Below, in pieces: positions 1-54,787 of a DNA stretch of 54,787 bases; position 1 is the first letter of the stretch, and every line of letters starts with the position of its first letter. This DNA comes from a virus: the IMG/VR virus record IMGVR_UViG_3300018719_000035, positions 1-54,787 of that record, one strand, 5' to 3'. The notes beneath the pieces are model-generated. The model had not been told where the DNA came from. It did not search any database and saw only the letters and a list, made by a program, of their open reading frames with translations. Made by a program: the position numbers and the translations under genes.

Positions 1-660
1 TTGGCCGATAATCTGCGCATCCAGAAATTCGATCAGACGCATCAGGGCCACTTCCATCTGAAGCCGGACGATGACTGCTACTTTCTCTATGAGTATACCT
101 CCCACAGGGATTTCACATTCAGCCACACCAACCAGCTCATTCACAATCTGAAGAAAAGCCCTCTAAGGAAGGATAAACCGGAGTACCGGTACAAGGCTCA
201 AGCTATTCGCCAGGTCGCGAGCTTGTTCGACACGGTATTGAACGAGGCTTGGCTAAATGGCGCAACCCTGGTGCCTGTCCCGCCTTCGAAGACCAAAGAC
301 CACCCTGAGTACGATGATCGCATGACACAGGTTTGCCGCCTAATGCGGGCTGGTCGGGCGGACGTTCGTGAGATCGTCAAACAGAAGCGATCCATGGAAG
401 CGGCACACACAAGTGGCGTCCGGCACTCCGTAGAGGATCTGATCCAATGCTACGAGATCGATGAGGCACATTGTGCCCCGGCCCCACAGTGGATCGGAAT
501 AGTGGACGATGTGCTTACGTCAGGAACACACTACCGCGCTATGCACACTCTCCTGTCGGCACGGTTCCCCAAGGTGAAGATAACCGGGTTGTTTGTAGCT
601 CGGCGTATTCTGCCCCCGGTCGATTACGACGCGATCTTTGGCGATCTCGGCGAAGTCTAG
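1..660 (+). CDS. Phosphoribosyltransferase-like (ComF/PRTase fold) protein
   Basis: The 219-residue product has a PRPP-binding loop VDDVLTSG at residues 168-175 after a short hydrophobic strand, and an upstream VPVPPSK segment. This is the layout of type I phosphoribosyltransferases of the ComF/amidophosphoribosyltransferase kind. The N-terminal 60 residues are not part of the classical fold and I do not recognise them. The frame opens with TTG at the first base of the window, so the true start and ribosome site cannot be judged. It is followed by two small same-strand genes. Substrate is unknown; a nucleotide-salvage or DNA-uptake role is only a family-level guess. Confidence 0.7.
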   Translation: MADNLRIQKFDQTHQGHFHLKPDDDCYFLYEYTSHRDFTFSHTNQLIHNLKKSPLRKDKPEYRYKAQAIRQVASLFDTVLNEAWLNGATLVPVPPSKTKDHPEYDDRMTQVCRLMRAGRADVREIVKQKRSMEAAHTSGVRHSVEDLIQCYEIDEAHCAPAPQWIGIVDDVLTSGTHYRAMHTLLSARFPKVKITGLFVARRILPPVDYDAIFGDLGEV

Positions 661-702
661 TACCGCCCCCTCTCTTCACACCTCCCCGCTATAGCCCTCC
701 CC

Positions 703-969
703 ATGACCTACTCCCGCGACACCACTGCCCTCTCAGAACTCACCGGTCAGCCTGTCAGCACCTGGTCCGAGGAGTGGCGCATTGAGACTGAAGCCCGAGC
801 CATCCTGAAGATGTCCAAGGAGCAGAGGGACGCCTTCTTCAACGGCCGCAAAGATCAGGACGGGAAGACCATCGACCGTGGGGTGATCGGCATCCGGGGC
901 CTGAAGGCTGCCGAGGATCTGAAAGCCGTGTGTGATAGGCTCCTGGAAGTCCGTTCTCGGAAAAGCTGA
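703..969 (+). CDS. Small hypothetical protein upstream of the nuclease
   Basis: This 88-residue, charged, soluble protein has no membrane segment. Its sequence (TGQPVSTWSEEWRIETEAR, then a glycine-rich turn and a C-terminal helix) resembles small conserved rhizobial/phage proteins, but I cannot name its function. Its TGA stop overlaps the ATG of the nuclease gene (TGATG), so the two are probably translationally coupled. No strong Shine-Dalgarno is seen before its ATG. Confidence 0.7.
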   Translation: MTYSRDTTALSELTGQPVSTWSEEWRIETEARAILKMSKEQRDAFFNGRKDQDGKTIDRGVIGIRGLKAAEDLKAVCDRLLEVRSRKS

Positions 970-1454
970 TGGATACCCGGACCGCCTACGTTGCAGCCAC
1001 GCGCCGCGCCCGCCGGCGGGGCCTCATCATCCTGATGGCCGCGATCGTCGGCGCTCTCCTCGGCTTTGCCTGGAGAATGCAGGCCTTCGCTGAAATGGTC
1101 GACGGTAGCCGGTTCGTGATCATCGATGGCGATACGGTCGACTACAGCGGCGAGCGCATCCGCATCTTCAACATCGACGCGCCCGAGAGCTTCCGTTCGA
1201 GATGTGACGCCGAACTCACTCTCGCCTTGCGCACGAAGGAGAGGCTTGCCCAGCTCCTGCGCTCCGGGCCTGTTGAGATCAATCGGAAAGGGCAGGACCG
1301 CTATCGGCGTACGCTGGCAACGCTGTCGACCAGACAAGGCGATGTTGGTCAGGTCCTGGTTCGGGAGCGCCTCGCCCTCCCCTGGCAGGAGGGGCGAGAT
1401 GCCAAGGAGAGCCGCCTGCAGGCATGGTGCGGCGCCCGCTATCGACTGGATTGA
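969..1454 (+). CDS. Membrane-anchored thermonuclease (SNase-like) family protein
   Basis: The 161-residue protein has a basic N-terminus, one membrane-spanning stretch (about residues 18-38) and a staphylococcal-nuclease-like OB-fold domain. DGDT (53-56) and the RIRIFNIDAPE stretch (about 63-73) match the calcium-binding and catalytic loops of thermonucleases, and a later DRYRRT segment supplies the second arginine. It would cut DNA or RNA from the periplasmic face of the inner membrane. It overlaps the preceding small gene by one base. Such proteins are common as chromosomal or phage-border genes in Hyphomicrobiales, so it may lie outside the prophage proper. Confidence 0.85.
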   Translation: MDTRTAYVAATRRARRRGLIILMAAIVGALLGFAWRMQAFAEMVDGSRFVIIDGDTVDYSGERIRIFNIDAPESFRSRCDAELTLALRTKERLAQLLRSGPVEINRKGQDRYRRTLATLSTRQGDVGQVLVRERLALPWQEGRDAKESRLQAWCGARYRLD

Positions 1455-1611
1455 CGGCGCGCGGGCCGGTCGCCCGGCACGGGAAGAATAGCTGGTGCTT
1501 TCACGGCTGGTTCATGACGCCAGCCGACCTCCCTACCCCGCCCCGGACTCGTCATCCGGGCCGCGCATTGAGACGCTACGCCTATATTGTTTCATCCGAC
1601 ACTGTAGGAAT

Positions 1612-1839
1612 TTACAGGCCCTGCGGGAACGGGAGGTTCGCAATGGCATGCCCACGGGCGTCGTGGACGCTCACCTGCCAGCCCGTCCAGTCAACACCGG
1701 GCGGGGCCTCCTGCATCGTCCTCTCGGCATAGCTGAGAGCCTCGACTTTTGCCCGTAGCCTTGAGGAAAACCGCCGTCCTTCGCGGTCGATGATCAGGCT
1801 TGTACCATCGGTCAGGTGGTAGAAGTAGCGGCGTCCCAT
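1612..1839 (-). CDS. DUF6894 family protein
   Basis: This 75-residue protein begins MGRRYFYHLTDGTSLI and ends with a WTGWQVSVHDARGH segment. That is the usual shape of the short DUF6894 proteins abundant in Hyphomicrobiales chromosomes; their function is unknown. I chose the ATG at 1839 rather than the longer open frame because the family starts there and a GGAG lies seven bases upstream. It converges with the nuclease gene. Confidence 0.8.
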   Translation of the reverse strand: MGRRYFYHLTDGTSLIIDREGRRFSSRLRAKVEALSYAERTMQEAPPGVDWTGWQVSVHDARGHAIANLPFPQGL

Positions 1840-1958
1840 CGCCCAACTCCATGTCCCATTACGCCCCCGATGGACACGGAAACAGACCCTCATGTGACGA
1901 GTTTCACAGGGCCTAGGCATAAAGAGACTTACACTCGCTATCCTCATAGTTCACAGGC

Positions 1959-2186
1959 CTAGCTGTGCATTTTCAGATGAAAGTGCTCGCGGCTCCCGGT
2001 CAGAAGCTCTGCCATGTCATCGATCCGGTCGATGATGGCTTGAGCAACGTGGTAGTCGGGCGAGCCCAGGGGGATCCGGGATCGGGTGAGCCTGTGCCGG
2101 GCATCGCCAAGGGCTTTCAGAAGATCCGGACCTTCGATTTTTCGGAAGAGATCGATCGGCAATTCCTGTGAACGGCGGCGGCTCAT
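1959..2186 (-). CDS. Small SOS-controlled protein, function unknown
   Basis: The product is 75 residues, basic at the N-terminus (MSRRRSQELP), helical and soluble. I do not recognise a family. The ATG at 2186 is preferred because a GGGAG lies six to ten bases upstream; the longer frame would run through the operator. A perfect GTTC-N7-GTTC LexA box begins 18 bp upstream of the start codon, so expression should rise on DNA damage. It lies just outside the last lysis-region gene, so it may be the last gene of the prophage or the first of the host. Confidence 0.65.
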   Translation of the reverse strand: MSRRRSQELPIDLFRKIEGPDLLKALGDARHRLTRSRIPLGSPDYHVAQAIIDRIDDMAELLTGSREHFHLKMHS

Positions 2187-2203
2187 GAGATGCTCCCAAA
2201 TGA

Positions 2204-2218
2204 GAACATTTTGAGAAC
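2204..2218 (-). promoter_or_regulatory. LexA (SOS) box of the alphaproteobacterial type
   Basis: On the minus strand the site reads GTTC-TCAAAAT-GTTC, an exact GTTC-N7-GTTC direct repeat, the known LexA operator of Alphaproteobacteria. It lies 18 bp upstream of the ATG of the small gene at 1959-2186, the same distance as in the second LexA box of this window (45808-45822). Confidence 0.8.
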
Positions 2219-2236
2219 ATAGGCATGCCGCGGGAG

Positions 2237-2584
2237 TCAAGATCGCTGCTTGAGTAGATGGACGAGCTCTTGGAATTCCCGGCGCACTGCTGTTATCTCG
2301 TCGAGGGCCCGTTCGATCTGATGCCGCCTCGCCTGGTCGTCCCTCTCCTCCCGCATGATGGCAACAGCCTTGCGCACGGCGTCGGCGAGACCTTCGATGG
2401 CGGCTGCCATCTGAATGCCAGCGTCCTTGTCCGTGATAGCTGCTACGACGCCGAGCGGTGCGGATTGGACGGCCTTGTCCACTTCCCGAGCCCTCTGGCG
2501 CTCAGCCGCCCGGTACATGAAGATGGCGCCGATAGCCGGCAGAAGAACCCCAAGGAAGGGGGCAACGTCCTTCATCTCAAGCAC
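2237..2584 (-). CDS. Small membrane protein with coiled coil at the end of the lysis region
   Basis: The 115-residue protein has one N-terminal membrane span (about residues 6-24) followed by a long charged alpha-helix likely to form a coiled coil (residues 60-112). It starts with GTG at 2584, overlapping the preceding membrane-protein gene by eight bases; an in-frame ATG at 2575 is the alternative. The topology resembles phage spanin or lysis-regulator proteins (one anchor plus helical rod), but there is no lipobox and no partner recognised, so this is only a possibility. Confidence 0.6.
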   Translation of the reverse strand: MLEMKDVAPFLGVLLPAIGAIFMYRAAERQRAREVDKAVQSAPLGVVAAITDKDAGIQMAAAIEGLADAVRKAVAIMREERDDQARRHQIERALDEITAVRREFQELVHLLKQRS

Positions 2585-3041
2585 GCTCGGGCACCTTCGA
2601 TCTGGCTTGGCGAAGTCTCAGGCTGTCTAGGGCTTCGGCATCTGTGCCGCACCTGAGGGCGGAGAAGAATTCCAGCACGAACAGGGTACCGGCCATGGCC
2701 AGCAGGATCGGAGGCCCGAGCGCCTCTCCCCGATCCACGCTGGCAACGGAGACCGCAAAGGTGAACCAGAAGCCGCTTCCGGTCAGGCAGCCGGCAATCC
2801 GCGCGATCGGGCTCGATCTCCAACGGCCGTTGATCACGAGGGCAGCCGACCGAAGAATGCCGACCGAGGAGAGAAACCACCCCCCCTGGTCTTCGGTCAT
2901 CCACCGGACCAGCACAGCATAGATCGGGGAGGCAAAGGTGTCCCCGGGCCAGAGGAGCAGGATCCCGCATGCAATCATCAGGGCGGCAAGACCCATCTCG
3001 AGCATCCGGGTCTGCATGTAGGCGGACGAGTTGATGATCAT
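2577..3041 (-). CDS. Polytopic membrane protein of the lysis region
   Basis: The 154-residue protein has about four hydrophobic spans (roughly residues 16-32, 50-70, 82-103 and 112-130). It lies directly behind the holin-like gene in the same operon, so a role in lysis or in superinfection exclusion at the inner membrane is plausible. No named family is recognised. A longer frame in another phase here is a shadow without membrane pattern. Confidence 0.6.
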   Translation of the reverse strand: MIINSSAYMQTRMLEMGLAALMIACGILLLWPGDTFASPIYAVLVRWMTEDQGGWFLSSVGILRSAALVINGRWRSSPIARIAGCLTGSGFWFTFAVSVASVDRGEALGPPILLAMAGTLFVLEFFSALRCGTDAEALDSLRLRQARSKVPERA

Positions 3042-3044
3042 GGC

Positions 3045-3392
3045 TCACGCCCCAAGCGGCTTCCGGGCTTTCCAGCGGCCATAGAGTGTACCGAACCCGC
3101 CGCCGATGCTGCTCAGTGGCGGGCCATAGGTCTCAAGCGACAGAGGCACTCCATTGGCGAGCATGGTACCGATCGACGCAACACCCCCAAGAATGGCGAA
3201 GATTGCGCCCCACGTGACGCGGCTGCGATACCATGGCTCGTTGTTCGTCAGATGCTCGATGACCGGCTGCAGTTCTTTGGCGACCGTCGCCTTAACGACC
3301 GGCTTTTCCGGCGCCTCAATCGGCACGGAGGGCGATTGCACGAGCCGGTCTGCGATGCGGCTGGCGATGTCGAGAACAGTCAGCGGGTTCAT
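3045..3392 (-). CDS. Holin-like membrane protein
   Basis: The 115-residue protein has a basic, soluble N-terminal part, then WYRSRVTWGAIFAILGG leading into a hydrophobic span, a glycine-rich second span and a basic tail (GRWKARK). This is the pattern of holin-type proteins found next to GH108 endolysins in alphaproteobacterial prophages. It overlaps the endolysin stop by four bases (ATGA), which supports a lysis cassette. It would form the membrane lesion that releases or activates the muramidase. Confidence 0.65.
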   Translation of the reverse strand: MNPLTVLDIASRIADRLVQSPSVPIEAPEKPVVKATVAKELQPVIEHLTNNEPWYRSRVTWGAIFAILGGVASIGTMLANGVPLSLETYGPPLSSIGGGFGTLYGRWKARKPLGA

Positions 3393-4033
3393 GCGAAGAT
3401 CCTTTTCAGCAGGTCAGCGAGGGCACTAAAAAACCCGCTCGGTTGAGCGGGCTGGGAAACGGGAACCGGAGGCGGTTCAATGTCAGGAGGTGGCGGTGTC
3501 AGGATTGGTCCGGAAGCATCTCCCGCCATAGCAAGAGCCTCCTTTTCAACGCCAAGCACGCGAGCCCGCCAGCCCTTGCCGAAGGTCGGCCATGTCGGAA
3601 GCCCAGAGAGGAAGGCGAGGCGCGATCTGGTCAGTTTTCGGATAAGATCAGACGGCTTCGTGGAGCGGATGGCCGCTAAAGTCTTCGGGCCAATCACGCC
3701 GTCCGCATCGACACCGACGAGTGCCTGAAGGTGTTTCGCTGCTCGAGCAGGTCCGGAGTTGACCGCGAAGTCGAAGACCGCAAGATCCACACCTCTCGGC
3801 AGGTCATCCCCTTTGACGACATTCCAGTAGTTGGCCCGGTAGATCGCAGCTGCTTCTGTTTCAGTGAGTGCTTTGACTTCGGCCTTCGTCACTGGCCGTC
3901 CGCGCCAGGTGCTTAGAGTGGCGAGCGTAATCCCTCGGTTCGTCGCCCCGCCGGGATCGGCTGGGTGATCAACGTAGCCGCCTTCATGTTTTAGGACGAG
4001 CGAAAGCGCCCGCCCGAATGTTTCGGTGGTCAT
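3389..4033 (-). CDS. GH108 endolysin (N-acetylmuramidase) with peptidoglycan-binding domain
   Basis: The 214-residue protein opens with the GH108 signature LKHEGGYVDHPADPGG; Glu17 is the expected catalytic acid, followed by ATNRGIT. Residues of about 70-150 match the companion PG_binding_3 domain (YWNVV, FDFAVNSG, DGVIGPKT). A proline-rich linker leads to a C-terminal helix FFSALADLLKRIFA that could be membrane-active. It hydrolyses the glycan backbone during lysis. GAGG lies upstream of the ATG. An intrinsic terminator lies within the last 60 bases of the coding region (separate entry). Confidence 0.9.
   Translation of the reverse strand: MTTETFGRALSLVLKHEGGYVDHPADPGGATNRGITLATLSTWRGRPVTKAEVKALTETEAAAIYRANYWNVVKGDDLPRGVDLAVFDFAVNSGPARAAKHLQALVGVDADGVIGPKTLAAIRSTKPSDLIRKLTRSRLAFLSGLPTWPTFGKGWRARVLGVEKEALAMAGDASGPILTPPPPDIEPPPVPVSQPAQPSGFFSALADLLKRIFA
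3428..3451 (-). terminator. Intrinsic terminator inside the endolysin coding sequence
   Basis: On the minus (coding) strand the sequence is CCCGCTC, a four-base AACC loop, GAGCGGG, then six Ts: a seven-pair GC-rich stem with a U-run. It lies 40-60 bases before the endolysin stop codon and upstream of the holin-like and membrane genes. It is unusual for such a structure to sit inside an open frame. Confidence 0.7.
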
Positions 4034-4058
4034 GGTGTCCTCGTGGTGTTCGGGGTGA

Positions 4059-4439
4059 TTAGGCCGGCAGTTCGGCGGCTTGCCGCATCAGAGTGTCGAG
4101 TTGCTCATCGCTGATGCCGAGAGCTTTGGAAAACATGGGAACAAACATGCCGTCGCGATCGAACACGTCGCCGCGTTCGAGGGCCTCTTCAGCTGCTGCC
4201 TTTTGAAGTGGATCGGTGAGCCCTGCGATGGCCTGCTGCACTGCATCGAACAGCGTTCCTCCGCCCCATGGTGTCACCTTCATGATCGTGCGCGCCCGCC
4301 ACATGGCGACCGAGCGGTGTGATTGCGGGACCGGCATGGACAGATCGGCTTCCTCGATCCATTCCTCAGCATAGCCCGGCTGCGCAACCGCATAGGCGCC
4401 GACGATCTGGCCGTTCTCATCACGCTGGACATAAGGCAT
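4059..4439 (-). CDS. Phage protein downstream of the tail fibre, possible fibre chaperone
   Basis: The 126-residue acidic protein begins MPYVQRDENGQIVGAYAV, the start typical of short proteins that follow tail-fibre genes in prophages, and is helical towards the C-terminus. The ATG overlaps the TAA of the fibre gene (TAATG), so translation is coupled. A fibre-assembly chaperone role is inferred only from position and start motif. Confidence 0.65.
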   Translation of the reverse strand: MPYVQRDENGQIVGAYAVAQPGYAEEWIEEADLSMPVPQSHRSVAMWRARTIMKVTPWGGGTLFDAVQQAIAGLTDPLQKAAAEEALERGDVFDRDGMFVPMFSKALGISDEQLDTLMRQAAELPA

Positions 4440-6001
4440 TACTTGTCCCTCCCGCGCCTATCGATCCATCCCATGGTCGTGATTTCGAGGATCGTGGTGG
4501 CAACACTCGATATTGATTTCACCTGCCCGAGCGTATTGGTTGGAACACGGAGCTGGGTTGCCCCCGCCGAAGTCGTACCGGACGTTCCTGCGAAGCCGCT
4601 TAAAGACGGGTCGACGCCGCCGGTACCGGCTGCGGCGCCGGCCAGAGTGAGAGTCGGGTCAGATAAACTCGACGGGTATACGTGTACGGCGACTTGGCTG
4701 TTCACCTTGACTGCACGGACATTAAGGATGGCCTCGACCTGAACATCCACCGGCACGGACAGTGTGCGTAGCGTGCCCGCTGTCGATTGCGCACTGTCCG
4801 AAACGTCCTTGACCGGAGACAGAAAATCGAACCGGTCGCCAAGTTGGATGAACGACCGGATCTGCCCGCTCGCATCCGTGCGGATCGAGCCGATACGGCG
4901 ATATGCCTGCCACCCCGCGGGAAGAGCGATCGTTGTCGAGAACGACGCCGCTGGATTGCCGCTCCCATCATAGCCGAACAGCACATGACGGTGCGCTGAG
5001 ACCGGAGCGCCGGCCAGCGTAATGTTGAAATTGGCGGGGTTGATCAGGTCGGTCGTGTCGTCCTCATCCCGGCATTTGCCCGCCTTGACCGTAATTGTGG
5101 TGGCGTTGACATAGGCGATTTCAGGCGGGGCCTTTGCCATGGATATGCCGATGCCGAGCATCGCCTTGGCCTGCGCCACAGTCAGGTCTTTCGGGTCGCT
5201 CGACGCACCCGTATTGTTCCCCTTCAGGGTATTCGCCGGCATGTCCGCGAGCAGCGTGTTGTCGACGCTGTTCGCGCCCACTGCCGGTCCCGCTGGCCCG
5301 CGCTCGTCCGTAGCCTGGGCAATGTCGGTCGTGTAGCCGGTCGGCCCGACGTAGGTGTTCGCCGGGACCGTGGGCTTGGCGCCTTCACCGCCGACATAAT
5401 CGACGAGCTGCTTCACGCGGCGAGCCCCGTCAGCGACGATGGCATAGACCGGAGACCAGCCCTTGTCTCCCGGAGGCCCAGGCACAGTGCTGTCCTCTCC
5501 TTGAGGGCCGCGAATGTCGGTCGCCTGGGAGATGTCGCTGACGATCCCGGTTGGGCCAAGATATCCGCCTGTCGCGGGCTTGGTGCCATAGCCGCCGACC
5601 CAATCCGCAATCTGCAGGACGCTCCGCTCCCCGTCATCCACCGGCACCGGAACAGGAGCCCAGCCGTTCGGGCCTGTCGCCGGCATGTCGCGAATGCGGG
5701 TCAGGTACTCGGACACCCTGATCGCATAAAAGCGCGGGTCGATGTGGTTGGCCCAGCGCACCATGAAGTAAGGCACGTCCGTCAGGTTCGGCCCTGTCCA
5801 TTCCGTGGCAAGCCGGATCTGGTTCACCGCCAGGACTTCCGCGATCACCGCCATGCCCGCGGTGCCGTTCTGCGGGAACACGAAGTCGAACGGCAACACA
5901 GCCGGATCCCATGCCACCATGGTGCCGGTCGCGATGTCCGAGCCATTGGTCAGCGTGATCGTGCCGTCGCTGTAGAAGAAGTATGAGGGGTCGAGAGCCA
6001 T
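4439..6001 (-). CDS. Tail fibre / receptor-binding protein with collagen-like turns
   Basis: The 520-residue protein starts MALDPSYFFYSDGTITLTNGS, the N-terminal adsorption module seen in many alphaproteobacterial phage fibres. It then has repeated GERSVLQIADWVGGYG / ARRVKQLVDYVGGEG units with short GPQG, GPPGDKG and GPAGPA collagen-like stretches, and a beta-rich C-terminus. It should be the distal host-recognition fibre. I chose the ATG at 6001 because GGGAG lies seven bases upstream; the longer frame adds six residues without a ribosome site. Confidence 0.85.
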   Translation of the reverse strand: MALDPSYFFYSDGTITLTNGSDIATGTMVAWDPAVLPFDFVFPQNGTAGMAVIAEVLAVNQIRLATEWTGPNLTDVPYFMVRWANHIDPRFYAIRVSEYLTRIRDMPATGPNGWAPVPVPVDDGERSVLQIADWVGGYGTKPATGGYLGPTGIVSDISQATDIRGPQGEDSTVPGPPGDKGWSPVYAIVADGARRVKQLVDYVGGEGAKPTVPANTYVGPTGYTTDIAQATDERGPAGPAVGANSVDNTLLADMPANTLKGNNTGASSDPKDLTVAQAKAMLGIGISMAKAPPEIAYVNATTITVKAGKCRDEDDTTDLINPANFNITLAGAPVSAHRHVLFGYDGSGNPAASFSTTIALPAGWQAYRRIGSIRTDASGQIRSFIQLGDRFDFLSPVKDVSDSAQSTAGTLRTLSVPVDVQVEAILNVRAVKVNSQVAVHVYPSSLSDPTLTLAGAAAGTGGVDPSLSGFAGTSGTTSAGATQLRVPTNTLGQVKSISSVATTILEITTMGWIDRRGRDK

Positions 6002-6063
6002 GCAAAATCTCCCGGCCAAGTGGGGCTTGGCCGATGGCGGTGGGCTTGAGTTGTGAGGAGGGC

Positions 6064-6411
6064 TTAACGGGTCAGGCGGATGCCGTTGTCCGCAAGGATC
6101 TTGCGGATCTTTTGGGGCGTCAGGGCCTTGCGCACTTTCGCCTTGAGTGCCACACGCTGCGGCTCCGTCGCCTCATCGGCTTCCGCGAGCGCAATCACCT
6201 GGCGGGCGATCTCATCAGCTTTGATATGCCGGATCTGGGCTTCGCGGTTGAGCATGTCGGACGGATGCCCGGCAAGATGACGACGCGCTTCCGTGACCTT
6301 GCGGTTATAGAGCGCCATGCGCTGCCGTGCCGGTTCGAAGTGCTTGTCGATAGCCTTCTCGGCCAACGAGCGGAGCTGCTCCAGATCGGGGCCAATTTCG
6401 AGGCGCGCCAT
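6064..6411 (-). CDS. Hypothetical tail-region protein
   Basis: The 115-residue, helical, charged protein begins MARLEIGPDLEQLRSLAEKAID. The start at 6411 is directly after the TGA of the upstream gene (TGACATG), so the two genes abut. The longer open frame upstream is low-complexity Ser/Arg and is a shadow. No family is recognised; its place between fibre and tail-tip genes suggests a minor structural or assembly role. Confidence 0.65.
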   Translation of the reverse strand: MARLEIGPDLEQLRSLAEKAIDKHFEPARQRMALYNRKVTEARRHLAGHPSDMLNREAQIRHIKADEIARQVIALAEADEATEPQRVALKAKVRKALTPQKIRKILADNGIRLTR

Positions 6412-6412
6412 G

Positions 6413-6829
6413 TCAGGCCCCCGCCGCCGTAACCTGGAGGAAGATCGAGACAGGCTGATAGGGGAACGCATCGAAGGAGATCGTGTAGTCGCCCGGGATG
6501 CGCAGGACGAGCTCAAGATCGTCACCATCCGACTCGATCGATTGCCCGTAGTCGGGGCCCTGGACATTGACCGTTGTCCCGGCCGGGATACCGCTGATGA
6601 CAGTCACCTTGTCATCCCCCTCCTGGCGCTCGCTGATCGTGTAGTCGAGGCGCGGGCGGATGGTCGGAACGCCATCCGGGAAATACCACCATTCATGCGA
6701 GAACGGCGGGACATCGACAGCCCCAAGGTTGGTGTCCTGCTTTACCTTCTCGAGAACTTCAGGCCTGGCCGGATAGCCGTCCTCGAGATGCGCGATGTAC
6801 CGCCCCTCAGCATCGTATTGAACGATCAT
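6413..6829 (-). CDS. Hypothetical tail-tip-associated protein
   Basis: The 138-residue acidic protein has an N-terminal MIVQYDAEGRYIAHLEDG segment and a beta-rich middle with alternating hydrophobic residues (TISERQEGDDKVTVISGIP). It resembles small beta-sandwich decoration proteins of phage tails in composition, but I cannot assign a family. It is preceded by CGGAG ten bases upstream of the ATG and followed without a gap by the next gene. Confidence 0.65.
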   Translation of the reverse strand: MIVQYDAEGRYIAHLEDGYPARPEVLEKVKQDTNLGAVDVPPFSHEWWYFPDGVPTIRPRLDYTISERQEGDDKVTVISGIPAGTTVNVQGPDYGQSIESDGDDLELVLRIPGDYTISFDAFPYQPVSIFLQVTAAGA

Positions 6830-6851
6830 GAGTTATTGCTCCGATGTGATT

Positions 6852-7382
6852 TTAGATTTTGATCGCGAGCCAGCGCACGCGGATGGGATAGGGCGAATTG
6901 TTCGTGATGGTGATGGTGGAACTGTTCCACTCCAGCTTCCAGCCGCCCCGCAGTTGCTGCAAACTGTCCCCATTGTCGTAATCCGATGTCAGCCAATGCG
7001 GAGAACAGTAATTGTCGTCCATATGGCTGAACTCATACGTGTGATAGTGGGTGTTGCCCGTGCCCGAAACATGGTCAACCGTCGCGTGAACAGTGTACCA
7101 TCGGTTGTTGGATGACAAAGGATAGGCCAGCCCCATGATGACGGACGGGGTTGAGCCATGAGAGACCGTAACCGTGCCCGGATACCAAAGATCCACTTCG
7201 CCGCTGACAGGCCCGCGCCCGCCGGGGCATGTGACCGTTCCCTCATTCTCCCAGCGTGCCGGAATATGGTCGGCATCGAAGAGCAGCCCATCGAGATCGG
7301 CTGTTGCCGCGTCATAGCCAGCGCGGGAGACCCGGAACACATAGTTTGAGCCGACATCCCCGAGAACAATGCGCCGCGCCAT
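6852..7382 (-). CDS. Modular minor tail protein A (shared N-terminal adaptor)
   Basis: The 176-residue protein begins with the block MARRIVLGDVGSNYVFRVSR and then AGYDA, which is shared with the next two genes. The rest (SHMDDNYCSPHWLTSDYDNG and a beta-rich end) is different. A histidine- and aromatic-rich C-terminal part suggests a metal- or carbohydrate-contacting beta domain. AGGGG lies seven bases upstream of its ATG. It lies between TipJ and the fibre, so it is probably a tail-tip decoration attached through the common N-terminal block. Confidence 0.7.
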   Translation of the reverse strand: MARRIVLGDVGSNYVFRVSRAGYDAATADLDGLLFDADHIPARWENEGTVTCPGGRGPVSGEVDLWYPGTVTVSHGSTPSVIMGLAYPLSSNNRWYTVHATVDHVSGTGNTHYHTYEFSHMDDNYCSPHWLTSDYDNGDSLQQLRGGWKLEWNSSTITITNNSPYPIRVRWLAIKI

Positions 7383-7386
7383 AGGC

Positions 7387-7770
7387 CTACCCCTGGTTCT
7401 TCATGAAGGCAAACCAGCGAATGGTTTTCCCTGCCGCCGGATATGTTCCGGGGTTTTCGACCGACTCCCCGGCCCTGGCGTAAAACCCGGACTGGTCGAC
7501 ATCGCTATAGACGGTCGAAAATGTCGGGAACTCGACCAAGCGGCCACAGAACAAGAATGGCACCACAGGGAACGTCTTTCCGAAGCTCACCCTGGTTTGG
7601 TTGCCTCCGCTGGGGCAAACGAACGTCCCGGCGGCAACGGCCATAAGATGCTTCGTGCTCATCGAAAACAGAGCGGCAGCATCGCTGACCGTCTCGGCAT
7701 CCACCCCAGCCGGAGAGACCCATAAGCCATACTGCGACCCGCGCCGTCCGAGGATGATCCGCCGTGTCAT
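7387..7770 (-). CDS. Modular minor tail protein B (shared N-terminal adaptor)
   Basis: The 127-residue protein begins MTRRIILGRRGSQYGLWVSP and AGVDAE, the same N-terminal block as its two neighbours, then a different C-terminal domain (VCPSGGNQTRVSFGKTF onward). The ATG at 7770 overlaps the end of protein C by four bases. The longer open frame is a shadow of protein C. Confidence 0.7.
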   Translation of the reverse strand: MTRRIILGRRGSQYGLWVSPAGVDAETVSDAAALFSMSTKHLMAVAAGTFVCPSGGNQTRVSFGKTFPVVPFLFCGRLVEFPTFSTVYSDVDQSGFYARAGESVENPGTYPAAGKTIRWFAFMKNQG

Positions 7771-8192
7771 GGCCGCACCGTCATGAAGATGAATTTGTCT
7801 CCCGAAGAAATCGGCGATTGCTTGGGGAACGGGACGCCGACCATGACGGCCGTTGTTGAAACGATAAGGGCGTAAGGCGTGCCGTCCCACCACCCGAAAT
7901 CGAAGTCGCCTGTGAAGTATTGCCTTTCGATCTGATCGATTACCATGTTCCCGTTGCGCTTGAGGGAGAAGATGCATGGCGGTGGCAGGGTGTAGGATGC
8001 CCCCAAGCTGACCCATTGGAACAAACCCGTGATCTGGCCTACCGACACGGCCTTCGCATTGGCATCCCTTAGAGCCGAGAACGAGATGACGCGGTTGTTG
8101 TTGATGTCGCCTATGGCGGCGTCAAACCCCTGCCTTGAGATGCGAAGGTCATAGGCCGTGCCGATCTTCCCCATCACGATGCGTCGGGTCAT
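7767..8192 (-). CDS. Modular minor tail protein C (shared N-terminal adaptor)
   Basis: The 141-residue protein begins MTRRIVMGKIGTAYDLRISR and QGFDA, again the shared block, followed by a unique domain (VISFSALRDANAKAVSV, then a beta-rich part). It starts three bases after the TipJ stop. Three adjacent genes with one conserved head and three unrelated bodies point to duplication of an attachment module. Confidence 0.7.
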   Translation of the reverse strand: MTRRIVMGKIGTAYDLRISRQGFDAAIGDINNNRVISFSALRDANAKAVSVGQITGLFQWVSLGASYTLPPPCIFSLKRNGNMVIDQIERQYFTGDFDFGWWDGTPYALIVSTTAVMVGVPFPKQSPISSGDKFIFMTVRP

Positions 8193-8195
8193 AGC

Positions 8196-11100
8196 CTAGT
8201 CCCAGACCTCAATACGACGGTTCGGGCCGTCAAGGCGGAACCCTCCCACGGTTGTCACGTCACTGGACGAGGAGACCGTTCCGATGATGGCCGAGACGGC
8301 TCCAAGCGATGCAACGTTGATCTGGTTAGCGCTGATCGAGCCGTCCGCGATGAAATCGCCGCGCATGGTCACGCGGGCCACGCCGTTGCGCGTGTTGATC
8401 GCAAAGACGGCTTCCTCACCAAACCCTGAGCCCGGAGCGCCAACGAGAAAGTCATCAACCGCGATCTTGAGTTCACTCTGAAGCCCGCCCGGGCCGTTGG
8501 CGCCGACGAGCTGCAACCCGCCGAAGAAACCGTTGGAGTCGAGCGTGACTTTCCAGGCACCGATGAGCTGCCCGGTGACATCGGCAACGGCGGTGAAGCG
8601 CTCGCCCACGGTGACGCCGGTCTGCTCGAATTCTGCCGTGACATCGGTGCCGAAGATGGCCAGCGCCTTGTCGGCCGTGACCTTGACCTGTGCGACCTGG
8701 GTGATGGCCGCCCTGCCCCTCTCATCCGCTTCCTCGGCAACGACGCGGGCTTCGCCCACGAGGTCCGCCGTCTGCAGCAGGATATCGAGGCTGTCCATGC
8801 GCCGGGCGAGAGCCGGAATAAGGTCGTCCGGCTGCACCTTCATGATCAGATGGTCGCCGCTCAGCACCAGAGGCGGCGGGGTCAAGACGACAATACTGAA
8901 GGCCCCGACCACGGTGGATGCAGTAACCCCCGCCACCCGCAACCGGATCGTCTGGGCCGCTGCGACGATCGCCTCAAAGGTCGTCTTATCGTCGTTATAG
9001 GCACGAACCCAAGTCTCGCCGCCATCATAGGACACATCCGCGATGTAGCTGATCGCGCCCTTGGCCGGCTGCCAGCCCGCTTGCAGGATCAGATTTGTCC
9101 CGCGCTGGTAGACATTGGCGGCGAGGGTCGTCACCACCGGGATTGACGGCGAGAACACATCCGGCACGTCAGGGAGCGGTTCAAAGCCGGTTTCGGTCAC
9201 ATCATAGACGGCGGGATCGTCCACCACGCCGGTCAAAGCGATGTGTTCGCCGTCCGTGTCCGGGGTGCCCTCGGTGATCAGCACCCGGAAGGTGCGCGGT
9301 TGGCCGGGAGAGAAGGCTGCGGTCGGACGGTCGGCCAGATCGGAACGGGCAATCGCATCGGCCAGGGTCATGCCCTGCCGCGTTGCCTCTGCTGCCATAT
9401 CGCCCGCGTTGACGATGGCGATCCGGTCGGATGCCCCTCGTGTGACCCGCACCGGCCCCCAGGGCTGTCCGTCCCGGCGCCGGACCTCCACATAGTGGTT
9501 CCCGCTCTCCTCCCATTCGAGGTCATGATCAAAGGTCAGGGTTCGGGTGGTGTCGTTATAAGCCACGACCTCGGCGGATTGGCCCCACGTCTCAGGCTCT
9601 TCGCAGGACAGCACGACAAGATCGCCGCGCTTGAGCAGTCGGCCCTCCGCCCGTGCCGTCCATGACACGGTGACACGCCGAAGGGCGTTCTCGGCCGCCA
9701 TAAACCGGACGAGCCCAGCCGCTTGCGCGCGCTTTTGGACACCCTGCAGCTGCACTCGGGCGGGCTTGGCGAGCGTCGTTCCGGCAGGAGCGCTCGATAC
9801 CTCGGCCAGCCGGAAGGTCGTCTCATCAAGATACTCGCCCACAATGCCGTCAGCGATATCGTCGTCCGCCAGCGTGTAATCGATGGTGAGCGAGTCTTTT
9901 ACGATGTCGTAGTCCGTGAACATCATGCGCGGGATGCCGCGGGGCTCGTCGCGGACGATGGTCAGGCGGTCGCCCACAGGCGCAGGCATGGCTCGGCCTG
10001 CCTTCAGGATCGTCTCAAGTGCATCATCAAGCGTCTGAGGCTCTTTGAAGACGTGATCGAAGGTGTGCCCGAGGGATGTCCAAAGCTGGTCGTAGGCATA
10101 GAACGACTGGAAGTCGACCTGATCGATCGACAGCCCTGCCCCATAATCCGCATTGCGCCAGATATCGAGCGCAGCCCAGGCAATCGAGCGGGACGGCTGC
10201 GTGACGAAGCCTGAGCCATTCCACACCGGGATTTTGCGTGTAGCGATGACACCGATCTGGCCGTTGGTGATGCCCTGAAGGCCCTCACCGGCTCGGGCAC
10301 GCACGGCAATGGTGGTCACACGCGGGAAGGCGTTCGGCCCGTCGATCTGAGCCCGCAGCGCAGACCAGACAATGTTATCGACCGTCGTCACCTTGCCGTT
10401 GTTGCTGGTGGTGCCTTCCAGTTTGGGGTCGGTACGACGGACGCGCACCTCGTAGCGCCCGGGAGGAACCGTGACGCGCTCGGTGATCCGGATCTGGCTT
10501 GTCTTGGCGTAGGTATACGTCTTGTCGAAGACCGTTTCCCAGCTTCCGACCGGGGCTCCCGCATCGTTGACAAGCCGAGCCTGCGCCACGACGTGAACCG
10601 CGTTGGGGTGGAGTTCGCCCTTGTAGGTATCCGCAAGGCCACCAGGAAACACGAAGTCGAACAGCAGCTGGGTTGCCTTCGTGCCGGCAGCATTGGCGGT
10701 GTAGCCCGGTGTATAGGTCGTGGACAGTTCGAGCCCGGAGACTTCCGTCGCCGTGACCACATTGACAGGAAAGAGCGTGACTTTCTCGCCAGGGTCGCAG
10801 ATCTGGATCCTGATGCCGGGGAAGGACGGGTTATAGCCGCCGCTCTTGGTCCAGATGCGGGTGTCCGCTATCCGCAGCTCTTCGATGTCATAGCTGCCGC
10901 AGCCCAGGCACAGCAGGGCATATTCCGTCATGTTGTCGCCGTCGAACTCCGAATACTTCGGGGCGGCGAAATCGGGAAAGGACAGGGTGCGGCCATACAG
11001 GACCGGGATGGGCTGAAGCGGACGGGCCTGGTTGCCGCCGAACCCGAAGGAATAGAGCTCCTCCTTGGCTTCGGTTTTGCCGCCAGCCTTGGGCTTGAGG

Positions 11101-11543
11101 AAATGGCTGATCGCCATCGCGCCGCCCGCGATAAGCAGCGAAGAGCCGATAGAGGCGGCGATACCCGTGAGGCCGATGGCAGCCATGGCATAGGGTGCGA
11201 GAGCCGTGAGCGCGACCATGGCAACGATGGCACCGATGCTCTTGGCCGTGGAGTTGCCCCCGCCGCTGTTGCCGCCGAGCGGACGGCTGATGAACTCGAC
11301 GTTATCGTTGGCGGTGAGCTTATGGGTCGCCCATTCGGCGCGACCATAATAGACGCCGTTGACCTTGCAGACGGTCGGCAGATCAAAGCGCCAGCCGGTC
11401 TCCGCGAGAACCTGCTCGATGGTCGGCTTGCGCTTGCGGGTCTTGTGCTCGGCAATGGGGAGCACGAGGCCGCTCTCGATCTGGCGAACGTCGTCGCGCT
11501 CCGGGTCGAAGACCAGGAGGTTATGCTTGACAGCGAGCTTCAT
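8196..11543 (-). CDS. TipJ/GpJ-family tail tip attachment (host specificity) protein
   Basis: At 1115 residues this is the large central tail-tip protein, the lambda J analogue. It has a ubiquitin-like N-terminal part, a glycine-rich membrane-like stretch (about residues 100-150), the conserved IPVLYGRTLSFPDF and DNMTEYALLCLGCGSYDI segments of the TipJ family, fibronectin-like domains in the second half and a helical-fibre C-terminus. It caps the tail, holds the tape measure end and triggers DNA ejection. It follows the NlpC/P60 gene, as in lambda K-I-J order. It ends RRIEVWD, like the small Tat-signal protein upstream. Confidence 0.9.
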   Translation of the reverse strand: MKLAVKHNLLVFDPERDDVRQIESGLVLPIAEHKTRKRKPTIEQVLAETGWRFDLPTVCKVNGVYYGRAEWATHKLTANDNVEFISRPLGGNSGGGNSTAKSIGAIVAMVALTALAPYAMAAIGLTGIAASIGSSLLIAGGAMAISHFLKPKAGGKTEAKEELYSFGFGGNQARPLQPIPVLYGRTLSFPDFAAPKYSEFDGDNMTEYALLCLGCGSYDIEELRIADTRIWTKSGGYNPSFPGIRIQICDPGEKVTLFPVNVVTATEVSGLELSTTYTPGYTANAAGTKATQLLFDFVFPGGLADTYKGELHPNAVHVVAQARLVNDAGAPVGSWETVFDKTYTYAKTSQIRITERVTVPPGRYEVRVRRTDPKLEGTTSNNGKVTTVDNIVWSALRAQIDGPNAFPRVTTIAVRARAGEGLQGITNGQIGVIATRKIPVWNGSGFVTQPSRSIAWAALDIWRNADYGAGLSIDQVDFQSFYAYDQLWTSLGHTFDHVFKEPQTLDDALETILKAGRAMPAPVGDRLTIVRDEPRGIPRMMFTDYDIVKDSLTIDYTLADDDIADGIVGEYLDETTFRLAEVSSAPAGTTLAKPARVQLQGVQKRAQAAGLVRFMAAENALRRVTVSWTARAEGRLLKRGDLVVLSCEEPETWGQSAEVVAYNDTTRTLTFDHDLEWEESGNHYVEVRRRDGQPWGPVRVTRGASDRIAIVNAGDMAAEATRQGMTLADAIARSDLADRPTAAFSPGQPRTFRVLITEGTPDTDGEHIALTGVVDDPAVYDVTETGFEPLPDVPDVFSPSIPVVTTLAANVYQRGTNLILQAGWQPAKGAISYIADVSYDGGETWVRAYNDDKTTFEAIVAAAQTIRLRVAGVTASTVVGAFSIVVLTPPPLVLSGDHLIMKVQPDDLIPALARRMDSLDILLQTADLVGEARVVAEEADERGRAAITQVAQVKVTADKALAIFGTDVTAEFEQTGVTVGERFTAVADVTGQLIGAWKVTLDSNGFFGGLQLVGANGPGGLQSELKIAVDDFLVGAPGSGFGEEAVFAINTRNGVARVTMRGDFIADGSISANQINVASLGAVSAIIGTVSSSSDVTTVGGFRLDGPNRRIEVWD

Positions 11544-11546
11544 GGA

Positions 11547-11969
11547 TTAGGATTTGCGCCTGAAGAAGCGGAGGAAATTGAAACCGGAGGCTCGGAGTGC
11601 CGGCAGGTCGTCCACGACCACGCCAGCTGCCTTGTCGATGTGAATTACCGCGCCCGTTGTGGCAGGCACAATATAGGTGCCGAGGTGGAAGTCCCGCTTG
11701 GCGACGTTGCCCATGAGAACGAGATCGAGTTCCCGTGCCTCGGCTTCCGTCACCTCGTCCCAAGCCTGCCGCTCCGGATGCGAGAGCATGGCCTCGGCTT
11801 GTGCGCGGGTTGTGGGCTCGGCAAAGGGCACATCCGGCATGGCGATCCCGGCAAGCTCGTTCTGGATATGACGGGCGAGGCCGTAACAATCGAACTCTTC
11901 AGGACCACGAGCCCCGATCTTGTAGGGCTTGCCGATGAGGCTCTCAAAGAAGGCGAGACGGTCAGTCAC
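11547..11969 (-). CDS. NlpC/P60-family tail assembly protein (lambda K-like)
   Basis: The catalytic cysteine motif EEFDCYGLARHIQNE, a DLVLMG strand and THIDKA-type histidine region are those of NlpC/P60 peptidases used in siphophage tail tips to cut peptide cross-links at entry. I prefer the GTG at 11969 (VTDRLAFFESLIGKPY), which has GAGG five bases upstream and begins after the previous stop. An in-frame ATG further upstream would overlap the Tat-signal gene. The product is about 140 residues. Confidence 0.8.
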   Translation of the reverse strand: MTDRLAFFESLIGKPYKIGARGPEEFDCYGLARHIQNELAGIAMPDVPFAEPTTRAQAEAMLSHPERQAWDEVTEAEARELDLVLMGNVAKRDFHLGTYIVPATTGAVIHIDKAAGVVVDDLPALRASGFNFLRFFRRKS

Positions 11970-11976
11970 GACAGCC

Positions 11977-12180
11977 TCAATCCCAGATCTCAAAGCGCAT
12001 TCCGCCATCGGCATCGAACCGAATGAGGTATTTGTCTGCCCCAACCTTCACCGCCGCAGGCTCTGGGGGCTTGACGGTCCGAACCGGTGCCTCTGGCTCT
12101 TTCGCAAGAGCCTTTGCTGCCGCTGCCCCTGCCACAGGAGCCGCAGCCAAGAACCCGAAAAGCTTTCGACGTGAGAGCAT
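11977..12180 (-). CDS. Small protein with twin-arginine signal, inside the tail operon
   Basis: The 67-residue product has SRRKLFGFLAAAPVAGAAAA at the N-terminus: twin arginine, hydrophobic core and small residues, as in a Tat signal. The mature part is only about 40 residues and ends RFEIWD, close to the last residues of TipJ. AAGGAA lies six bases upstream of the ATG. Exported proteins are not expected in the middle of tail-tip genes; the signal may instead serve as a membrane tether. Confidence 0.65.
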   Translation of the reverse strand: MLSRRKLFGFLAAAPVAGAAAAKALAKEPEAPVRTVKPPEPAAVKVGADKYLIRFDADGGMRFEIWD

Positions 12181-12190
12181 GTGACTTTCC

Positions 12191-12727
12191 TTATGAAACC
12201 GCCAGGAGGCTCGGGAACCGAACCATGTCATAGACCTCGCGCATGACCCGCATGTTCTGCGGGCGGGCGATGGCGAGTTGCCCCTCAAGCTGACGTGCCG
12301 TGCGCTTCACATTGCGAAGGATCAGCTTGTAAGGCCCCTGCCCGACCGTGTTGGGATCGGACGCCAGATAGCCGCGGAAGATCGCCTGAATGGGCGTGTT
12401 GAGCTTCACAGCTTCCTCAAGATAGCGGGAGGCCTCCCGGTTCACGTTGTCGAGCCGGATGGTGGCCTCTGCTCCAAGGTTGCCGATGCGGGGATAATCG
12501 ATCTCGAAAGGAATGGCCTTGAAGAGCACCGTCTGACCTCCGCCCACAGGAGCCCCCGCTTCCAGCTTGAAGTTCATGTCGACCGTGTTACGGACGGCAC
12601 GGATCGGGGCTGGCTGGCCGTTCTCCACGAAGACCGGATGAATCAGCTCAATGGTGATGAGCATGACCTCATCCTTCGGCGCGGAAGCGGATGCCTCGGC
12701 CCAGGCTTGCGTTGCTGAAATCGGCAC
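12191..12727 (-). CDS. DUF1833 family minor tail protein
   Basis: The 178-residue protein has the family pattern: an ELIHP motif near the N-terminus, ATIRLDNVNRE in the middle and a C-terminal RTARQLEGQLAIARP region. DUF1833 proteins occupy the place of lambda L, between the tape measure and the NlpC/P60 protein, and are thought to be part of the tail tip. The order here is the same. Confidence 0.8.
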   Translation of the reverse strand: MPISATQAWAEASASAPKDEVMLITIELIHPVFVENGQPAPIRAVRNTVDMNFKLEAGAPVGGGQTVLFKAIPFEIDYPRIGNLGAEATIRLDNVNREASRYLEEAVKLNTPIQAIFRGYLASDPNTVGQGPYKLILRNVKRTARQLEGQLAIARPQNMRVMREVYDMVRFPSLLAVS

Positions 12728-13096
12728 TTAGAGATCCCAAACGTCGAGAGAAAAGGAGACGTTGATGCGCGGTCCGGCACGGGTTGCGGTATACTTCCCT
12801 CCGTTGCGGAGGCGGACGCGCCTGTCCGTGCAGCCGGTCAGATCGAAGACCGGCATGGTGAACTCAGCCGCCCCATGCGAAAGCGTGTCCCGCACGAAGG
12901 CCTTGAAGGAGAGGAACTGCTCGGTTGTCATGCGGATGGTCATATCGACCACGCCGACGACAGCGGTGAACTGGCGCCGCGAGCGGGTCGCCCCCGACTG
13001 CATTTCACTTTCGAGAACGCCGCGATGAGGCTCCGAAATGCCCGAAGGCGCAAGAGGCGCATGAGGCACGGTTGCCGGCCAGACGGGTAGAGGCAT
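12728..13096 (-). CDS. Minor tail protein (lambda M-like position)
   Basis: The 122-residue protein begins MPLPVWPATVPHAPL, a start frequently seen in siphophage minor tail proteins directly behind the tape measure, and contains DLTGCTDRRVRLRNGG. It is beta-rich and ends SLDVWDL. It overlaps the tape-measure stop by one base and abuts the DUF1833 gene, so the three are one translational unit. Role: tail-tip baseplate component, inferred from position. Confidence 0.75.
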   Translation of the reverse strand: MPLPVWPATVPHAPLAPSGISEPHRGVLESEMQSGATRSRRQFTAVVGVVDMTIRMTTEQFLSFKAFVRDTLSHGAAEFTMPVFDLTGCTDRRVRLRNGGKYTATRAGPRINVSFSLDVWDL

Positions 13097-15108
13097 CAGC
13101 GGCCTCCCATCGGATTGACGCCGAAACGACCCTTGAGCGGCTTGTCGAGTTTCCCGCCCGCGATCATGCTCCCGAGCATCTGCTCGATCTGGACCTCAAG
13201 GCGCGGCCCCTGAGGACCGTTCGTCTGTCGCGTCGAGACCTGAGCTCCGGCGTTGTTGTTGATCACGACCTGCATAGATCCGCCGCCCTTCCCGTTCGGG
13301 ATGATGCGCCCCGGCGTCGTAGGGACAAACGTCTCTCGCCCGCTCTCGCCCACTGTGTAGGCGCGACCCGGATAAACGGCACCGCCCGACGCTTTTCCGG
13401 TGCCAAAGCCGAGGCCCTTGAAGAGCGACCCGATGAGACCACCCACAGCGCCGTTTGCTCCAGCCGTTCCGAAGAGACCAGCAAGAGGCCCCTGTCCCAG
13501 GAGAGCGGCCTGCAGAGCCATATCCGCGAGCCTCTTGGTGAGGTTCATCAGGGCTTCCTCAGCGTTCTCCCCACCAGAAATGATGTCCGAAAAGAACCCA
13601 CTGATCGATTGGCCAATGAAGTTCTGCAGTTCGGCAAAGCTCTCTTGTGCCTGTCGCGCCTCCTCCAGCTTCGCGGTCGCTTCGCCGTAAGCCGTTGCGA
13701 GCTTTTTGATATCTGCTTCAAGCGCTGGCGAAATCTGAATGTTGGCCTCTTTAGCAGCCGCGAGGAGTTCAAACTCAGCTTTTGCGGCGGCTACCTGCGC
13801 GGCCGACTGCCCAACGGTCGTGGCTTCCTGCTGGAGCGCTGCGGTGCGCTCCTGAATGAGCTTGATCTCACGCTGATAGTCATTGAGCTTTTCCTTCTTG
13901 CCCTTTTCCTCCCCGCTGGCAGGGAAACTCGCCAGAGAGACCGGGTTGATCTTTGGCGGCGGGGCTCCGACCAGAGAGGCTGGGGCCGGGCCAGAGGAGG
14001 ATGGCGGGGCTGGTTGACCCAAGCGAGCAGCCTGACGCTGGAGTTCCGTCAGTTCTTCCAGTTCCTGCCACCAACTCCTCGCTGCGCTGGTGTTCGGATT
14101 CCGCGACAGGAGCCCCTGAAGTTGCTGGATGCGTTGCGTCCGTCCGAACTGTGCCGGATCGATCGCGGGGCCGCTTCCTCCCCCTGGGAGGCTCTCACGG
14201 TAGGCCTTGTTCGCCTTGGCGACGTTCAGGACCGCTGCGGAGATACCGTCGATGACTTCAGCAATCTTCCCAAGGGATGAGGCCGTCGTGCCGGAATAGT
14301 TCACGACCTTGTCGAGCTCCCCAACAAGGTTTGTCATTGAGGTTCGAACGTTCTCCCAGGCTTGGCTTGTCGTCGAAGCGGCGCTCGCGGCCTTCTGCTC
14401 CAAAAGTGGCATGCCTGCAAGGAACGCGCGGAAGAATGCCTCCGAGGAGACTTTCCCGTCTTTTACGAGCTGCGTCAGCTTCCCGACATCGCCGCCCGCC
14501 TCACGGAGACCGGTCGCAACAGCTTGCAGTACAGGGTAGGCCCCGTCCAGAAGGCTGTTATATTCTTCTGCCTGGACCTTACCATTGCTCAACGCTTGGC
14601 CGAACTGGAGCAGCGCCCCGGCAGCTTGGTCAGTGCCAGTGCCTTGTATCTTGAGAGCCATAGTGACGCCCTCAGTCACACGCATCATCTCCGCACCCGT
14701 AGCGTTCAATCCTCGCTGGGCTTGACTGATGCGCCCGTAAAGTTGTGCCGTAGCCTCAAGCGGCGCATTCTGACGCTGCGCTATCGCAAAGATCTCGCGA
14801 TAGGTGTTCTGGAGTTTTTCTCCTTCTAGGCCCGTTACTCTCAAAGCATTCTGGATACGGGTGAAACTGTCCGCGAACTGCGTCACCTGCTGAACGGAGA
14901 ACCCTGCGAGTATGCCCGCAAAAGCCCCCTTCAGGCTGTTCCCGATCCCGCCAATAATGGCGTCCAACCGCTTCATAGAGCTTTGGGCACGCCGCTCCAC
15001 ATCGCGCATGGACCGATCCATCACAGAACGGGTCCGCGCCATCTCGCGTTCGTACTTCTTGATGTTCGCCTCAAGGACGACGGTGAGGCGTTCGATGTCG
15101 GTTGCCAT
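13096..15108 (-). CDS. Tail tape measure protein of the prophage
   Basis: The 670-residue product begins MATDIERLTVVLEANIKKYE, a helical start typical of phage tape measures, followed by a region with alternating helices (QLYGRISQAQRGLNATG), a coiled coil (about 400-500), a glycine-rich hydrophobic stretch (GQGPLAGLFG) and the conserved end GRAYTVGESGRETFVPTTPG. It sets tail length and enters the host envelope. The ATG at 15108 is the family start; the extra 16 residues upstream are not conserved. A second tape measure with a similar head and tail is in the inserted element. Confidence 0.9.
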   Translation of the reverse strand: MATDIERLTVVLEANIKKYEREMARTRSVMDRSMRDVERRAQSSMKRLDAIIGGIGNSLKGAFAGILAGFSVQQVTQFADSFTRIQNALRVTGLEGEKLQNTYREIFAIAQRQNAPLEATAQLYGRISQAQRGLNATGAEMMRVTEGVTMALKIQGTGTDQAAGALLQFGQALSNGKVQAEEYNSLLDGAYPVLQAVATGLREAGGDVGKLTQLVKDGKVSSEAFFRAFLAGMPLLEQKAASAASTTSQAWENVRTSMTNLVGELDKVVNYSGTTASSLGKIAEVIDGISAAVLNVAKANKAYRESLPGGGSGPAIDPAQFGRTQRIQQLQGLLSRNPNTSAARSWWQELEELTELQRQAARLGQPAPPSSSGPAPASLVGAPPPKINPVSLASFPASGEEKGKKEKLNDYQREIKLIQERTAALQQEATTVGQSAAQVAAAKAEFELLAAAKEANIQISPALEADIKKLATAYGEATAKLEEARQAQESFAELQNFIGQSISGFFSDIISGGENAEEALMNLTKRLADMALQAALLGQGPLAGLFGTAGANGAVGGLIGSLFKGLGFGTGKASGGAVYPGRAYTVGESGRETFVPTTPGRIIPNGKGGGSMQVVINNNAGAQVSTRQTNGPQGPRLEVQIEQMLGSMIAGGKLDKPLKGRFGVNPMGGR

Positions 15109-15149
15109 GTGGGTCTCGCGGGGTAATATGCCCCAGAATGGGGGGCAGT

Positions 15150-15551
15150 ATGGCAATAGGTCTGTTGCGCTTTTTCGGCTTTATCAGCGTATTGGCCGGG
15201 TTCGGTGCTTTGGGTTTCAGCATCCTAACGGGGCCGCTGGTCTTCACGGTCGCGGCTTGGGGCGTTGGAATGCTCCTCGCGGGAGCGCCAATCCTCGGCT
15301 TCGCCTATGCCCTTGAACTGTTAGAAACCATTTCCCGGAATACGGCCCCGCCCCAACCAGCCTCCACCGAGCCCCCTGAGGTCGAAGCCCCCAAGGTCAC
15401 AGCTGCAGAGCTTTTCCGTCCTACAGGTAACTATCGAGGAATACCGTACGCCCACCACCTCGGGAGTGGGGTCAAAGCCATTGTTTTGGGGGAACGCCGG
15501 TCATGGAAAAGTCTTGATGATTTCAAGGCTGATATTGATCGAATGGGCTAA
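15150..15551 (+). CDS. Opposite-strand membrane protein between tape measure and tail chaperones (moron)
   Basis: The 133-residue protein has two membrane spans (about residues 5-24 and 28-50) and a soluble C-terminus. It runs against the tail operon, in the gap between tape measure and chaperones, and converges on the chaperone gene. G-rich sequence four bases upstream favours the ATG at 15150 over an in-frame ATG at 15138. Genes in this orientation and place are usually expressed from the lysogen; superinfection exclusion is a possibility, but no family is recognised. Confidence 0.6.
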   Translation: MAIGLLRFFGFISVLAGFGALGFSILTGPLVFTVAAWGVGMLLAGAPILGFAYALELLETISRNTAPPQPASTEPPEVEAPKVTAAELFRPTGNYRGIPYAHHLGSGVKAIVLGERRSWKSLDDFKADIDRMG

Positions 15552-15719
15552 TCAGGTCGTCTGATCGGGGAACGCATCGTAGGCCCGGCTCGCGGCTTCG
15601 AACTCCGCGTCGGTCATTTCCTTGGTCTGGTCGCCCCCGTGTGCTGCATTCCAGCCATCGAGACAGGCAAAGAACTGCCACAAGCTCATGGCATCCACCT
15701 CACGGGGTGGAAAACCCAT
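15552..15719 (-). CDS. Short tail assembly chaperone
   Basis: The 55-residue product begins MGFPPREVDAMSLWQFFACL and continues DGWNAAHGGD. It resembles the small second tail-assembly chaperone that follows the GTA-gp10-like gene in alphaproteobacterial phages and gene transfer agents. Its ATG overlaps the TAA of that gene (TAATG), so expression is by coupled re-initiation rather than by a visible slippery frameshift. It helps load the tape measure during tail assembly. Confidence 0.7.
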   Translation of the reverse strand: MGFPPREVDAMSLWQFFACLDGWNAAHGGDQTKEMTDAEFEAASRAYDAFPDQTT

Positions 15720-16120
15720 TACGGCTCCTGTTCCGTAGAGGGCGGCGAACTGGATGAGGGCGCGCTCGTCGCCGCGTCGGGCGCTTCCCCTTTTCCCGGC
15801 TGGCCCTCCTGGTCAGTACCGTGGAGCGCAGCGCCCAGCACCAGCATGGCCGGTGCCTGAGCTTCCATCAGAGGGCGAGCGTCCACATAGCGCTGGACCA
15901 GGCGTAAAGCCTGCGCCGGCTCCATGCCACCGCCGATCAGGCCGAGGCGCATGACCTCGCGGGCATCATCGACCATCCATGAGCCGTCCATGAGCCGGTG
16001 CAGGAGCCGCAGGGGGCCGACGCCGGTCTTTTCCTGCAGCTCGCGCAACTGGCCGATGGCAAGGCGGAAGGTGTGGTTCCCATCCGCCCAATCGAAGGAG
16101 ATAGAAGCGTCCCGCGACAT
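15719..16120 (-). CDS. GTA-gp10-like tail assembly chaperone
   Basis: The 133-residue protein has the motif FRLAIGQLRELQEKTGVGP and a following helix pair, as in the 'gene transfer agent family' (GTA_gp10) chaperones. It ends in a disordered Ser/Pro tail. It overlaps the tail-tube stop by one base and is followed by the short chaperone. Role: tail-tube/tape-measure assembly factor. Confidence 0.8.
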   Translation of the reverse strand: MSRDASISFDWADGNHTFRLAIGQLRELQEKTGVGPLRLLHRLMDGSWMVDDAREVMRLGLIGGGMEPAQALRLVQRYVDARPLMEAQAPAMLVLGAALHGTDQEGQPGKGEAPDAATSAPSSSSPPSTEQEP

Positions 16121-16581
16121 TAGGTGGCCGCAACGTCGGAGCGGACTAGCTCGCCATCACCTGTCACAGTGACGCTCACCTGCCACTTCTCGCCACGGGC
16201 GCCGGTGATGGAGTGATTGATGTGCGCCCGGCCAGCATAGCGCTTATTCGGCGTGCCCGATCCTTCACCAGCGCCAGCCAGATCGAGACGGACGTTCGTC
16301 GGGGCCGACGAGAACGTGGCATCCTCTAGCAACGGCAGCGCCTCCTTGGCGAGCACGCCAGAGAAGGTCATCGACCAGGCCAAGGCCACGACGTCGCGCT
16401 CGGTCCAAGCGGCCGCGTCGGGATCGTCACAATCCGGCACCGTGGTGTCGTTCGTTTCCTTGTCGATGGTGAGTTCCATCTCAGTGAAGCCGCAGACCTT
16501 CGCAAAGATTTCGGTCGGGGTTGCCCCGTCGCCAATGTAGAAAGCGCCCGCGCCAAAGCGGAGCGTAGTGGGAGCAGCCAT
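16120..16581 (-). CDS. Major tail tube protein
   Basis: The 153-residue protein begins MAAPTTLRFGAGAFYIGDG and has the beta-rich pattern of siphophage tail-tube proteins: KETNDTTVPDCDDP, a central hydrophobic strand and a C-terminal WQVSVTVTGDGE strand. It forms the hexameric rings of the tail tube. Position between DUF3168 and the chaperones is as expected. Confidence 0.85.
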   Translation of the reverse strand: MAAPTTLRFGAGAFYIGDGATPTEIFAKVCGFTEMELTIDKETNDTTVPDCDDPDAAAWTERDVVALAWSMTFSGVLAKEALPLLEDATFSSAPTNVRLDLAGAGEGSGTPNKRYAGRAHINHSITGARGEKWQVSVTVTGDGELVRSDVAAT

Positions 16582-16624
16582 TTTGTCGCCCTCTCTTAAA
16601 TTGCTTCCGACCGGGAAGCGCGGG

Positions 16625-17020
16625 TTAAGCCGGGTCGATCAACGCCCGAAAAGTGAGAACGGCATGGCTTGTAATGCCGTCCGGATCGTCCAACGTGCGG
16701 GTGTCCTGATGCTCATGTTCCACGACACGGAAGCCTTGGAGCGTCGGAAGCCAGCCGTGCAGAGCCGTGCGGGCCGCTGCCGCGAGCCTGCGAACCTCCA
16801 CCTGGCCAACGGCACGGGACCAGATGTGCAGCGTGACGAAGACCTCTGTGGAGTCGAGGCAATCGGCTCCGTCCGAAACCGTCTGAATGTCCCCGATGTT
16901 GAAGTAGGGAAAGACGGCAGCTGCCGGGATGCTGTCATAGACGCGCCCTCCGGCCTCGGAGACCTGCGACTTGAGCCGCGCCACATACGCGCCCTGCAGA
17001 GGCAAGGAAGGATCGCTCAT
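16625..17020 (-). CDS. DUF3168 family tail terminator/completion protein
   Basis: The 131-residue product has the family outline: an N-terminal LQGAYVARLKSQ helix, VYDSIPAAAVFPYFNIGD in the middle, then a VFVTLHIWSR strand and EVRRLAAAARTALHG helix, ending with ALIDPA. DUF3168 proteins cap the tail tube and join it to the head. It overlaps the HK97-gp10-like gene by four bases. Confidence 0.85.
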   Translation of the reverse strand: MSDPSLPLQGAYVARLKSQVSEAGGRVYDSIPAAAVFPYFNIGDIQTVSDGADCLDSTEVFVTLHIWSRAVGQVEVRRLAAAARTALHGWLPTLQGFRVVEHEHQDTRTLDDPDGITSHAVLTFRALIDPA

Positions 17021-17523
17021 CGACCGGCTGCTTTCCTAACCGATTTCGTGGTCGCTCGGCTGATACGAGACTTCACGCGCTTGCGAGTCGCCCGCCAGCC
17101 TGGGAAAAAGAAGGGTTGTGGAGTTGCGCCGGGATGGCTCACGGTGGTGAGCAAGCGCCCATAAACGTTCAACAGCCCACCAGGACGTTTCGGCTTAATC
17201 TCGTGGGCTGAAGTGCCAAACTCCACGAAGGCCGCATAGAACGCCTTGGCATCGCCTGCGTGGATGGTCACGGTCAGATCAGGATCCCCGCCGCCGCTAC
17301 TTGCCGTCATCCCTCGAACGTTGGAGTTCTCCGGGCGGTAGGAGCCGAAGGTGTAACCAATGCTATTCTGCAGATCCCCGCTTTTGTGGGGAGCGAGGCG
17401 CTTCTGCATCGCCGTCACTTCCTCGGCGCCTTGTTTTAGTGCGTCGCGGATTGCCTGTCGTGGTGCCCCCTGGATTGCCGACAGCCGCTTGAGCGCTCTC
17501 TCGCGGTTCCGAACCTTCGTCAT
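17017..17523 (-). CDS. HK97-gp10 family head-tail joining protein
   Basis: The 168-residue protein has the family motifs: QGAEEVTAMQKRLAPHKSGD, then LQNSIGYTF, and the AFYAAFVEFGTSAHEIKPKRP segment that is diagnostic of HK97 gp10-like proteins. It ends in a very basic tail. AGGAG lies upstream of the ATG at 17523. Its 5' part overlaps the end of the preceding small gene in another frame by about 160 bases. Confidence 0.85.
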   Translation of the reverse strand: MTKVRNRERALKRLSAIQGAPRQAIRDALKQGAEEVTAMQKRLAPHKSGDLQNSIGYTFGSYRPENSNVRGMTASSGGGDPDLTVTIHAGDAKAFYAAFVEFGTSAHEIKPKRPGGLLNVYGRLLTTVSHPGATPQPFFFPGWRATRKRVKSRISRATTKSVRKAAGR

Positions 17524-17662
17524 AGGTTGCCGCTCCTGCGTCGACGGCCGCTCTCGCGTGGGCCGTTGTGATCAGCACGCTTTTCTGACCGGCCTTGTTG
17601 GCGAGAACCACGCCAGTCTTCGGCCGGAAGTCGAAGTCACGGGTAAAGGAGACGCGTGGCAT
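17363..17662 (-). CDS. Small connector-region protein overlapping the gp10-like gene
   Basis: The first 50 of 99 residues (MPRVSFTRDFDFRPKTGVVL...) match the short proteins found between head closure and gp10 genes in this phage type. The remainder is basic low-complexity sequence read in a frame overlapping the gp10-like gene. The ATG overlaps the TGA of the head closure gene (TGATG). The overlapping tail may be an extension produced by loss of an earlier stop. Confidence 0.6.
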   Translation of the reverse strand: MPRVSFTRDFDFRPKTGVVLANKAGQKSVLITTAHARAAVDAGAATYDEGSEPRESAQAAVGNPGGTTTGNPRRTKTRRRGSDGDAEAPRSPQKRGSAE

Positions 17663-18015
17663 CAGCTTGCTCCTCCAAGGGTGCAGGACAGGAGGCGGAA
17701 CTGCCTCCGATATTCTTCCGGGTCTGTGACCGAGAGGATGGCGAAGACGCGGGACGGGTCACGCGCATCGACGGCCCGCCATTCAGTTTTGATGTTCGCC
17801 GTCTGCGCCGACCATCGCACCCACACATCAACAGGGTTGACACCCTGCAGGCGCTGGGCCGTGACGGTCTCGCGACCGGGGGAAGCCGTCACACGAGCGG
17901 CGACGGTGAATTGATCCGCCCAGGGGCCTGAGACCTCGTTCCCATAGCCGTCATCAACGACGCCTCTGGCCTGGAACGTGATCCGGTCCTTGAGTTGGCC
18001 TGCGAGAACCGGCAT
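17662..18015 (-). CDS. Head closure / head-tail adaptor protein
   Basis: The 117-residue protein begins MPVLAGQLKDRITFQARGVV and has the SPP1 gp16-like small beta-barrel pattern (VAARVTASPGRETVTAQRL, then VWVRWSAQT and DPSRVFAILSV). It seals the connector channel after packaging. I chose the ATG at 18015, which overlaps the upstream stop (TGATG), over the four-residue-longer frame. Confidence 0.8.
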   Translation of the reverse strand: MPVLAGQLKDRITFQARGVVDDGYGNEVSGPWADQFTVAARVTASPGRETVTAQRLQGVNPVDVWVRWSAQTANIKTEWRAVDARDPSRVFAILSVTDPEEYRRQFRLLSCTLGGAS

Positions 18016-18575
18016 CAGATGCCCCACACGCGATAAGGGGCCAGCAGGGCTTTGATGGTGGGGTCCTCGGTGAGGTTCTCTTGCACCATCTCGCCGCGCT
18101 GGCTGAAAAGCTGCCCCACCATCAGGAGAATGGCCTGTCGAATGGGCTCGGGCACCTCCTCATAGCCGGCGCGGTAACGTATCGTCACCGCCTCCGGGCC
18201 ATAGCGCAGAGACGGCCAGGACGCCCCACCGGTGAGCCGGATGCCGCCCTGCCCTCCGATCCCAAACGCCCGATAATTCGCAGGCGCATATGTCTGCTCG
18301 GCGTTGTCGCTGTCGAAATACTTGACCGACAGCACCTCAAGGAGAGGCGGCATCGGCAAGCGAATGTCGAAGGCCCAGCAGATGTCTTCGGAGCCGATGC
18401 GGTAATCCCAGGTCGTGACGCCAAGGGTACGCTCGATCCGCTCTTGGACAACCTTCGTCGCTACGACGATAAGAGCGTCAATGTAGGTGTCATCATCCGA
18501 GTGATCGATACGAAGATGGCGCTTCGCATCGTCACGCGAGATGATCGGATCGGCCGCCTCGACTTCGATCAGCAT
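18015..18575 (-). CDS. Head-tail connector (gp6/gp15-like adaptor)
   Basis: The 186-residue, mostly helical protein has DDAKRHLRIDHSDDDTYIDAL, the hallmark N-terminal helix of phage gp6-like connectors, and the C-terminal VPEPIRQAILLMVGQLFSQR helix. It forms the dodecameric adaptor below the portal. It lies in the canonical place two genes after the capsid. Confidence 0.85.
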   Translation of the reverse strand: MLIEVEAADPIISRDDAKRHLRIDHSDDDTYIDALIVVATKVVQERIERTLGVTTWDYRIGSEDICWAFDIRLPMPPLLEVLSVKYFDSDNAEQTYAPANYRAFGIGGQGGIRLTGGASWPSLRYGPEAVTIRYRAGYEEVPEPIRQAILLMVGQLFSQRGEMVQENLTEDPTIKALLAPYRVWGI

Positions 18576-18584
18576 GGGGAGTCC

Positions 18585-18812
18585 TTACTTGCGGGACTTC
18601 TTTGCAGGGGCGGTCTCTGCCTTGTTGGCAGGAGCGGACTCGGCCTTGTTCATGGGGGCAGCCTCACTCTTGGCCGCACCGACCTTTTTGAGCACACCGA
18701 GGTCCACGAGGTGCTTGGCCTCGGCTTCGGTCAGTTCGCGGGTATCGCCCTCGAAATACTGCTTATCGCCGTCCATCTGCCGAAGGACTTTGTAGGTGAA
18801 CTTTTCAGCCAT
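18585..18812 (-). CDS. Small capsid-adjacent protein with Ala/Lys repeat tail
   Basis: The 75-residue protein has an N-terminal fold of about 45 residues (VLRQMDGDKQYFEGDTRELTEAEAKHLVDLG), similar to small head proteins that resemble HeH/LEM-type helical folds, and a tail of NKAE(S/T)AP repeats ending in lysines. It lies directly between capsid and connector genes. A head decoration or completion role is inferred. Confidence 0.65.
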   Translation of the reverse strand: MAEKFTYKVLRQMDGDKQYFEGDTRELTEAEAKHLVDLGVLKKVGAAKSEAAPMNKAESAPANKAETAPAKKSRK

Positions 18813-18875
18813 GGTACTTCTCCTCTCAGCTCATAGAGAGGGCAGCCGAACCGCCCTCCTTGATGAGCCGAGCGA

Positions 18876-20084
18876 TTAGGCCACGCGACCAAAGTCGCCG
18901 TAGACGAAGGCCTCGGGGCGGTAGACCGCCAGAGCCAACCGCTCTTCCGCCAGGATCGTGACGAGGTTGCGGATGAAGTCGTCGTTGACGTAGCCGGCTT
19001 CGACACGACCTTCCCAGCGATCGAAGACCTGAGCTCCCAGACGGAAGGCGCCGGTCAGGAACTTGTCGACCGCAATCGCCTGCGTGGTGACCACCGGCAG
19101 GCCCCAGAGGGTCGGCGCGATGCTGCCCTGTGGGTTGCCGATGATGTACTGGCCCGCCGAGTCCTTGAGGGTCTCGATGAAGGCCCAGTCGCTCGGGTGC
19201 ATGACGTGACCCGTTGCCGGGTATTCCGCCAGAGCGGCCTGCAGCATGGCGAGGCGCATACGATCGATGCTGGTCTCGCCGCCGACCGTGATCGGAGCAG
19301 CATAGGCCGTCGCCTGCGGGATAATGCCGAGCAGGTTCTGGCCGGTGCCGTCGCCGTTCAGAAGCTGCTGCTCTTCCTTGTAGGCAAGGCCGTAGAGCAG
19401 GCGCTGATCAATCGTGGAGCGGAGCTGCGCCACGTCGCTCAGGATCTGGCGGGAAGCCTTCATCCAGTGCGCGATGACCTTGGCCGAGGTCGAACGCAGA
19501 TCGAGCTTGATATCGGACTCGGGCTTCACCGCAGCTTCCGCAACACCGGCCGCGTTGTTGGTGAACCCAGTTTCCACCACGTATTCGAGCGTGTTACCGT
19601 CCATCTGACCGGGCGAGATGAGATCCCGCACCGTCAGGCGGCGCTGCGGCAGGGCCAGAATGCCAGGCAGACGGGTGTTCTGCACGGCATCGCCCACGGA
19701 GCCGGCGGCATCGGTCGTGGCTGACGTGAGGGTCGCCTTCACCTGCATATCGCCGCCGCGGGCGCCCTTGGAGAAGCCTGCCGCCTGGAAGGCCTTGAAG
19801 CCTTCGCTCTCGACAAACTGCTCGCCCAGGGACTTCTGCGCCTCGGGCTGATTGCCGCCTCCACGAGCCATCTTCTGCTCGATCTCGGCAAACTGCTCCG
19901 AGAGGCTGTTCATCTTCAGGAGAGCTTCGTCAGCTTTCTCCTTGACGGATTGTGCGAGCGTTTCGCCGTTCTTGGCCTTGCCGAGGGCCTCCTCAGCAAT
20001 TTCCTTCACTTTGTCGACTGACTGCTGGAAGGCGGTCTTCACCTCGAGCGCAAGCTGCTCGGGCGTCTTGGTTTCGGTGCTCAT
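18876..20084 (-). CDS. HK97-fold major capsid protein of the prophage
   Basis: The 402-residue product has an N-terminal helical scaffolding (delta) region (about 1-105) that the prohead protease would remove, followed by the HK97 fold with KVIAHWMKASRQILSDV, LLNGDGTGQNLLGI and HPSDWAFIETLKD, ending VYGDFGRVA. GGAG lies upstream of the ATG at 20084. It is homologous to the capsid inside the inserted element (28077-29282), by my reading roughly half identical over the core. Confidence 0.95.
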   Translation of the reverse strand: MSTETKTPEQLALEVKTAFQQSVDKVKEIAEEALGKAKNGETLAQSVKEKADEALLKMNSLSEQFAEIEQKMARGGGNQPEAQKSLGEQFVESEGFKAFQAAGFSKGARGGDMQVKATLTSATTDAAGSVGDAVQNTRLPGILALPQRRLTVRDLISPGQMDGNTLEYVVETGFTNNAAGVAEAAVKPESDIKLDLRSTSAKVIAHWMKASRQILSDVAQLRSTIDQRLLYGLAYKEEQQLLNGDGTGQNLLGIIPQATAYAAPITVGGETSIDRMRLAMLQAALAEYPATGHVMHPSDWAFIETLKDSAGQYIIGNPQGSIAPTLWGLPVVTTQAIAVDKFLTGAFRLGAQVFDRWEGRVEAGYVNDDFIRNLVTILAEERLALAVYRPEAFVYGDFGRVA

Positions 20085-20115
20085 TGGTTTCTCCGTGAGC
20101 AAAAAGGGGGATGGT

Positions 20116-20784
20116 TCAGCCGCTCGGCAGAAGCGCCTTTAGGAACGCGGCCGGATCGTTCGCCTGATTGCCCTCGGACTCGCTCCGAATGGCCTTGGCA
20201 TAACCATGCGAGGCGATCGCAGTGGCCATGCTTTTCGGGACGCCTGCCTCACGCAGGATGTCCTCGAATTCCTTGATCGGCATGGGGTCGCCGTCGCGCA
20301 GGCGGCGGGCGAACTCTTCCATACGTTCGGACTTCACGCTCTCAATCCGGGCGCGGCGGTTGGCCGGGAACGTCACCGGAGAGATTTCGTAGAGGTCCAG
20401 TTTCTTCAGAAGGCGAATGTTGCTCTCTTGATCGGCCTCTACCTCACGGTAGCCGATCGACAGACCGCCGATGGCCTTGTTCTTAGCCAATGCGTGAACC
20501 TCACGCGCCCGCTGGATGTCGAGCAGGAAGCGGCCCTTGCCCCACAGTCCTTTCGCATCTTCGGCCAAATCCTCCCACACACCGATGGGCTGGTGCGGGT
20601 CGTGATTCCAGAGCATCAGGACATTCGTGCCCTCGCGCTTGTGCCGCGCCAGGCTGTCAACGAACGCTCCCGGCATGACCTTCTCGCCGTAGCTGTCCAC
20701 GTTCCCGAAGACGGAGCCATAGCCTTCAAAGGTGCCGTCTTCCGACAGATCCTTGACCTGCAGGGCGAAGTCTTTGGTCTTCAT
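20116..20784 (-). CDS. HK97-family prohead protease of the prophage
   Basis: The 222-residue protein has the herpes/HK97-type protease motifs: FEGYGSVFGNVDSYGEKVMP, the catalytic histidine in LMLWNHDPHQPIG and the catalytic serine in IGGLSIGY. It cleaves the capsid delta domain during head maturation. It lies between the portal fragment and the capsid. A second, divergent copy is in the inserted element. Confidence 0.9.
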   Translation of the reverse strand: MKTKDFALQVKDLSEDGTFEGYGSVFGNVDSYGEKVMPGAFVDSLARHKREGTNVLMLWNHDPHQPIGVWEDLAEDAKGLWGKGRFLLDIQRAREVHALAKNKAIGGLSIGYREVEADQESNIRLLKKLDLYEISPVTFPANRRARIESVKSERMEEFARRLRDGDPMPIKEFEDILREAGVPKSMATAIASHGYAKAIRSESEGNQANDPAAFLKALLPSG

Positions 20785-20789
20785 GTGTC

Positions 20790-21188
20790 CTATTCCTCGG
20801 TGGGCGGCGGCAAGGCAGGCTGGCCCGCCTGCGTAATGGGCACGTTCTGCATCTGCATGCGGGGCACATCGCCGCCAGGGACAGGCGGCAGGTTCTCCAA
20901 GGCGCGGACCTCGTTGATGGTCATGGCCCCAATGCCAGTCATTTCCCTGTAAAAGGTCGCACGGCCTTGACTGTCGCCGCGCAGGAGCCCTTCAAGGTTG
21001 AATTCGATGGTGATGCCGGCCGCCCGATCAACCGGCGTCAGGAGCTGCTTCTCAAGCGCCTGCTCGATCCTCTTCAGGCGGCGGCGCAGGGTGAATTTCT
21101 GGAAGCCGAGGGTCTGCTGCTCAAGGCCGGTCCCCCAGCTCGTGGTTTTCTCGGTATGGCCGACCATGAAGGGCGGGACACCGAAGAA
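20790..21188 (-). pseudogene. Portal gene, C-terminal fragment (interrupted by element)
   Basis: The frame reads FFGVPPFMVGHTEKTTSWGT followed by GLEQQTLGFQKFTLRRRLKR. This is the C-terminal third of an HK97-family portal protein, which normally continues from an EEICRFFGVPP region. The N-terminal two thirds are at 32014-32874. The break is exactly at the 11-bp repeat bounding the inserted element. The frame stays open into the element, so no native start remains; the first ATG (21167) is internal to the portal. Confidence 0.85.
21178..21188. repeat. Left attachment core (11-bp direct repeat) of the inserted element
   Basis: ACACCGAAGAA on the plus strand, identical to 32033-32043 with both flanks different. 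On the portal coding strand it reads TTCTTCGGTGT and encodes Phe-Phe-Gly-Val. It lies 57 bp from the end of the element integrase gene, as expected for an attachment site. Confidence 0.85.
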
Positions 21189-21224
21189 ACTAATCGTCTT
21201 GTTTTTCAGTCGCTTAGTGTTGTC

Positions 21225-21232
21225 TTGCGCAA
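21225..21232. repeat. TTGCGCAA motif near the left attachment core
   Basis: An exact palindromic TTGCGCAA, followed two bases later by the half-copy TTGCGCG. The same octamer appears twice, plus one variant, near the right end (31867-31966). It may be an arm-type integrase or AlpA/excisionase binding site. Confidence 0.45.
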
Positions 21233-21244
21233 TTTGCGCGCGAA

Positions 21245-22453
21245 CTATTCCGCAGGAGACGGAAGCGCGATGACTGCGGGCCTCGTCAGACGATCACTCA
21301 AGGCCTGCATTTGAGAGGTGTCTGTGATGCGGTTTTGCAAGGCATGGGCATAGACGCTCATGGTCATATCGACCTTGGAATGACCGAGGGCGTTTGCCAC
21401 CTCGGGGAGGCTCCAGCCGTTCTCGATCATCCAGCTTGCGGCAAAGTGCCGAAGAGCATGGAAATGGAAAGTTGGCTTCTTAAAGTTTTCAGCCAGCCCC
21501 GCCCGGACGAGGAGCGGACCCCAGGAGCCATGCCGGAAGCCGTTTGCATCCATAGGCTTTCCACTCCGGTAGGTGAACATAAGGCCCTGTGGATTGGCCT
21601 TCCCGGTCGGTACCTGGTACTTTTCGATCCACTCAGCCAACAGCTCGGCAACGTGCGCCGGCAGCGCCACGTCACGGACGCCCGCCTTAGACTTCGGAGA
21701 CTTGAGCCCGTCGCGCCGAGAAAGGCTGGTTCTGACCCGCAGGATGCCTCGTGCGAAGTCCACGTTCGATACCCGGAGGCCGAAAATCTCCCCAAGCCGC
21801 AGCCCGCAGAAAACGGAAAGATGTACCGCGCACTGGAGGCGCAGCGCTGCATCTGGCGTGCGCCCCTTATACATGGGGGCATTTACGGCCGTCAGGAGAG
21901 CCCTGACCTGATCAACGGTGAAGGTTTTTACCGGCGATGTTTTCGCCCCCCTCACCTCGGAAAGCAGGGCAAGCACCGGGTTCTTGAAGATCCATTCGCG
22001 CTTAACCGCATGGTCAAAAATCATCTTCAGGGATTGAGCCGCGATGATCGCGGAGCGGGCTGACAGGTTGCGGGCCTGCCTCATCTCCTGGAACCACTCC
22101 TCCAGCCTGGGGAGCGTGACCTGATCAATCCGCATTTCGCCAATGTACGGCAGGATGTGCAGACGAATTGTGGACTCCACCCGATATTCGTGCCCCTTCC
22201 CTATGCGCCCGTCTTTCACCTTCTCTTGCATCGTGCGAAGGAAAGCCCCCGCCACTTCTTTGATGGTGAAGCGTTCAGCAACCTGAATTTTCTTACTGAG
22301 GTCGATTTCTACCTTGCTTCGGAATAGGTCTGCATCCTTCTTCTTTTCAAACGTCTGTTGGCGATGCTTACCGCTGTGATCGACATAGCGGACGATCCAG
22401 GCGCTCTTCTTCTCGCCCTTATAGGTCCACTCTCTCTTGCTAACGCTTGCCAC
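21245..22453 (-). CDS. int: Tyrosine recombinase (integrase) of the inserted element
   Basis: The 402-residue protein has an Arm-type DNA-binding N-terminus (KREWTYKGEKKSAWIVRYVD), a SAM-like core-binding region (about 60-160) and the catalytic set: Arg219 (CGLRLGE), Lys256 region, HALR at 332-335, His358 (LGHSK) and Tyr368 (MSVYAH). All are present, so it should be active. It starts with GTG, with GGAG six bases upstream. It ends 57 bp from the left core. It should integrate and excise the element at the portal-gene site. Confidence 0.9.
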   Translation of the reverse strand: MASVSKREWTYKGEKKSAWIVRYVDHSGKHRQQTFEKKKDADLFRSKVEIDLSKKIQVAERFTIKEVAGAFLRTMQEKVKDGRIGKGHEYRVESTIRLHILPYIGEMRIDQVTLPRLEEWFQEMRQARNLSARSAIIAAQSLKMIFDHAVKREWIFKNPVLALLSEVRGAKTSPVKTFTVDQVRALLTAVNAPMYKGRTPDAALRLQCAVHLSVFCGLRLGEIFGLRVSNVDFARGILRVRTSLSRRDGLKSPKSKAGVRDVALPAHVAELLAEWIEKYQVPTGKANPQGLMFTYRSGKPMDANGFRHGSWGPLLVRAGLAENFKKPTFHFHALRHFAASWMIENGWSLPEVANALGHSKVDMTMSVYAHALQNRITDTSQMQALSDRLTRPAVIALPSPAE

Positions 22454-22476
22454 GTTGCTCTCCTTTCATGAAAAGA

Positions 22477-22503
22477 GGCCCGGCCACGGAATGCAGCCGG
22501 GCC
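22477..22503 (-). terminator. Intrinsic terminator between the acidic gene and the integrase
   Basis: GGCCCGGC and GCCGGGCC form an eight-pair stem with an 11-base loop; on the minus strand the stem is followed by TCTTTTC. It would stop transcription of the upstream acidic gene before the integrase. Confidence 0.6.
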
Positions 22504-22510
22504 GTTTGGG

Positions 22511-22957
22511 TCAGTACGTTTCAGGGATGATGTGCGCGGTGCCGTCTATCGTCCCGTAGAGCGGGAAGCGGGTCACAGTCGCATCAATGCCGTACTGCTC
22601 ATCAAGCCCGCCACGGTCGCCTATGCCGTTGTCATCGGTGTTGCCCTCGAAATCCTCATCGGGCTCCCGACCGTCATGCTCCTCCTCAAGGTCCTGATCG
22701 GAGCCATGGGCATAGGTGCTCGTCCAACCTAGGGAAGGTTCAAGGTCTGCGTCGGGTTCAGCCTCGTCAACGTGTCCCGGGGCAACCGAACCAAAGGAAG
22801 GTTCAAAGTCCGGATCGCCGTCGATGGCGTCGAGCAGATCAATCATCCGCTCTAACTCTCGCTCAATCTCGGCTCTCAAGGCGCGGAGACGCGTGCGCTC
22901 CGGATCGATAGCCGGAGGCGCTATTGGCCCACTGCGGGCGTAGAATTGTGAAGTCAT
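22511..22957 (-). CDS. Acidic hypothetical protein upstream of the integrase
   Basis: The 148-residue protein has an N-terminal coiled helix (RLRALRAEIERELERMIDLL) and a strongly acidic middle with repeated DxEPS(F/L)G and Asp/Glu-rich stretches. It resembles the acidic DPDxEPSLG proteins common in rhizobial genomes and prophages; their function is unknown. DNA-mimic or metal-binding roles are possible. A terminator follows it. Confidence 0.65.
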   Translation of the reverse strand: MTSQFYARSGPIAPPAIDPERTRLRALRAEIERELERMIDLLDAIDGDPDFEPSFGSVAPGHVDEAEPDADLEPSLGWTSTYAHGSDQDLEEEHDGREPDEDFEGNTDDNGIGDRGGLDEQYGIDATVTRFPLYGTIDGTAHIIPETY

Positions 22958-22980
22958 GGTTTCTCGCGGTAGGAACCGGC

Positions 22981-23326
22981 TTGCTACGGCCGGGGATTGG
23001 TACGCTTGCTAAGGCGTCCTCTCCTTGCCAGCGGTCAGCACTGGCACCGGGAGGTTAGCAACACGTCCGCGAGAACGTGCCCAAAGGCCTTCCCCTCGAA
23101 AGGGTCTTGTATAACCAGTGGCCTCCCGGCATAGTGGTGCCGTTCGGTGCCCACTGGTCGTGGGCCCGTCAGTTTCGGTACGATCTGGCCGGCAAGCCAG
23201 CTCCTACCTATCGCGGATGCAGCGCTAGACCCGGCAAGGTCCCGCTGCGAGAGTTGCTACGCTCCAATCAGGAATATGACACGCGAACCCACCGCCTCGC
23301 AAGGCGGAAGGGGTCTTCGCGCGTGT
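22981..23326 (+). ncRNA. Hairpin-dense non-coding region, candidate structured RNA
   Basis: This stretch of about 450 bases between the acidic gene and the DUF4145 gene has no convincing frame but several strong inverted repeats. They are TGCCAG/CTGGCA (23026-23046), ACCAGTGG/CCACTGGT (23114-23158) enclosing CGGCA/TGCCG, CTGGC/GCCAG (23185-23200) and CCGCCT/AGGCGG (23292-23307), the last enclosed by CGCGAA/TTCGCG. I do not recognise tmRNA, RNase P, 6S or a known riboswitch. Strand and boundaries are uncertain. Confidence 0.4.
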
Positions 23327-23404
23327 CCTCGCTGGCCAGGACTCGACTCCCAAGCAAGTTAGGCTAGGCTCCCTGCTCACCATTTCATGATTGCAGGGCT
23401 ATAG

Positions 23405-24133
23405 ATGTCCAACGACAATCGGAGGCTATTTCTCCTCCTCAAAGATAGCGATAATGTAGTTTGCAATGGGTGCGGCACTCAACAGATAGCCAACCTAAAG
23501 ACGATGGATGTTGACCCTAAGCACTATATAAAAACGTTCATTTGTCTCCGCTGCCGCCAGGCTAATATTGAAATATTCTGGTACGCAGACGAAATCAAAC
23601 GATCAGGGCAATTCACATCGAAATCTTTCAGGTTCAAGACCATCTATCGTTATCCTGCCGCCAAGAGTAACTTTGCCATCCCTGATAACTGCCCTGATGC
23701 GATCAAAGAAGATTACCAAGAGGCCGCTCGGTTGTTGAATGTAAGTGCTAGGGCCTCGGCTGCATTCTCACGACGGTGCTTGGAAGGTATTCTCACGGCC
23801 CAGGGTTACACTCAAAACCAACTTGTTCAAAAAATCGAGGCTCTTCTGAAAGAAGAGGATCCTCGCAAAGTCTTGCCCTACTACATCTCGAAGAACGTCG
23901 ATGCGGTTCGCGGTTTCGGAAACTTCTCAGCACATCCGATTGTAAATAAAGCGACAGCGGAGATTACTGACGTTCAGCCTGGAGAGGCAGAATGGTGCCT
24001 GCAAATTATCCAAGAACTTTTGGATCATTACTATACACGTCCAGCCGAGGAGCGAGCAAAGATCGACCAGATAAATGAGAAGCTCATCGCAGCGGGAAAG
24101 CCGCCGATCAAGGTGCCCAAAGAGACCGAATAG
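23405..24133 (+). CDS. DUF4145 domain protein, accessory cargo of the element
   Basis: The 242-residue protein has an N-terminal zinc ribbon (CNGCG ... CLRCR, residues about 19-57) and a C-terminal DUF4145 domain with CPDAIKEDYQEAARLLNVSA, a RRCLEGIL helix and GFGNFSAHP. DUF4145 proteins often accompany restriction or other defence genes; the molecular activity is not established. It is visibly more AT-rich than its neighbours and opposite to the structural genes, so it is probably recently acquired cargo. AGGG lies upstream of the ATG. Confidence 0.8.
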   Translation: MSNDNRRLFLLLKDSDNVVCNGCGTQQIANLKTMDVDPKHYIKTFICLRCRQANIEIFWYADEIKRSGQFTSKSFRFKTIYRYPAAKSNFAIPDNCPDAIKEDYQEAARLLNVSARASAAFSRRCLEGILTAQGYTQNQLVQKIEALLKEEDPRKVLPYYISKNVDAVRGFGNFSAHPIVNKATAEITDVQPGEAEWCLQIIQELLDHYYTRPAEERAKIDQINEKLIAAGKPPIKVPKETE

Positions 24134-24239
24134 CGCCTACTGGCTCACCAGAGGATACACCACGGGAAAAGGTCGGGCAGACTTGCGAGATGATCCTGGC
24201 TTCTTACATCGAAGATGCGACTCAATCGAAGGAGGCCCT

Positions 24240-24455
24240 ATGTCGGACGTTCGATCGCCCCTTGAAGCCCTAAATGCTTTCCGCAAGATCCTTGTTGAGG
24301 AGCGTCGACAGATCATTTCTAGTGCGCTGGACCTACGAGAGGCCAATGGAGAGGGAGGTCTCCGCGGAGCCGATCTTCAGCGCATTCAGGAACAAATCGA
24401 AGCCGTTGACCGAGCTATTGCGGATGAAACAGCGCTTCAGCATGCCGACCTCTAG
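24240..24455 (+). CDS. Small helical accessory protein
   Basis: The 71-residue helical protein begins MSDVRSPLEALNAFRKILVE, with two amphipathic helices and an acidic end. A perfect GGAGG four bases upstream fixes the start at 24240; the longer frame is not used. It lies downstream of the DUF4145 gene on the same strand, about 100 bases away, and may be its partner. It converges on the tape-measure gene, overlapping it by four bases tail to tail. Confidence 0.65.
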   Translation: MSDVRSPLEALNAFRKILVEERRQIISSALDLREANGEGGLRGADLQRIQEQIEAVDRAIADETALQHADL

Positions 24456-27172
24456 CGCCCTCTCATTTTGTTGCCGCCCCACATCTTCAGCGCACCAGCT
24501 GTCTTGCTGCCGTTCATCAGGGCATTCGCTACCATGTCATCAATTTGAGCATGGAAGGTTGGGCCCTGCGGCCCATCGGGACCTCTCGTCACCTTCACGC
24601 CTGGTGCCTGGGTAATCGAGACATGGACATTGCTGCCCCCGGTCTTGTTGTGCGGGATGATTTGCCCGGGCGTTGTCGGCACGAAGGTTTCCCTGCCGAA
24701 CTCGCCCACTGTGTAGGCGGTCCCCGCCTTAACCTGTCCGCCTTGAGCGCGACCTGTAGGGTTGAAGGAAATGCCTGCGGCCTTACCGGAAAAAGCGCTG
24801 GTAATCAGGCCCACGAGACCGCCTAGCGCCCCGTTCTGACCGCTTGTGCCAAAAAGCCCTGCAAGGGGCCCTTGTCCGAGAATTGCAGCCTGGAGTGCTG
24901 CCCTTGCGAGCGATTTTGCAACGTTCTGGAAGACTTCATCAAGGCTGCGCCCTTCAAGGGCAAGATCTGTGATCGCCTCAAGAGCGACATCGCCAAAGTA
25001 TTCAGCCGTCCTATTGGCTTCTTCTTGGGCCTGCTCGTATTTCTTTATTGCCTCTTCCGCGTTGTATATCGCGGTCGTGCTGTCAATAATGGCCTGCTTC
25101 TGCTCATCGGTTGCAGCAGCGCCAGCGCGCGCGAGATTGATTGCGATCTGCCGTTCAAGGTTGGACTTACCAAGAGCCGCAGCCTCTGCCTCTACTTCGG
25201 CCCGCTCTGCGGCAAGGCTCTCGGTGAATTGCTTCACGCGGTCCGCATCGCGCTCATCGTCAGACTTGCCCCGCTTAGCCTCCTCAGCGTTCACGATGCG
25301 GGTGGCGGCTAACTCGAGAGCCTTCGGGTCTACCGTGCCGCCGGCCTTCGTGATTTCGTCAAAGAGTTTCTGCCGGGTATCGCGGATCTTCTTGGCCGTC
25401 TCACCCATCTCAGCCTCAGCGACCGATCGCTGAAGGGCTGCCTGTCCTTGCAATGCTCGGATGACCGGATCGTTAGCAACGTTCTGCGTGGCCTCCGAAT
25501 AGGAATTGCCCGTCGTCGGGTTAGGGATCGCTCGTTCGATTGCCTTGCTGGTTGCATCTGCCGTCTCTGACCCGACGGCCTTGAGTTCGGTCCGCAGCTT
25601 TCGAACAAGTGTGATGGCTCCCGCAAAATTGTCGAGGATGGGCTTCAGACGGTCGGCAATCTCCTGGAAATTTGGATTGGAATTGGCGAGCCGGAAGATT
25701 TCCTCTTTCGTCTTGAGCGCCGACTCCGCTGAGCCGTCAAACCCCCGAGCTAGGTTCTGCAGGCTCTTCACATCTTCAGGATTGCGGATTGCTGAGCTGA
25801 AGGCGCTATATCCGGCAAGTGTCTGCTTGATCTGTGCCTCGAACCGTGCAGCGTCGTTCGTCGCCTCGTTGATACCCTTGTTGAGTTCGTTCGTCTTCTG
25901 CTCGGCCTGGGCCTTGGCAGCCCGGATCACCGCTTCCGTGTGCTCATCGATGGCCTTTCCCGACTCCTGAGCGGAGGTTCGCACCTCCTCAAGAGCAGCG
26001 GCGTACTGACGGCTGCGCTCCGCAGCTTTCGCGCTCTCGGACGAGAAGTAGACCGCAGCTGCACTCACCGCGAGGATTGCCGCTCCAACAGGTCCACCAA
26101 CCACCGCAAGGGCCCTGGAAGCTGCGGCAGCCGCAGACATACGGGCCTGGGACGCAAGGAGAGTCGCATTCAGGGCGTTCATGGCCGTGCTCGCACGGGC
26201 GGCCGCAGCCACGGTCGAGCCAAGGGCAACGGCAGCCGGTGTCAATCCCTGCCCGATCAGACGGGCCGCAATAACTGTCCCAAGAGCAACAGCACCATCG
26301 GCCGCAACCCCGAAGTTGTTCGCCAGGAGCTGCGCTGCCGAACTGATAGCACCTGTGGCCATAGCAACTGTGGAACTCTGTCCCACGTATCGGGTAGCTG
26401 CCGTCTCAATGGCCGTGAAGGCGTCCTGCCCTGTAGCCTTGGTCTTGGCGAATGCGCCGTTGACCTCGGAAGCAGCAGAGACGATGCCTTTGAAGACGCG
26501 ATCCGAGGTCAGTTTCCCTTCGGCACCAAGCGTCTTCAGTTCACCGACTGCGACACCGAATTCCTTGGCTATAGCCTGGGCAACCACGGGCGCGTTCTCA
26601 AGCAGGGACCGGAGTTCATCGCCCTGGAGCTTGCCGGAGCTAAGTCCCTGTCCGAGCTGCACAAGGGTTGACTCGGTTTCGCCCGCGCTCGCCCCTGCCA
26701 GTTTTAGGGCCTTAGCGACAGTCTCGGTTGCGACCGCAACTTCGGCCTGCGATGCATTTAGATCCTTGGACGAGCGCGTGAGCCGGGCGTAAAGGTCCGC
26801 CGTAGAGCTGAAGGAAGTCCGGGCCCTTTCAGCCGACAAGGAAATCTGTTCAAGCGTGGAGGCCTGCTGGTCCAAGGGCACGCCTGCCGCGACGATCTTG
26901 TTGCCAGCGTTCGTCCACTCGTCCGCCAGCTTCTGAACGACGGCCACCGCCGCCGCCGTGCTCACGCCAGCCAGGGCCCTCCCCATATGCCCTTGAATGC
27001 TGCTGCTGAGCCGAGCCATGTTTGCTTCGACGCGCTGCTGAGCCTTGCTGGTACTCTGCTCGACAGCCTTCATCTGCCGCTCAGTGATCTGGCGGGCTTT
27101 CTTCAGCTCGTTCTCGTAATTCTTGATCCTCGCTTCAAGCGAGACGACGAGTTGTTCGAGTTCAGTTGCCAT
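24452..27172 (-). CDS. Second tail tape measure protein, encoded by the inserted element
   Basis: At 906 residues this is longer than the prophage's own tape measure (670). It shares the first ~50 residues in style (MATELEQLVVSLEARIKNYE), the STADLYARLTRSSKDLNAS helix, and the C-terminal block (GQGPLAGLFG, YTVGEFGRETFVPTTPGQI). The middle differs: it has alanine-rich hydrophobic spans at about 295-400 and a long coiled coil at 600-720. AAGGAG precedes the ATG. An element without tail-tube or tip genes that carries its own tape measure would be expected to alter tail length or the ejection apparatus of helper tails. Confidence 0.9.
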   Translation of the reverse strand: MATELEQLVVSLEARIKNYENELKKARQITERQMKAVEQSTSKAQQRVEANMARLSSSIQGHMGRALAGVSTAAAVAVVQKLADEWTNAGNKIVAAGVPLDQQASTLEQISLSAERARTSFSSTADLYARLTRSSKDLNASQAEVAVATETVAKALKLAGASAGETESTLVQLGQGLSSGKLQGDELRSLLENAPVVAQAIAKEFGVAVGELKTLGAEGKLTSDRVFKGIVSAASEVNGAFAKTKATGQDAFTAIETAATRYVGQSSTVAMATGAISSAAQLLANNFGVAADGAVALGTVIAARLIGQGLTPAAVALGSTVAAAARASTAMNALNATLLASQARMSAAAAASRALAVVGGPVGAAILAVSAAAVYFSSESAKAAERSRQYAAALEEVRTSAQESGKAIDEHTEAVIRAAKAQAEQKTNELNKGINEATNDAARFEAQIKQTLAGYSAFSSAIRNPEDVKSLQNLARGFDGSAESALKTKEEIFRLANSNPNFQEIADRLKPILDNFAGAITLVRKLRTELKAVGSETADATSKAIERAIPNPTTGNSYSEATQNVANDPVIRALQGQAALQRSVAEAEMGETAKKIRDTRQKLFDEITKAGGTVDPKALELAATRIVNAEEAKRGKSDDERDADRVKQFTESLAAERAEVEAEAAALGKSNLERQIAINLARAGAAATDEQKQAIIDSTTAIYNAEEAIKKYEQAQEEANRTAEYFGDVALEAITDLALEGRSLDEVFQNVAKSLARAALQAAILGQGPLAGLFGTSGQNGALGGLVGLITSAFSGKAAGISFNPTGRAQGGQVKAGTAYTVGEFGRETFVPTTPGQIIPHNKTGGSNVHVSITQAPGVKVTRGPDGPQGPTFHAQIDDMVANALMNGSKTAGALKMWGGNKMRGR

Positions 27173-27183
27173 CCCGTCGCTCC

Positions 27184-27417
27184 TTATGCCCGTCCAGCCA
27201 ATTCAGGGTTCTCGATCCGGTCGGCTGCATCCCGCAGGAGCTTTGCGGCAACTGCACGCCCGTCCAGCGCCATGATGGCCCCGCCTCCCTTCGCAATCAT
27301 TGCAATGGCAAGCGCTCGACTAGGGATGATGCTATCGCTCACCAGTTCCACCAGCCTATCAAGGGCGCATTGAGCCATCACGTCGTGGGGGTCGGCCTCG
27401 ATCACTTCAGTTGTCAT
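27184..27417 (-). CDS. Small hypothetical protein before the element tape measure
   Basis: The 77-residue helical protein begins MTTEVIEADPHDVMAQCALD and has a GGGAIMALDGRAVAAKLLRDA segment. Its ATG lies 11 bases inside the end of the HGG-motif gene, and it is followed 11 bases later by the tape measure. The longer frame upstream is a shadow of the HGG gene. Position suggests a tape-measure chaperone or small head-tail protein, but no family is recognised. Confidence 0.6.
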   Translation of the reverse strand: MTTEVIEADPHDVMAQCALDRLVELVSDSIIPSRALAIAMIAKGGGAIMALDGRAVAAKLLRDAADRIENPELAGRA

Positions 27418-27655
27418 GTCTCTCAGCTCTTTTCTTGGCCCAAAAATCCTTCCAGGCCTGGTGTCTCTGTTCGGGCGTGATCGCCCTGCTGTATCGTCCG
27501 CCCTTCCACGCACCGTTGCGCTCGCCTGTAGGAGCCCCGCTGCCAGGAGCGCCGCCATGGAGCCGGCATCTGCGCTTGCCAGGGGTCGGAGAGCGCCTGC
27601 ACGGCTCTCCTGAGCGGGTTTTCGCGCCACATTGGCGAGTTTCGGCTTCATCCAT
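27407..27655 (-). CDS. HGG-motif phage protein
   Basis: The 82-residue basic protein has the motif CGAKTRSGEPC ... RCRLHGGAPGSGAPTGERNG, a cysteine/histidine signature shared by many small phage and prophage proteins usually encoded close to packaging or morphogenesis genes. It may bind zinc and DNA. It is the first gene after the cos-like sequence, in the same place that the small terminase gene has in the prophage, but it has no similarity to that protein. Confidence 0.7.
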   Translation of the reverse strand: MDEAETRQCGAKTRSGEPCRRSPTPGKRRCRLHGGAPGSGAPTGERNGAWKGGRYSRAITPEQRHQAWKDFWAKKRAERHDN

Positions 27656-27666
27656 GGGGTTGATCC

Positions 27667-27756
27667 GAACTTTTTTCTGAAATTTGCGGCATCGCGTGTT
27701 TGACTGAGGGCGCCGGTCCAGGGCCGGAGGCCTCTAGACTTTTCGCCCTCCCCCCG
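27667..27756. other. Cos-like packaging sequence, copy in the element
   Basis: This non-coding stretch shares identical blocks in the same order with 34897-34985: GAACTTTTT, CTGAAA, TTGCGGCAT, TGAGGGCGCCGGTCC, TCTAGACTTT and a run of six to seven Cs. I estimate about four fifths identity over 90 bases. In the prophage the sequence lies directly upstream of the small terminase gene, where cos is found in lambda- and HK97-type phages. The element copy lies directly upstream of the HGG gene. A shared promoter is the alternative. Confidence 0.6.
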
Positions 27757-27798
27757 TCACAGTTCCGCTTAATCGTGATCAGGCTGGGGGCAGCACCA

Positions 27799-27999
27799 TT
27801 GAAAGACCTAATCGGATCGCTCTGCACGCTCGTGTTCATTTGCATTTTCTTGCCGTTCAAGATCGCTTTTGACTTAGTGGTCATGCCGGGCGCGCTGGCT
27901 GCTGGTAATTTCAGGCGCGGCGATACCTTTGGAGGATGTCTGATGCTCCTTTGGTACTGGCCATTTGTGGTCATTCCCCTTGCTCTCATGAGTAGGTGA
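27799..27999 (+). CDS. Small membrane protein beside the element cos-like site
   Basis: From a TTG start preceded by GGGGGC the frame gives 66 residues with two membrane spans (LCTLVFICIFLPFKIAF; CLMLLWYWPFVVIPLAL). Hydrophobic pattern and lack of a credible frame on the other strand support coding. It runs against the capsid operon. The stretch 27656-28076 otherwise holds only the cos-like site and an untranslated segment behind the capsid gene. Confidence 0.45.
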   Translation: MKDLIGSLCTLVFICIFLPFKIAFDLVVMPGALAAGNFRRGDTFGGCLMLLWYWPFVVIPLALMSR

Positions 28000-28076
28000 G
28001 CACTGGTCCTGTGGATCGCCTCCACAGAACCAGCGCTGAGCAGCGCGACGGGGGGAGCATGCCGCGCTGCCATTGG

Positions 28077-29282
28077 TTAGGCTACTAGGCCGAAGTCGCC
28101 GTAGGTCAGCGCCTTGGTTTCCTTCACGGCAAGGCCGATCCGCTCCTCTGCCAGCACGGCCACGAGGTTACGGGTGAAGAAGTCCGCGTGCTCGGTCGAG
28201 ACTTCGACCCGAGGTGCCCAACGGTCATAGAGGGTTGCCGCCGCCTGGAAGTTACCGACGAGGAACTTATCGACCGTCATCGCAGGCGTGGCGATTACCG
28301 GCAGGCCAAAGAGTACCGGGGCAACGTTGGCGCCGGGAGCCCCAAGAATGTAGTTGCCGTCTGCATCCTTCAGCAGGCGCATGCGCATCCAATCAGACGG
28401 GTGCATGATGATGCCATCGGCCGGCAAATCAGCGAGCGCGTTCTGCAGGATCGCAAGGCCGATGATGTCGATGAGGTTCGGGCTCGTGACATTGATAGGA
28501 GCCACGTATGGCGTGGCTTGTGGAACCATGCCGAGGAGGTGCTGCCCTGTGCCGTCACCATAGAGCAGCTCGGACTCCTCTTTCAGCTCCAGGCCATAGC
28601 GCAGCTCGGTATCGATCAGGCCCATGAGCTGTGGGGCATCATCGAGGATCTGGCGAGAGGCCGGTACCCAATGCGCGATGGTGCGAATGGGCGTGGTCAC
28701 AAGCTCGAAGGCGTAGCCGCTCTCCGGCTTCTGCGCTCCCTCAGCCACTACATCGGCGTTATTCGTGCGGCCGGTCTGCTTTGGATATTCGACGCTGCCA
28801 CTCGACACTCCAATGGTCGGCAAGAGGTTTCGGATGACCATACGCCGCTTTGGCATCGTCACGAGGGTGTCGCGTTGGGCAGGAGCAAGCGCACCGCCCG
28901 AGGTGTCCGCCGACGTGATCGTAGCTTTCACTTCCATACGGAAGCGGCCTGGGCGGGAGTGATCGTTAGCGAAGGACTTCAGCTCGGGGGCATCAACAAA
29001 CTGCTCGCCCCAGGTCTTAGGCTTGGATGGCTGGCCGCCGTAGTGTGCCCCGCGCGCCATCTTCTGCTCGATCTCCAGCATACGGGCGTCGAGCTCGGCA
29101 TTCTTGATGCCTGCCTCTTCCAGAGCTGCCCGCACGTCCTTGTTCAGGCCCTTGAACTCGCGCACCAGCTCAGACACGCCGCCGCCCTCATTGGGCTTGT
29201 CGAGGAGGATCCGGGGGCCAACAGCGCACGAGGCGAGGAAGGCAATGCCGCCCGCAGCGGGCATAGTGGGAAGGGTCTTCAT
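28077..29282 (-). CDS. Major capsid protein of the inserted element (HK97 fold)
   Basis: The 401-residue protein has a helical delta-like N-terminus, the shared block RTIAHWVPASRQILDD, LLYGDGTGQHLLG and HPSDWMRMRLLKD, and ends LTYGDFGLVA. It is a clear homologue of the prophage capsid but divergent throughout, so it is not a recent duplication. AAAGGA lies upstream of the ATG at 29282. The N-terminal hydrophobic patch (GGIAFLASCAVG) is odd for a scaffold domain. It would build the element's own head; the size is not predictable from sequence alone. Confidence 0.95.
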   Translation of the reverse strand: MKTLPTMPAAGGIAFLASCAVGPRILLDKPNEGGGVSELVREFKGLNKDVRAALEEAGIKNAELDARMLEIEQKMARGAHYGGQPSKPKTWGEQFVDAPELKSFANDHSRPGRFRMEVKATITSADTSGGALAPAQRDTLVTMPKRRMVIRNLLPTIGVSSGSVEYPKQTGRTNNADVVAEGAQKPESGYAFELVTTPIRTIAHWVPASRQILDDAPQLMGLIDTELRYGLELKEESELLYGDGTGQHLLGMVPQATPYVAPINVTSPNLIDIIGLAILQNALADLPADGIIMHPSDWMRMRLLKDADGNYILGAPGANVAPVLFGLPVIATPAMTVDKFLVGNFQAAATLYDRWAPRVEVSTEHADFFTRNLVAVLAEERIGLAVKETKALTYGDFGLVA

Positions 29283-29284
29283 GG

Positions 29285-29992
29285 TCACTTTCCTTTCAGA
29301 GACTTGATGTCGAGCCGGGCGGCCTTCACGAGGTGCGCAAGCTCATCGATTGCAGGATCTGGCTGGGGTTCGTCCTCATCGCCGCTCAATGCCGGCCATC
29401 CGCCAGACATGAGCTTTTTGACCGCCCGTCCGGGCAGGTGCTCTCGGAGGATTTCTTCAAGCTCGGCTCGCGAGCTGAATGATTTGACGGCTGTGATCCC
29501 GGCGCGGCGTTGGGCCGGGATGGTCACGAGCGACACCTCGCGAAGATCGATAGCCTTCAGGGTGCGGGTGCCGTCATTGTTGCGGACATAGCCGTCAGGG
29601 TAGATCGAATAGCCGATGGAAAGGCCGCGAATATCACCGGCCTTTACATGGGCATGTGCCCGTCTCCCGGCCTCGGTTTCAAGGTTGAGGGACCCGCGGA
29701 CAAACAAGCCGCGCTCGTCTTCCTTGGCCTCTGTCCATCTACCGATAGGCTCGCGGGGATCGTGCCCCCAGAGCATCACAGGCAACGTTCCGTCCCGCCG
29801 ATGCTCGGCAAGGCTCTTGGCATAGGCGCCCGGCGCGATGATGTCGCCATAGCTGTCAGGGGCGCCGCCGAAGTAGGACGCATAGCCTTCGATCGTGCCG
29901 GTATTGGCCTTGTCGCTCGCCAGCTTGATCTCAAGCGGGGTCGATGCGTGGAGGTAAGTGGACAGGTCTTCTTTCGTGAAAAGTTTGGTCAT
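29285..29992 (-). CDS. Prohead protease of the inserted element
   Basis: The 235-residue protein begins MTKLFTKEDLSTYLHASTPL and has GTIEGYASYFGGAPDSYGDI, the catalytic histidine in VMLWGHDPREPIG and the catalytic serine in IRGLSIGY, followed by LREVSLVTIPAQRRA. This is the HK97-type prohead protease. GAAGG six bases upstream fixes the ATG at 29992. It lies two bases before the capsid gene, as a matched protease-substrate pair. Confidence 0.9.
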   Translation of the reverse strand: MTKLFTKEDLSTYLHASTPLEIKLASDKANTGTIEGYASYFGGAPDSYGDIIAPGAYAKSLAEHRRDGTLPVMLWGHDPREPIGRWTEAKEDERGLFVRGSLNLETEAGRRAHAHVKAGDIRGLSIGYSIYPDGYVRNNDGTRTLKAIDLREVSLVTIPAQRRAGITAVKSFSSRAELEEILREHLPGRAVKKLMSGGWPALSGDEDEPQPDPAIDELAHLVKAARLDIKSLKGK

Positions 29993-30152
29993 CGAGCACC
30001 TTCGGCAGGCATCAAAGCAAAGGGCCAGTAAGACCCGTTTTGGCTCTGAGCAGCGCGCCAGGCGCATGCCGTAGAGGTGTCATTGGAGAGGGGCAGCGCG
30101 AAGCATACCGGCTCGATGACAACTCTATAACTAGCATGCGCCCTGCGCGGTT

Positions 30153-30416
30153 TCAATGCTTGGGTTGGGCTTCAGCGGCGTCTGCCTGTTGAGCAAGGCC
30201 CATTGCCAACAGGTAAAGCTCACGACCGGTGTTTCGTGCGCCCCGTGCTTCGGTCAGGACATTCACACCTACAGACACGAAGGCCGTTCCCAGGTCTTCC
30301 GGCTTGTAGCCCCTCGCCTCCAGATCGATGCGAGCCTGAGACAGGATAAAGAGCACTTCATCGAGCGGGCTTTTCACCATCTCGGCAGGCACTTCGAGAG
30401 TGTTCTCGTTCGTCAT
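30153..30416 (-). CDS. Small helical protein upstream of the element protease
   Basis: The 87-residue protein begins MTNENTLEVPAEMVKSPLDE and is mainly helical (LFILSQARIDLEARGY; ELYLLAMGLAQQADAAEA). AAAGGA six bases upstream supports the ATG at 30416; the longer frame is arginine-rich shadow sequence. No family is recognised. It lies between the replication-type and head genes. Confidence 0.6.
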   Translation of the reverse strand: MTNENTLEVPAEMVKSPLDEVLFILSQARIDLEARGYKPEDLGTAFVSVGVNVLTEARGARNTGRELYLLAMGLAQQADAAEAQPKH

Positions 30417-30508
30417 TGTCTTTCCTTTCATGAATTGGGGCGAAGTGGCGTTCGTCGCAGAGGCGTCCCCATCCCCCCACGCGTGCAGGCGCATGCGTGC
30501 GAGGGGGG

Positions 30509-30790
30509 CTATCCGCTCTCGCACCTCATTTGCTTGTGCCTCTGCTTGTGGTGGCGTCGGCAAAGCCACCGCACCTTGAGGGGCTGGCTGTAATCCTCGT
30601 GATGGGCGTCCACGTTCTTCATGGTCCCGCACACCGCGCACGGTTGCCGATTTAGCGCGCCCGTCCTCATGGCCTTTTGGACTGCGAGGTGAGCGCTCCG
30701 TTTTTCGGGGTTGCGTGAGCGCCAATTGTGCTGAGCGGTGAAGCGGACGTGCAAAAGCCCGTCGCGGCGTGAGCCTCGTTCCTGGGTCAT
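30509..30790 (-). CDS. HNH-type zinc-binding nuclease of the element
   Basis: The 93-residue basic protein has CAVCGTMKNVDAHHEDYSQP followed by WLCRRHHKQRHK: two CxxC-type ligands, the HH catalytic pair and the second-half HH. This is the compact HNH-like form common in small phage genomes. I prefer the ATG at 30790 to the TTG 21 bases upstream. HNH proteins assist terminase cleavage in HK97-type phages, so it could take part in packaging; a homing role is the alternative. Confidence 0.75.
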   Translation of the reverse strand: MTQERGSRRDGLLHVRFTAQHNWRSRNPEKRSAHLAVQKAMRTGALNRQPCAVCGTMKNVDAHHEDYSQPLKVRWLCRRHHKQRHKQMRCESG

Positions 30791-30818
30791 CTCGATACCT
30801 GCTGAAAACAAAAAGCCG

Positions 30819-30919
30819 GGGGCGTTTTCGCCCCTTATCCGGGGGCGCTATCGCCCCTTCTCAAAGCCATGGGCCAGGGGCGATTTTGCCCCTACAGTCC
30901 TAGGGGCGCTATTGCCCCT
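30819..30919. repeat. Four iteron-like GGGGCG palindromes, candidate origin of the element
   Basis: Four copies of a palindrome: GGGGCGTTTTCGCCCC (30819-30834), GGGGCGCTATCGCCCC (30842-30857), AGGGGCGATTTTGCCCCT (30876-30893) and AGGGGCGCTATTGCCCCT (30902-30919). Centres are 23, 35 and 26 bp apart. The last two are inside the 3' end of the Rep-like gene, one spans its stop codon and one lies just after it. Origins embedded in initiator genes are known in phages and satellites. Confidence 0.6.
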
Positions 30920-31366
30920 ACTTTCTAGATCTCGGGAGGGGGCAGCTTTCAGAGCTTCCAACACGGCAAGCGCATGCTCGTCCGTGCTGATCCTCTGCCA
31001 TTCATCTGTCGGGGCCTCGCTCCGGCCTCGCCCATGAACATAGGTGAGCCGATAGAGAGAGGGTGTCCTGAACTCGGCCACTGATCGACGGCCCTGCCTT
31101 GTGACCTCAAGAAACCCGAGGGCTACACATTGACGGATAGCCAGCGCAATCGACTTGCGCCGAATGCCTGCCTTTTCGAAGTCGGCATAGGTGCAGGGCA
31201 GCCGGCCATTCTCAGCGCTTCCATGCCTCATGTGTTCGAGTTCCAAGCGGTCGAGGATGCGCCGGGCATTGTCCGGCAGATGCCTCCATGCCGGAGCCTC
31301 CCTCATGTCGCGGCGATGGGCGATGAACTGTTGCCCGATGCTGTTGCGTCGTCTCTTTGCGCTCAT
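30848..31366 (-). CDS. Replication-initiator-like winged-helix protein of the element
   Basis: The 172-residue basic protein has a helical N-terminus (QQFIAHRRDMREAPAWRHLP), a DNARRILDRLELEHMRHGSA segment and a winged-helix pattern (FEKAGIRRKSIALAIRQCVA, then LGFLEVTRQGRRS). This resembles the DNA-binding part of small replication initiators. GGAGG precedes the ATG. The C-terminal 20 residues are encoded by the palindromic repeats and look like a by-product of them. It follows the PC4-like gene by 24 bases. Confidence 0.65.
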   Translation of the reverse strand: MSAKRRRNSIGQQFIAHRRDMREAPAWRHLPDNARRILDRLELEHMRHGSAENGRLPCTYADFEKAGIRRKSIALAIRQCVALGFLEVTRQGRRSVAEFRTPSLYRLTYVHGRGRSEAPTDEWQRISTDEHALAVLEALKAAPSRDLESRGNSAPRTVGAKSPLAHGFEKGR

Positions 31367-31389
31367 TCCGCGCCTCCGGTCCGCTGGGC

Positions 31390-31641
31390 TTACCGGGGAG
31401 CAGGAGAGACAAGGCCGAGGCTTTCAGCTTGGTCCCTCGCCTCACCAATGGCGCGGGCAATCTCAGGCAGGAGGTCAACACGAAAGGCGAGCCCGGACTT
31501 AGAGGGCCGCATCGCCCCATCGGAAGCCTTAAACCAGACCCTAACATGCGCGACCGAATGGCCTTGATACTCCCCCAGGCTGACCCGGATCTCTTCGCGG
31601 GAGTTTTTGCGAATAGTGGCGATAGGGGCCTCATCGGTCAT
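31390..31641 (-). CDS. PC4/p15-like single-strand-binding transcription coactivator
   Basis: The 83-residue product has the PC4 core: IRKNSREEIRVSLGEYQGHS, a VRVWFKASDG strand-turn, RPSKSGLAFRVDLLPE and a C-terminal helix. Bacterial PC4-like proteins bind single-stranded DNA and act in transcription, replication or recombination. Its ATG overlaps the AlpA stop by four bases. In a satellite, such a protein could activate the element's or the helper's late genes; this is inference. Confidence 0.75.
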   Translation of the reverse strand: MTDEAPIATIRKNSREEIRVSLGEYQGHSVAHVRVWFKASDGAMRPSKSGLAFRVDLLPEIARAIGEARDQAESLGLVSPAPR

Positions 31642-31853
31642 GCTGCTTCTCCTTTCGCCGCCTTCGCCTCACGCTCGGCAATTTCAGCGATCCAGGCGCG
31701 CACCTTCGATCTGTGAGCACAGACCGTCCGCCCGATTTTAAATGTCGGCAGTCCGTGCTTCTCCTTCAGGTGATAGACCTGCCGCGGCTTCCACTTGAAG
31801 GCTTCAGCGATGGCCGGAACGCCATACAAAAGGTCATCATTTTCACTCGTCAT
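31638..31853 (-). CDS. AlpA-like excisionase/activator
   Basis: The 71-residue protein has a winged-helix MerR/AlpA-type fold: LLYGVPAIAEAFKWKPRQVY, then HLKEKHGLPTFKIGRTVCAH and RSKVRAWI. AlpA-family proteins act as excisionases and activators in phage satellites of the P4 and PICI types. It is the first gene at the right end, 180 bp from the core repeat, with AAAGGA upstream, and heads the element operon. Confidence 0.85.
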   Translation of the reverse strand: MTSENDDLLYGVPAIAEAFKWKPRQVYHLKEKHGLPTFKIGRTVCAHRSKVRAWIAEIAEREAKAAKGEAA

Positions 31854-31866
31854 TTGTTGTCCTTTC

Positions 31867-31966
31867 TTGCGTAAGTTTTGCGCAACGGAGACGCCGGAAA
31901 GCTGTGTTATCCGGCGCTAAGTCTTTGTAATCATTGATAGCGATAGGAAGCGCGCACATTGCGCAA
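31867..31966. repeat. Cluster of TTGCG(C/T)AA motifs at the right end of the element
   Basis: TTGCGTAA (31867-31874), TTGCGCAA (31878-31885) and TTGCGCAA (31959-31966) flank the promoter region of the AlpA-like gene; a hairpin CGCCGGA/TCCGGCG lies between them (about 31891-31916). The same octamer is near the left core. Probable binding sites for the integrase arm domain or AlpA. Confidence 0.45.
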
Positions 31967-31988
31967 AAAAGGGCGCATTTAGCGCCCT
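31965..31988 (-). terminator. Intrinsic terminator at the right border of the element
   Basis: On the minus strand AGGGCGC, a TAAAT loop, GCGCCCT and five further Ts form a seven-pair stem with a U-tract. It faces transcription coming from the prophage terminase-portal genes and lies 45 bp inside the element. Confidence 0.75.
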
Positions 31989-32013
31989 AAGTTATTGGTG
32001 ACTATGTAGAATT

Positions 32014-32874
32014 TTAGTCTCTCTGCGGAGTTACACCGAAGAATCGGCAGATTTCCTCAACCGAGAAGCCCCGGCTCTGCAGCATCTGGGCATCCTCGGG
32101 ATTGATCGTGAGTTGCGCCCACTTCGTGCCGCCTTCCAGCACCAGAGGGCGGCCGGCATTCATGGCGCCGAAGAACTTCTCAGCGAGCTTGTCCTCGATG
32201 ATCTTGCGCTGATCCTCTTTCAGGAACGCCTCGAACGTCAGGACGCCCGAAGGCCGCAGCCCATTGCGGAACGTGCTGCCGGCCGCCTTGTCGATAGCCA
32301 GAGAGAGCCCGAAGACCTGGCGCCCGAATGCCAGCGTGGACATGCCGCCGAGAGGATTCCCGCCGAAGCCGCGGATGTGCAGAACGTCCTTGTCCGTCAG
32401 CACATAGGACTTGCCGTCCTGGGTCCAGCGATACTCAAGAGAGCCATTCTCAAGCCGCCGCACTGACGGGAGATCCGGTTGGATGGGGTCAAGGGCAACG
32501 ATCCGCCCTCGCTCCCATATCTTGCGGGAATAGGCATTGCCCCAGAGTTCAATCGAAGCCGCCTTGAACTCCCAATAATCGACCGCCGTCTGGTCAAAAT
32601 TCGGGCTGTCGTGCAGGAGCCGGTAAAGCGGATGATCCTTCGCAACCTCACGGGCTCCGTCCGCCTTGGTCCGGTAGACCATGAGTGGCAGGGAAGCGAT
32701 CGTGCCGGCGAGCAGGTTCACACAGGCCCAGGCGGCCGACAGACCGAGCACGCTCGGGGCGTTGACGCCCTCCCCGGCATGACTCTCGCCGCCGTGGTCG
32801 CGCCATCCTGTCGGGTCCGTCAGAGAGAGCGGCCGGCGGACGAAGAAGTTCGCCATCTTCTGAAGCAGTTTCAC
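32014..32874 (-). pseudogene. Portal gene, N-terminal fragment (interrupted by element)
   Basis: The frame gives 286 residues of an HK97-family portal (SLTDPTGWRDHGG, AAWACVNLLAGTIASLPLMV, LYRLLHDSPN, FSVEEICRFFGV). At the core repeat it leaves the portal sequence and stops after five foreign codons (TPQRD). Joined at the repeat to the C-terminal fragment at 20790-21188 it gives an uninterrupted product of about 409 residues, a normal length. It starts with GTG, overlapping the large terminase stop by four bases. As it stands the product lacks the C-terminal stem and crown. Confidence 0.9.
32033..32043. repeat. Right attachment core (11-bp direct repeat) of the inserted element
   Basis: Identical to 21178-21188 (ACACCGAAGAA on the plus strand). 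Here it lies in the portal codons for FFGV, five codons before a stop that belongs to the element. Confidence 0.85.
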
Positions 32875-34574
32875 GCCGCACCCACCAAGCTAGCCAGATA
32901 GTCGTCCAAAGTGCCGCCGCTTTCTTCTTTCCGGTCGCGGGATTTGAGGCCGAGCGCCATCGTGAGCGCCACCGCGCCGTCAATGCGGAACCGGGCCTTG
33001 TTCTTGTCGATCTTGCGCCCGCCTGCCGGATCTGTGACCGCGACCGCGTTCGCCATGTTCCAGTTCAGAACCGGGTTGTTGCCGTGGATCAGCTTCCGGT
33101 CGATCACCGCCAGTTCCATCGCGTCGATAGCCGGCGTCATGTCTTTGAACCCCTGCCCCCAAGGAATAATCCGCAGCCCGTCGCCCTTCTCGCCGTCCTT
33201 GTGAGCGGCGAAGTCGATGCGGTCGAACTCCTTGATCAGGTCGTCAATCCGCCAGCGGTCATAGGCCATGCCAAGGACGCGGTAGCGGCCGCAGAGATCC
33301 GCGATGTGGCGGGCGATCACTTCCTTGTCGATCGAGCGGCCCGGGGTCGCCAGAAGGTGCCCCTGCTTGTGCCACTCGACAAAGCGGTGGTTGCCCCGGC
33401 CAAAGTCCCGGTTTGAATGCTCCTCGAGGAAGTCTTTCGGTTTCCAAAGGAAGGGCTGCACCCGGCTCGGGTCACTTGCGCTGACCATCACGAGGGCGGT
33501 CAGGTCGTTGATCGAGGACAGGTCTAAGCCGAGATAGACCTCCTCGCCCTCTTCAATCGTGGCATCTCCCTTGCAGGCCATCCATTCGGCCCGGGAGATC
33601 AGCGAAGCGACCGGTGCTACGCGCTGGTTGAGGTAGAGGTTCCGAAACTTCGGCTCCTCTGCCGGCATGCGTTTGGCCTTGTCGGCAATCGCCTTCAGAT
33701 CCTCGAAAGACCGGAAGTCACCAAGAGCCGGGTTCGCCAGCTCCCAACACTTCGGATCGAAAATGTCCTCCTGCTCCTCCGGAACAGCGTAGAGATGGCA
33801 GACGATAGTCGGGTCTTTCGCGCCCAGGCCGTCGTCAATGAGCTTCGACAGGATGTGCTCAGGGTCGTTGCTCTGCGTCGAGATCGTTACAAAGAGCGGC
33901 TCCGCACGAGCACCCATCGAAGTATCAAGAACGTCGTAAAGTTCGCGATCTTTCGCTTGAGCCAGCTCGTCAAAGATGACGAAACTCGGGTTGAGGCCAT
34001 GTTTTGTGCCTGCCTCTGCTGAAATGGCTTTGTAGAATGACCCATTGCTATAGCAGGCAATAGTTTTCGTTGAGTCAACGCAGCGGAGCATGGCTGAAAG
34101 CTCGGGATCCGCCTTAACGATCTGCGAAGCGACCTTGTAGACCTGCCCTGCCTGCTCCCGGTCGTTCGCCGCGGAATAGATTTCCCCGTTCTGGATCGCC
34201 TCGGGCCCGACCAGATGGACGAGCACGAGAGCCGCAATCAGAGCCGTCTTACCGTTCTTTCGGGCAATCGAGAGGATGGCCCGCCGAACTTGGCGCCGAT
34301 ACTGCCCCTTGGTGAGAGCGTGCGGCTCGTAGATGTCCCGGATGAACTGCTTCTGCCATTCCCGGAGGACAAACGGGCCGCCTGCCCCCTCGCCGCTCGG
34401 AACCGTCAATGCCTCGATGAAGGCAATGACTCGGGCTGCCCGATCAGGCCGTCGAACTTGCTCCTTGGCTTGCTTTCGGGAAGTTGCAGAGCGGCCCTTG
34501 CCTTTGGATCCAGCCCGAGGCGGTCGCCCCACGATCTCATTTCCTCGGACATGGCCTTCAGTATGCGAAACCAT
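32871..34574 (-). CDS. terL: Terminase large subunit
   Basis: The 567-residue packaging motor has a Walker A-type loop SIARKNGKTALI (about 102-113), a Walker B-type stretch SFVIFDELAQ (197-206), STQSNDPEHI coupling motif and a C-terminal nuclease half with EEVYLGLDLSSINDLTAL. It matches the HK97/P27-linked terminases that cut at cos. It overlaps the small subunit gene by 169 bases and the portal by four. The inserted element has no such gene, so this would be the motor for both genomes. Confidence 0.95.
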   Translation of the reverse strand: MVSHTEGHVRGNEIVGRPPRAGSKGKGRSATSRKQAKEQVRRPDRAARVIAFIEALTVPSGEGAGGPFVLREWQKQFIRDIYEPHALTKGQYRRQVRRAILSIARKNGKTALIAALVLVHLVGPEAIQNGEIYSAANDREQAGQVYKVASQIVKADPELSAMLRCVDSTKTIACYSNGSFYKAISAEAGTKHGLNPSFVIFDELAQAKDRELYDVLDTSMGARAEPLFVTISTQSNDPEHILSKLIDDGLGAKDPTIVCHLYAVPEEQEDIFDPKCWELANPALGDFRSFEDLKAIADKAKRMPAEEPKFRNLYLNQRVAPVASLISRAEWMACKGDATIEEGEEVYLGLDLSSINDLTALVMVSASDPSRVQPFLWKPKDFLEEHSNRDFGRGNHRFVEWHKQGHLLATPGRSIDKEVIARHIADLCGRYRVLGMAYDRWRIDDLIKEFDRIDFAAHKDGEKGDGLRIIPWGQGFKDMTPAIDAMELAVIDRKLIHGNNPVLNWNMANAVAVTDPAGGRKIDKNKARFRIDGAVALTMALGLKSRDRKEESGGTLDDYLASLVGAA

Positions 34575-34894
34575 GGGTTTGGTTGTTTCTGCCCCTTGCT
34601 CCCGTCTACGACAGGCTCGAAATCAGGGGCGTTCATCTCGTGAGTGGCCCTCTTGTGCCAGGCCCAGGCCGTGGCGAAAGCAGAGAGGGCAAACGTGTCT
34701 ACGGTTGCGTAGGTCTTCGGCGGCATCGAGCGCCGGATCATCTCAATGCAGGCCTGCGCGTCATCATGCAGATGCTCGGGGGCGAAGACCTCCCCGGTGG
34801 CCTCGATCCCGAGATCGACAATCGGCCTCTTCGAAGGGTTGCCCTCGATTTTCCGGATGCTCGCCAGCTTCGGCTTTGGCCCTCGCTTACCCAT
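34406..34894 (-). CDS. terS: P27-family terminase small subunit
   Basis: The 162-residue protein begins MGKRGPKPKLASIRKIEGNP, the start typical of P27-type small terminases, with AQACIEMIRRSMPPKTYATV and a C-terminal helical region. It recognises the packaging site and recruits the large subunit. The start lies three bases after the cos-like sequence. No strong ribosome site is visible before it. Confidence 0.9.
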   Translation of the reverse strand: MGKRGPKPKLASIRKIEGNPSKRPIVDLGIEATGEVFAPEHLHDDAQACIEMIRRSMPPKTYATVDTFALSAFATAWAWHKRATHEMNAPDFEPVVDGSKGQKQPNPWFRILKAMSEEMRSWGDRLGLDPKARAALQLPESKPRSKFDGLIGQPESLPSSRH

Positions 34895-34896
34895 TG

Positions 34897-34985
34897 GAAC
34901 TTTTTCTGAAAACTTGCGGCATTTCGCGTTTGATTGAGGGCGCCGGTCCTAGTCGGAAGAGTTCTAGACTTTCGACCACCCCCCC
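34897..34985. other. Cos-like packaging sequence, prophage copy
   Basis: Shares ordered identical blocks with 27667-27756, including TGAGGGCGCCGGTCC (34935-34949) and TCTAGACTTT (34963-34972) and a terminal C-run. It lies between the small terminase and a divergent small gene, the usual place of cos. The exact nick positions cannot be read from sequence. Confidence 0.6.
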
Positions 34986-35035
34986 ATGGTACAACTGACA
35001 GCGCGATACAACGTGGTCACAAGGAGGAGACGATC

Positions 35036-35317
35036 ATGGCTCCGCGCATTGTGAATGAGCAGATTGAAGTAGAGGTTGTGGTGCCCTTCGAGGCTGAGCG
35101 AGGGGTTACTATCCCTCGCGGAATTTACAAAGCCGAAAAGAGACAAACCGAAGCTGCGGACTTGAGCAACAGTTCTTGGTCTAGCCCTAACTACTATCTA
35201 AAGTTAGACGCCGTAGAGGCGGGTCGGCTGGGGGTAACGAGTGGCCCTGGCCTTTTAGGACCGGAGTATCGCATCACTGAGCAGGTACAACGCGGAGACA
35301 TTAAGATCCGATCTTAG
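35036..35317 (+). CDS. Small beta-rich hypothetical protein divergent from terminase
   Basis: The 93-residue protein begins MAPRIVNEQIEVEVVVPFEA and is predicted to be mainly beta (GVTIPRGIYKAEKRQ, YLKLDAVEAGRLGV). AAGGAGG lies eight bases upstream of the ATG, so it is well translated. It is separated from terS by the cos-like sequence. No family is recognised. Confidence 0.65.
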   Translation: MAPRIVNEQIEVEVVVPFEAERGVTIPRGIYKAEKRQTEAADLSNSSWSSPNYYLKLDAVEAGRLGVTSGPGLLGPEYRITEQVQRGDIKIRS

Positions 35318-35351
35318 GCTACCGGCCATCCTTCTTCTCCTACAGCCTGGG

Positions 35352-35558
35352 CTAAGCTGTGATGGTCAGAGTCTGAGGCTTGATCTCCACATGGACGAGG
35401 TCAGCGAGATCAATCGGAGCAGCATCTCTCCACCTTGTTGAGGAGTAGCGCTGCTGTGGCCCGAAGATGCCGCTTTCTTCCACCTGTAGAACAACCTTGT
35501 TGCCATCGGGGCGAAGGCGATAGCGCCCTGTCTTACGTGCCATGCTCATATCGGCCAT
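35352..35558 (-). CDS. Small hypothetical protein between HNH and the packaging site
   Basis: The 68-residue basic beta-rich protein (TGRYRLRPDGNKVVLQVEES) overlaps the HNH stop by 13 bases; in-frame ATGs at 35549 and 35543 are alternatives. No family is recognised. It is in the same transcriptional direction as the packaging genes. Confidence 0.6.
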   Translation of the reverse strand: MADMSMARKTGRYRLRPDGNKVVLQVEESGIFGPQQRYSSTRWRDAAPIDLADLVHVEIKPQTLTITA

Positions 35559-35881
35559 CCATCCGCGTCTACAGCCTGGAAGCGACCTCGCTCCTCTCGC
35601 TGCTTGTCCCTGTTGTGGTGTGTCTCACAAAGGCTTTGCGTGTTCTCGTAATTGAAGAACAGGTCAGCGTTGCCCTCGTGCCTCTTGATGTGGTCCACGA
35701 TCCAGGCCTTGCCGATCTTGCCCTCTGCCCTGCACATCCGGCACAGGGGCTCGTCTCTCAGACGCTTGGACCTGATGGCGTACCAGCGCTGTGTCTTGTA
35801 CCACTGACGCCATGGCTTCTCTTGCCTGCGCCTAGCGTCGTATTCCCTGTTGCGGGCTCTGTGGTCTAGGGGTTTGGGCAT
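35546..35881 (-). CDS. HNH endonuclease adjacent to terminase
   Basis: The 111-residue basic protein has CRMCRAEGKIGKAWIVDHIK, then NYENTQSLCETHHNRDKQRE: paired cysteines, the DH catalytic core and HH. HNH proteins encoded next to terminase are required, together with terminase, for cos cutting in HK97-type phages. The position near the cos-like sequence fits this role. Confidence 0.85.
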   Translation of the reverse strand: MPKPLDHRARNREYDARRRQEKPWRQWYKTQRWYAIRSKRLRDEPLCRMCRAEGKIGKAWIVDHIKRHEGNADLFFNYENTQSLCETHHNRDKQREERGRFQAVDADGWPI

Positions 35882-35928
35882 TCAGGCGTGCTCTGGCAAG
35901 ATGAGCGGACTTTGCAGAAGGGTCCGCC

Positions 35929-36183
35929 ATGACAACCGAAGACACTCGCATCAAAGAGCATATCCAGAGGCACAAGGATGGTAGCCTCTGGGCCAAGGGA
36001 CAGACGATTGACGGCGTTGCAACAGGCTATTGGGAGTGGTTCAGGATCGACGGGACCAAGCTGCGCTCTGGCTACTTCGAGAACGGCGAGCAGGTTGGAG
36101 AATGGACCACATACGATAAGAATGGCGAGGTCTACAAAGTCACGAAGATTATGCCTAAGCGAGATGGATCGAAGCGGCGATGA
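35929..36183 (+). CDS. MORN-repeat (YwqK-like) protein
   Basis: The 84-residue protein contains two to three MORN/YwqK-type units: KDGSLWAKGQTIDGVATGYW, KLRSGYFENGEQVGEWTTYD. Such repeats occur in YwqK-type antitoxin-like proteins and membrane-associated scaffolds. No toxin partner is visible next to it. GAAGG is about seven bases upstream of the ATG. Confidence 0.7.
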   Translation: MTTEDTRIKEHIQRHKDGSLWAKGQTIDGVATGYWEWFRIDGTKLRSGYFENGEQVGEWTTYDKNGEVYKVTKIMPKRDGSKRR

Positions 36184-36274
36184 TCCGAAGCTGATCCCTC
36201 AGCATCTCGGATAGCTGCAATTCCGTCTGGTTTTCCCTGAGTGTCAGGGTGAGGAAGCGGTAGAGAATGTCCAT
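36155..36274 (-). CDS. Possible 39-residue helical microprotein
   Basis: A minus-strand frame from an ATG at 36274 reads MDILYRFLTLTLRENQTELQ and continues as one amphipathic helix to a TAG. The product resembles small helical phage proteins in composition, but no ribosome site is evident, and it overlaps the end of the MORN gene by 29 bases. The coding status is uncertain. Confidence 0.35.
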   Translation of the reverse strand: MDILYRFLTLTLRENQTELQLSEMLRDQLRIIAASIHLA

Positions 36275-36399
36275 AGGGCTACGTTATTACGCATAAGGAG
36301 GCTGGCTCGGCTCCATCGAGTGCTGGTTCCCCGCGACCCTGCTGGATATTGTCCAGCTTGTCCGAAAGGGGTAAGGCACTGGCGGCGTCGGGCAAGTTC

Positions 36400-36618
36400 A
36401 TGATCCAGAAACTTCCTTCAATCGACCATTCGGTCTCGTTGCACGCTTATCGTGCCTACCTGCTCAATGAGCAGGGTCGCTTTATGAACGTGATTGAGCT
36501 CTTCTGCCGGGATGACGAGGATGCGATTGAGCAGGCCCGTCGTCTTGCCAATGATCATGCCGTGGAAATCTGGGAGCGGGATCGGAAGGTAGCGCTCATC
36601 CCAGCATCTAACTCCTGA
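36400..36618 (+). CDS. Small hypothetical protein of the rhizobial phage type
   Basis: The 72-residue product contains HAYRAYLLNEQGRFMNVIEL followed by DDEDAIEQARRLANDHAVEI. This is the pattern of small conserved proteins frequent in rhizobial genomes and prophages, of unknown function. The ATG at 36400 is preferred to a TTG 51 bases upstream because the conserved part begins just after it. Confidence 0.6.
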   Translation: MIQKLPSIDHSVSLHAYRAYLLNEQGRFMNVIELFCRDDEDAIEQARRLANDHAVEIWERDRKVALIPASNS

Positions 36619-36786
36619 ACAGCCCCAGCCTCTCGGTCATGCTCTCTTCCACGTAGAGGTTCGGGGTCACCCCTTGTTAACCCAGGCAGGATAGCTTTTC
36701 CGCTACCGAGGGTTGCCTTCATCCTTCATAACCGCTAGCTAGGCGGCCATTCGACCAGATAATTCATCCACTTCGGAGGAGCCGGA

Positions 36787-37017
36787 ATGCCCCACGAAGC
36801 GTATTGCGTTAGGTATCGTAACCGTCGTTGGTTTGTTTTCCAAGGTGGCCGGGAAATTGGTGCCTTCCATTTCCGGATCAGAGCCCTTGAGTTCGCTGTT
36901 ACCACAGCCTGCCACCCCAATAAGACCGACCTACAGAACGTTTATGTGCTCGATCAGGATGGCTCTTTCTATACAGCCTGGAACTGCGCCCGAGATCTGA
37001 TCACTCTCCAGGCCTAG
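36787..37017 (+). CDS. Small hypothetical protein (DUF2188-like size)
   Basis: The 76-residue protein has a three-stranded pattern: YCVRYRNRRWFVFQGGREIG, FRIRALEFAVTTA, NVYVLDQDGSFY. GGAGG lies seven bases upstream of the ATG. It is similar in outline to small DNA- or RNA-binding beta proteins but I cannot assign it. Confidence 0.65.
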   Translation: MPHEAYCVRYRNRRWFVFQGGREIGAFHFRIRALEFAVTTACHPNKTDLQNVYVLDQDGSFYTAWNCARDLITLQA

Positions 37018-37070
37018 CAGTTACTTACCGCAGCAGCCTCAGCCTCTCGGCAATGTCCCCTTCCACATAC

Positions 37071-37110
37071 TGATGATGGAGCGATCTCTACCATGGTCGC
37101 TCCATCATCA
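37071..37110. repeat. 14-bp perfect inverted repeat
   Basis: TGATGATGGAGCGA and TCGCTCCATCATCA are perfectly complementary with a 12-base loop (TCTCTACCATGG). There is no T-run on either strand, so it is not a standard terminator. It lies 50 bases after the preceding gene. Confidence 0.7.
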
Positions 37111-37197
37111 GAGCGGATATAGGTCTTGCGGGTTTTCGAGGACATGGACTTCGGTCAAGCAAAAGCCGCCCCCGGACAGACCGGAGCGGCTAAAAAT

Positions 37198-37242
37198 ATA
37201 CTCAATATGCTATTTTCTAATTGCAAAGCATACTCAGTATGC
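37198..37242 (+). promoter_or_regulatory. Pair of operator-like dyads upstream of the small XRE-type gene
   Basis: Two related sites, ATACTCAATATGC (37198-37210) and GCATACTCAGTATGC (37228-37242, perfect GCATAC/GTATGC dyad), about 31 bp centre to centre, i.e. three helical turns on one face. They lie in an AT-rich stretch about 200 bp before the HTH gene at 37444, with a TTGCAA −35-like hexamer at the second site. Confidence 0.5.
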
Positions 37243-37283
37243 TAAACCAGAGTGGTCAGGTGATTGTGCCTGACGACCGAAAG

Positions 37284-37426
37284 GGGGTGACACCGCATGA
37301 GACTTCCGAAGCTGACGCTGATGATCAAGTTCCGGCCCTTCAAACTGGTCCTGATCATCGGCTAACGCGAAGGGGGATCGGGCGAAAGCCCGGTCTCCCA
37401 CGGGAGGCGACAAGCGGTGTCACCCC
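37284..37426 (+). repeat. 13-bp inverted repeat bracketing a leader region
   Basis: GGGGTGACACCGC (37284-37296) and GCGGTGTCACCCC (37414-37426) are perfectly complementary, 117 bases apart. Between them lie a 22-codon frame and a CGGGC-GAAA-GCCCG hairpin with a GNRA tetraloop (37379-37392). The right arm ends 17 bases before the ATG of the HTH gene, so pairing could control its ribosome site. The stretch 37018-37443 holds no larger gene. Confidence 0.6.
37297..37365 (+). CDS. 22-residue basic hydrophobic leader peptide or microprotein
   Basis: The frame MRLPKLTLMIKFRPFKLVLI + IG starts right after the left arm of the 13-bp inverted repeat, with AGGGGG nine bases upstream. The product is basic and hydrophobic, alternating like a beta strand or membrane-active peptide. 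Its translation would open the leader structure before the HTH gene. Too short to judge by composition. Confidence 0.45.
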   Translation: MRLPKLTLMIKFRPFKLVLIIG

Positions 37427-37443
37427 TTGCAAGGAGATATAGC

Positions 37444-37656
37444 ATGACCCCTGATCAGTTCAAAGCCTGGCGCAAGCATATGAACCTGTCACAACAGGAA
37501 GCCGCTGACGCTCTAGGTCTGTCGAAGGGATCGGTGGATTTGTACGAGCGCGGAAGGCGGCGCGAGGATGAGCGGCCCGTTGTAATTCCAAAGACTGTCG
37601 AATTGGCTTGCGCCGCTCTCGCTCTCGGCATCACCCGCTATGATGGGCCTTCATAA
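37444..37656 (+). CDS. Small XRE-family helix-turn-helix protein
   Basis: The 70-residue product has a classical Cro/CI HTH: FKAWRKHMNLSQQEAADALG, then LSKGSVDLYERGRR. It lacks an oligomerisation domain. AAGGAG lies seven bases upstream of the ATG. A long leader with two operator-like dyads and an inverted repeat precedes it, so it is probably autoregulated. Confidence 0.8.
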   Translation: MTPDQFKAWRKHMNLSQQEAADALGLSKGSVDLYERGRRREDERPVVIPKTVELACAALALGITRYDGPS

Positions 37657-37687
37657 AAAAAGCCCCGCGCGATCATCTCGCCGGGGC
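37655..37687 (-). terminator. Intrinsic terminator ending the leftward early operon
   Basis: On the minus strand GCCCCG ... CGGGGC (six pairs, 14-base loop) is followed by seven Ts. It converges with the stop of the small HTH gene and would end transcripts coming from the membrane protein and NusG-like genes. Confidence 0.7.
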
Positions 37688-37703
37688 ACCCACCTAAAGC
37701 TAA

Positions 37704-37734
37704 CGCACTCCGGGTGAAAGTCACCAAGAGTGCG
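37704..37734 (+). other. Two-tier hairpin downstream of the HTH gene
   Basis: CGCACTC (37704-37710) pairs with GAGTGCG (37728-37734), enclosing GGTGA/TCACC with an AAG loop. There is no clear T-run. It may be a rho-type or processing structure in the gap 37657-37831, which has no gene. Confidence 0.5.
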
Positions 37735-37831
37735 TCTGTGCTTGTATAACTATATTAAGAGGCCTGCAGTTTCAAGAGTCTAGCAGGGTTATCCACGGCG
37801 CTCGGAGCCAGCAGATTCACCTCCCGGGAAC

Positions 37832-38398
37832 TCAAAGTAATGAGGCAGCTGTTTGCTCCCGTGCCGCTTTACGAAACAGCAACGCCGATCCAAGCCATAG
37901 GGCGACAAAGCCAGCCGTGAGAACCCAGGTGAAGTGTCCAGCGACCTGAGCAATGACAGCGACCAATATCTGAGCGAGCGCAACCGCTACCATCGTAACT
38001 GCCATTCCGTACGGCTGGAAACGTGCGATAGCTGCCCCGGCTATGCCAACCGCGAGCACTCCGACATACATCAGGTTGAGGGGGTTATCCTCCGACCCAA
38101 TTATCCCGACGGCAAGGTTCATCCACACAAGGACGAACGCTGCCGCCGTCGCTATTCCTACTGCAGCACGATACGCGCTGCTGCCGGTCGCCCTAGCCGC
38201 AAGCTCGTAGAGACCGCATGCGATAGCCAACATAGATCCGAAGACGATGAAATCCGTCTCATCCCAATTTACTTCCGCAGTAACCTGCATCGCGATCAGG
38301 GGCAGCAGGAGCAGGAACGCCGCGGCGCACCAGACCGCTATCCTCCAGCGGCTGCCTCGCCATCCGCTCCCAATATCTGGTTTTCCTGCCATAGCCAT
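37832..38398 (-). CDS. Polytopic membrane protein, probable lysogenic cargo
   Basis: The 188-residue protein has five to six membrane spans (about 18-40, 50-68, 75-98, 105-123, 130-152, 155-175) and short loops. It resembles chromosomal hypothetical membrane proteins more than phage structural ones. It lies downstream of the NusG paralogue on the same strand and upstream of the terminator. No family is recognised. Confidence 0.65.
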   Translation of the reverse strand: MAMAGKPDIGSGWRGSRWRIAVWCAAAFLLLLPLIAMQVTAEVNWDETDFIVFGSMLAIACGLYELAARATGSSAYRAAVGIATAAAFVLVWMNLAVGIIGSEDNPLNLMYVGVLAVGIAGAAIARFQPYGMAVTMVAVALAQILVAVIAQVAGHFTWVLTAGFVALWLGSALLFRKAAREQTAASLL

Positions 38399-38440
38399 GC
38401 TCCGTCCATAATCTAGGATCTCACCCGGCTCCCGTCATAT

Positions 38441-39097
38441 TTACTCCGCAGCCTCCAATCGCTGCAACTCCGTCGCCTTCATCTGAACCTTCGTCCCTCG
38501 GCCCATGAAGTCGAGCAGCACTTCCACTCTGCCCTTTGAAAGCATGGAGACGACTTGTGCCTGAAGGTCCGCGAAGGCTCCCATGGTGAGACGGACGACC
38601 TCTCCCGGTTGGTACTGCGGCCCAAGGTCCGGCAGGCGCGTGAAGTCGAACTCGCCGGCCAACTCCCGCTCAAGCAGCCTCGCCAGCGGGTGAATAGGCG
38701 CTTCCTGCCCGTCTCGTGGCTCAGGAGCGGGAATGCGGGCCGGGGAGCCGTAGCCGTCGCGGACAAGGCCCTCAACACCGTCCACGCCCCGCATTTTGAA
38801 GAAATCCTGATCGGAACGGACGCCGACGAACAGATACCGAGGAAACAGCGGGTATTCCTTAGCCTCCTTCTTCCTGGCGTGGACAACCCAGCGCTTCGTC
38901 TGAGGCAGATAGGTCTGATACCCGGCACGACGGAGGCCGAGCTGCGCCCTCCTCTCGCACTTGGGATTGCAGACGACGACGAACCAGGTGAAGCCTTCGA
39001 AGGTGTCCGGAGGCTCGTGGTTGATGATGCGGCCGATCTTGGCGAAGTGCGCAGGACCGTAGTGGGCAGACAGGACATAGCGAGGGGTGGTACTCAT
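38441..39097 (-). CDS. NusG-family transcription antiterminator (phage-borne paralogue)
   Basis: The 218-residue protein has an NGN domain (FTWFVVVCNPKCERRAQLGL, RRAGYQTYLPQTKRWVVHAR, LFPRYLFVGV) and a C-terminal KOW domain (YQPGEVVRLTMGAFADLQAQ, KGRVEVLLDFMG). It starts MSTTPRYVLSAHYGP at an ATG overlapping the previous stop (TAATG). Specialised NusG paralogues bind RNA polymerase and promote read-through of terminators. As the last regulator of the leftward operon it is the best candidate for activating the late genes. Confidence 0.85.
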   Translation of the reverse strand: MSTTPRYVLSAHYGPAHFAKIGRIINHEPPDTFEGFTWFVVVCNPKCERRAQLGLRRAGYQTYLPQTKRWVVHARKKEAKEYPLFPRYLFVGVRSDQDFFKMRGVDGVEGLVRDGYGSPARIPAPEPRDGQEAPIHPLARLLERELAGEFDFTRLPDLGPQYQPGEVVRLTMGAFADLQAQVVSMLSKGRVEVLLDFMGRGTKVQMKATELQRLEAAE

Positions 39098-39279
39098 TAC
39101 GCTGCTGCCTTCCATTCCATGCGGGCGAGGGCTTTCGTGACGGCTGACCGATCCACGCCATAGCGACGGGCGATCTCGGTGCGCTTCATGCCCTGGTCGA
39201 GCAGGCGAAGGATTTCGCGCTGGTCGAGAATGATCTTGCCGCAATTGGCGTAGGGCTTCTTTTCGGGCCGATAGCTCAT
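39097..39279 (-). CDS. Small helix-turn-helix protein (Hin-type)
   Basis: The 60-residue product has ILDQREILRLLDQGMKRTEI followed by ARRYGVDRSAVTKALAR, a resolvase/Hin-like HTH without a catalytic domain. It starts at 39279, overlapping the next gene by four bases, and ends on the NusG start. Likely DNA-binding co-regulator. Confidence 0.75.
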   Translation of the reverse strand: MSYRPEKKPYANCGKIILDQREILRLLDQGMKRTEIARRYGVDRSAVTKALARMEWKAAA

Positions 39280-39671
39280 GCTGCCGCCCTCTGTTCGATC
39301 CGTGAACGGAACTGTTCCCGGATTTCTGCAGGCACATGGAAGCCCTGACCCCAGATGGTTTTTATCTCGATGCCGAACGGCTTGAGCTTGCGCCTGATCT
39401 TGCTGATATGAACTTTGACATTGCTGGGACCGTCGGCAGGATCTTCCTTGTCCCAATAGAGAGCGGCGGCAAGGGCTTCCTTAGTTGCGAGATCACGCGC
39501 GAGACAGACGCTCATGATGCGCTGCTCGGTCTTCGTGAGTTTCCATTCGAGAGGCAATTCTACAGCGCCCATGAGAGCAGACCTGAGATAGGCATTCTGC
39601 TCCTTGAGAAGTTCGTTCTCTTCGCGGAGCCTCTCGTTCAGGCGGGTAAGAGCATTAGACACGGCGCTCAT
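39276..39671 (-). CDS. OmpR-type winged-helix DNA-binding protein without receiver
   Basis: The 131-residue protein has an N-terminal coiled coil (RLNERLREENELLKEQNAYL) in place of a receiver domain and a Trans_reg_C winged helix (LTKTEQRIMSVCLARDLATK, VKVHISKIRRKLKPFGIEI, WGQGFHV). It probably dimerises through the coil. It lies in a run of four regulators ending with the NusG paralogue. Confidence 0.8.
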   Translation of the reverse strand: MSAVSNALTRLNERLREENELLKEQNAYLRSALMGAVELPLEWKLTKTEQRIMSVCLARDLATKEALAAALYWDKEDPADGPSNVKVHISKIRRKLKPFGIEIKTIWGQGFHVPAEIREQFRSRIEQRAAA

Positions 39672-39892
39672 GCGGCCTCTCCCTTCTTCATGCCGTCGAG
39701 GATCTTGGCGAGGCCTGCGCCGATCACGACCGGCTTGTTGGCCTCTGCCTTCAGGCGTTCCAGCGTCTCGAATGGCGTCTCTTTCGGCTTGGCAGCTTCC
39801 TTGGTGTTCATCTCCGGCCTCACAACCTCTTCCCAGAACCGGACTGCGCGGGCTCGCTGCTCGGGTGTCGCCTGATCATTCGGCTGCTGCAT
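39668..39892 (-). CDS. Small hypothetical protein of the leftward operon
   Basis: The 74-residue, charged, helical protein (RARAVRFWEEVVRPEMNTKE) overlaps both neighbours by a few bases (four with the winged-helix gene, 17 with the upstream gene). No family is recognised. Confidence 0.6.
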   Translation of the reverse strand: MQQPNDQATPEQRARAVRFWEEVVRPEMNTKEAAKPKETPFETLERLKAEANKPVVIGAGLAKILDGMKKGEAA

Positions 39893-40658
39893 TTTCAGCC
39901 TCCTGCAATTCGCGCAGCCCGACGAGGATGCCCTTGCCTGGGCTCTTCAGGATCCGCTCCTTGCGGGCTTGCTCTTCGGGTGTTTCAGGCTGGCGTTTTG
40001 GCTTACCGGGGCCGCGATCTTCGGGGTTCGCCGTCGTCGCGATGTTGTGCATGAGAGCGTCGAGGCAGGCGCGGCGTTCAGCCATCTCCTCTTCGGTCAG
40101 CGGCTCATAGCCCTCGGCATCGAGCACGAGCTGCAGGCCGACCTTCTGCCCAATAGCGGCAAGCGTCAGGCTCTTCGCGCAATCGTGCAGCACCCTCTCA
40201 GGCGGGGGGAACGAAGCATCGTATTCGCGGCCGATCTCGCCTTTGAGCCAGCGGGCGTAAGCCTCGCGGACGGCCCAAGCCGGAAAGTCGCGCAGCACGA
40301 TCCGGTAGCCCTCCATGCGAGCCCGCATCATGTCATCATCCTGGCGAGCAGTGGCATAGCGGACGATGATGGCGCCGATGGTTGCGTCGATGTCCTTGGC
40401 AGGCCCTGGCTGCTCCAGCAGCTCAAGCTCCGCAATCCTACGCTCGATAAACGCCCGCTGCGTCTGGTTCGGCATCGAGGAAGCCGGGAGCGTGACGACC
40501 TTTCGGCCATGTGTCCCGATCCGATAGGCGTCGTTCTTCCTCAGATCCATGCACTTCTGGTTCAGGCTCATAGCCCATGAGGGCAGCGACTCGAGCCGCG
40601 GTGCCTTCGGGTCGAGCGGCGGGATAGGTTCGACCGTTGCGAGTTGATTGCTGGGCAT
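39876..40658 (-). CDS. Phage replication-region protein with long overlap
   Basis: The 260-residue, charged, mostly helical protein has MPNQTQRAFIERRIAELELL, a RDFPAWAVREAYARWLKGEI motif and a basic tail. The motif resembles phage replication or helicase-loader-type proteins in outline; no firm family. Its first 73 codons overlap the previous gene in another frame. An internal ATG (residue 30) would shorten but not remove the overlap. Confidence 0.65.
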   Translation of the reverse strand: MPSNQLATVEPIPPLDPKAPRLESLPSWAMSLNQKCMDLRKNDAYRIGTHGRKVVTLPASSMPNQTQRAFIERRIAELELLEQPGPAKDIDATIGAIIVRYATARQDDDMMRARMEGYRIVLRDFPAWAVREAYARWLKGEIGREYDASFPPPERVLHDCAKSLTLAAIGQKVGLQLVLDAEGYEPLTEEEMAERRACLDALMHNIATTANPEDRGPGKPKRQPETPEEQARKERILKSPGKGILVGLRELQEAENAAAE

Positions 40659-41223
40659 TCTTGGCTCCTCGGGAATTGAGCATCACGCTGCGGGCGTAGC
40701 TGAAGGGGTCGCGGGTTCCGGCGAGCAGAGCTGCGTCGATGCCCTGCTTCACGACATCGGGCGGATGGTCTTTCAGCGCCTTGCCGATCCAGCGGCCAAC
40801 CGCCTCCTCGGACTTCCCCGACAGGTCGGCCAGGGCGGCTTTCGAGTTCCAGATCTGATCGTTGATCGAAACTTCCGAAGCGCAGCCGGCAGGCAGCGCC
40901 GATGCGTCAGCATCGGAACTGTGGGGAGGTAAGGAGGGGGGTTGAGTTATATTCTCTTGGGGGGAACCATCGGAGGGGAGGTCCCCTGCTGTCCCGGTCT
41001 GTCCCGATATGTCCCGGCTTGTCCCCGGGACATCGGGGGACACTTGGGCAACGGCAGGACGCTTCGCGGCGCGTTGGCGAGCTTTCTTTGCAGCCGCCTT
41101 TGCGCGCTTCTCTGCGAGAATAGCGTCTTCTTTTGCCTTAGCGGCCTCAACGGCAGCAAGGATCACTTCGATGGACGCGCCGGCCTCGGCCATCGCCCGT
41201 AGAATGGCTGGATCGATGCTCAC
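40438..41223 (-). CDS. Replication-region protein with basic N-terminal coil
   Basis: The 261-residue protein has an alanine/lysine-rich coil (about 25-55), a disordered Ser/Pro linker and a helical domain with LADLSGKSEEAVGRWIGKAL and DAALLAGTRDPFSYARSVML. The helical part recalls the C-terminal domain of phage replication proteins that recruit helicase. It overlaps its successor by 221 bases. Function inferred from place only. Confidence 0.65.
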   Translation of the reverse strand: MSIDPAILRAMAEAGASIEVILAAVEAAKAKEDAILAEKRAKAAAKKARQRAAKRPAVAQVSPDVPGTSRDISGQTGTAGDLPSDGSPQENITQPPSLPPHSSDADASALPAGCASEVSINDQIWNSKAALADLSGKSEEAVGRWIGKALKDHPPDVVKQGIDAALLAGTRDPFSYARSVMLNSRGAKNAQQSTRNGRTYPAARPEGTAARVAALMGYEPEPEVHGSEEERRLSDRDTWPKGRHAPGFLDAEPDAAGVYRA

Positions 41224-41483
41224 GCGGCACCTCGCTTGCTGGCGATGAAGGCACGTACGTCTTCTTCGTTGGCCTTGAGCCAGCGGAGGGTTTCGACGGC
41301 GGCCTCAAGCGCCGGCTGAGACCGGAGCGTGTTGAGGCGGTCCAGTTCGATGGTCTCACGCTCGCTGGGCTTCAGGCGCTCGCTCTGAAGGCGGCGCTCT
41401 GATGCTTCCAAGAAGCCACGACGCGAGAGCATGTCGCAGGCGACGGCATCAATCTGGGCGTCGAGAGAGGGGCGTTCGCTCAT
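41220..41483 (-). CDS. Small helical protein of the early operon
   Basis: The 87-residue product begins MSERPSLDAQIDAVACDMLS and is helical and charged throughout. Its ATG overlaps the RuvC-like stop by four bases, and its stop overlaps the next start. The longer frame upstream is a shadow of the RuvC-like gene. No family is recognised. Confidence 0.65.
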   Translation of the reverse strand: MSERPSLDAQIDAVACDMLSRRGFLEASERRLQSERLKPSERETIELDRLNTLRSQPALEAAVETLRWLKANEEDVRAFIASKRGAA

Positions 41484-41965
41484 GGCGTAACCCTCGGCTG
41501 AATGTCTCGGAACATCGTCTCGGCGGCATAGCGGGCGATGAGAGCGGCCTCGGCCCTGCCGTGGTCCTTCTTGCGGGAGAAGCATGTCGCTGCCGGCCAG
41601 AGACGGGTTGCAAGCGCCCTCGCCTCTTCCTTGTCGGACGACAGGCGGAAGTGCTTCTTCCACTTGCCGGGGGTGACAAGGTGCATGGGGATGAAGGCGG
41701 CACCGATGACGCCGCGGACCAGGCCATACGCGACACCGAACTTGAACGTGGATGAGACGCCCTGCTTCGGCATAGCGCCAACCAGTTCGACCATCGCAAG
41801 AGCCGGTCTCGCCTCCTCCAGCCGGCGCGCCAGAGCAGCCGGATTGATCGACCCGTCAACGGTCGGCACGTCCTCGGCAATGATCATGTGAGGAGCGGAC
41901 GGCCAGTAGAGGGCGATTGCGCCGGATGAACCGGGGTCGACACCGAGGATGCAGATATCGCTCAT
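41480..41965 (-). CDS. RuvC-like Holliday junction resolvase
   Basis: The 161-residue protein has the RNase H-fold motifs of RuvC-type resolvases: ILGVDPGSSGAIAL at the N-terminus (first catalytic Asp), MVELVGAMPKQGVSSTFKFG (second acidic residue), TPGKWKKHF and KKDHGRAEAALIARYA (final acidic residue). It would resolve branched DNA before packaging. It lies between two small coupled genes. Confidence 0.85.
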   Translation of the reverse strand: MSDICILGVDPGSSGAIALYWPSAPHMIIAEDVPTVDGSINPAALARRLEEARPALAMVELVGAMPKQGVSSTFKFGVAYGLVRGVIGAAFIPMHLVTPGKWKKHFRLSSDKEEARALATRLWPAATCFSRKKDHGRAEAALIARYAAETMFRDIQPRVTP

Positions 41966-41967
41966 GC

Positions 41968-42246
41968 TCAGTCCTCACGCGCATGCGCATGCGTACGTGA
42001 GGCGTCCTCGTAGGCCTGCAGGTACAGGTCACGGATCGTCTCGCGTTCGGAGAGCTTCTCGGGATCCTTCTGCATCTTGCGGATGCGTGCGATGGCATCG
42101 CCCAAGGCAGTCTTGTCGAAGCCCATAGCCTTGGCCTCGGCATAGACGCTCTTGATGTCTTCCTTGATCTGGTCCTCTTCGGACTTCAGGCGCAGGATGC
42201 GGTCCATGAAGGAGGTGACCGGCTCAACGTTCGATCCGTCGCTCAT
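41968..42246 (-). CDS. DUF2312/GapR-like DNA-binding protein
   Basis: The 92-residue product has FMDRILRLKSEEDQIKEDIK, then SVYAEAKAMGFDKTALGDAI and ARIRK, the GapR (DUF2312) pattern. Chromosomal GapR binds overtwisted AT-rich DNA ahead of replication and transcription in alphaproteobacteria. A phage copy may support phage replication or compete with the host protein. ATG at 42246 overlaps the upstream gene by four bases. Confidence 0.85.
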   Translation of the reverse strand: MSDGSNVEPVTSFMDRILRLKSEEDQIKEDIKSVYAEAKAMGFDKTALGDAIARIRKMQKDPEKLSERETIRDLYLQAYEDASRTHAHARED

Positions 42247-42545
42247 GCTGCAGCCTTTCCGGTCTTGAGGGTGCGGTAGACGGCTGAATGGGCGCAGCCG
42301 AGACGCGCAGCGATCTGGCGATAGTTGAGGCCCTGGTCCTGAAGCGCCTTGCAGACGTTGAAGGCGATCCTCTTCCGGGGGCCACGCTTGAGAGGGCCAA
42401 AGGGAAGCTGAATGCCCTTGATGCACTCGTGGACAGCTCCCCTTCCCTTCACCTTCGCGAGCGCCTGGATCTCGCTGATGCTGTGGCCTTTGGCGCGAAG
42501 CGCTTTGATGGCGGTAATGGTCTCGTCAGGAAGGCGGCGGCTCAT
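42243..42545 (-). CDS. HTH DNA-binding protein of the early operon
   Basis: The 100-residue protein has two HTH-like segments: LPDETITAIKALRAKGHSIS... and KALQDQGLNYRQIAARLGCA followed by HSAVYRTL. It probably binds DNA as a regulator. Start at 42545 overlaps the upstream stop by four bases; the longer frame is a shadow. Confidence 0.75.
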   Translation of the reverse strand: MSRRLPDETITAIKALRAKGHSISEIQALAKVKGRGAVHECIKGIQLPFGPLKRGPRKRIAFNVCKALQDQGLNYRQIAARLGCAHSAVYRTLKTGKAAA

Positions 42546-43045
42546 GCGGCGCCTCCATTCCGGCGCATCGGCACCGGCGCGCTGAGGTCGCGCTTCGCGT
42601 CCCGCCTGAACTCGGCGATCTCGATCTGCAGCTGCGCGGCGAGTGACTCCAGCTGCACCAGCTCCACGGCATCGATGCCGTCCCTGCGGGCTTCCTGCAA
42701 TCTCACCATCAGAGCGCATGCAGCGCGGGTCAGATCGGTGGCGTGCTCGTCATAGTCCGCTTCTTGCTTGAGGGAGCGATCACGAGGAACGAGGTCGCAA
42801 TCATGCAGGTCAGCAAGGATGCGGGTGACGATGGGCGCATTCGCCTTGGCTTCCAGATCCGCAATAACATCGACCGGCGCGTTGGTTGTTTCGTGCGGGC
42901 TGCCATAGCGGGAGAGGCGAGCCGGATCTACGCGGGTTACTTCAGCGGCCGCCTTCGGACCGCCGACCTCAGGATGCTTGATCAGCTCGTCTTGCGCCTT
43001 CTTCAGGCGGTCGTAATCGATGCGGGCGAGATAACGAGAGTTCAT
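42542..43045 (-). CDS. CII-like phage regulator
   Basis: The 167-residue protein has VGGPKAAAEVTRVDPARLSR, then YGSPHETTNAPVDVIADLEA and PIVTRILADLHD, the outline of CII/CP76-type phage regulators, with a C-terminal coiled region. It lies third in the leftward operon, where lambdoid phages carry a lysogeny activator. The family call is from recalled pattern only. Confidence 0.6.
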   Translation of the reverse strand: MNSRYLARIDYDRLKKAQDELIKHPEVGGPKAAAEVTRVDPARLSRYGSPHETTNAPVDVIADLEAKANAPIVTRILADLHDCDLVPRDRSLKQEADYDEHATDLTRAACALMVRLQEARRDGIDAVELVQLESLAAQLQIEIAEFRRDAKRDLSAPVPMRRNGGAA

Positions 43046-43335
43046 GCCACGTTCTCAGGAATAATTGCGATGACGATGGACAGGAGGGGTGCGAAAACAG
43101 CAGCCGTAGCGAGGGGGCTCGAACGATGGGCGACGGCAAAGACAGAAAGGCGACGGGAGCCAGCGACAGACAGGTGCGCGCTCACATTCGCCGCGTGCTG
43201 AAGCAGTTGTTGCCGAAGGGTGGAGAGGAGAAGAAAGGCGCGGGCGACCAAAGACGGTTGCACGAGGTCGCCCGCGCAGGTGCCATCAGCCAGGGAGGAA
43301 GAGCTGATGGAGCGGGAACAGATAGCGGAGCGCAT
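43042..43335 (-). CDS. Small coupled protein between Cro-like and CII-like genes
   Basis: The 97-residue frame has no recognised family and ends with a hydrophobic stretch (LATAAVFAPLLSIVIAIIP). Both ends are coupled: its ATG overlaps the Cro-like stop (TGATG) and its stop overlaps the CII-like start by four bases. This supports coding despite the serine-rich start. The opposite-strand frame here is less likely. Confidence 0.5.
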   Translation of the reverse strand: MRSAICSRSISSSSLADGTCAGDLVQPSLVARAFLLLSTLRQQLLQHAANVSAHLSVAGSRRLSVFAVAHRSSPLATAAVFAPLLSIVIAIIPENVA

Positions 43336-43556
43336 CAGGCGGCCTCGTCGGTCTGAGCGAGAGGTTCAGCCTTGATCCACTCTGAGGCGGGGACGGCGCC
43401 CTCGGTCACCGCTTCAATCCGCACGGCAACAGCTAAGGACGGCTTCCGCTCACCATACTTGAGCTTGCGGATGCCATGGGAAGTGATGGAGCCGACGCGA
43501 ACCGCCATCGTCTCGTCATCAAGGGCGTTTGCACGCATGTATTCGATGAGCTTCAT
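43335..43556 (-). CDS. Cro-like (YdaS-type) repressor, leaderless
   Basis: The 73-residue product begins MKLIEYMRANALDDETMAVR with an HTH (RVGSITSHGIRKLKYGERKP, SLAVAVRIEAVTEG). The promoter −10 hexamer at 43564-43569 places transcription start at about 43557, so the ATG at 43556 would be the first bases of a leaderless mRNA; the TTG at 43562 would be upstream of it. First gene of the leftward operon, divergent from the repressor. Confidence 0.75.
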   Translation of the reverse strand: MKLIEYMRANALDDETMAVRVGSITSHGIRKLKYGERKPSLAVAVRIEAVTEGAVPASEWIKAEPLAQTDEAA

Positions 43557-43563
43557 GAGCAAG

Positions 43564-43606
43564 GATATTCCCCTTAAGGGGGAAGTTTGTCAACCCCTAC
43601 AAGGGG
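43564..43606 (-). promoter_or_regulatory. Leftward early promoter with two repressor operators
   Basis: On the minus strand: operator CCCCTTGTAGGGG (43594-43606), TTGACA (43588-43593), an 18-base spacer containing operator CCCCCTTAAGGGG (43570-43582) and AATATC (43564-43569). The repressor bound at either site would block polymerase. The design is nearly the same as at 45920-45962. Confidence 0.8.
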
Positions 43607-43637
43607 AAGGACAGCCCCACTCCTTTGGTGCGATTTT

Positions 43638-43650
43638 CCCCTCTATGGGG
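43638..43650 (+). promoter_or_regulatory. Repressor operator overlapping the repressor start codon
   Basis: CCCCTCTATGGGG matches the CCCC-N5-GGGG operator. It contains the ATG (43645-43647) of the repressor, so it suits negative autoregulation. Confidence 0.65.
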
Positions 43651-44364
43651 ACGAACCTAAGAAGATTGAGGATCGCCAAGGGCTGGACGCACGAAGAAGC
43701 GGCCCAACACATGGGGATCTCACGCGGGCAATTCATCAAGCTTGAGCGCGGTGAACGACAGCTCACTGATCGCACCATCGCGCTTGCTGCAAAGGCGTTC
43801 GGTGTGAGCAAGGGGGAAATTGTCGACGACGCTGGCGCCCCTTCGGCTCGAAGCCGCCCGGAGAGTTTGGTGGAGGAGCTACCCGCTGGGGATGCATTCA
43901 CCTTCGCGAAGGTCGATGGCTCTGTACAGGCCGGCGCCTTCCTGGCCCTTGAGGCGTTTGATGACGACTTGGGCGAGGTGGTTTCCGCACCGCGCGATCC
44001 GGCCTTCCCCTTCGCCAGGCAAGTCGCCTATCGCGTAAAGGGCGACTCGATGAACCGTGCCCAGCCCAAGCCCATGAACGAGGGAGATGTCATCATCTGC
44101 GCCGCATGGGAGGACGTAGGGCTGAAGGAGAAAGACGGCCTGAACGTTGTCGTCCAGCAGACCACCGCTGACGGCCAGCTTCGGGAGCGCTCCGTGAAAG
44201 AGCTGCGGGTGTTCCCTGACCGGGTTGAGTTTCATCCCCGGTCAAGCAATCCAGCTCACAAGCCCATCATCGTGAATCGCGAGTTTCACACCGACGACGG
44301 CAAGGAGGTCACGATCCTCGCCCTCGTGCGGTACGTCTTCGATAACCAGGCGCTGCCGGTCTAG
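43645..44364 (+). CDS. cI: CI-type repressor (XRE HTH + S24 self-cleaving peptidase)
   Basis: The 239-residue protein has an N-terminal HTH (RRLRIAKGWTHEEAAQHMGI, residues 6-25) and a C-terminal S24 domain. The Ala96-Gly97 bond in GSVQAGAF is the expected cleavage site; Ser135 in VKGDSMN and Lys185 in SVKELRV are the likely catalytic dyad. So RecA-stimulated self-cleavage, and SOS induction, should work. The ATG at 43645 is chosen because the HTH begins there; the longer frame runs through the operators. Confidence 0.9.
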   Translation: MGTNLRRLRIAKGWTHEEAAQHMGISRGQFIKLERGERQLTDRTIALAAKAFGVSKGEIVDDAGAPSARSRPESLVEELPAGDAFTFAKVDGSVQAGAFLALEAFDDDLGEVVSAPRDPAFPFARQVAYRVKGDSMNRAQPKPMNEGDVIICAAWEDVGLKEKDGLNVVVQQTTADGQLRERSVKELRVFPDRVEFHPRSSNPAHKPIIVNREFHTDDGKEVTILALVRYVFDNQALPV

Positions 44365-44424
44365 CCCTCGCGTGCGTCAAGGCGAGAAGAACCGTGAGAG
44401 CGACCATATTAAGGGGCAATTGGG

Positions 44425-45339
44425 ATGGCTGAGGCGGTTTTCCGACACGAACTTATCTATCCAGATAATCACGGGATCACTCTGTCAGAAATTGCGGCGA
44501 CGCTCATTGCCCATGAGCGCCTCATCCCAATAGCCGCCGAGATATTAGAGCGCTCATACCCGGGTCTGCATATCGAGAAAATCACAGTAGATTTTGAATA
44601 TGCTAGAACCGGATCGTTGTCCGAAGCGTTATTTATCGCTATACTTGCTGTATATCAAAAGCAACTAGATGAAAGCGTTCCTAGAATGGTCGAGTACCTT
44701 ACAGGATATCAGGTACCGGATGACCTAAAACCTATTTTAAGCATCATCATTATTATATTGCTTTATTATGGAGCCAAGACTCTTTTCGAACGAGGCGGCA
44801 AGAAAGACGCTGCTCCGCCCCATATACAAGGCGACTACAATACATACATCTCTATTGCCGCTCAAAAACTGGCCTTGCCTCCTGGAACGGTCGAGAAAGC
44901 CGTAGAAGCCGCCGCTGGCGGCAAGAGGAAGAGCCGAGTTGCTAGGTCCGCTATCGATCTATTCCGCCCCGCCAAACGCGGGGGTAATGGCAGAATTATT
45001 GCGTCGGAGGCGGCTGAGATCAGCACAGATGCCGTCGCAGAGTTCCCCGACGAAATCATGCTTGCCGAATTGGAAGAGGACACTGAGATCGAACATCTGC
45101 CGGAAGCCCTGCTTGAAATTCGAGCAACAGATCGCGATGCGGCGGACCGGGGTTGGGCGGGCCGACTTGTTTCAGGATCATTTGCGACCAAGCGCCTCCC
45201 GCTGAAGCTATATCCCACGATTGATCGCGACGCACTTGCGGCATCTACGAAAGCCCGCGCTGAGGCCATCATTGAAAGTCGCCGCACAGGTGACAGTCTC
45301 AAGCCAATTCGGATCCACGTACTGAAGGTGCTGGATTGA
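44425..45339 (+). CDS. Membrane-anchored protein downstream of the repressor
   Basis: The 304-residue protein has a soluble N-terminal domain (about 1-110), one membrane span (LSIIIIILLYYGAKTLF, about 112-129) and a long C-terminal soluble part. The 5' half is AT-rich compared with the window, a sign of separate origin. It lies 60 bases after cI on the same strand and ends at a terminator, so it is probably expressed in the lysogen. Superinfection exclusion or defence is a reasonable guess; no family is recognised. Confidence 0.7.
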   Translation: MAEAVFRHELIYPDNHGITLSEIAATLIAHERLIPIAAEILERSYPGLHIEKITVDFEYARTGSLSEALFIAILAVYQKQLDESVPRMVEYLTGYQVPDDLKPILSIIIIILLYYGAKTLFERGGKKDAAPPHIQGDYNTYISIAAQKLALPPGTVEKAVEAAAGGKRKSRVARSAIDLFRPAKRGGNGRIIASEAAEISTDAVAEFPDEIMLAELEEDTEIEHLPEALLEIRATDRDAADRGWAGRLVSGSFATKRLPLKLYPTIDRDALAASTKARAEAIIESRRTGDSLKPIRIHVLKVLD

Positions 45340-45442
45340 TCTGCCGAGCATTTTATTCGGCCAAGCTGAAACGCCTCCTTCCCTTTGCCTGTTGAGCCTA
45401 GGAAGGCTGACCGGGCTCCAATCCTTGGCCTTCGACCAGGAG

Positions 45443-45488
45443 GCCTCCTCATCTACCCGGCAACGGCGGATGGGGAGGCTTTTCTTTT
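45443..45488 (+). terminator. Intrinsic terminator after the lysogenic genes
   Basis: GCCTCC-T-CATC and GATG-G-GGAGGC form a stem with a 15-base loop, followed by TTTTCTTTT. It ends the cI and membrane-protein transcript. Confidence 0.75.
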
Positions 45489-45499
45489 GTGACAGCGCG

Positions 45500-45790
45500 T
45501 CAGCCCTCCGAGGCGGCAAGATCATTTGGCGCCCTTAGGTACTGGATCTCCTCGAAGCTGGCCTGCTCACAGCCGCACGCCTCACACCGGAACCCTATGC
45601 GGTCGATCACACCACTCTCATAGAAGTCGTGCTTGGTCGCAGCATCATCCGGCTCGTCGTAGAGCGTCATCTCCAGCGGGTGTGGCCGATCGCACTCCAG
45701 GCACTCCAGAACGATCCGGAACTTGCGCTTCTGGATGATTGGCCGAACTGCTGCCCCACTGCGAACGGAAGGCGGGAGAAGGACGGACAT
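45500..45790 (-). CDS. SOS-controlled zinc-ribbon protein, candidate antirepressor
   Basis: The 96-residue protein has two CxxC pairs (CLECD at about 30-34 and CEACGCE at about 69-75), as in a zinc ribbon, and a beta-rich N-terminus (KRKFRIVLECLEC). GAGGAG lies upstream of the ATG. A LexA box starts 18 bp upstream, so the gene is induced by DNA damage. Position beside the rightward early promoter recalls LexA-controlled antirepressors (Tum in phage 186), but the sequence gives no direct proof. Confidence 0.7.
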   Translation of the reverse strand: MSVLLPPSVRSGAAVRPIIQKRKFRIVLECLECDRPHPLEMTLYDEPDDAATKHDFYESGVIDRIGFRCEACGCEQASFEEIQYLRAPNDLAASEG

Positions 45791-45807
45791 TCTTTGCTCC
45801 TCTGAAT

Positions 45808-45822
45808 GTTCCTATTTTGTTC
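45808..45822 (-). promoter_or_regulatory. LexA (SOS) box upstream of the zinc-ribbon gene
   Basis: Plus strand GTTC-CTATTTT-GTTC (minus strand GAAC-N7-GAAC), exact spacing of the alphaproteobacterial LexA site. 18 bp upstream of the start codon at 45790, about 100 bp from the rightward early promoter. Confidence 0.8.
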
Positions 45823-45919
45823 ATGGTGAGGTAACCATTCCTGAGAGTCGAGTCCCCCTAAGGATTTCGGGCCTGTGGAAAAGTGGGAAAACCAGGAGGC
45901 ACAAACCTCCCCCAAAATT

Positions 45920-45962
45920 CCCCTCTTAGGGGTTGACAATCTTACCCTATGAGGGGAATATA
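45920..45962 (+). promoter_or_regulatory. Rightward early promoter with two repressor operators
   Basis: Operator CCCCTCTTAGGGG (45920-45932) abuts TTGACA (45933-45938); an 18-base spacer contains ACCCTATGAGGGG (45944-45956), and AATATA (45957-45962) is the −10 region. The expected start is near 45969. This copies the leftward promoter almost base for base. Confidence 0.8.
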
Positions 45963-45976
45963 CGGTCATCCAAACA

Positions 45977-46099
45977 ATGGATGAGCCGATGCAGACCCTC
46001 CCCACCTTCACTCTTGAAGCTCTCCGCGATGGCTTTGCCGTCGTGTTCCTGATCGGCGTTGTCGGCCTCTGCTGCGTGGCTCTCGGTGGAGGCTACTGA
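45977..46099 (+). CDS. 40-residue membrane microprotein, first gene of the rightward operon
   Basis: The frame begins MDEPMQTLPTFTLEALRDGF and has one span (AVVFLIGVVGLCCVALGG). An internal ATG at 45989 has GGATGAG upstream and may be the real start, giving 36 residues; the first ATG would be almost leaderless. Two bases after its stop the next gene begins. Confidence 0.55.
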   Translation: MDEPMQTLPTFTLEALRDGFAVVFLIGVVGLCCVALGGGY

Positions 46100-46100
46100 G

Positions 46101-46337
46101 ATGGGCGAGGTCATCCCCTTCCGTCCGCGCCGTCGCGCGGCCCAGCCAATCACAATCGAGCAAATCGACATCCGCGACATCCTGAATGTCACGATGGGCG
46201 AGCGCAGATGCACGCATTGCATGGGTCGTGGCTGGATCTTCACGCAAGACACCTACGGTCTCTCAGTGGTCCCCTGCCCTTGCGGCGGCACGGATGAAGA
46301 CCGGATCGAAACTCCTGACTTCGACGGGGCTGCGTGA
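46101..46337 (+). CDS. Small zinc-finger-like protein
   Basis: The 78-residue product has a basic N-terminus (FRPRRRA) and CTHCMGRGWI ... CPCGG, a DnaJ-like cysteine knuckle. GGAGG lies eight bases upstream. Probably a nucleic-acid-binding accessory protein. Confidence 0.65.
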   Translation: MGEVIPFRPRRRAAQPITIEQIDIRDILNVTMGERRCTHCMGRGWIFTQDTYGLSVVPCPCGGTDEDRIETPDFDGAA

Positions 46338-46708
46338 TGGTCGCCATCAATTTCTCTTCTCGCTTCGCCCCGCTAGTCGAGGCTGGCACAAAGCAGCAGA
46401 CGATCCGGCGCACGGCCCGCTGCAAGGTCGGAGATCATTTGCAGATCTACACCGGCCAGCGCACGGCGGGTTGCCGAAAGCTCATACACCCGGATCCGAT
46501 CTGCACCTTTGTCGGCTACGTCCATCTGCGACCAGACGGCATCACTGTTGGGAACGTAGACAGTCACCCACGGGATATTGATGAGTTCGCCCGTGCTGAC
46601 GGCTTCCACGACTATGCCGAGATGCATGCTTGGTTCGTCGAGACCTACGGCTCTCCGTACTTCGTCGGCTCCATCATCAAATGGCGCCTGCATGGGGAGA
46701 CTGCATGA
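46337..46708 (+). CDS. ASCH/PUA-like domain protein
   Basis: The 123-residue product has INFSSRFAPLVEAGTKQQTI, RRTARCKVGDHLQIYTG and a VGYVHLRPDG strand, the ASCH-type beta-barrel pattern seen in phage proteins thought to bind RNA or modified nucleotides. The ATG overlaps the previous stop (TGATG). Confidence 0.75.
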   Translation: MVAINFSSRFAPLVEAGTKQQTIRRTARCKVGDHLQIYTGQRTAGCRKLIHPDPICTFVGYVHLRPDGITVGNVDSHPRDIDEFARADGFHDYAEMHAWFVETYGSPYFVGSIIKWRLHGETA

Positions 46709-46824
46709 TGGGCACCTACAACACCATCATGGGCAGCGTCTTCGCTGTGATCCTGCTCGGCTCTGCCGCTTACGCTCTCGTCGTCTGCATGTGGCCTGTG
46801 AAGGCTGATCGGGAGGCGCGGTGA
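46705..46824 (+). CDS. 39-residue membrane microprotein
   Basis: MMGTYNTIMGSVFAVILLGS is followed by AAYALVVCMW and a charged end; one membrane span. ATGA overlap with the previous gene and TGATG overlap with the next support translation. Confidence 0.6.
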   Translation: MMGTYNTIMGSVFAVILLGSAAYALVVCMWPVKADREAR

Positions 46825-46994
46825 TGGAGCAGACCGTTCAACCCGAGCGCATTACCGCCTGGCAGCCCAAGAACCGCAAGCTGCGCAATCTCCACTCTCG
46901 CAAACCATTCAGGTGCTGCGACTGTGAGCGGCACTTCGGGACCGAGGATGCTGCCCGCCGTCACTGGCGAGACAGCCACGGGAGGAAGGCATGA
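46824..46994 (+). CDS. Small C2H2-type zinc-finger protein
   Basis: The 56-residue basic protein has FRCCDCERHFGTEDAARRHW followed by RDSHG: a CxxC ... HxxxxH finger. It overlaps both neighbours (TGATG, ATGA). Prokaryotic C2H2 fingers of this kind occur in rhizobial phages. Confidence 0.65.
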   Translation: MEQTVQPERITAWQPKNRKLRNLHSRKPFRCCDCERHFGTEDAARRHWRDSHGRKA

Positions 46995-47122
46995 CCTTCA
47001 AAAGCCCGGAGTGCCGGGCCTTCTCTCGCAAGGCTCAAAACCTTGCACTGGTCCTCGTGGCGGCCGTGACCCTCGCAGCCCTTGGCGTCCTGCTTCATTC
47101 CATCTGGGTTCTGCGTCCATGA
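46991..47122 (+). CDS. 43-residue membrane microprotein
   Basis: A basic start is followed by one membrane span (LALVLVAAVTLAALGVLLHS) and WVLRP. Coupled by ATGA to both neighbours. Function unknown. Confidence 0.55.
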   Translation: MTFKSPECRAFSRKAQNLALVLVAAVTLAALGVLLHSIWVLRP

Positions 47123-47265
47123 GGCAGGTCGTCATCACTCCCCGCTGGCGAGGCCCTGAAACCAAGCGCATCGCCCGCCGCAAGATCGAAACAACCTCCC
47201 GGCTCTGCAAAGAGCTGGGGCTGCCAAAGCCAATCCTGAAGCTGCCGAAGGACAAGCATCAATGA
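47119..47265 (+). CDS. 48-residue basic protein before the annealase
   Basis: MRQVVITPRWRGPETKRIAR then RKIETTSRLCKELGLP: highly basic, perhaps DNA-binding. It overlaps the previous and the ERF gene by four bases each. Confidence 0.55.
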   Translation: MRQVVITPRWRGPETKRIARRKIETTSRLCKELGLPKPILKLPKDKHQ

Positions 47266-48005
47266 GCAATCAATCTAACGCGGTGGCCGTCCAAGAGCCC
47301 ATGAGTGCCCCTGCCCTTCCTGAGAGCGCCGCCATCATTCAGGTGATCGAGCGGGCCGCGATGAACCCGGATGTCGATATCGACAAGATGGAGCGACTCC
47401 TCCAGATGCAGGAGCGCATCATGGAACGGAACGCCAAGGCGGCCTACGCGGCAGACTTGGCCAGGATGCAGCCTGATCTTCCCATCATCACCGAGCGCGG
47501 CGGCATCAAGGACCGCAGCGGCAACATCCAGAGCACCTATGCCCTTTGGGAGGACATCAACGAGGCCATCAAGCCGGTCCTCGCCAAGCATGGTTTCGCC
47601 CTGAGCTTCCGCACCGGACAGGAAGAGGGTCGCATCACGGTTACGGGCGTCCTGTCCCACCGCGAGGGTCATAGCGAAGAGACGACCATGCACCTGCCGA
47701 TCGATACCAGCGGCAGCAAGAACTCCGTGCAGGCGGTCGGCTCATCTATCTCCTACGGCAAACGGTACACGGCAGGCGCTTTGCTGAACATCACCAGCCG
47801 GGGCGAGGACGACGACGGCAAGGCGGCCGGTGGAGCCGCAACCATCTCGGAAGAGCAAGTTGAGGCCCTGCAGGATCTCATCATTGAGGTCGGCGCCGAC
47901 CCCAAGAAGTTCCTCGCATACCTGAAGGTCGAAAACCTCGCAGCTCTGCCCGCCAATCAGTACCAGCGTGCGGTCGATGCCCTCAACGCCAAGAGGACGA
48001 AGTGA
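47262..48005 (+). CDS. erf: ERF-family single-strand annealing protein
   Basis: The 247-residue product has the ERF domain pattern (AKAAYAADLARMQPDLPIIT, STYALWEDINEAIKPVLAKH, GFALSFRT, VQAVGSSISYGKRYT) and an ordered C-terminal helical domain. ERF proteins pair complementary single strands and, with an exonuclease, recombine phage ends. The exonuclease follows immediately. Confidence 0.9.
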   Translation: MSNQSNAVAVQEPMSAPALPESAAIIQVIERAAMNPDVDIDKMERLLQMQERIMERNAKAAYAADLARMQPDLPIITERGGIKDRSGNIQSTYALWEDINEAIKPVLAKHGFALSFRTGQEEGRITVTGVLSHREGHSEETTMHLPIDTSGSKNSVQAVGSSISYGKRYTAGALLNITSRGEDDDGKAAGGAATISEEQVEALQDLIIEVGADPKKFLAYLKVENLAALPANQYQRAVDALNAKRTK

Positions 48006-48640
48006 TGAGCGAGATCGTTCAAGGCTCTGAGGAATGGCTGGCCATCCGGGTCGGCAAGGTCACGGCCTCCCGCGTGGCTGACGTGATTGCTCGTACCAAG
48101 ACCGGCTGGGGCGCTTCCCGTGCGAACTACATGGCCGAACTGATTGCGGAGCGCCTCACCGGCGAGCCCGCAGAGAAGTTCACCAACGGGGCCATGAAGT
48201 GGGGAACGGAGAACGAGCCCGACGCCCGGATTGCCTACGAGTTCCGAACGGATGCCGAGGTCGTGCAGGTCGGGTTCATTCCTCATCCGACCATCCCCAT
48301 GACCGGCGCGAGCCCTGATGGCTTGGTCGGCGAGGATGGCTTGGTCGAGATCAAGTGCCCGAACACGGCAACCCACATCGACACTCTCATCAGCCAAGCC
48401 GTGCCTAGCAAGTATGTGACGCAGATGCTCTGGCAGATGGCATGTACAGGCCGCCAGTGGTGCGACTTCGTTTCCTTCGATCCTCGCATGCCCGAGCACA
48501 TGCGCCTGTTCGTCAAGCGCGTTCACCGTGACGACGCCAGGATCGCTGAACTGGAAAAGGACGTGAGCGAGTTCCTGGCCGAACTGGATGCGAAGGTCAC
48601 AGAGCTCACCGCCCTTTATGACCGGAAGGCTGCGGCATGA
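48005..48640 (+). CDS. YqaJ/lambda-exonuclease family recombination nuclease
   Basis: The 211-residue protein has EEWLAIRVGKVTASRVADVI at its start, the acidic catalytic set around SPDGLVGEDGLVEIKCPNTA (Asp, Glu, Lys) and HIDTLISQAVPSKYVTQMLW. It would resect double-strand ends for the ERF annealase. ATG overlaps the ERF stop (TGATG). Confidence 0.9.
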   Translation: MSEIVQGSEEWLAIRVGKVTASRVADVIARTKTGWGASRANYMAELIAERLTGEPAEKFTNGAMKWGTENEPDARIAYEFRTDAEVVQVGFIPHPTIPMTGASPDGLVGEDGLVEIKCPNTATHIDTLISQAVPSKYVTQMLWQMACTGRQWCDFVSFDPRMPEHMRLFVKRVHRDDARIAELEKDVSEFLAELDAKVTELTALYDRKAAA

Positions 48641-49152
48641 CCACGGCTCCGATCCTCTACACCTGGGACGGCGATGCGATGGTCCCGCTCCCGCGCTTCA
48701 AGGCAGAGTGCGACAGCTCCTTCGTGGTTGGCGAGAAGTACCGCCTCGTCGTCCATGAGGATCGCTCTATCGCCAGCCATAACCATGAGTTCGCCTTCGT
48801 AGCTGAGGCTTGGGCTCAACTCCCTGAGCACCTGACAGAACAGTTCAGGACGCCGGAGCACCTGCGCAAGCGGGCTCTCGTCGAAGCTGGGTACTTCAAC
48901 CAGCAGGAAGTCGATGCCGGGAGCCATGCCGCAGCGCTGCGCGTCGCCAACTTCATAGCCGCCATGGACGAATACTCAGTGGTCGTCGTGCGAGGCCCTA
49001 TCGTGGTCGTGCGCAAGCCTAAGAGCCAGTCCCGCCGCGCCATGGGCAAAGAGGAGTTTCAGCAGAGCAAGCAGGCTGTTCTTGAGATCGTCGCCAACAT
49101 GATCGGCGTTCAGCCTGAGGCGCTGACGCGGAATGTTGGGAGGGCAGCATGA
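48637..49152 (+). CDS. Conserved phage protein next to the recombination pair
   Basis: The 171-residue product begins APILYTWDGDAMVPLPRFKA and contains FRTPEHLRKRALVEAGYF and SKQAVLEIVANMIGV. This conserved protein is often found behind RecT/ERF-exonuclease pairs in phages; its function is unknown to me. Overlaps both neighbours by four bases. Confidence 0.7.
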   Translation: MTTAPILYTWDGDAMVPLPRFKAECDSSFVVGEKYRLVVHEDRSIASHNHEFAFVAEAWAQLPEHLTEQFRTPEHLRKRALVEAGYFNQQEVDAGSHAAALRVANFIAAMDEYSVVVVRGPIVVVRKPKSQSRRAMGKEEFQQSKQAVLEIVANMIGVQPEALTRNVGRAA

Positions 49153-49526
49153 CAGAAGATGTCGGCACCACCCGCCGCAAAGTCCTAACCCCTGCGCAAC
49201 GCCTCGCCATGTTCGAGCGCCACAACGGTATCTGCTGCATCTGCGGGAAGAAGATCACGGCTCGCCACAAGTGGATTGATGAGCACCTTATTCCGCTTGG
49301 GCTCGGCGGGACGAACGATCCCTCTAATCGAGGGCCGGCGCATGACTTTTGCGCTGATGCGAAGACGCATGGCAAGGACGGCGACATTGCCCGGATCGCG
49401 AAGGCTAAGCGCGTGAAGATGCGCCACCTGGGCATCCGGCGACGCAAAGGGCCGCCTATTCCTGGCAGCAAGGACTCGCCCTGGAAGCGCAAGCTCGATG
49501 GCACGCTTGTTCGCAGAACCAAGTGA
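49149..49526 (+). CDS. HNH endonuclease of the early operon
   Basis: The 125-residue basic protein has CCICGKKITARHKWIDEHLI, PLGLGGTNDPSNRGPAHDFC and a basic tail; the HNH core is EHL ... N ... H. Similar proteins are common in alphaproteobacterial phages. Role may be in recombination or host DNA breakdown. Confidence 0.8.
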   Translation: MTEDVGTTRRKVLTPAQRLAMFERHNGICCICGKKITARHKWIDEHLIPLGLGGTNDPSNRGPAHDFCADAKTHGKDGDIARIAKAKRVKMRHLGIRRRKGPPIPGSKDSPWKRKLDGTLVRRTK

Positions 49527-49566
49527 AGCCCCGCCCCCTCTATCGCCACGCCTCCTAGGACAGAAC

Positions 49567-49944
49567 ATGACAGAGCTAGTGAAACGACTGACTGACGTTC
49601 TGGATGCTGTGAAGCATTACATGCATCTGGAAGGGTTGAAGCCGGGCAACTCCGCTGAAATCCAACTCAGTCACGCATACGACATCGCAAGAGAGATTTC
49701 CGCCGCCCTATCGACCCCAGAGGGAGAGTGGAGGCCTATCGAGACGGCTCCGAAGGATGGGACGGCAGTTCTCGGCTTCCAGGCGACGCCGGGTGATCAC
49801 GAAAATCGCATGGCTGTGTGCTGGCGGTATGGGAAGCCTGAAACCCCGCTCTGGATGGGCGAAGGTGGCTTGATGCCTACGCATTGGATGCCGTTGCCTA
49901 AACCGCCCGCTTCTCCTCTCTCCAAGGAGAACGAGCATGGGTAA
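49567..49944 (+). CDS. DUF551 domain protein
   Basis: The 125-residue product has the DUF551 pattern in its second half: WRPIETAPKDGTAVLGF, MAVCWRYGKPE, PTHWMPLPKPP. These are small phage proteins of unknown role. Start at 49567 with AGGACAG upstream; the longer frame runs into the HNH gene. Confidence 0.75.
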   Translation: MTELVKRLTDVLDAVKHYMHLEGLKPGNSAEIQLSHAYDIAREISAALSTPEGEWRPIETAPKDGTAVLGFQATPGDHENRMAVCWRYGKPETPLWMGEGGLMPTHWMPLPKPPASPLSKENEHG

Positions 49945-50113
49945 GCGCGTGATTTGGCTCAAGACAGATCGAGGTTACGTCAAGTCTTGCCTCAACGAAG
50001 ATGGATTGGCCGGTCTCATCTGGGCTCGTCGCTACAAGCAAGAAGACCCCACCAAGCACCCGTACCTGATCGTTACTTACGTCTACCGCCGCAAGGACTC
50101 CCCCCATGTCTAA
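49937..50113 (+). CDS. 58-residue basic phage protein
   Basis: MGKRVIWLKTDRGYVKSCLN then EDGLAGLIWARRYKQEDP: basic, beta-rich, soluble. AAGGAG seven bases upstream; overlaps both neighbours by eight bases. Function unknown. Confidence 0.6.
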   Translation: MGKRVIWLKTDRGYVKSCLNEDGLAGLIWARRYKQEDPTKHPYLIVTYVYRRKDSPHV

Positions 50114-50954
50114 CCCACACAAAGCCCCTGAGAGCGGGGGAGAGATGAAGCAGGGCGCACCCTTCGGGCCAGGCTCTCGTCGTTCCGATCAAGCTGCTTC
50201 GCATCTTGACCCTGCGGGCTTCGATCCTTTGCGCAAGCTGCGCGTCCTCGACCTCTTCTCGTGTGTTGGCAATCACCGCATTGGCTTCGAGAACGCCGGC
50301 ACATTTGAAACCGTCGCTCATGTCGAGAAGAGCCCCTTCCGCCGCCAGATCCTGGCGAAGCGCTTCCCAGGAACCCCACTGCATGAAGACGTTCGATCCT
50401 ACCAGGGCAAGCACGGCGAGGCCGATATCATTGTCGGAGGCCCGCCCTGTCAGCGGACAAGCGTTGCTTCCGCTATTCACGGATACCGGAGCGGAGACAG
50501 CCTGTGGCCGGACATGCTCCGCATCGGGCTCGACATGGGCGCAGAATGGTTTGTCGTGGAGCAGCCGCCCGGAAACAAGATCTGGGAAGCCGAAGTCGCT
50601 GACGACCTTTCACGAGCTGGCTTCCACAGCGCCAGACTTGAGTTCGGCGCTTGCGATGTTGGTGCGCCGTATCCGCGCCGGAGGGTGTTCATTCTTGCCT
50701 GCCCCAGCCTGTCGCGACTGGAGATCGCCTGGCAGGCGGGACCATCCGCGATTGAGCGCGTCAAGAGGGCAGCAGATGCCCGAGGTGCTTGGAACCCGGA
50801 CAAGCTCGGAACTCTACGAGTGGATGCTCAATCTGCCGGCGAGATGGACCGATCCAGAAGCCGACTTCGCCGCGAGCGGATAGAGGCGCTTGGCGACAGC
50901 AACCCGCCTGAGATGGCCGAGGTCATCGCTCATTGCATTCTGGAGGCAGCATGA
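50106..50954 (+). CDS. C5 cytosine DNA methyltransferase
   Basis: The 282-residue protein has LRVLDLFSCVGNHRIGFENA (motif I, residues 46-65), GGPPCQ with catalytic Cys115 (motif IV), VVEQPPGN in place of the usual ENV motif (VI) and YPRRRVFILA (motif VIII). The variable region is short, so target specificity is uncertain. No cognate nuclease is adjacent, so it is probably an orphan that protects phage DNA from host restriction. Confidence 0.85.
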   Translation: MSNPHKAPESGGEMKQGAPFGPGSRRSDQAASHLDPAGFDPLRKLRVLDLFSCVGNHRIGFENAGTFETVAHVEKSPFRRQILAKRFPGTPLHEDVRSYQGKHGEADIIVGGPPCQRTSVASAIHGYRSGDSLWPDMLRIGLDMGAEWFVVEQPPGNKIWEAEVADDLSRAGFHSARLEFGACDVGAPYPRRRVFILACPSLSRLEIAWQAGPSAIERVKRAADARGAWNPDKLGTLRVDAQSAGEMDRSRSRLRRERIEALGDSNPPEMAEVIAHCILEAA

Positions 50955-51751
50955 TGAAGCACGCACATCCCAGCGTCAGCGATGTCCGCCGCGAAGCGGG
51001 CGAAACGCGAAGCGGTTCGATCCGTCAGGACGACAGCGCGGCGGCGTCAGCCGAGACGCCCCTCTCTCCCCCTCCAGCAGAGACAAGCAGAGGGGAGCCT
51101 TTCGGGTGGCTTCATACCGCACCTCATGCAGAGGAGAAGTTCAGTCGCAATCCTCTGAACGAGGCGGACAAGGCTGCTGGCTGGACAGAAACAGCCCTCT
51201 ACACGCACCCCCTCCCCACCGTCACGGAGGACTATGCGGGGCTGATCGAGAGGCTGGAGGACAAACGCGAGAAGGCTATCGGGTTTGAGCCGTGGGGGCC
51301 GTATATCTACAGCACGGACATGCCTGATGAGGATTGCCAGGAAGCCGCCCAAGCCCTCCGCACCCTCCAGCAGAAGAACAAGGAACTGGAGGCCGACCGT
51401 GACGAATGGCGCACTCAGCATGAGAACCTGTTGAGTGTGAGAGCCACCGATATCGCCACCTTATTAGCGAATGTCGAAACAGCCGACCGGTTTGCCAAGA
51501 TCAACATCGGGGTCGCCGGGAAGTTGGCCGAACGCCTCACCGCCTCCCAAGCAGAAGCCGAAAGCTATCGCAAGGTGCTGGAGGAGAAAATTTCGTTCTG
51601 GCGCGACCAAGAACGGGAGTGGAGCAAATCAGCGAAAGACCCGACATCCTTCATGGTCGCGGCTGCTGCCCGGCATAAAGCCGAGGCTCTCGAAGAACTC
51701 CGCGCCGCCCTATCAAAGAAGCCCGCCGCTGAAGAGGGAGAGCAGGCATGA
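50951..51751 (+). CDS. Ea22-like coiled-coil phage protein
   Basis: The 266-residue protein has a disordered start, a short conserved block (GEPFGWLHTAPHAEEKFSRN, WTETALYTHP) found in Ea22-type early proteins, and a long coiled coil (about 140-250). It ends KKPAAEEGEQA. ATGA overlap with the methyltransferase. Role unknown. Confidence 0.7.
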   Translation: MMKHAHPSVSDVRREAGETRSGSIRQDDSAAASAETPLSPPPAETSRGEPFGWLHTAPHAEEKFSRNPLNEADKAAGWTETALYTHPLPTVTEDYAGLIERLEDKREKAIGFEPWGPYIYSTDMPDEDCQEAAQALRTLQQKNKELEADRDEWRTQHENLLSVRATDIATLLANVETADRFAKINIGVAGKLAERLTASQAEAESYRKVLEEKISFWRDQEREWSKSAKDPTSFMVAAAARHKAEALEELRAALSKKPAAEEGEQA

Positions 51752-51981
51752 GCGATCTGGATGAAAAGCGCCTTGCCGCCGAACTCGCTCATCTGGACCG
51801 GATCGAGGCCGTAGGGCGAGCGCTGTTCAATGACCCTCGGCTCACGCTGGTGGACATCGCGGCCATCCGCCGGGCGGCGTTGCACTTCAGTGTTCCGATG
51901 ATGTCAGCCTACCGCCGAGCGAAAGAACTCGGGTTGCTGTCGCACCAACAGCCCGCCGCTGAAGAGGAGATGGGACAGTGA
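51748..51981 (+). CDS. Small HTH-like protein
   Basis: The 77-residue protein has DIAAIRRAALHFSVPMMSAY followed by RRAKELGLL, an HTH-like pair of helices. Its last codons repeat those of the previous gene (17-base direct repeat). Coupled to both neighbours by GTGA/ATGA overlaps. Confidence 0.6.
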   Translation: MSDLDEKRLAAELAHLDRIEAVGRALFNDPRLTLVDIAAIRRAALHFSVPMMSAYRRAKELGLLSHQQPAAEEEMGQ

Positions 51982-52094
51982 GCCAGGAAACCTACGACGG
52001 GCTGATTAAGTTCACGGCAATCTTTATCGGCGTTCCCGCATCTTGGGCTCTCATCTGGGCCTTCTGCCGCATCATCGCGAGGCGATTCCCATGA
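51978..52094 (+). CDS. 38-residue membrane microprotein
   Basis: A GTG start with GGAG upstream gives one membrane span (FTAIFIGVPASWALIWAFCR) and a basic end. GTGA and ATGA overlaps with neighbours. Function unknown. Confidence 0.55.
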   Translation: MSQETYDGLIKFTAIFIGVPASWALIWAFCRIIARRFP

Positions 52095-52501
52095 CTGATC
52101 TTCAATCCCTGAAGCAAAGAGTGGAGAGGGCGACCGGGCCGGACTGGCAAATCGACCTCGATATCAGCGCAGCCCTTGTGTGGCCCCCTGAATGGAAGGC
52201 ATTGAAGCGGCCTGACGGGCATTATGATTTTAGAGACAACGAGACAGCGGACGCGGCGCTATCGGTTCACAAGGAATGGACCGCCTCTATCGATGCCGCC
52301 CTTACTCTCGTGGAGAGGCTTCTGCCGGGGTGGAATGTCTATCTGAGGCGATACAGCGATGGTTGGTACGCGCTAATTCAAGAGCCTTCTTACGCTGTTC
52401 AGTACCCCGCGTCAGCGCAGTTCGCGAACGCGGACCTCGCAGTCATACACGCCCTCCTCACCGCCCTTCTCTCCAAAGGATCAGAGCATCATGAGCGATA
52501 A
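52091..52501 (+). CDS. Phage ABA-sandwich-like protein
   Basis: The 136-residue product has LDISAALVWPPEWKALKRPD, ASIDAALTLVERLLPGW and a C-terminal ANADLAVIHALLTALLSK helix. This matches small phage proteins described as ABA-sandwich domain. ATG at 52091 is coupled to the previous gene. Confidence 0.65.
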   Translation: MTDLQSLKQRVERATGPDWQIDLDISAALVWPPEWKALKRPDGHYDFRDNETADAALSVHKEWTASIDAALTLVERLLPGWNVYLRRYSDGWYALIQEPSYAVQYPASAQFANADLAVIHALLTALLSKGSEHHER

Positions 52502-53069
52502 GATGAGAGAGGCTGAGATCGGCAACAAGATCGCTCGCATCATAGCCGACCAGCTTGCCGTGCGCGCCGATGGCCGCGATCCAACCAGCTTGGATGACGA
52601 CGGAGTAACCCAGGCATGGGAGCACTGGTATGATATCGCTCTCCCGTGCGCAGAACAGATCATCGCCTACGCCCGCCCCCTTCTGTCCTCCGTCAAGGAG
52701 GATGGGGTGCCCTCCGTCCCTTCGGTCCTCGGGAAAGAGCAAGGGCTGTCGGAGGCCAGTCAGACGGTCGCGCCGCCCGCAAGATGGAAGCATAAGAAGC
52801 GTGGGACGATCTATGAGGTCCTTGGCGTCGCATCCGTCCAGCAAGCGACGGATCAGCAGCTTTATGACTTCGCACCTGTCGTCGTTTACCGCGGTGAAGA
52901 CGGCATGCTCTGGGTGCGCCATGAACGGGAGTTCATGGATGGTCGGTTTGAGCGCGTCAGCGATGAGCACCCATCGGGCCGAGACCTTGGGCTCGGGGCG
53001 AAGCCTGCCAGCGCGATCCGCGAAGCGGAGACGCCCGTCACCCCACCGGCAAAAGGAGAGACGAGATGA
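52491..53069 (+). CDS. DUF1653-like phage protein
   Basis: The 192-residue protein has a helical N-terminal half (IARIIADQLAVRADGRDP) and a KHKKRGTIYEVLGVASVQQA region followed by VVVYRGEDGMLWVRHEREFM, a small beta domain like DUF1653. Function unknown. It overlaps the previous gene by 11 bases. Confidence 0.65.
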   Translation: MSDKMREAEIGNKIARIIADQLAVRADGRDPTSLDDDGVTQAWEHWYDIALPCAEQIIAYARPLLSSVKEDGVPSVPSVLGKEQGLSEASQTVAPPARWKHKKRGTIYEVLGVASVQQATDQQLYDFAPVVVYRGEDGMLWVRHEREFMDGRFERVSDEHPSGRDLGLGAKPASAIREAETPVTPPAKGETR

Positions 53070-53290
53070 GCGAAAGGCCAGAAGTCGAAGCCCTAGCCGA
53101 GGCATGGGCCTCCATTGACGGGAAGCTAGCGAGCTTCCAGCGCGAACGTTCACAGCCCGACATGGCTTGGGACCACCCGGAGTTCAAAGGTCATTACGTC
53201 GGATACATCAGTGAGGCTGAGGAAATGATCCGCCGCCTCGAAGCACGCGGGTTCACGGTCACCGCCCTCCCCAAACAGGAACAGGGGTAA
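53066..53290 (+). CDS. Small hypothetical early protein
   Basis: The 74-residue protein has EALAEAWASIDGKLASFQRE and HYVGYISEAEEMIRRLEARG, two helices with an aromatic patch. Overlaps the previous gene by four bases. No family recognised. Confidence 0.6.
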   Translation: MSERPEVEALAEAWASIDGKLASFQRERSQPDMAWDHPEFKGHYVGYISEAEEMIRRLEARGFTVTALPKQEQG

Positions 53291-53294
53291 GGAC

Positions 53295-53516
53295 ATGGGA
53301 CGCCGCCATGAGCCCATAACAGAGGAGCGACTAGAACGGGCGCTCGCCTATGCGGCTTTTGTCGTGATGAGGCATGGGCCTGTGTATGCCCCGCTTTTCG
53401 ACCGGCTGGAACGTGAGTTGATCGCGTACCGCAGTCAGAACACTTCGGTTGAGGACCGCTTGCGCCGGCTCCTCAGCCCTCAGACCCGCGAGGGTGGCTT
53501 GAAGGCGATCCGCTGA
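53295..53516 (+). CDS. Small hypothetical protein, last of the rightward operon
   Basis: The 73-residue helical product has RALAYAAFVVMRHGPVYAPL followed by FDRLERELIAYR, a pattern common in small rhizobial prophage proteins. It converges with the integrase gene and overlaps its 3' end by 37 bases. Confidence 0.65.
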   Translation: MGRRHEPITEERLERALAYAAFVVMRHGPVYAPLFDRLERELIAYRSQNTSVEDRLRRLLSPQTREGGLKAIR

Positions 53517-54787
53517 AGCCACTCTTGCTTTTGCTCCAGGCTGTGCCCTACCCCATATTTCGGCCTGGCGTATTTGTGCCCCATCAGGTTGGCAATCAGC
53601 TTTTCAGGGGCTTCCACGGCGGTCAGCCGATCCTCAAAGCTATGACGCAGGGAATAGAGGCTTTCACCCCTCGGACGGAGCCCGGCGTTCTTCAAGACCT
53701 TGTTGACCAGGGCCGATAGGGACGCGGCGTTATCGAAGTAGCGCGGGAATCCCTCGGGGAAGCGCTGGGCAGCCATCAGAGACACGCCTACCAAGGGGAT
53801 GTCCCGCTCCGATTGCGGCGTCTTCAGTTCGCGGCCGTTAGGCCGGATGCGGACGTGAGGAACCTTCCATTTCAGGACGATGGTCTCGGCGGTCAGGTTG
53901 GCCGCTTCGGACAGGCGCATCCCGGTTTCCACCATAAGATAGAGGATACAGCGGGCTTCTTCATTGAGCTGGTCCAGGGCGCCTTCCTTCAGGATCCGCT
54001 CCTGGATGAAGGCGGGCGGGTACGGGATGCGGGAAGCGTCCTTCTCTCCCTGAATGCGCAATTCGCTAAACACGGGCTGGAGCCCAAGACGGTCGGTGCG
54101 CTCAATCTCTCTGAACATCCTGTTCAGGTGCCCGATATCTTTGTTAGCGGTGCCGACATCCACTTCCCCCGCCAGGACGCGATCCTGCCACCATGTTCGG
54201 AAATCCAAGGCGTCGGCGCGGGTGATGCGGGTCAGGGTTTTATCCCCGATCACTTCGATCAGGTTCTTGATGGCCCGCAGCTTCGGGTTCTTCCACTTGC
54301 GGATCTGGTCGGGGGACATATTGCGGCGCTCGGCCGCCGTGATGGTCTCGAAGCGCTCGAAGAGACCCGATAGGGATAATTCGGGCTCCGGCTCCCCACC
54401 CAGGACAGCGGCATGAAGCTGCTCGTCATCCGGCCTCTTCATGGCCATCAGGCGCTCGAAGCGTTCCAGCACGTCGATGATGGGGCGGTCTACCAGTTCG
54501 GGCACAGTGGCATAGTCGAACCCGAGGGAGCGGGCGCGGCGGCGGGCTTCCATGTAGCGGGTGCGGGCCTCGACCGATTGGCCGTCCTTCAGCCCCCGCC
54601 AGTAAGCCTCTGTTTCGGCGTCAAGCCTGGCGGCAACCTTCTTGGCTCGAATCGCCTTAGGGTCGTCGGCTATGCGGATCTTGGTGGAGAGTTTGACCAC
54701 CCCTCTCAAATCGAGGTGTTTGAACTCATCGGGGACGCGGCGGGCGTACTGCCAGAACCCGTTCCGCTTGGTCAGATAATCGGCCAC
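53480..54787 (-). CDS. int: Tyrosine integrase of the prophage
   Basis: The 435-residue protein begins at a GTG in the last three bases of the window (ADYLTKRNGFWQYARRVPDE, a DUF6538-type N-terminus), has a core-binding domain with TLTRITRADALDFRTWW, and catalytic motifs ETGMRLSEAANL (Arg), YSLRHSFEDRL (His-Arg), LMGHKYARPKYGVG (His, Tyr). All key residues are present. It is unlike the element integrase at 21245 beyond the general fold. The outer attachment site should lie just beyond the window. Confidence 0.9.
   Translation of the reverse strand: MADYLTKRNGFWQYARRVPDEFKHLDLRGVVKLSTKIRIADDPKAIRAKKVAARLDAETEAYWRGLKDGQSVEARTRYMEARRRARSLGFDYATVPELVDRPIIDVLERFERLMAMKRPDDEQLHAAVLGGEPEPELSLSGLFERFETITAAERRNMSPDQIRKWKNPKLRAIKNLIEVIGDKTLTRITRADALDFRTWWQDRVLAGEVDVGTANKDIGHLNRMFREIERTDRLGLQPVFSELRIQGEKDASRIPYPPAFIQERILKEGALDQLNEEARCILYLMVETGMRLSEAANLTAETIVLKWKVPHVRIRPNGRELKTPQSERDIPLVGVSLMAAQRFPEGFPRYFDNAASLSALVNKVLKNAGLRPRGESLYSLRHSFEDRLTAVEAPEKLIANLMGHKYARPKYGVGHSLEQKQEWLQRIAFKPPSRV

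Follow-up and report, generated by a model that had tools for sequence, protein, structure and literature searches.

A probable phage satellite within the portal gene of its helper prophage

Satellites lying within the late genes of their helper phages have been described as helper-embedded PICIs (HE-PICIs), an example being 11capE of E. coli NRG857c (Tommasini et al. 2023, PMC10111431). Carriage of a capsid gene is common among HE-PICIs, the carried capsid of E. coli PICIs is dispensable, and excision of 11capE after helper induction has been demonstrated in E. coli (PMC10111431). The HE-PICI survey was started from one integrase, and phage surroundings were found only among Enterobacterales (PMC10111431).

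The DNA analysed here (the window) is a virus record of 54,787 bp. By gene annotation it comprises one complete temperate prophage plus an embedded element. The prophage, referred to as the helper, has a repressor, a NusG-type antiterminator, an integrase, an endolysin, a terminase and its own head and tail genes. Taken as a whole, the locus is best explained as a phage satellite that occupies the portal gene of the very prophage serving as its helper, a reading drawn from sequence comparison to which we assign a probability of roughly 0.85. Related loci are designated by L numbers.

Insertion in the helper portal gene

The element is 10,855 bp long, lies on the minus strand and splits the helper portal gene, with attL at 32043 and attR at 21188. 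An 11-bp core, TTCTTCGGTGT, is common to the two break points, which are 10,855 bp apart. When the flanks were joined at the core a single open 409-aa portal was obtained, reading EEICRFFGVPPFMVG, and all 80 related IMG/VR portals (80/80) were uninterrupted at the site. These results mark the insertion as precise and derived. At most one base differed from the 11-bp core in 46/80 related IMG/VR portals. The initial annotation had placed a 10.9-kb unit inside the prophage portal gene, and the shared core, the divided PF04860 match and the restored portal bear this out.

The element sits in a helper late gene and is co-oriented with that gene, as HE-PICIs are. A terminator hairpin followed by a T run was located just inside attL (Table 1). 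Strict terminators were present 45-54 bp inside attL in 4/5 elements, the relatives with the same position being L014, L007 and L071.

Gene content of the element

Read in the sense of helper late transcription, the left end comprises the terminator, AlpA-like, PC4, 172-aa, HNH-motif, 87-aa, protease and capsid genes. These are followed by a copy of the helper sequence upstream of TerS, then the HGG, 77-aa and tape measure genes, the DUF4145 gene on the opposite strand, the acidic protein gene, the integrase gene and attR. Coordinates are given in Table 1.

Table 1. Features of the element and of the helper prophage, in window coordinates
Feature	Position	Strand	Remarks
Helper integrase	53480..54787	-	
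Helper CI/LexA-type repressor	43711..44364	+	
Helper NusG-type antiterminator	38441..39097	-	phrog_6386, PF02357
Helper block directly 5' of TerS, copied in element	34897..34984	-	
Helper terminase small subunit (TerS)	34406..34894	-	PF05119
Helper terminase large subunit (TerL)	32871..34574	-	PF20441/PF03354
Helper portal, N-terminal fragment	32014..32874	-	PF04860 columns 1-236; short tail reads into element
attL core TTCTTCGGTGT	32033..32043	-	codes FFGV of conserved portal motif
Terminator hairpin, then T run	31970..31988	-	45 bp inside attL
AlpA-like excisionase/regulator	31638..31853	-	phrog_66, phrog_18541; TIGR01764 weak, below cut-off
PC4-domain protein (p83)	31390..31641	-	PF02229 E 4e-8
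172-aa protein	30848..31366	-	no family match; 90-94% identity to L014, Microvirga lupini
Small protein, HNH-type C..C/H..H motif (by eye)	30509..30811	-	no NCBIfam match
87-aa protein	30153..30416	-	
Satellite prohead protease	29285..30067	-	PF04586; 45% to helper protease
Satellite major capsid protein, HK97	28077..29288	-	PF05065; 49% to helper capsid
Element copy of helper TerS-upstream block	27667..27755	-	80% over 90 bp, E about 1e-14
HGG-motif small protein	27423..27632	-	similar protein in L066
77-aa protein	27184..27417	-	conserved in L014, L066
Satellite tape measure, 906 aa	24452..27172	-	PF20155 E 4e-52; TIGR02675
DUF4145 / PD-T7-4-like protein	23405..24133	+	PF13643; PDLC04109 E 5e-15
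Acidic protein, 5' of integrase	22511..22957	-	common to much of element family
Tyrosine integrase, 3' end of element	21245..22453	-	PF00589
attR core TTCTTCGGTGT	21178..21188	-	
Helper portal, C-terminal fragment	20790..21188	-	PF04860 columns 237-321, matched by 20790-21167
Helper prohead protease	20116..20784	-	
Helper major capsid protein	18876..20102	-	
Helper tape measure, about 670 aa	13096..15108 (also given as 13096-15156)	-	

The gene list first proposed for the unit was largely retained. The integrase, AlpA-like, PC4, protease, capsid, tape measure and DUF4145 genes were recovered by profile or phrog matches and the HGG protein was seen, while the HNH assignment stands on a motif visible by eye and gained no NCBIfam profile match. 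The label "Rep-like" was not confirmed: the 172-aa protein to which it referred has no family match, was not matched in a search of the phage collection, and gave a low-confidence predicted structure (pLDDT 59.6) with a winged-helix-like order. This protein was also considered as the sole hallmark of the element family and rejected, since it occurs in other islands and next to a full head module. The element yielded no identifiable replication protein, and no primase match was obtained for any element ORF searched. As originally stated, no terminase, portal, connector, tail-tube, tip or lysis gene is found among the element's ORFs. The DUF4145 / PD-T7-4-like protein is, from its profile matches, probable defence cargo. 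By eye, small proteins similar to the 87-aa protein lie upstream of the protease in L009, L010, L011 and L071, and the acidic protein is also seen in L002, L004, L008, L180 and L181.

The satellite tape measure is 906 aa against 670 aa for that of the helper in the window, and 675 against 670 aa in L014. Being longer here and about equal in L014, it is inconsistent with a simple change in tail length, and the proposal that it serves to build shorter tails was rejected. A part in DNA entry would be an alternative to a tail-length role. The 1115-aa gene at 8196-11543, considered as a homologue of the satellite tape measure, shows no homology to it and codes for a tip-type protein instead.

A doubled CGCRACAA-type repeat was visible about 42-53 bp before attR in most relatives. 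With a profile of this type built without the window, the left site of the window ranked 5th and the right site 72nd of approximately 109,000 positions. On these ranks the repeat is only suggestive as an arm-site motif.

Relatives, copied sequence and descent

Related elements were found in a capsid gene, at three TerL sites, in two further TerL genes, and in a lambda-type portal, a P22 coat and another late gene. In L014 and L007/L016 the 172-aa and acidic proteins are near-identical to those of the window, but the integrase differs (33%). Both elements interrupt a protease-capsid gene in its capsid portion, at a repeat of the same length as in the window, and both carry their own capsid, L014 also carrying a tape measure. 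The L016 element belongs to the assembled genome of Microvirga lupini AT3.9, which is thus a named strain carrying such an element. L064 occupies the same capsid site. In L063 TerL is split at the Walker A motif by an element with capsid and tape measure. In L071/L070 TerL is split at an FR-LY motif by an element with protease and capsid, and a 1178-aa protein, not recognised by Pfam, lies at the tape-measure position. The L011 insertion lies near the 3' end of TerL; after it come an intact portal and another protease-capsid pair. Integrases closer to that of the window also precede N-truncated late genes, namely a lambda-type portal (L002), a lambda-type TerL (L005), a P22 coat (L180), TerL (L178) and a small late gene before TerS (L004, L008). 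Among closely related helpers, the elements and the sites they occupy differ.

L066 is free-standing between apparent chromosomal genes. It has an integrase different from that of the window and carries protease (75%), capsid (70%), HGG, p155-like, tape measure, DUF4145-like and acidic protein genes, with no TerL or portal in the element. The search for recurrence of the gene set, which had been put forward as a check, thus returned both a free-standing element and embedded relatives in the head genes of other prophages. The set was not always accompanied by terminase and tail modules, and the satellite reading of the initial annotation is upheld. Two small contigs, L009 and L010, each contain a primase, a TerS-like gene, a protease and a capsid.

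The block copied in the element was compared with helper sequence, and 0/50 shuffled queries matched. Eight embedded elements were tested, each against the TerS-upstream sequence of its own helper, and six contained that block (E 1e-13 to 2e-29): the window, L014, Microvirga L016, L063, L064 and L004. L014 has two copies (95% over 43 bp and 90% over 58 bp), the Microvirga element 57 bp at 96.5%, L063 75 bp at 84%, L064 75 bp at 96% and L004 104 bp at 82%. No copy was detectable in L071 or L008. A TerS-like gene was seen by eye inside the elements of L008 and L004. The blocks of three helper types (window/L014, Microvirga and L063) are mutually unrelated. Its position 5' of TerS and its copying into elements make a putative packaging site by far the best guess for what the block probably is, and would fit the use of the helper terminase that had been proposed for this element. 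Matched blocks provide a pairing of satellite and helper at the sequence level without culture, and a route to the helpers of free-standing satellites.

In the capsid tree, all seven satellite capsids form a group (93/98) with the capsid of L067, whose contig has a cf-PICI-like gene set. This group is separate from helper capsids of the same contigs, and 0/500 label shuffles were as clustered. Differences between the window and L066 capsid genes by codon position (0.21/0.16/0.55) are mainly at the third, which indicates that the capsid gene has been kept under purifying selection. In the integrase tree, the window integrase falls in a supported group of nine (99/98), mostly in late genes. The capsid-site integrases form a separate group, and the L063 integrase is sister to 23 integrases with insertion sites not established. 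A single monophyletic "late-gene" integrase clade was not supported, with the placement of L011 and L071 unresolved in the tree. Similarity among the integrases is much higher over their first 50 residues than over the remainder.

Interpretation and known satellites

An alternative to a satellite is a gene switch or capsid-swap cassette, packaged within the composite and excising only to regulate the portal or to supply an alternative capsid. Co-orientation with the late genes and the interruption of head genes would suit such a cassette, as would the capsid-site elements, which bring their own capsid and could replace the broken one. We nevertheless regard it as very unlikely: portal-site and TerL-site elements bring no replacement portal or TerL, different elements occupy different sites in closely related helpers, one copy stands free, away from any prophage, and a passenger needs no packaging block of its own.

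Another alternative is the decay of a second prophage, or of an integrase and late-gene fragment from a second phage, after arrival in the portal gene. The protease, capsid and tape measure of the element do belong to ordinary phage families akin to the resident ones. Such a remnant is disfavoured, and we give it little credence, given that the att cores are exact, that several contigs (one of them with a free-standing element) share the compact set lacking TerL and portal, that the putative helper packaging block is copied in 6/8 elements, and that the satellite capsids group together and are under purifying selection. An assembly artefact joining two phages, conceivable for a virus contig that comes without reads for checking, is of negligible probability given the common core, the in-frame restoration of the portal and the same arrangement in other contigs, including the assembled Microvirga lupini genome.

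As a satellite, the integrated element breaks the helper portal gene. The attL terminator, judged by its sequence, would keep ordinary transcription out of the element and of the head and tail genes that follow it. When the helper is induced, excision at the 11-bp core by AlpA and the integrase would restore the portal. The helper NusG-type antiterminator could carry late transcription past the terminator, and expression may be confined to the helper late phase. The excised circle would be packaged by the helper terminase via the copied block, into heads formed with satellite capsid and protease around the helper portal; the tails would be helper tails made with the tape measure protein of the satellite. 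Since the carried capsid is dispensable in E. coli PICIs, that of this element may be too. On entering a new cell, the satellite would use as its integration site the portal gene carried by a helper prophage or helper genome. As speculation, its tape measure may allow injection into helper-lysogenic cells by avoiding exclusion aimed at the helper tape measure.

The element has the general attributes of a satellite, namely an integrase and incomplete particle genes that recur as a unit. Like Gram-negative PICIs and P4-like satellites it is about 10 kb long and combines an integrase with an AlpA-like regulator and an incomplete set of particle genes. It differs from them in that no primase was found, none of the P4 capsid-size genes was recognised, and the att site lies in a helper gene rather than in a tRNA or host gene. 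With cf-PICIs it shares a capsid lineage of its own, separate from helper capsids. These, however, have their own packaging genes, whereas the element has no TerS, TerL or portal/head-completion module, carries a tape measure and is embedded in a helper. A capsid and tape measure without a tail tube is an unusual parts list.

The embedded configuration is already known from the HE-PICIs of Enterobacteriaceae (2023), of which this element is a separate version. The initial annotation missed this precedent: embedding in helper late genes, commonly with a capsid, had been reported (PMC10111431). No paper on alphaproteobacterial embedded satellites was found in the open-access literature, subscription papers and preprints being outside the search. 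Shared with HE-PICIs are the short core identity, AlpA, an own capsid gene and sequence in common with the probable packaging site of the helper, as its position 5' of TerS would suggest. The 11capE integrase matches that of the element at only 22% over 137 aa (E 0.002) and is distant in the tree, on a long branch. In 11capE the integrase and AlpA genes both lie at the 5' end, whereas in the element AlpA is 5' and the integrase 3'. HE-PICIs also have a primase in the replication zone, where none was found in the element, and a doubled TGTATTGC motif near attP, to which the element gave 0 matches with up to 3 mismatches. Unlike HE-PICIs, the element has a tape measure gene, a terminator just inside attL, alphaproteobacterial relatives and an HK97/D3-type helper. 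Tentatively, and at a little under even odds, these elements may constitute a second, independently evolved helper-embedded lineage in alphaproteobacteria, repeatedly retargeted to conserved head and packaging genes, with a common integrase N-terminal domain and its own capsid and tape measure. Embedding in helper head genes would then have repeated origins involving different integrases, and this suggests that the head-gene position is strongly selected.

Helper prophages

The window helper and that of L014, a prophage with a satellite in the capsid part of its protease-capsid gene, were approximately 90-95% identical across much of their length, despite which their embedded satellites differed. 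Head modules were ordered portal-protease-capsid in the former and protease-capsid-portal in the latter. The L063 helper looks deleted between TerL and the lysis genes, since its remaining TerL part was fused in frame to an endolysin-like muramidase with a peptidoglycan-binding domain.

Small and DUF4145 proteins

Coordinates of individual genes
Locus	Position	Feature
L063	11291-13045	TerL remainder, muramidase, peptidoglycan-binding domain
L009	7044-7385	Small protein upstream of integrase
L180	11296-11661	Small protein upstream of integrase
Window	23405-24133	DUF4145 protein; matches PD-T7-4 phage-defence model

The small proteins shared a very similar, twin-arginine-like N-terminal start (SRRGFLRGL..LPLIGGGVTLIG), despite the two elements being otherwise unlike. 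Genes similar to the DUF4145 gene were also present in L066 (a free-standing satellite) and L069.

Related integrases and capsids

Two loci of one Alphaproteobacteria genome (G093), L178 and L179, held integrases grouping with the window integrase. Copper-handling and other chromosomal-type genes adjoined both, and a truncated TerL followed the L178 integrase. These are possibly larger embedded islands with metal cargo.

Contig L067 carried an integrase-like gene, an AlpA-like gene, portal, TerL, protease, a capsid belonging to the satellite capsid group and a 1505-aa tape-measure-like gene. Within the satellite capsid lineage, L067 thus resembles the capsid-forming PICIs in gene set.
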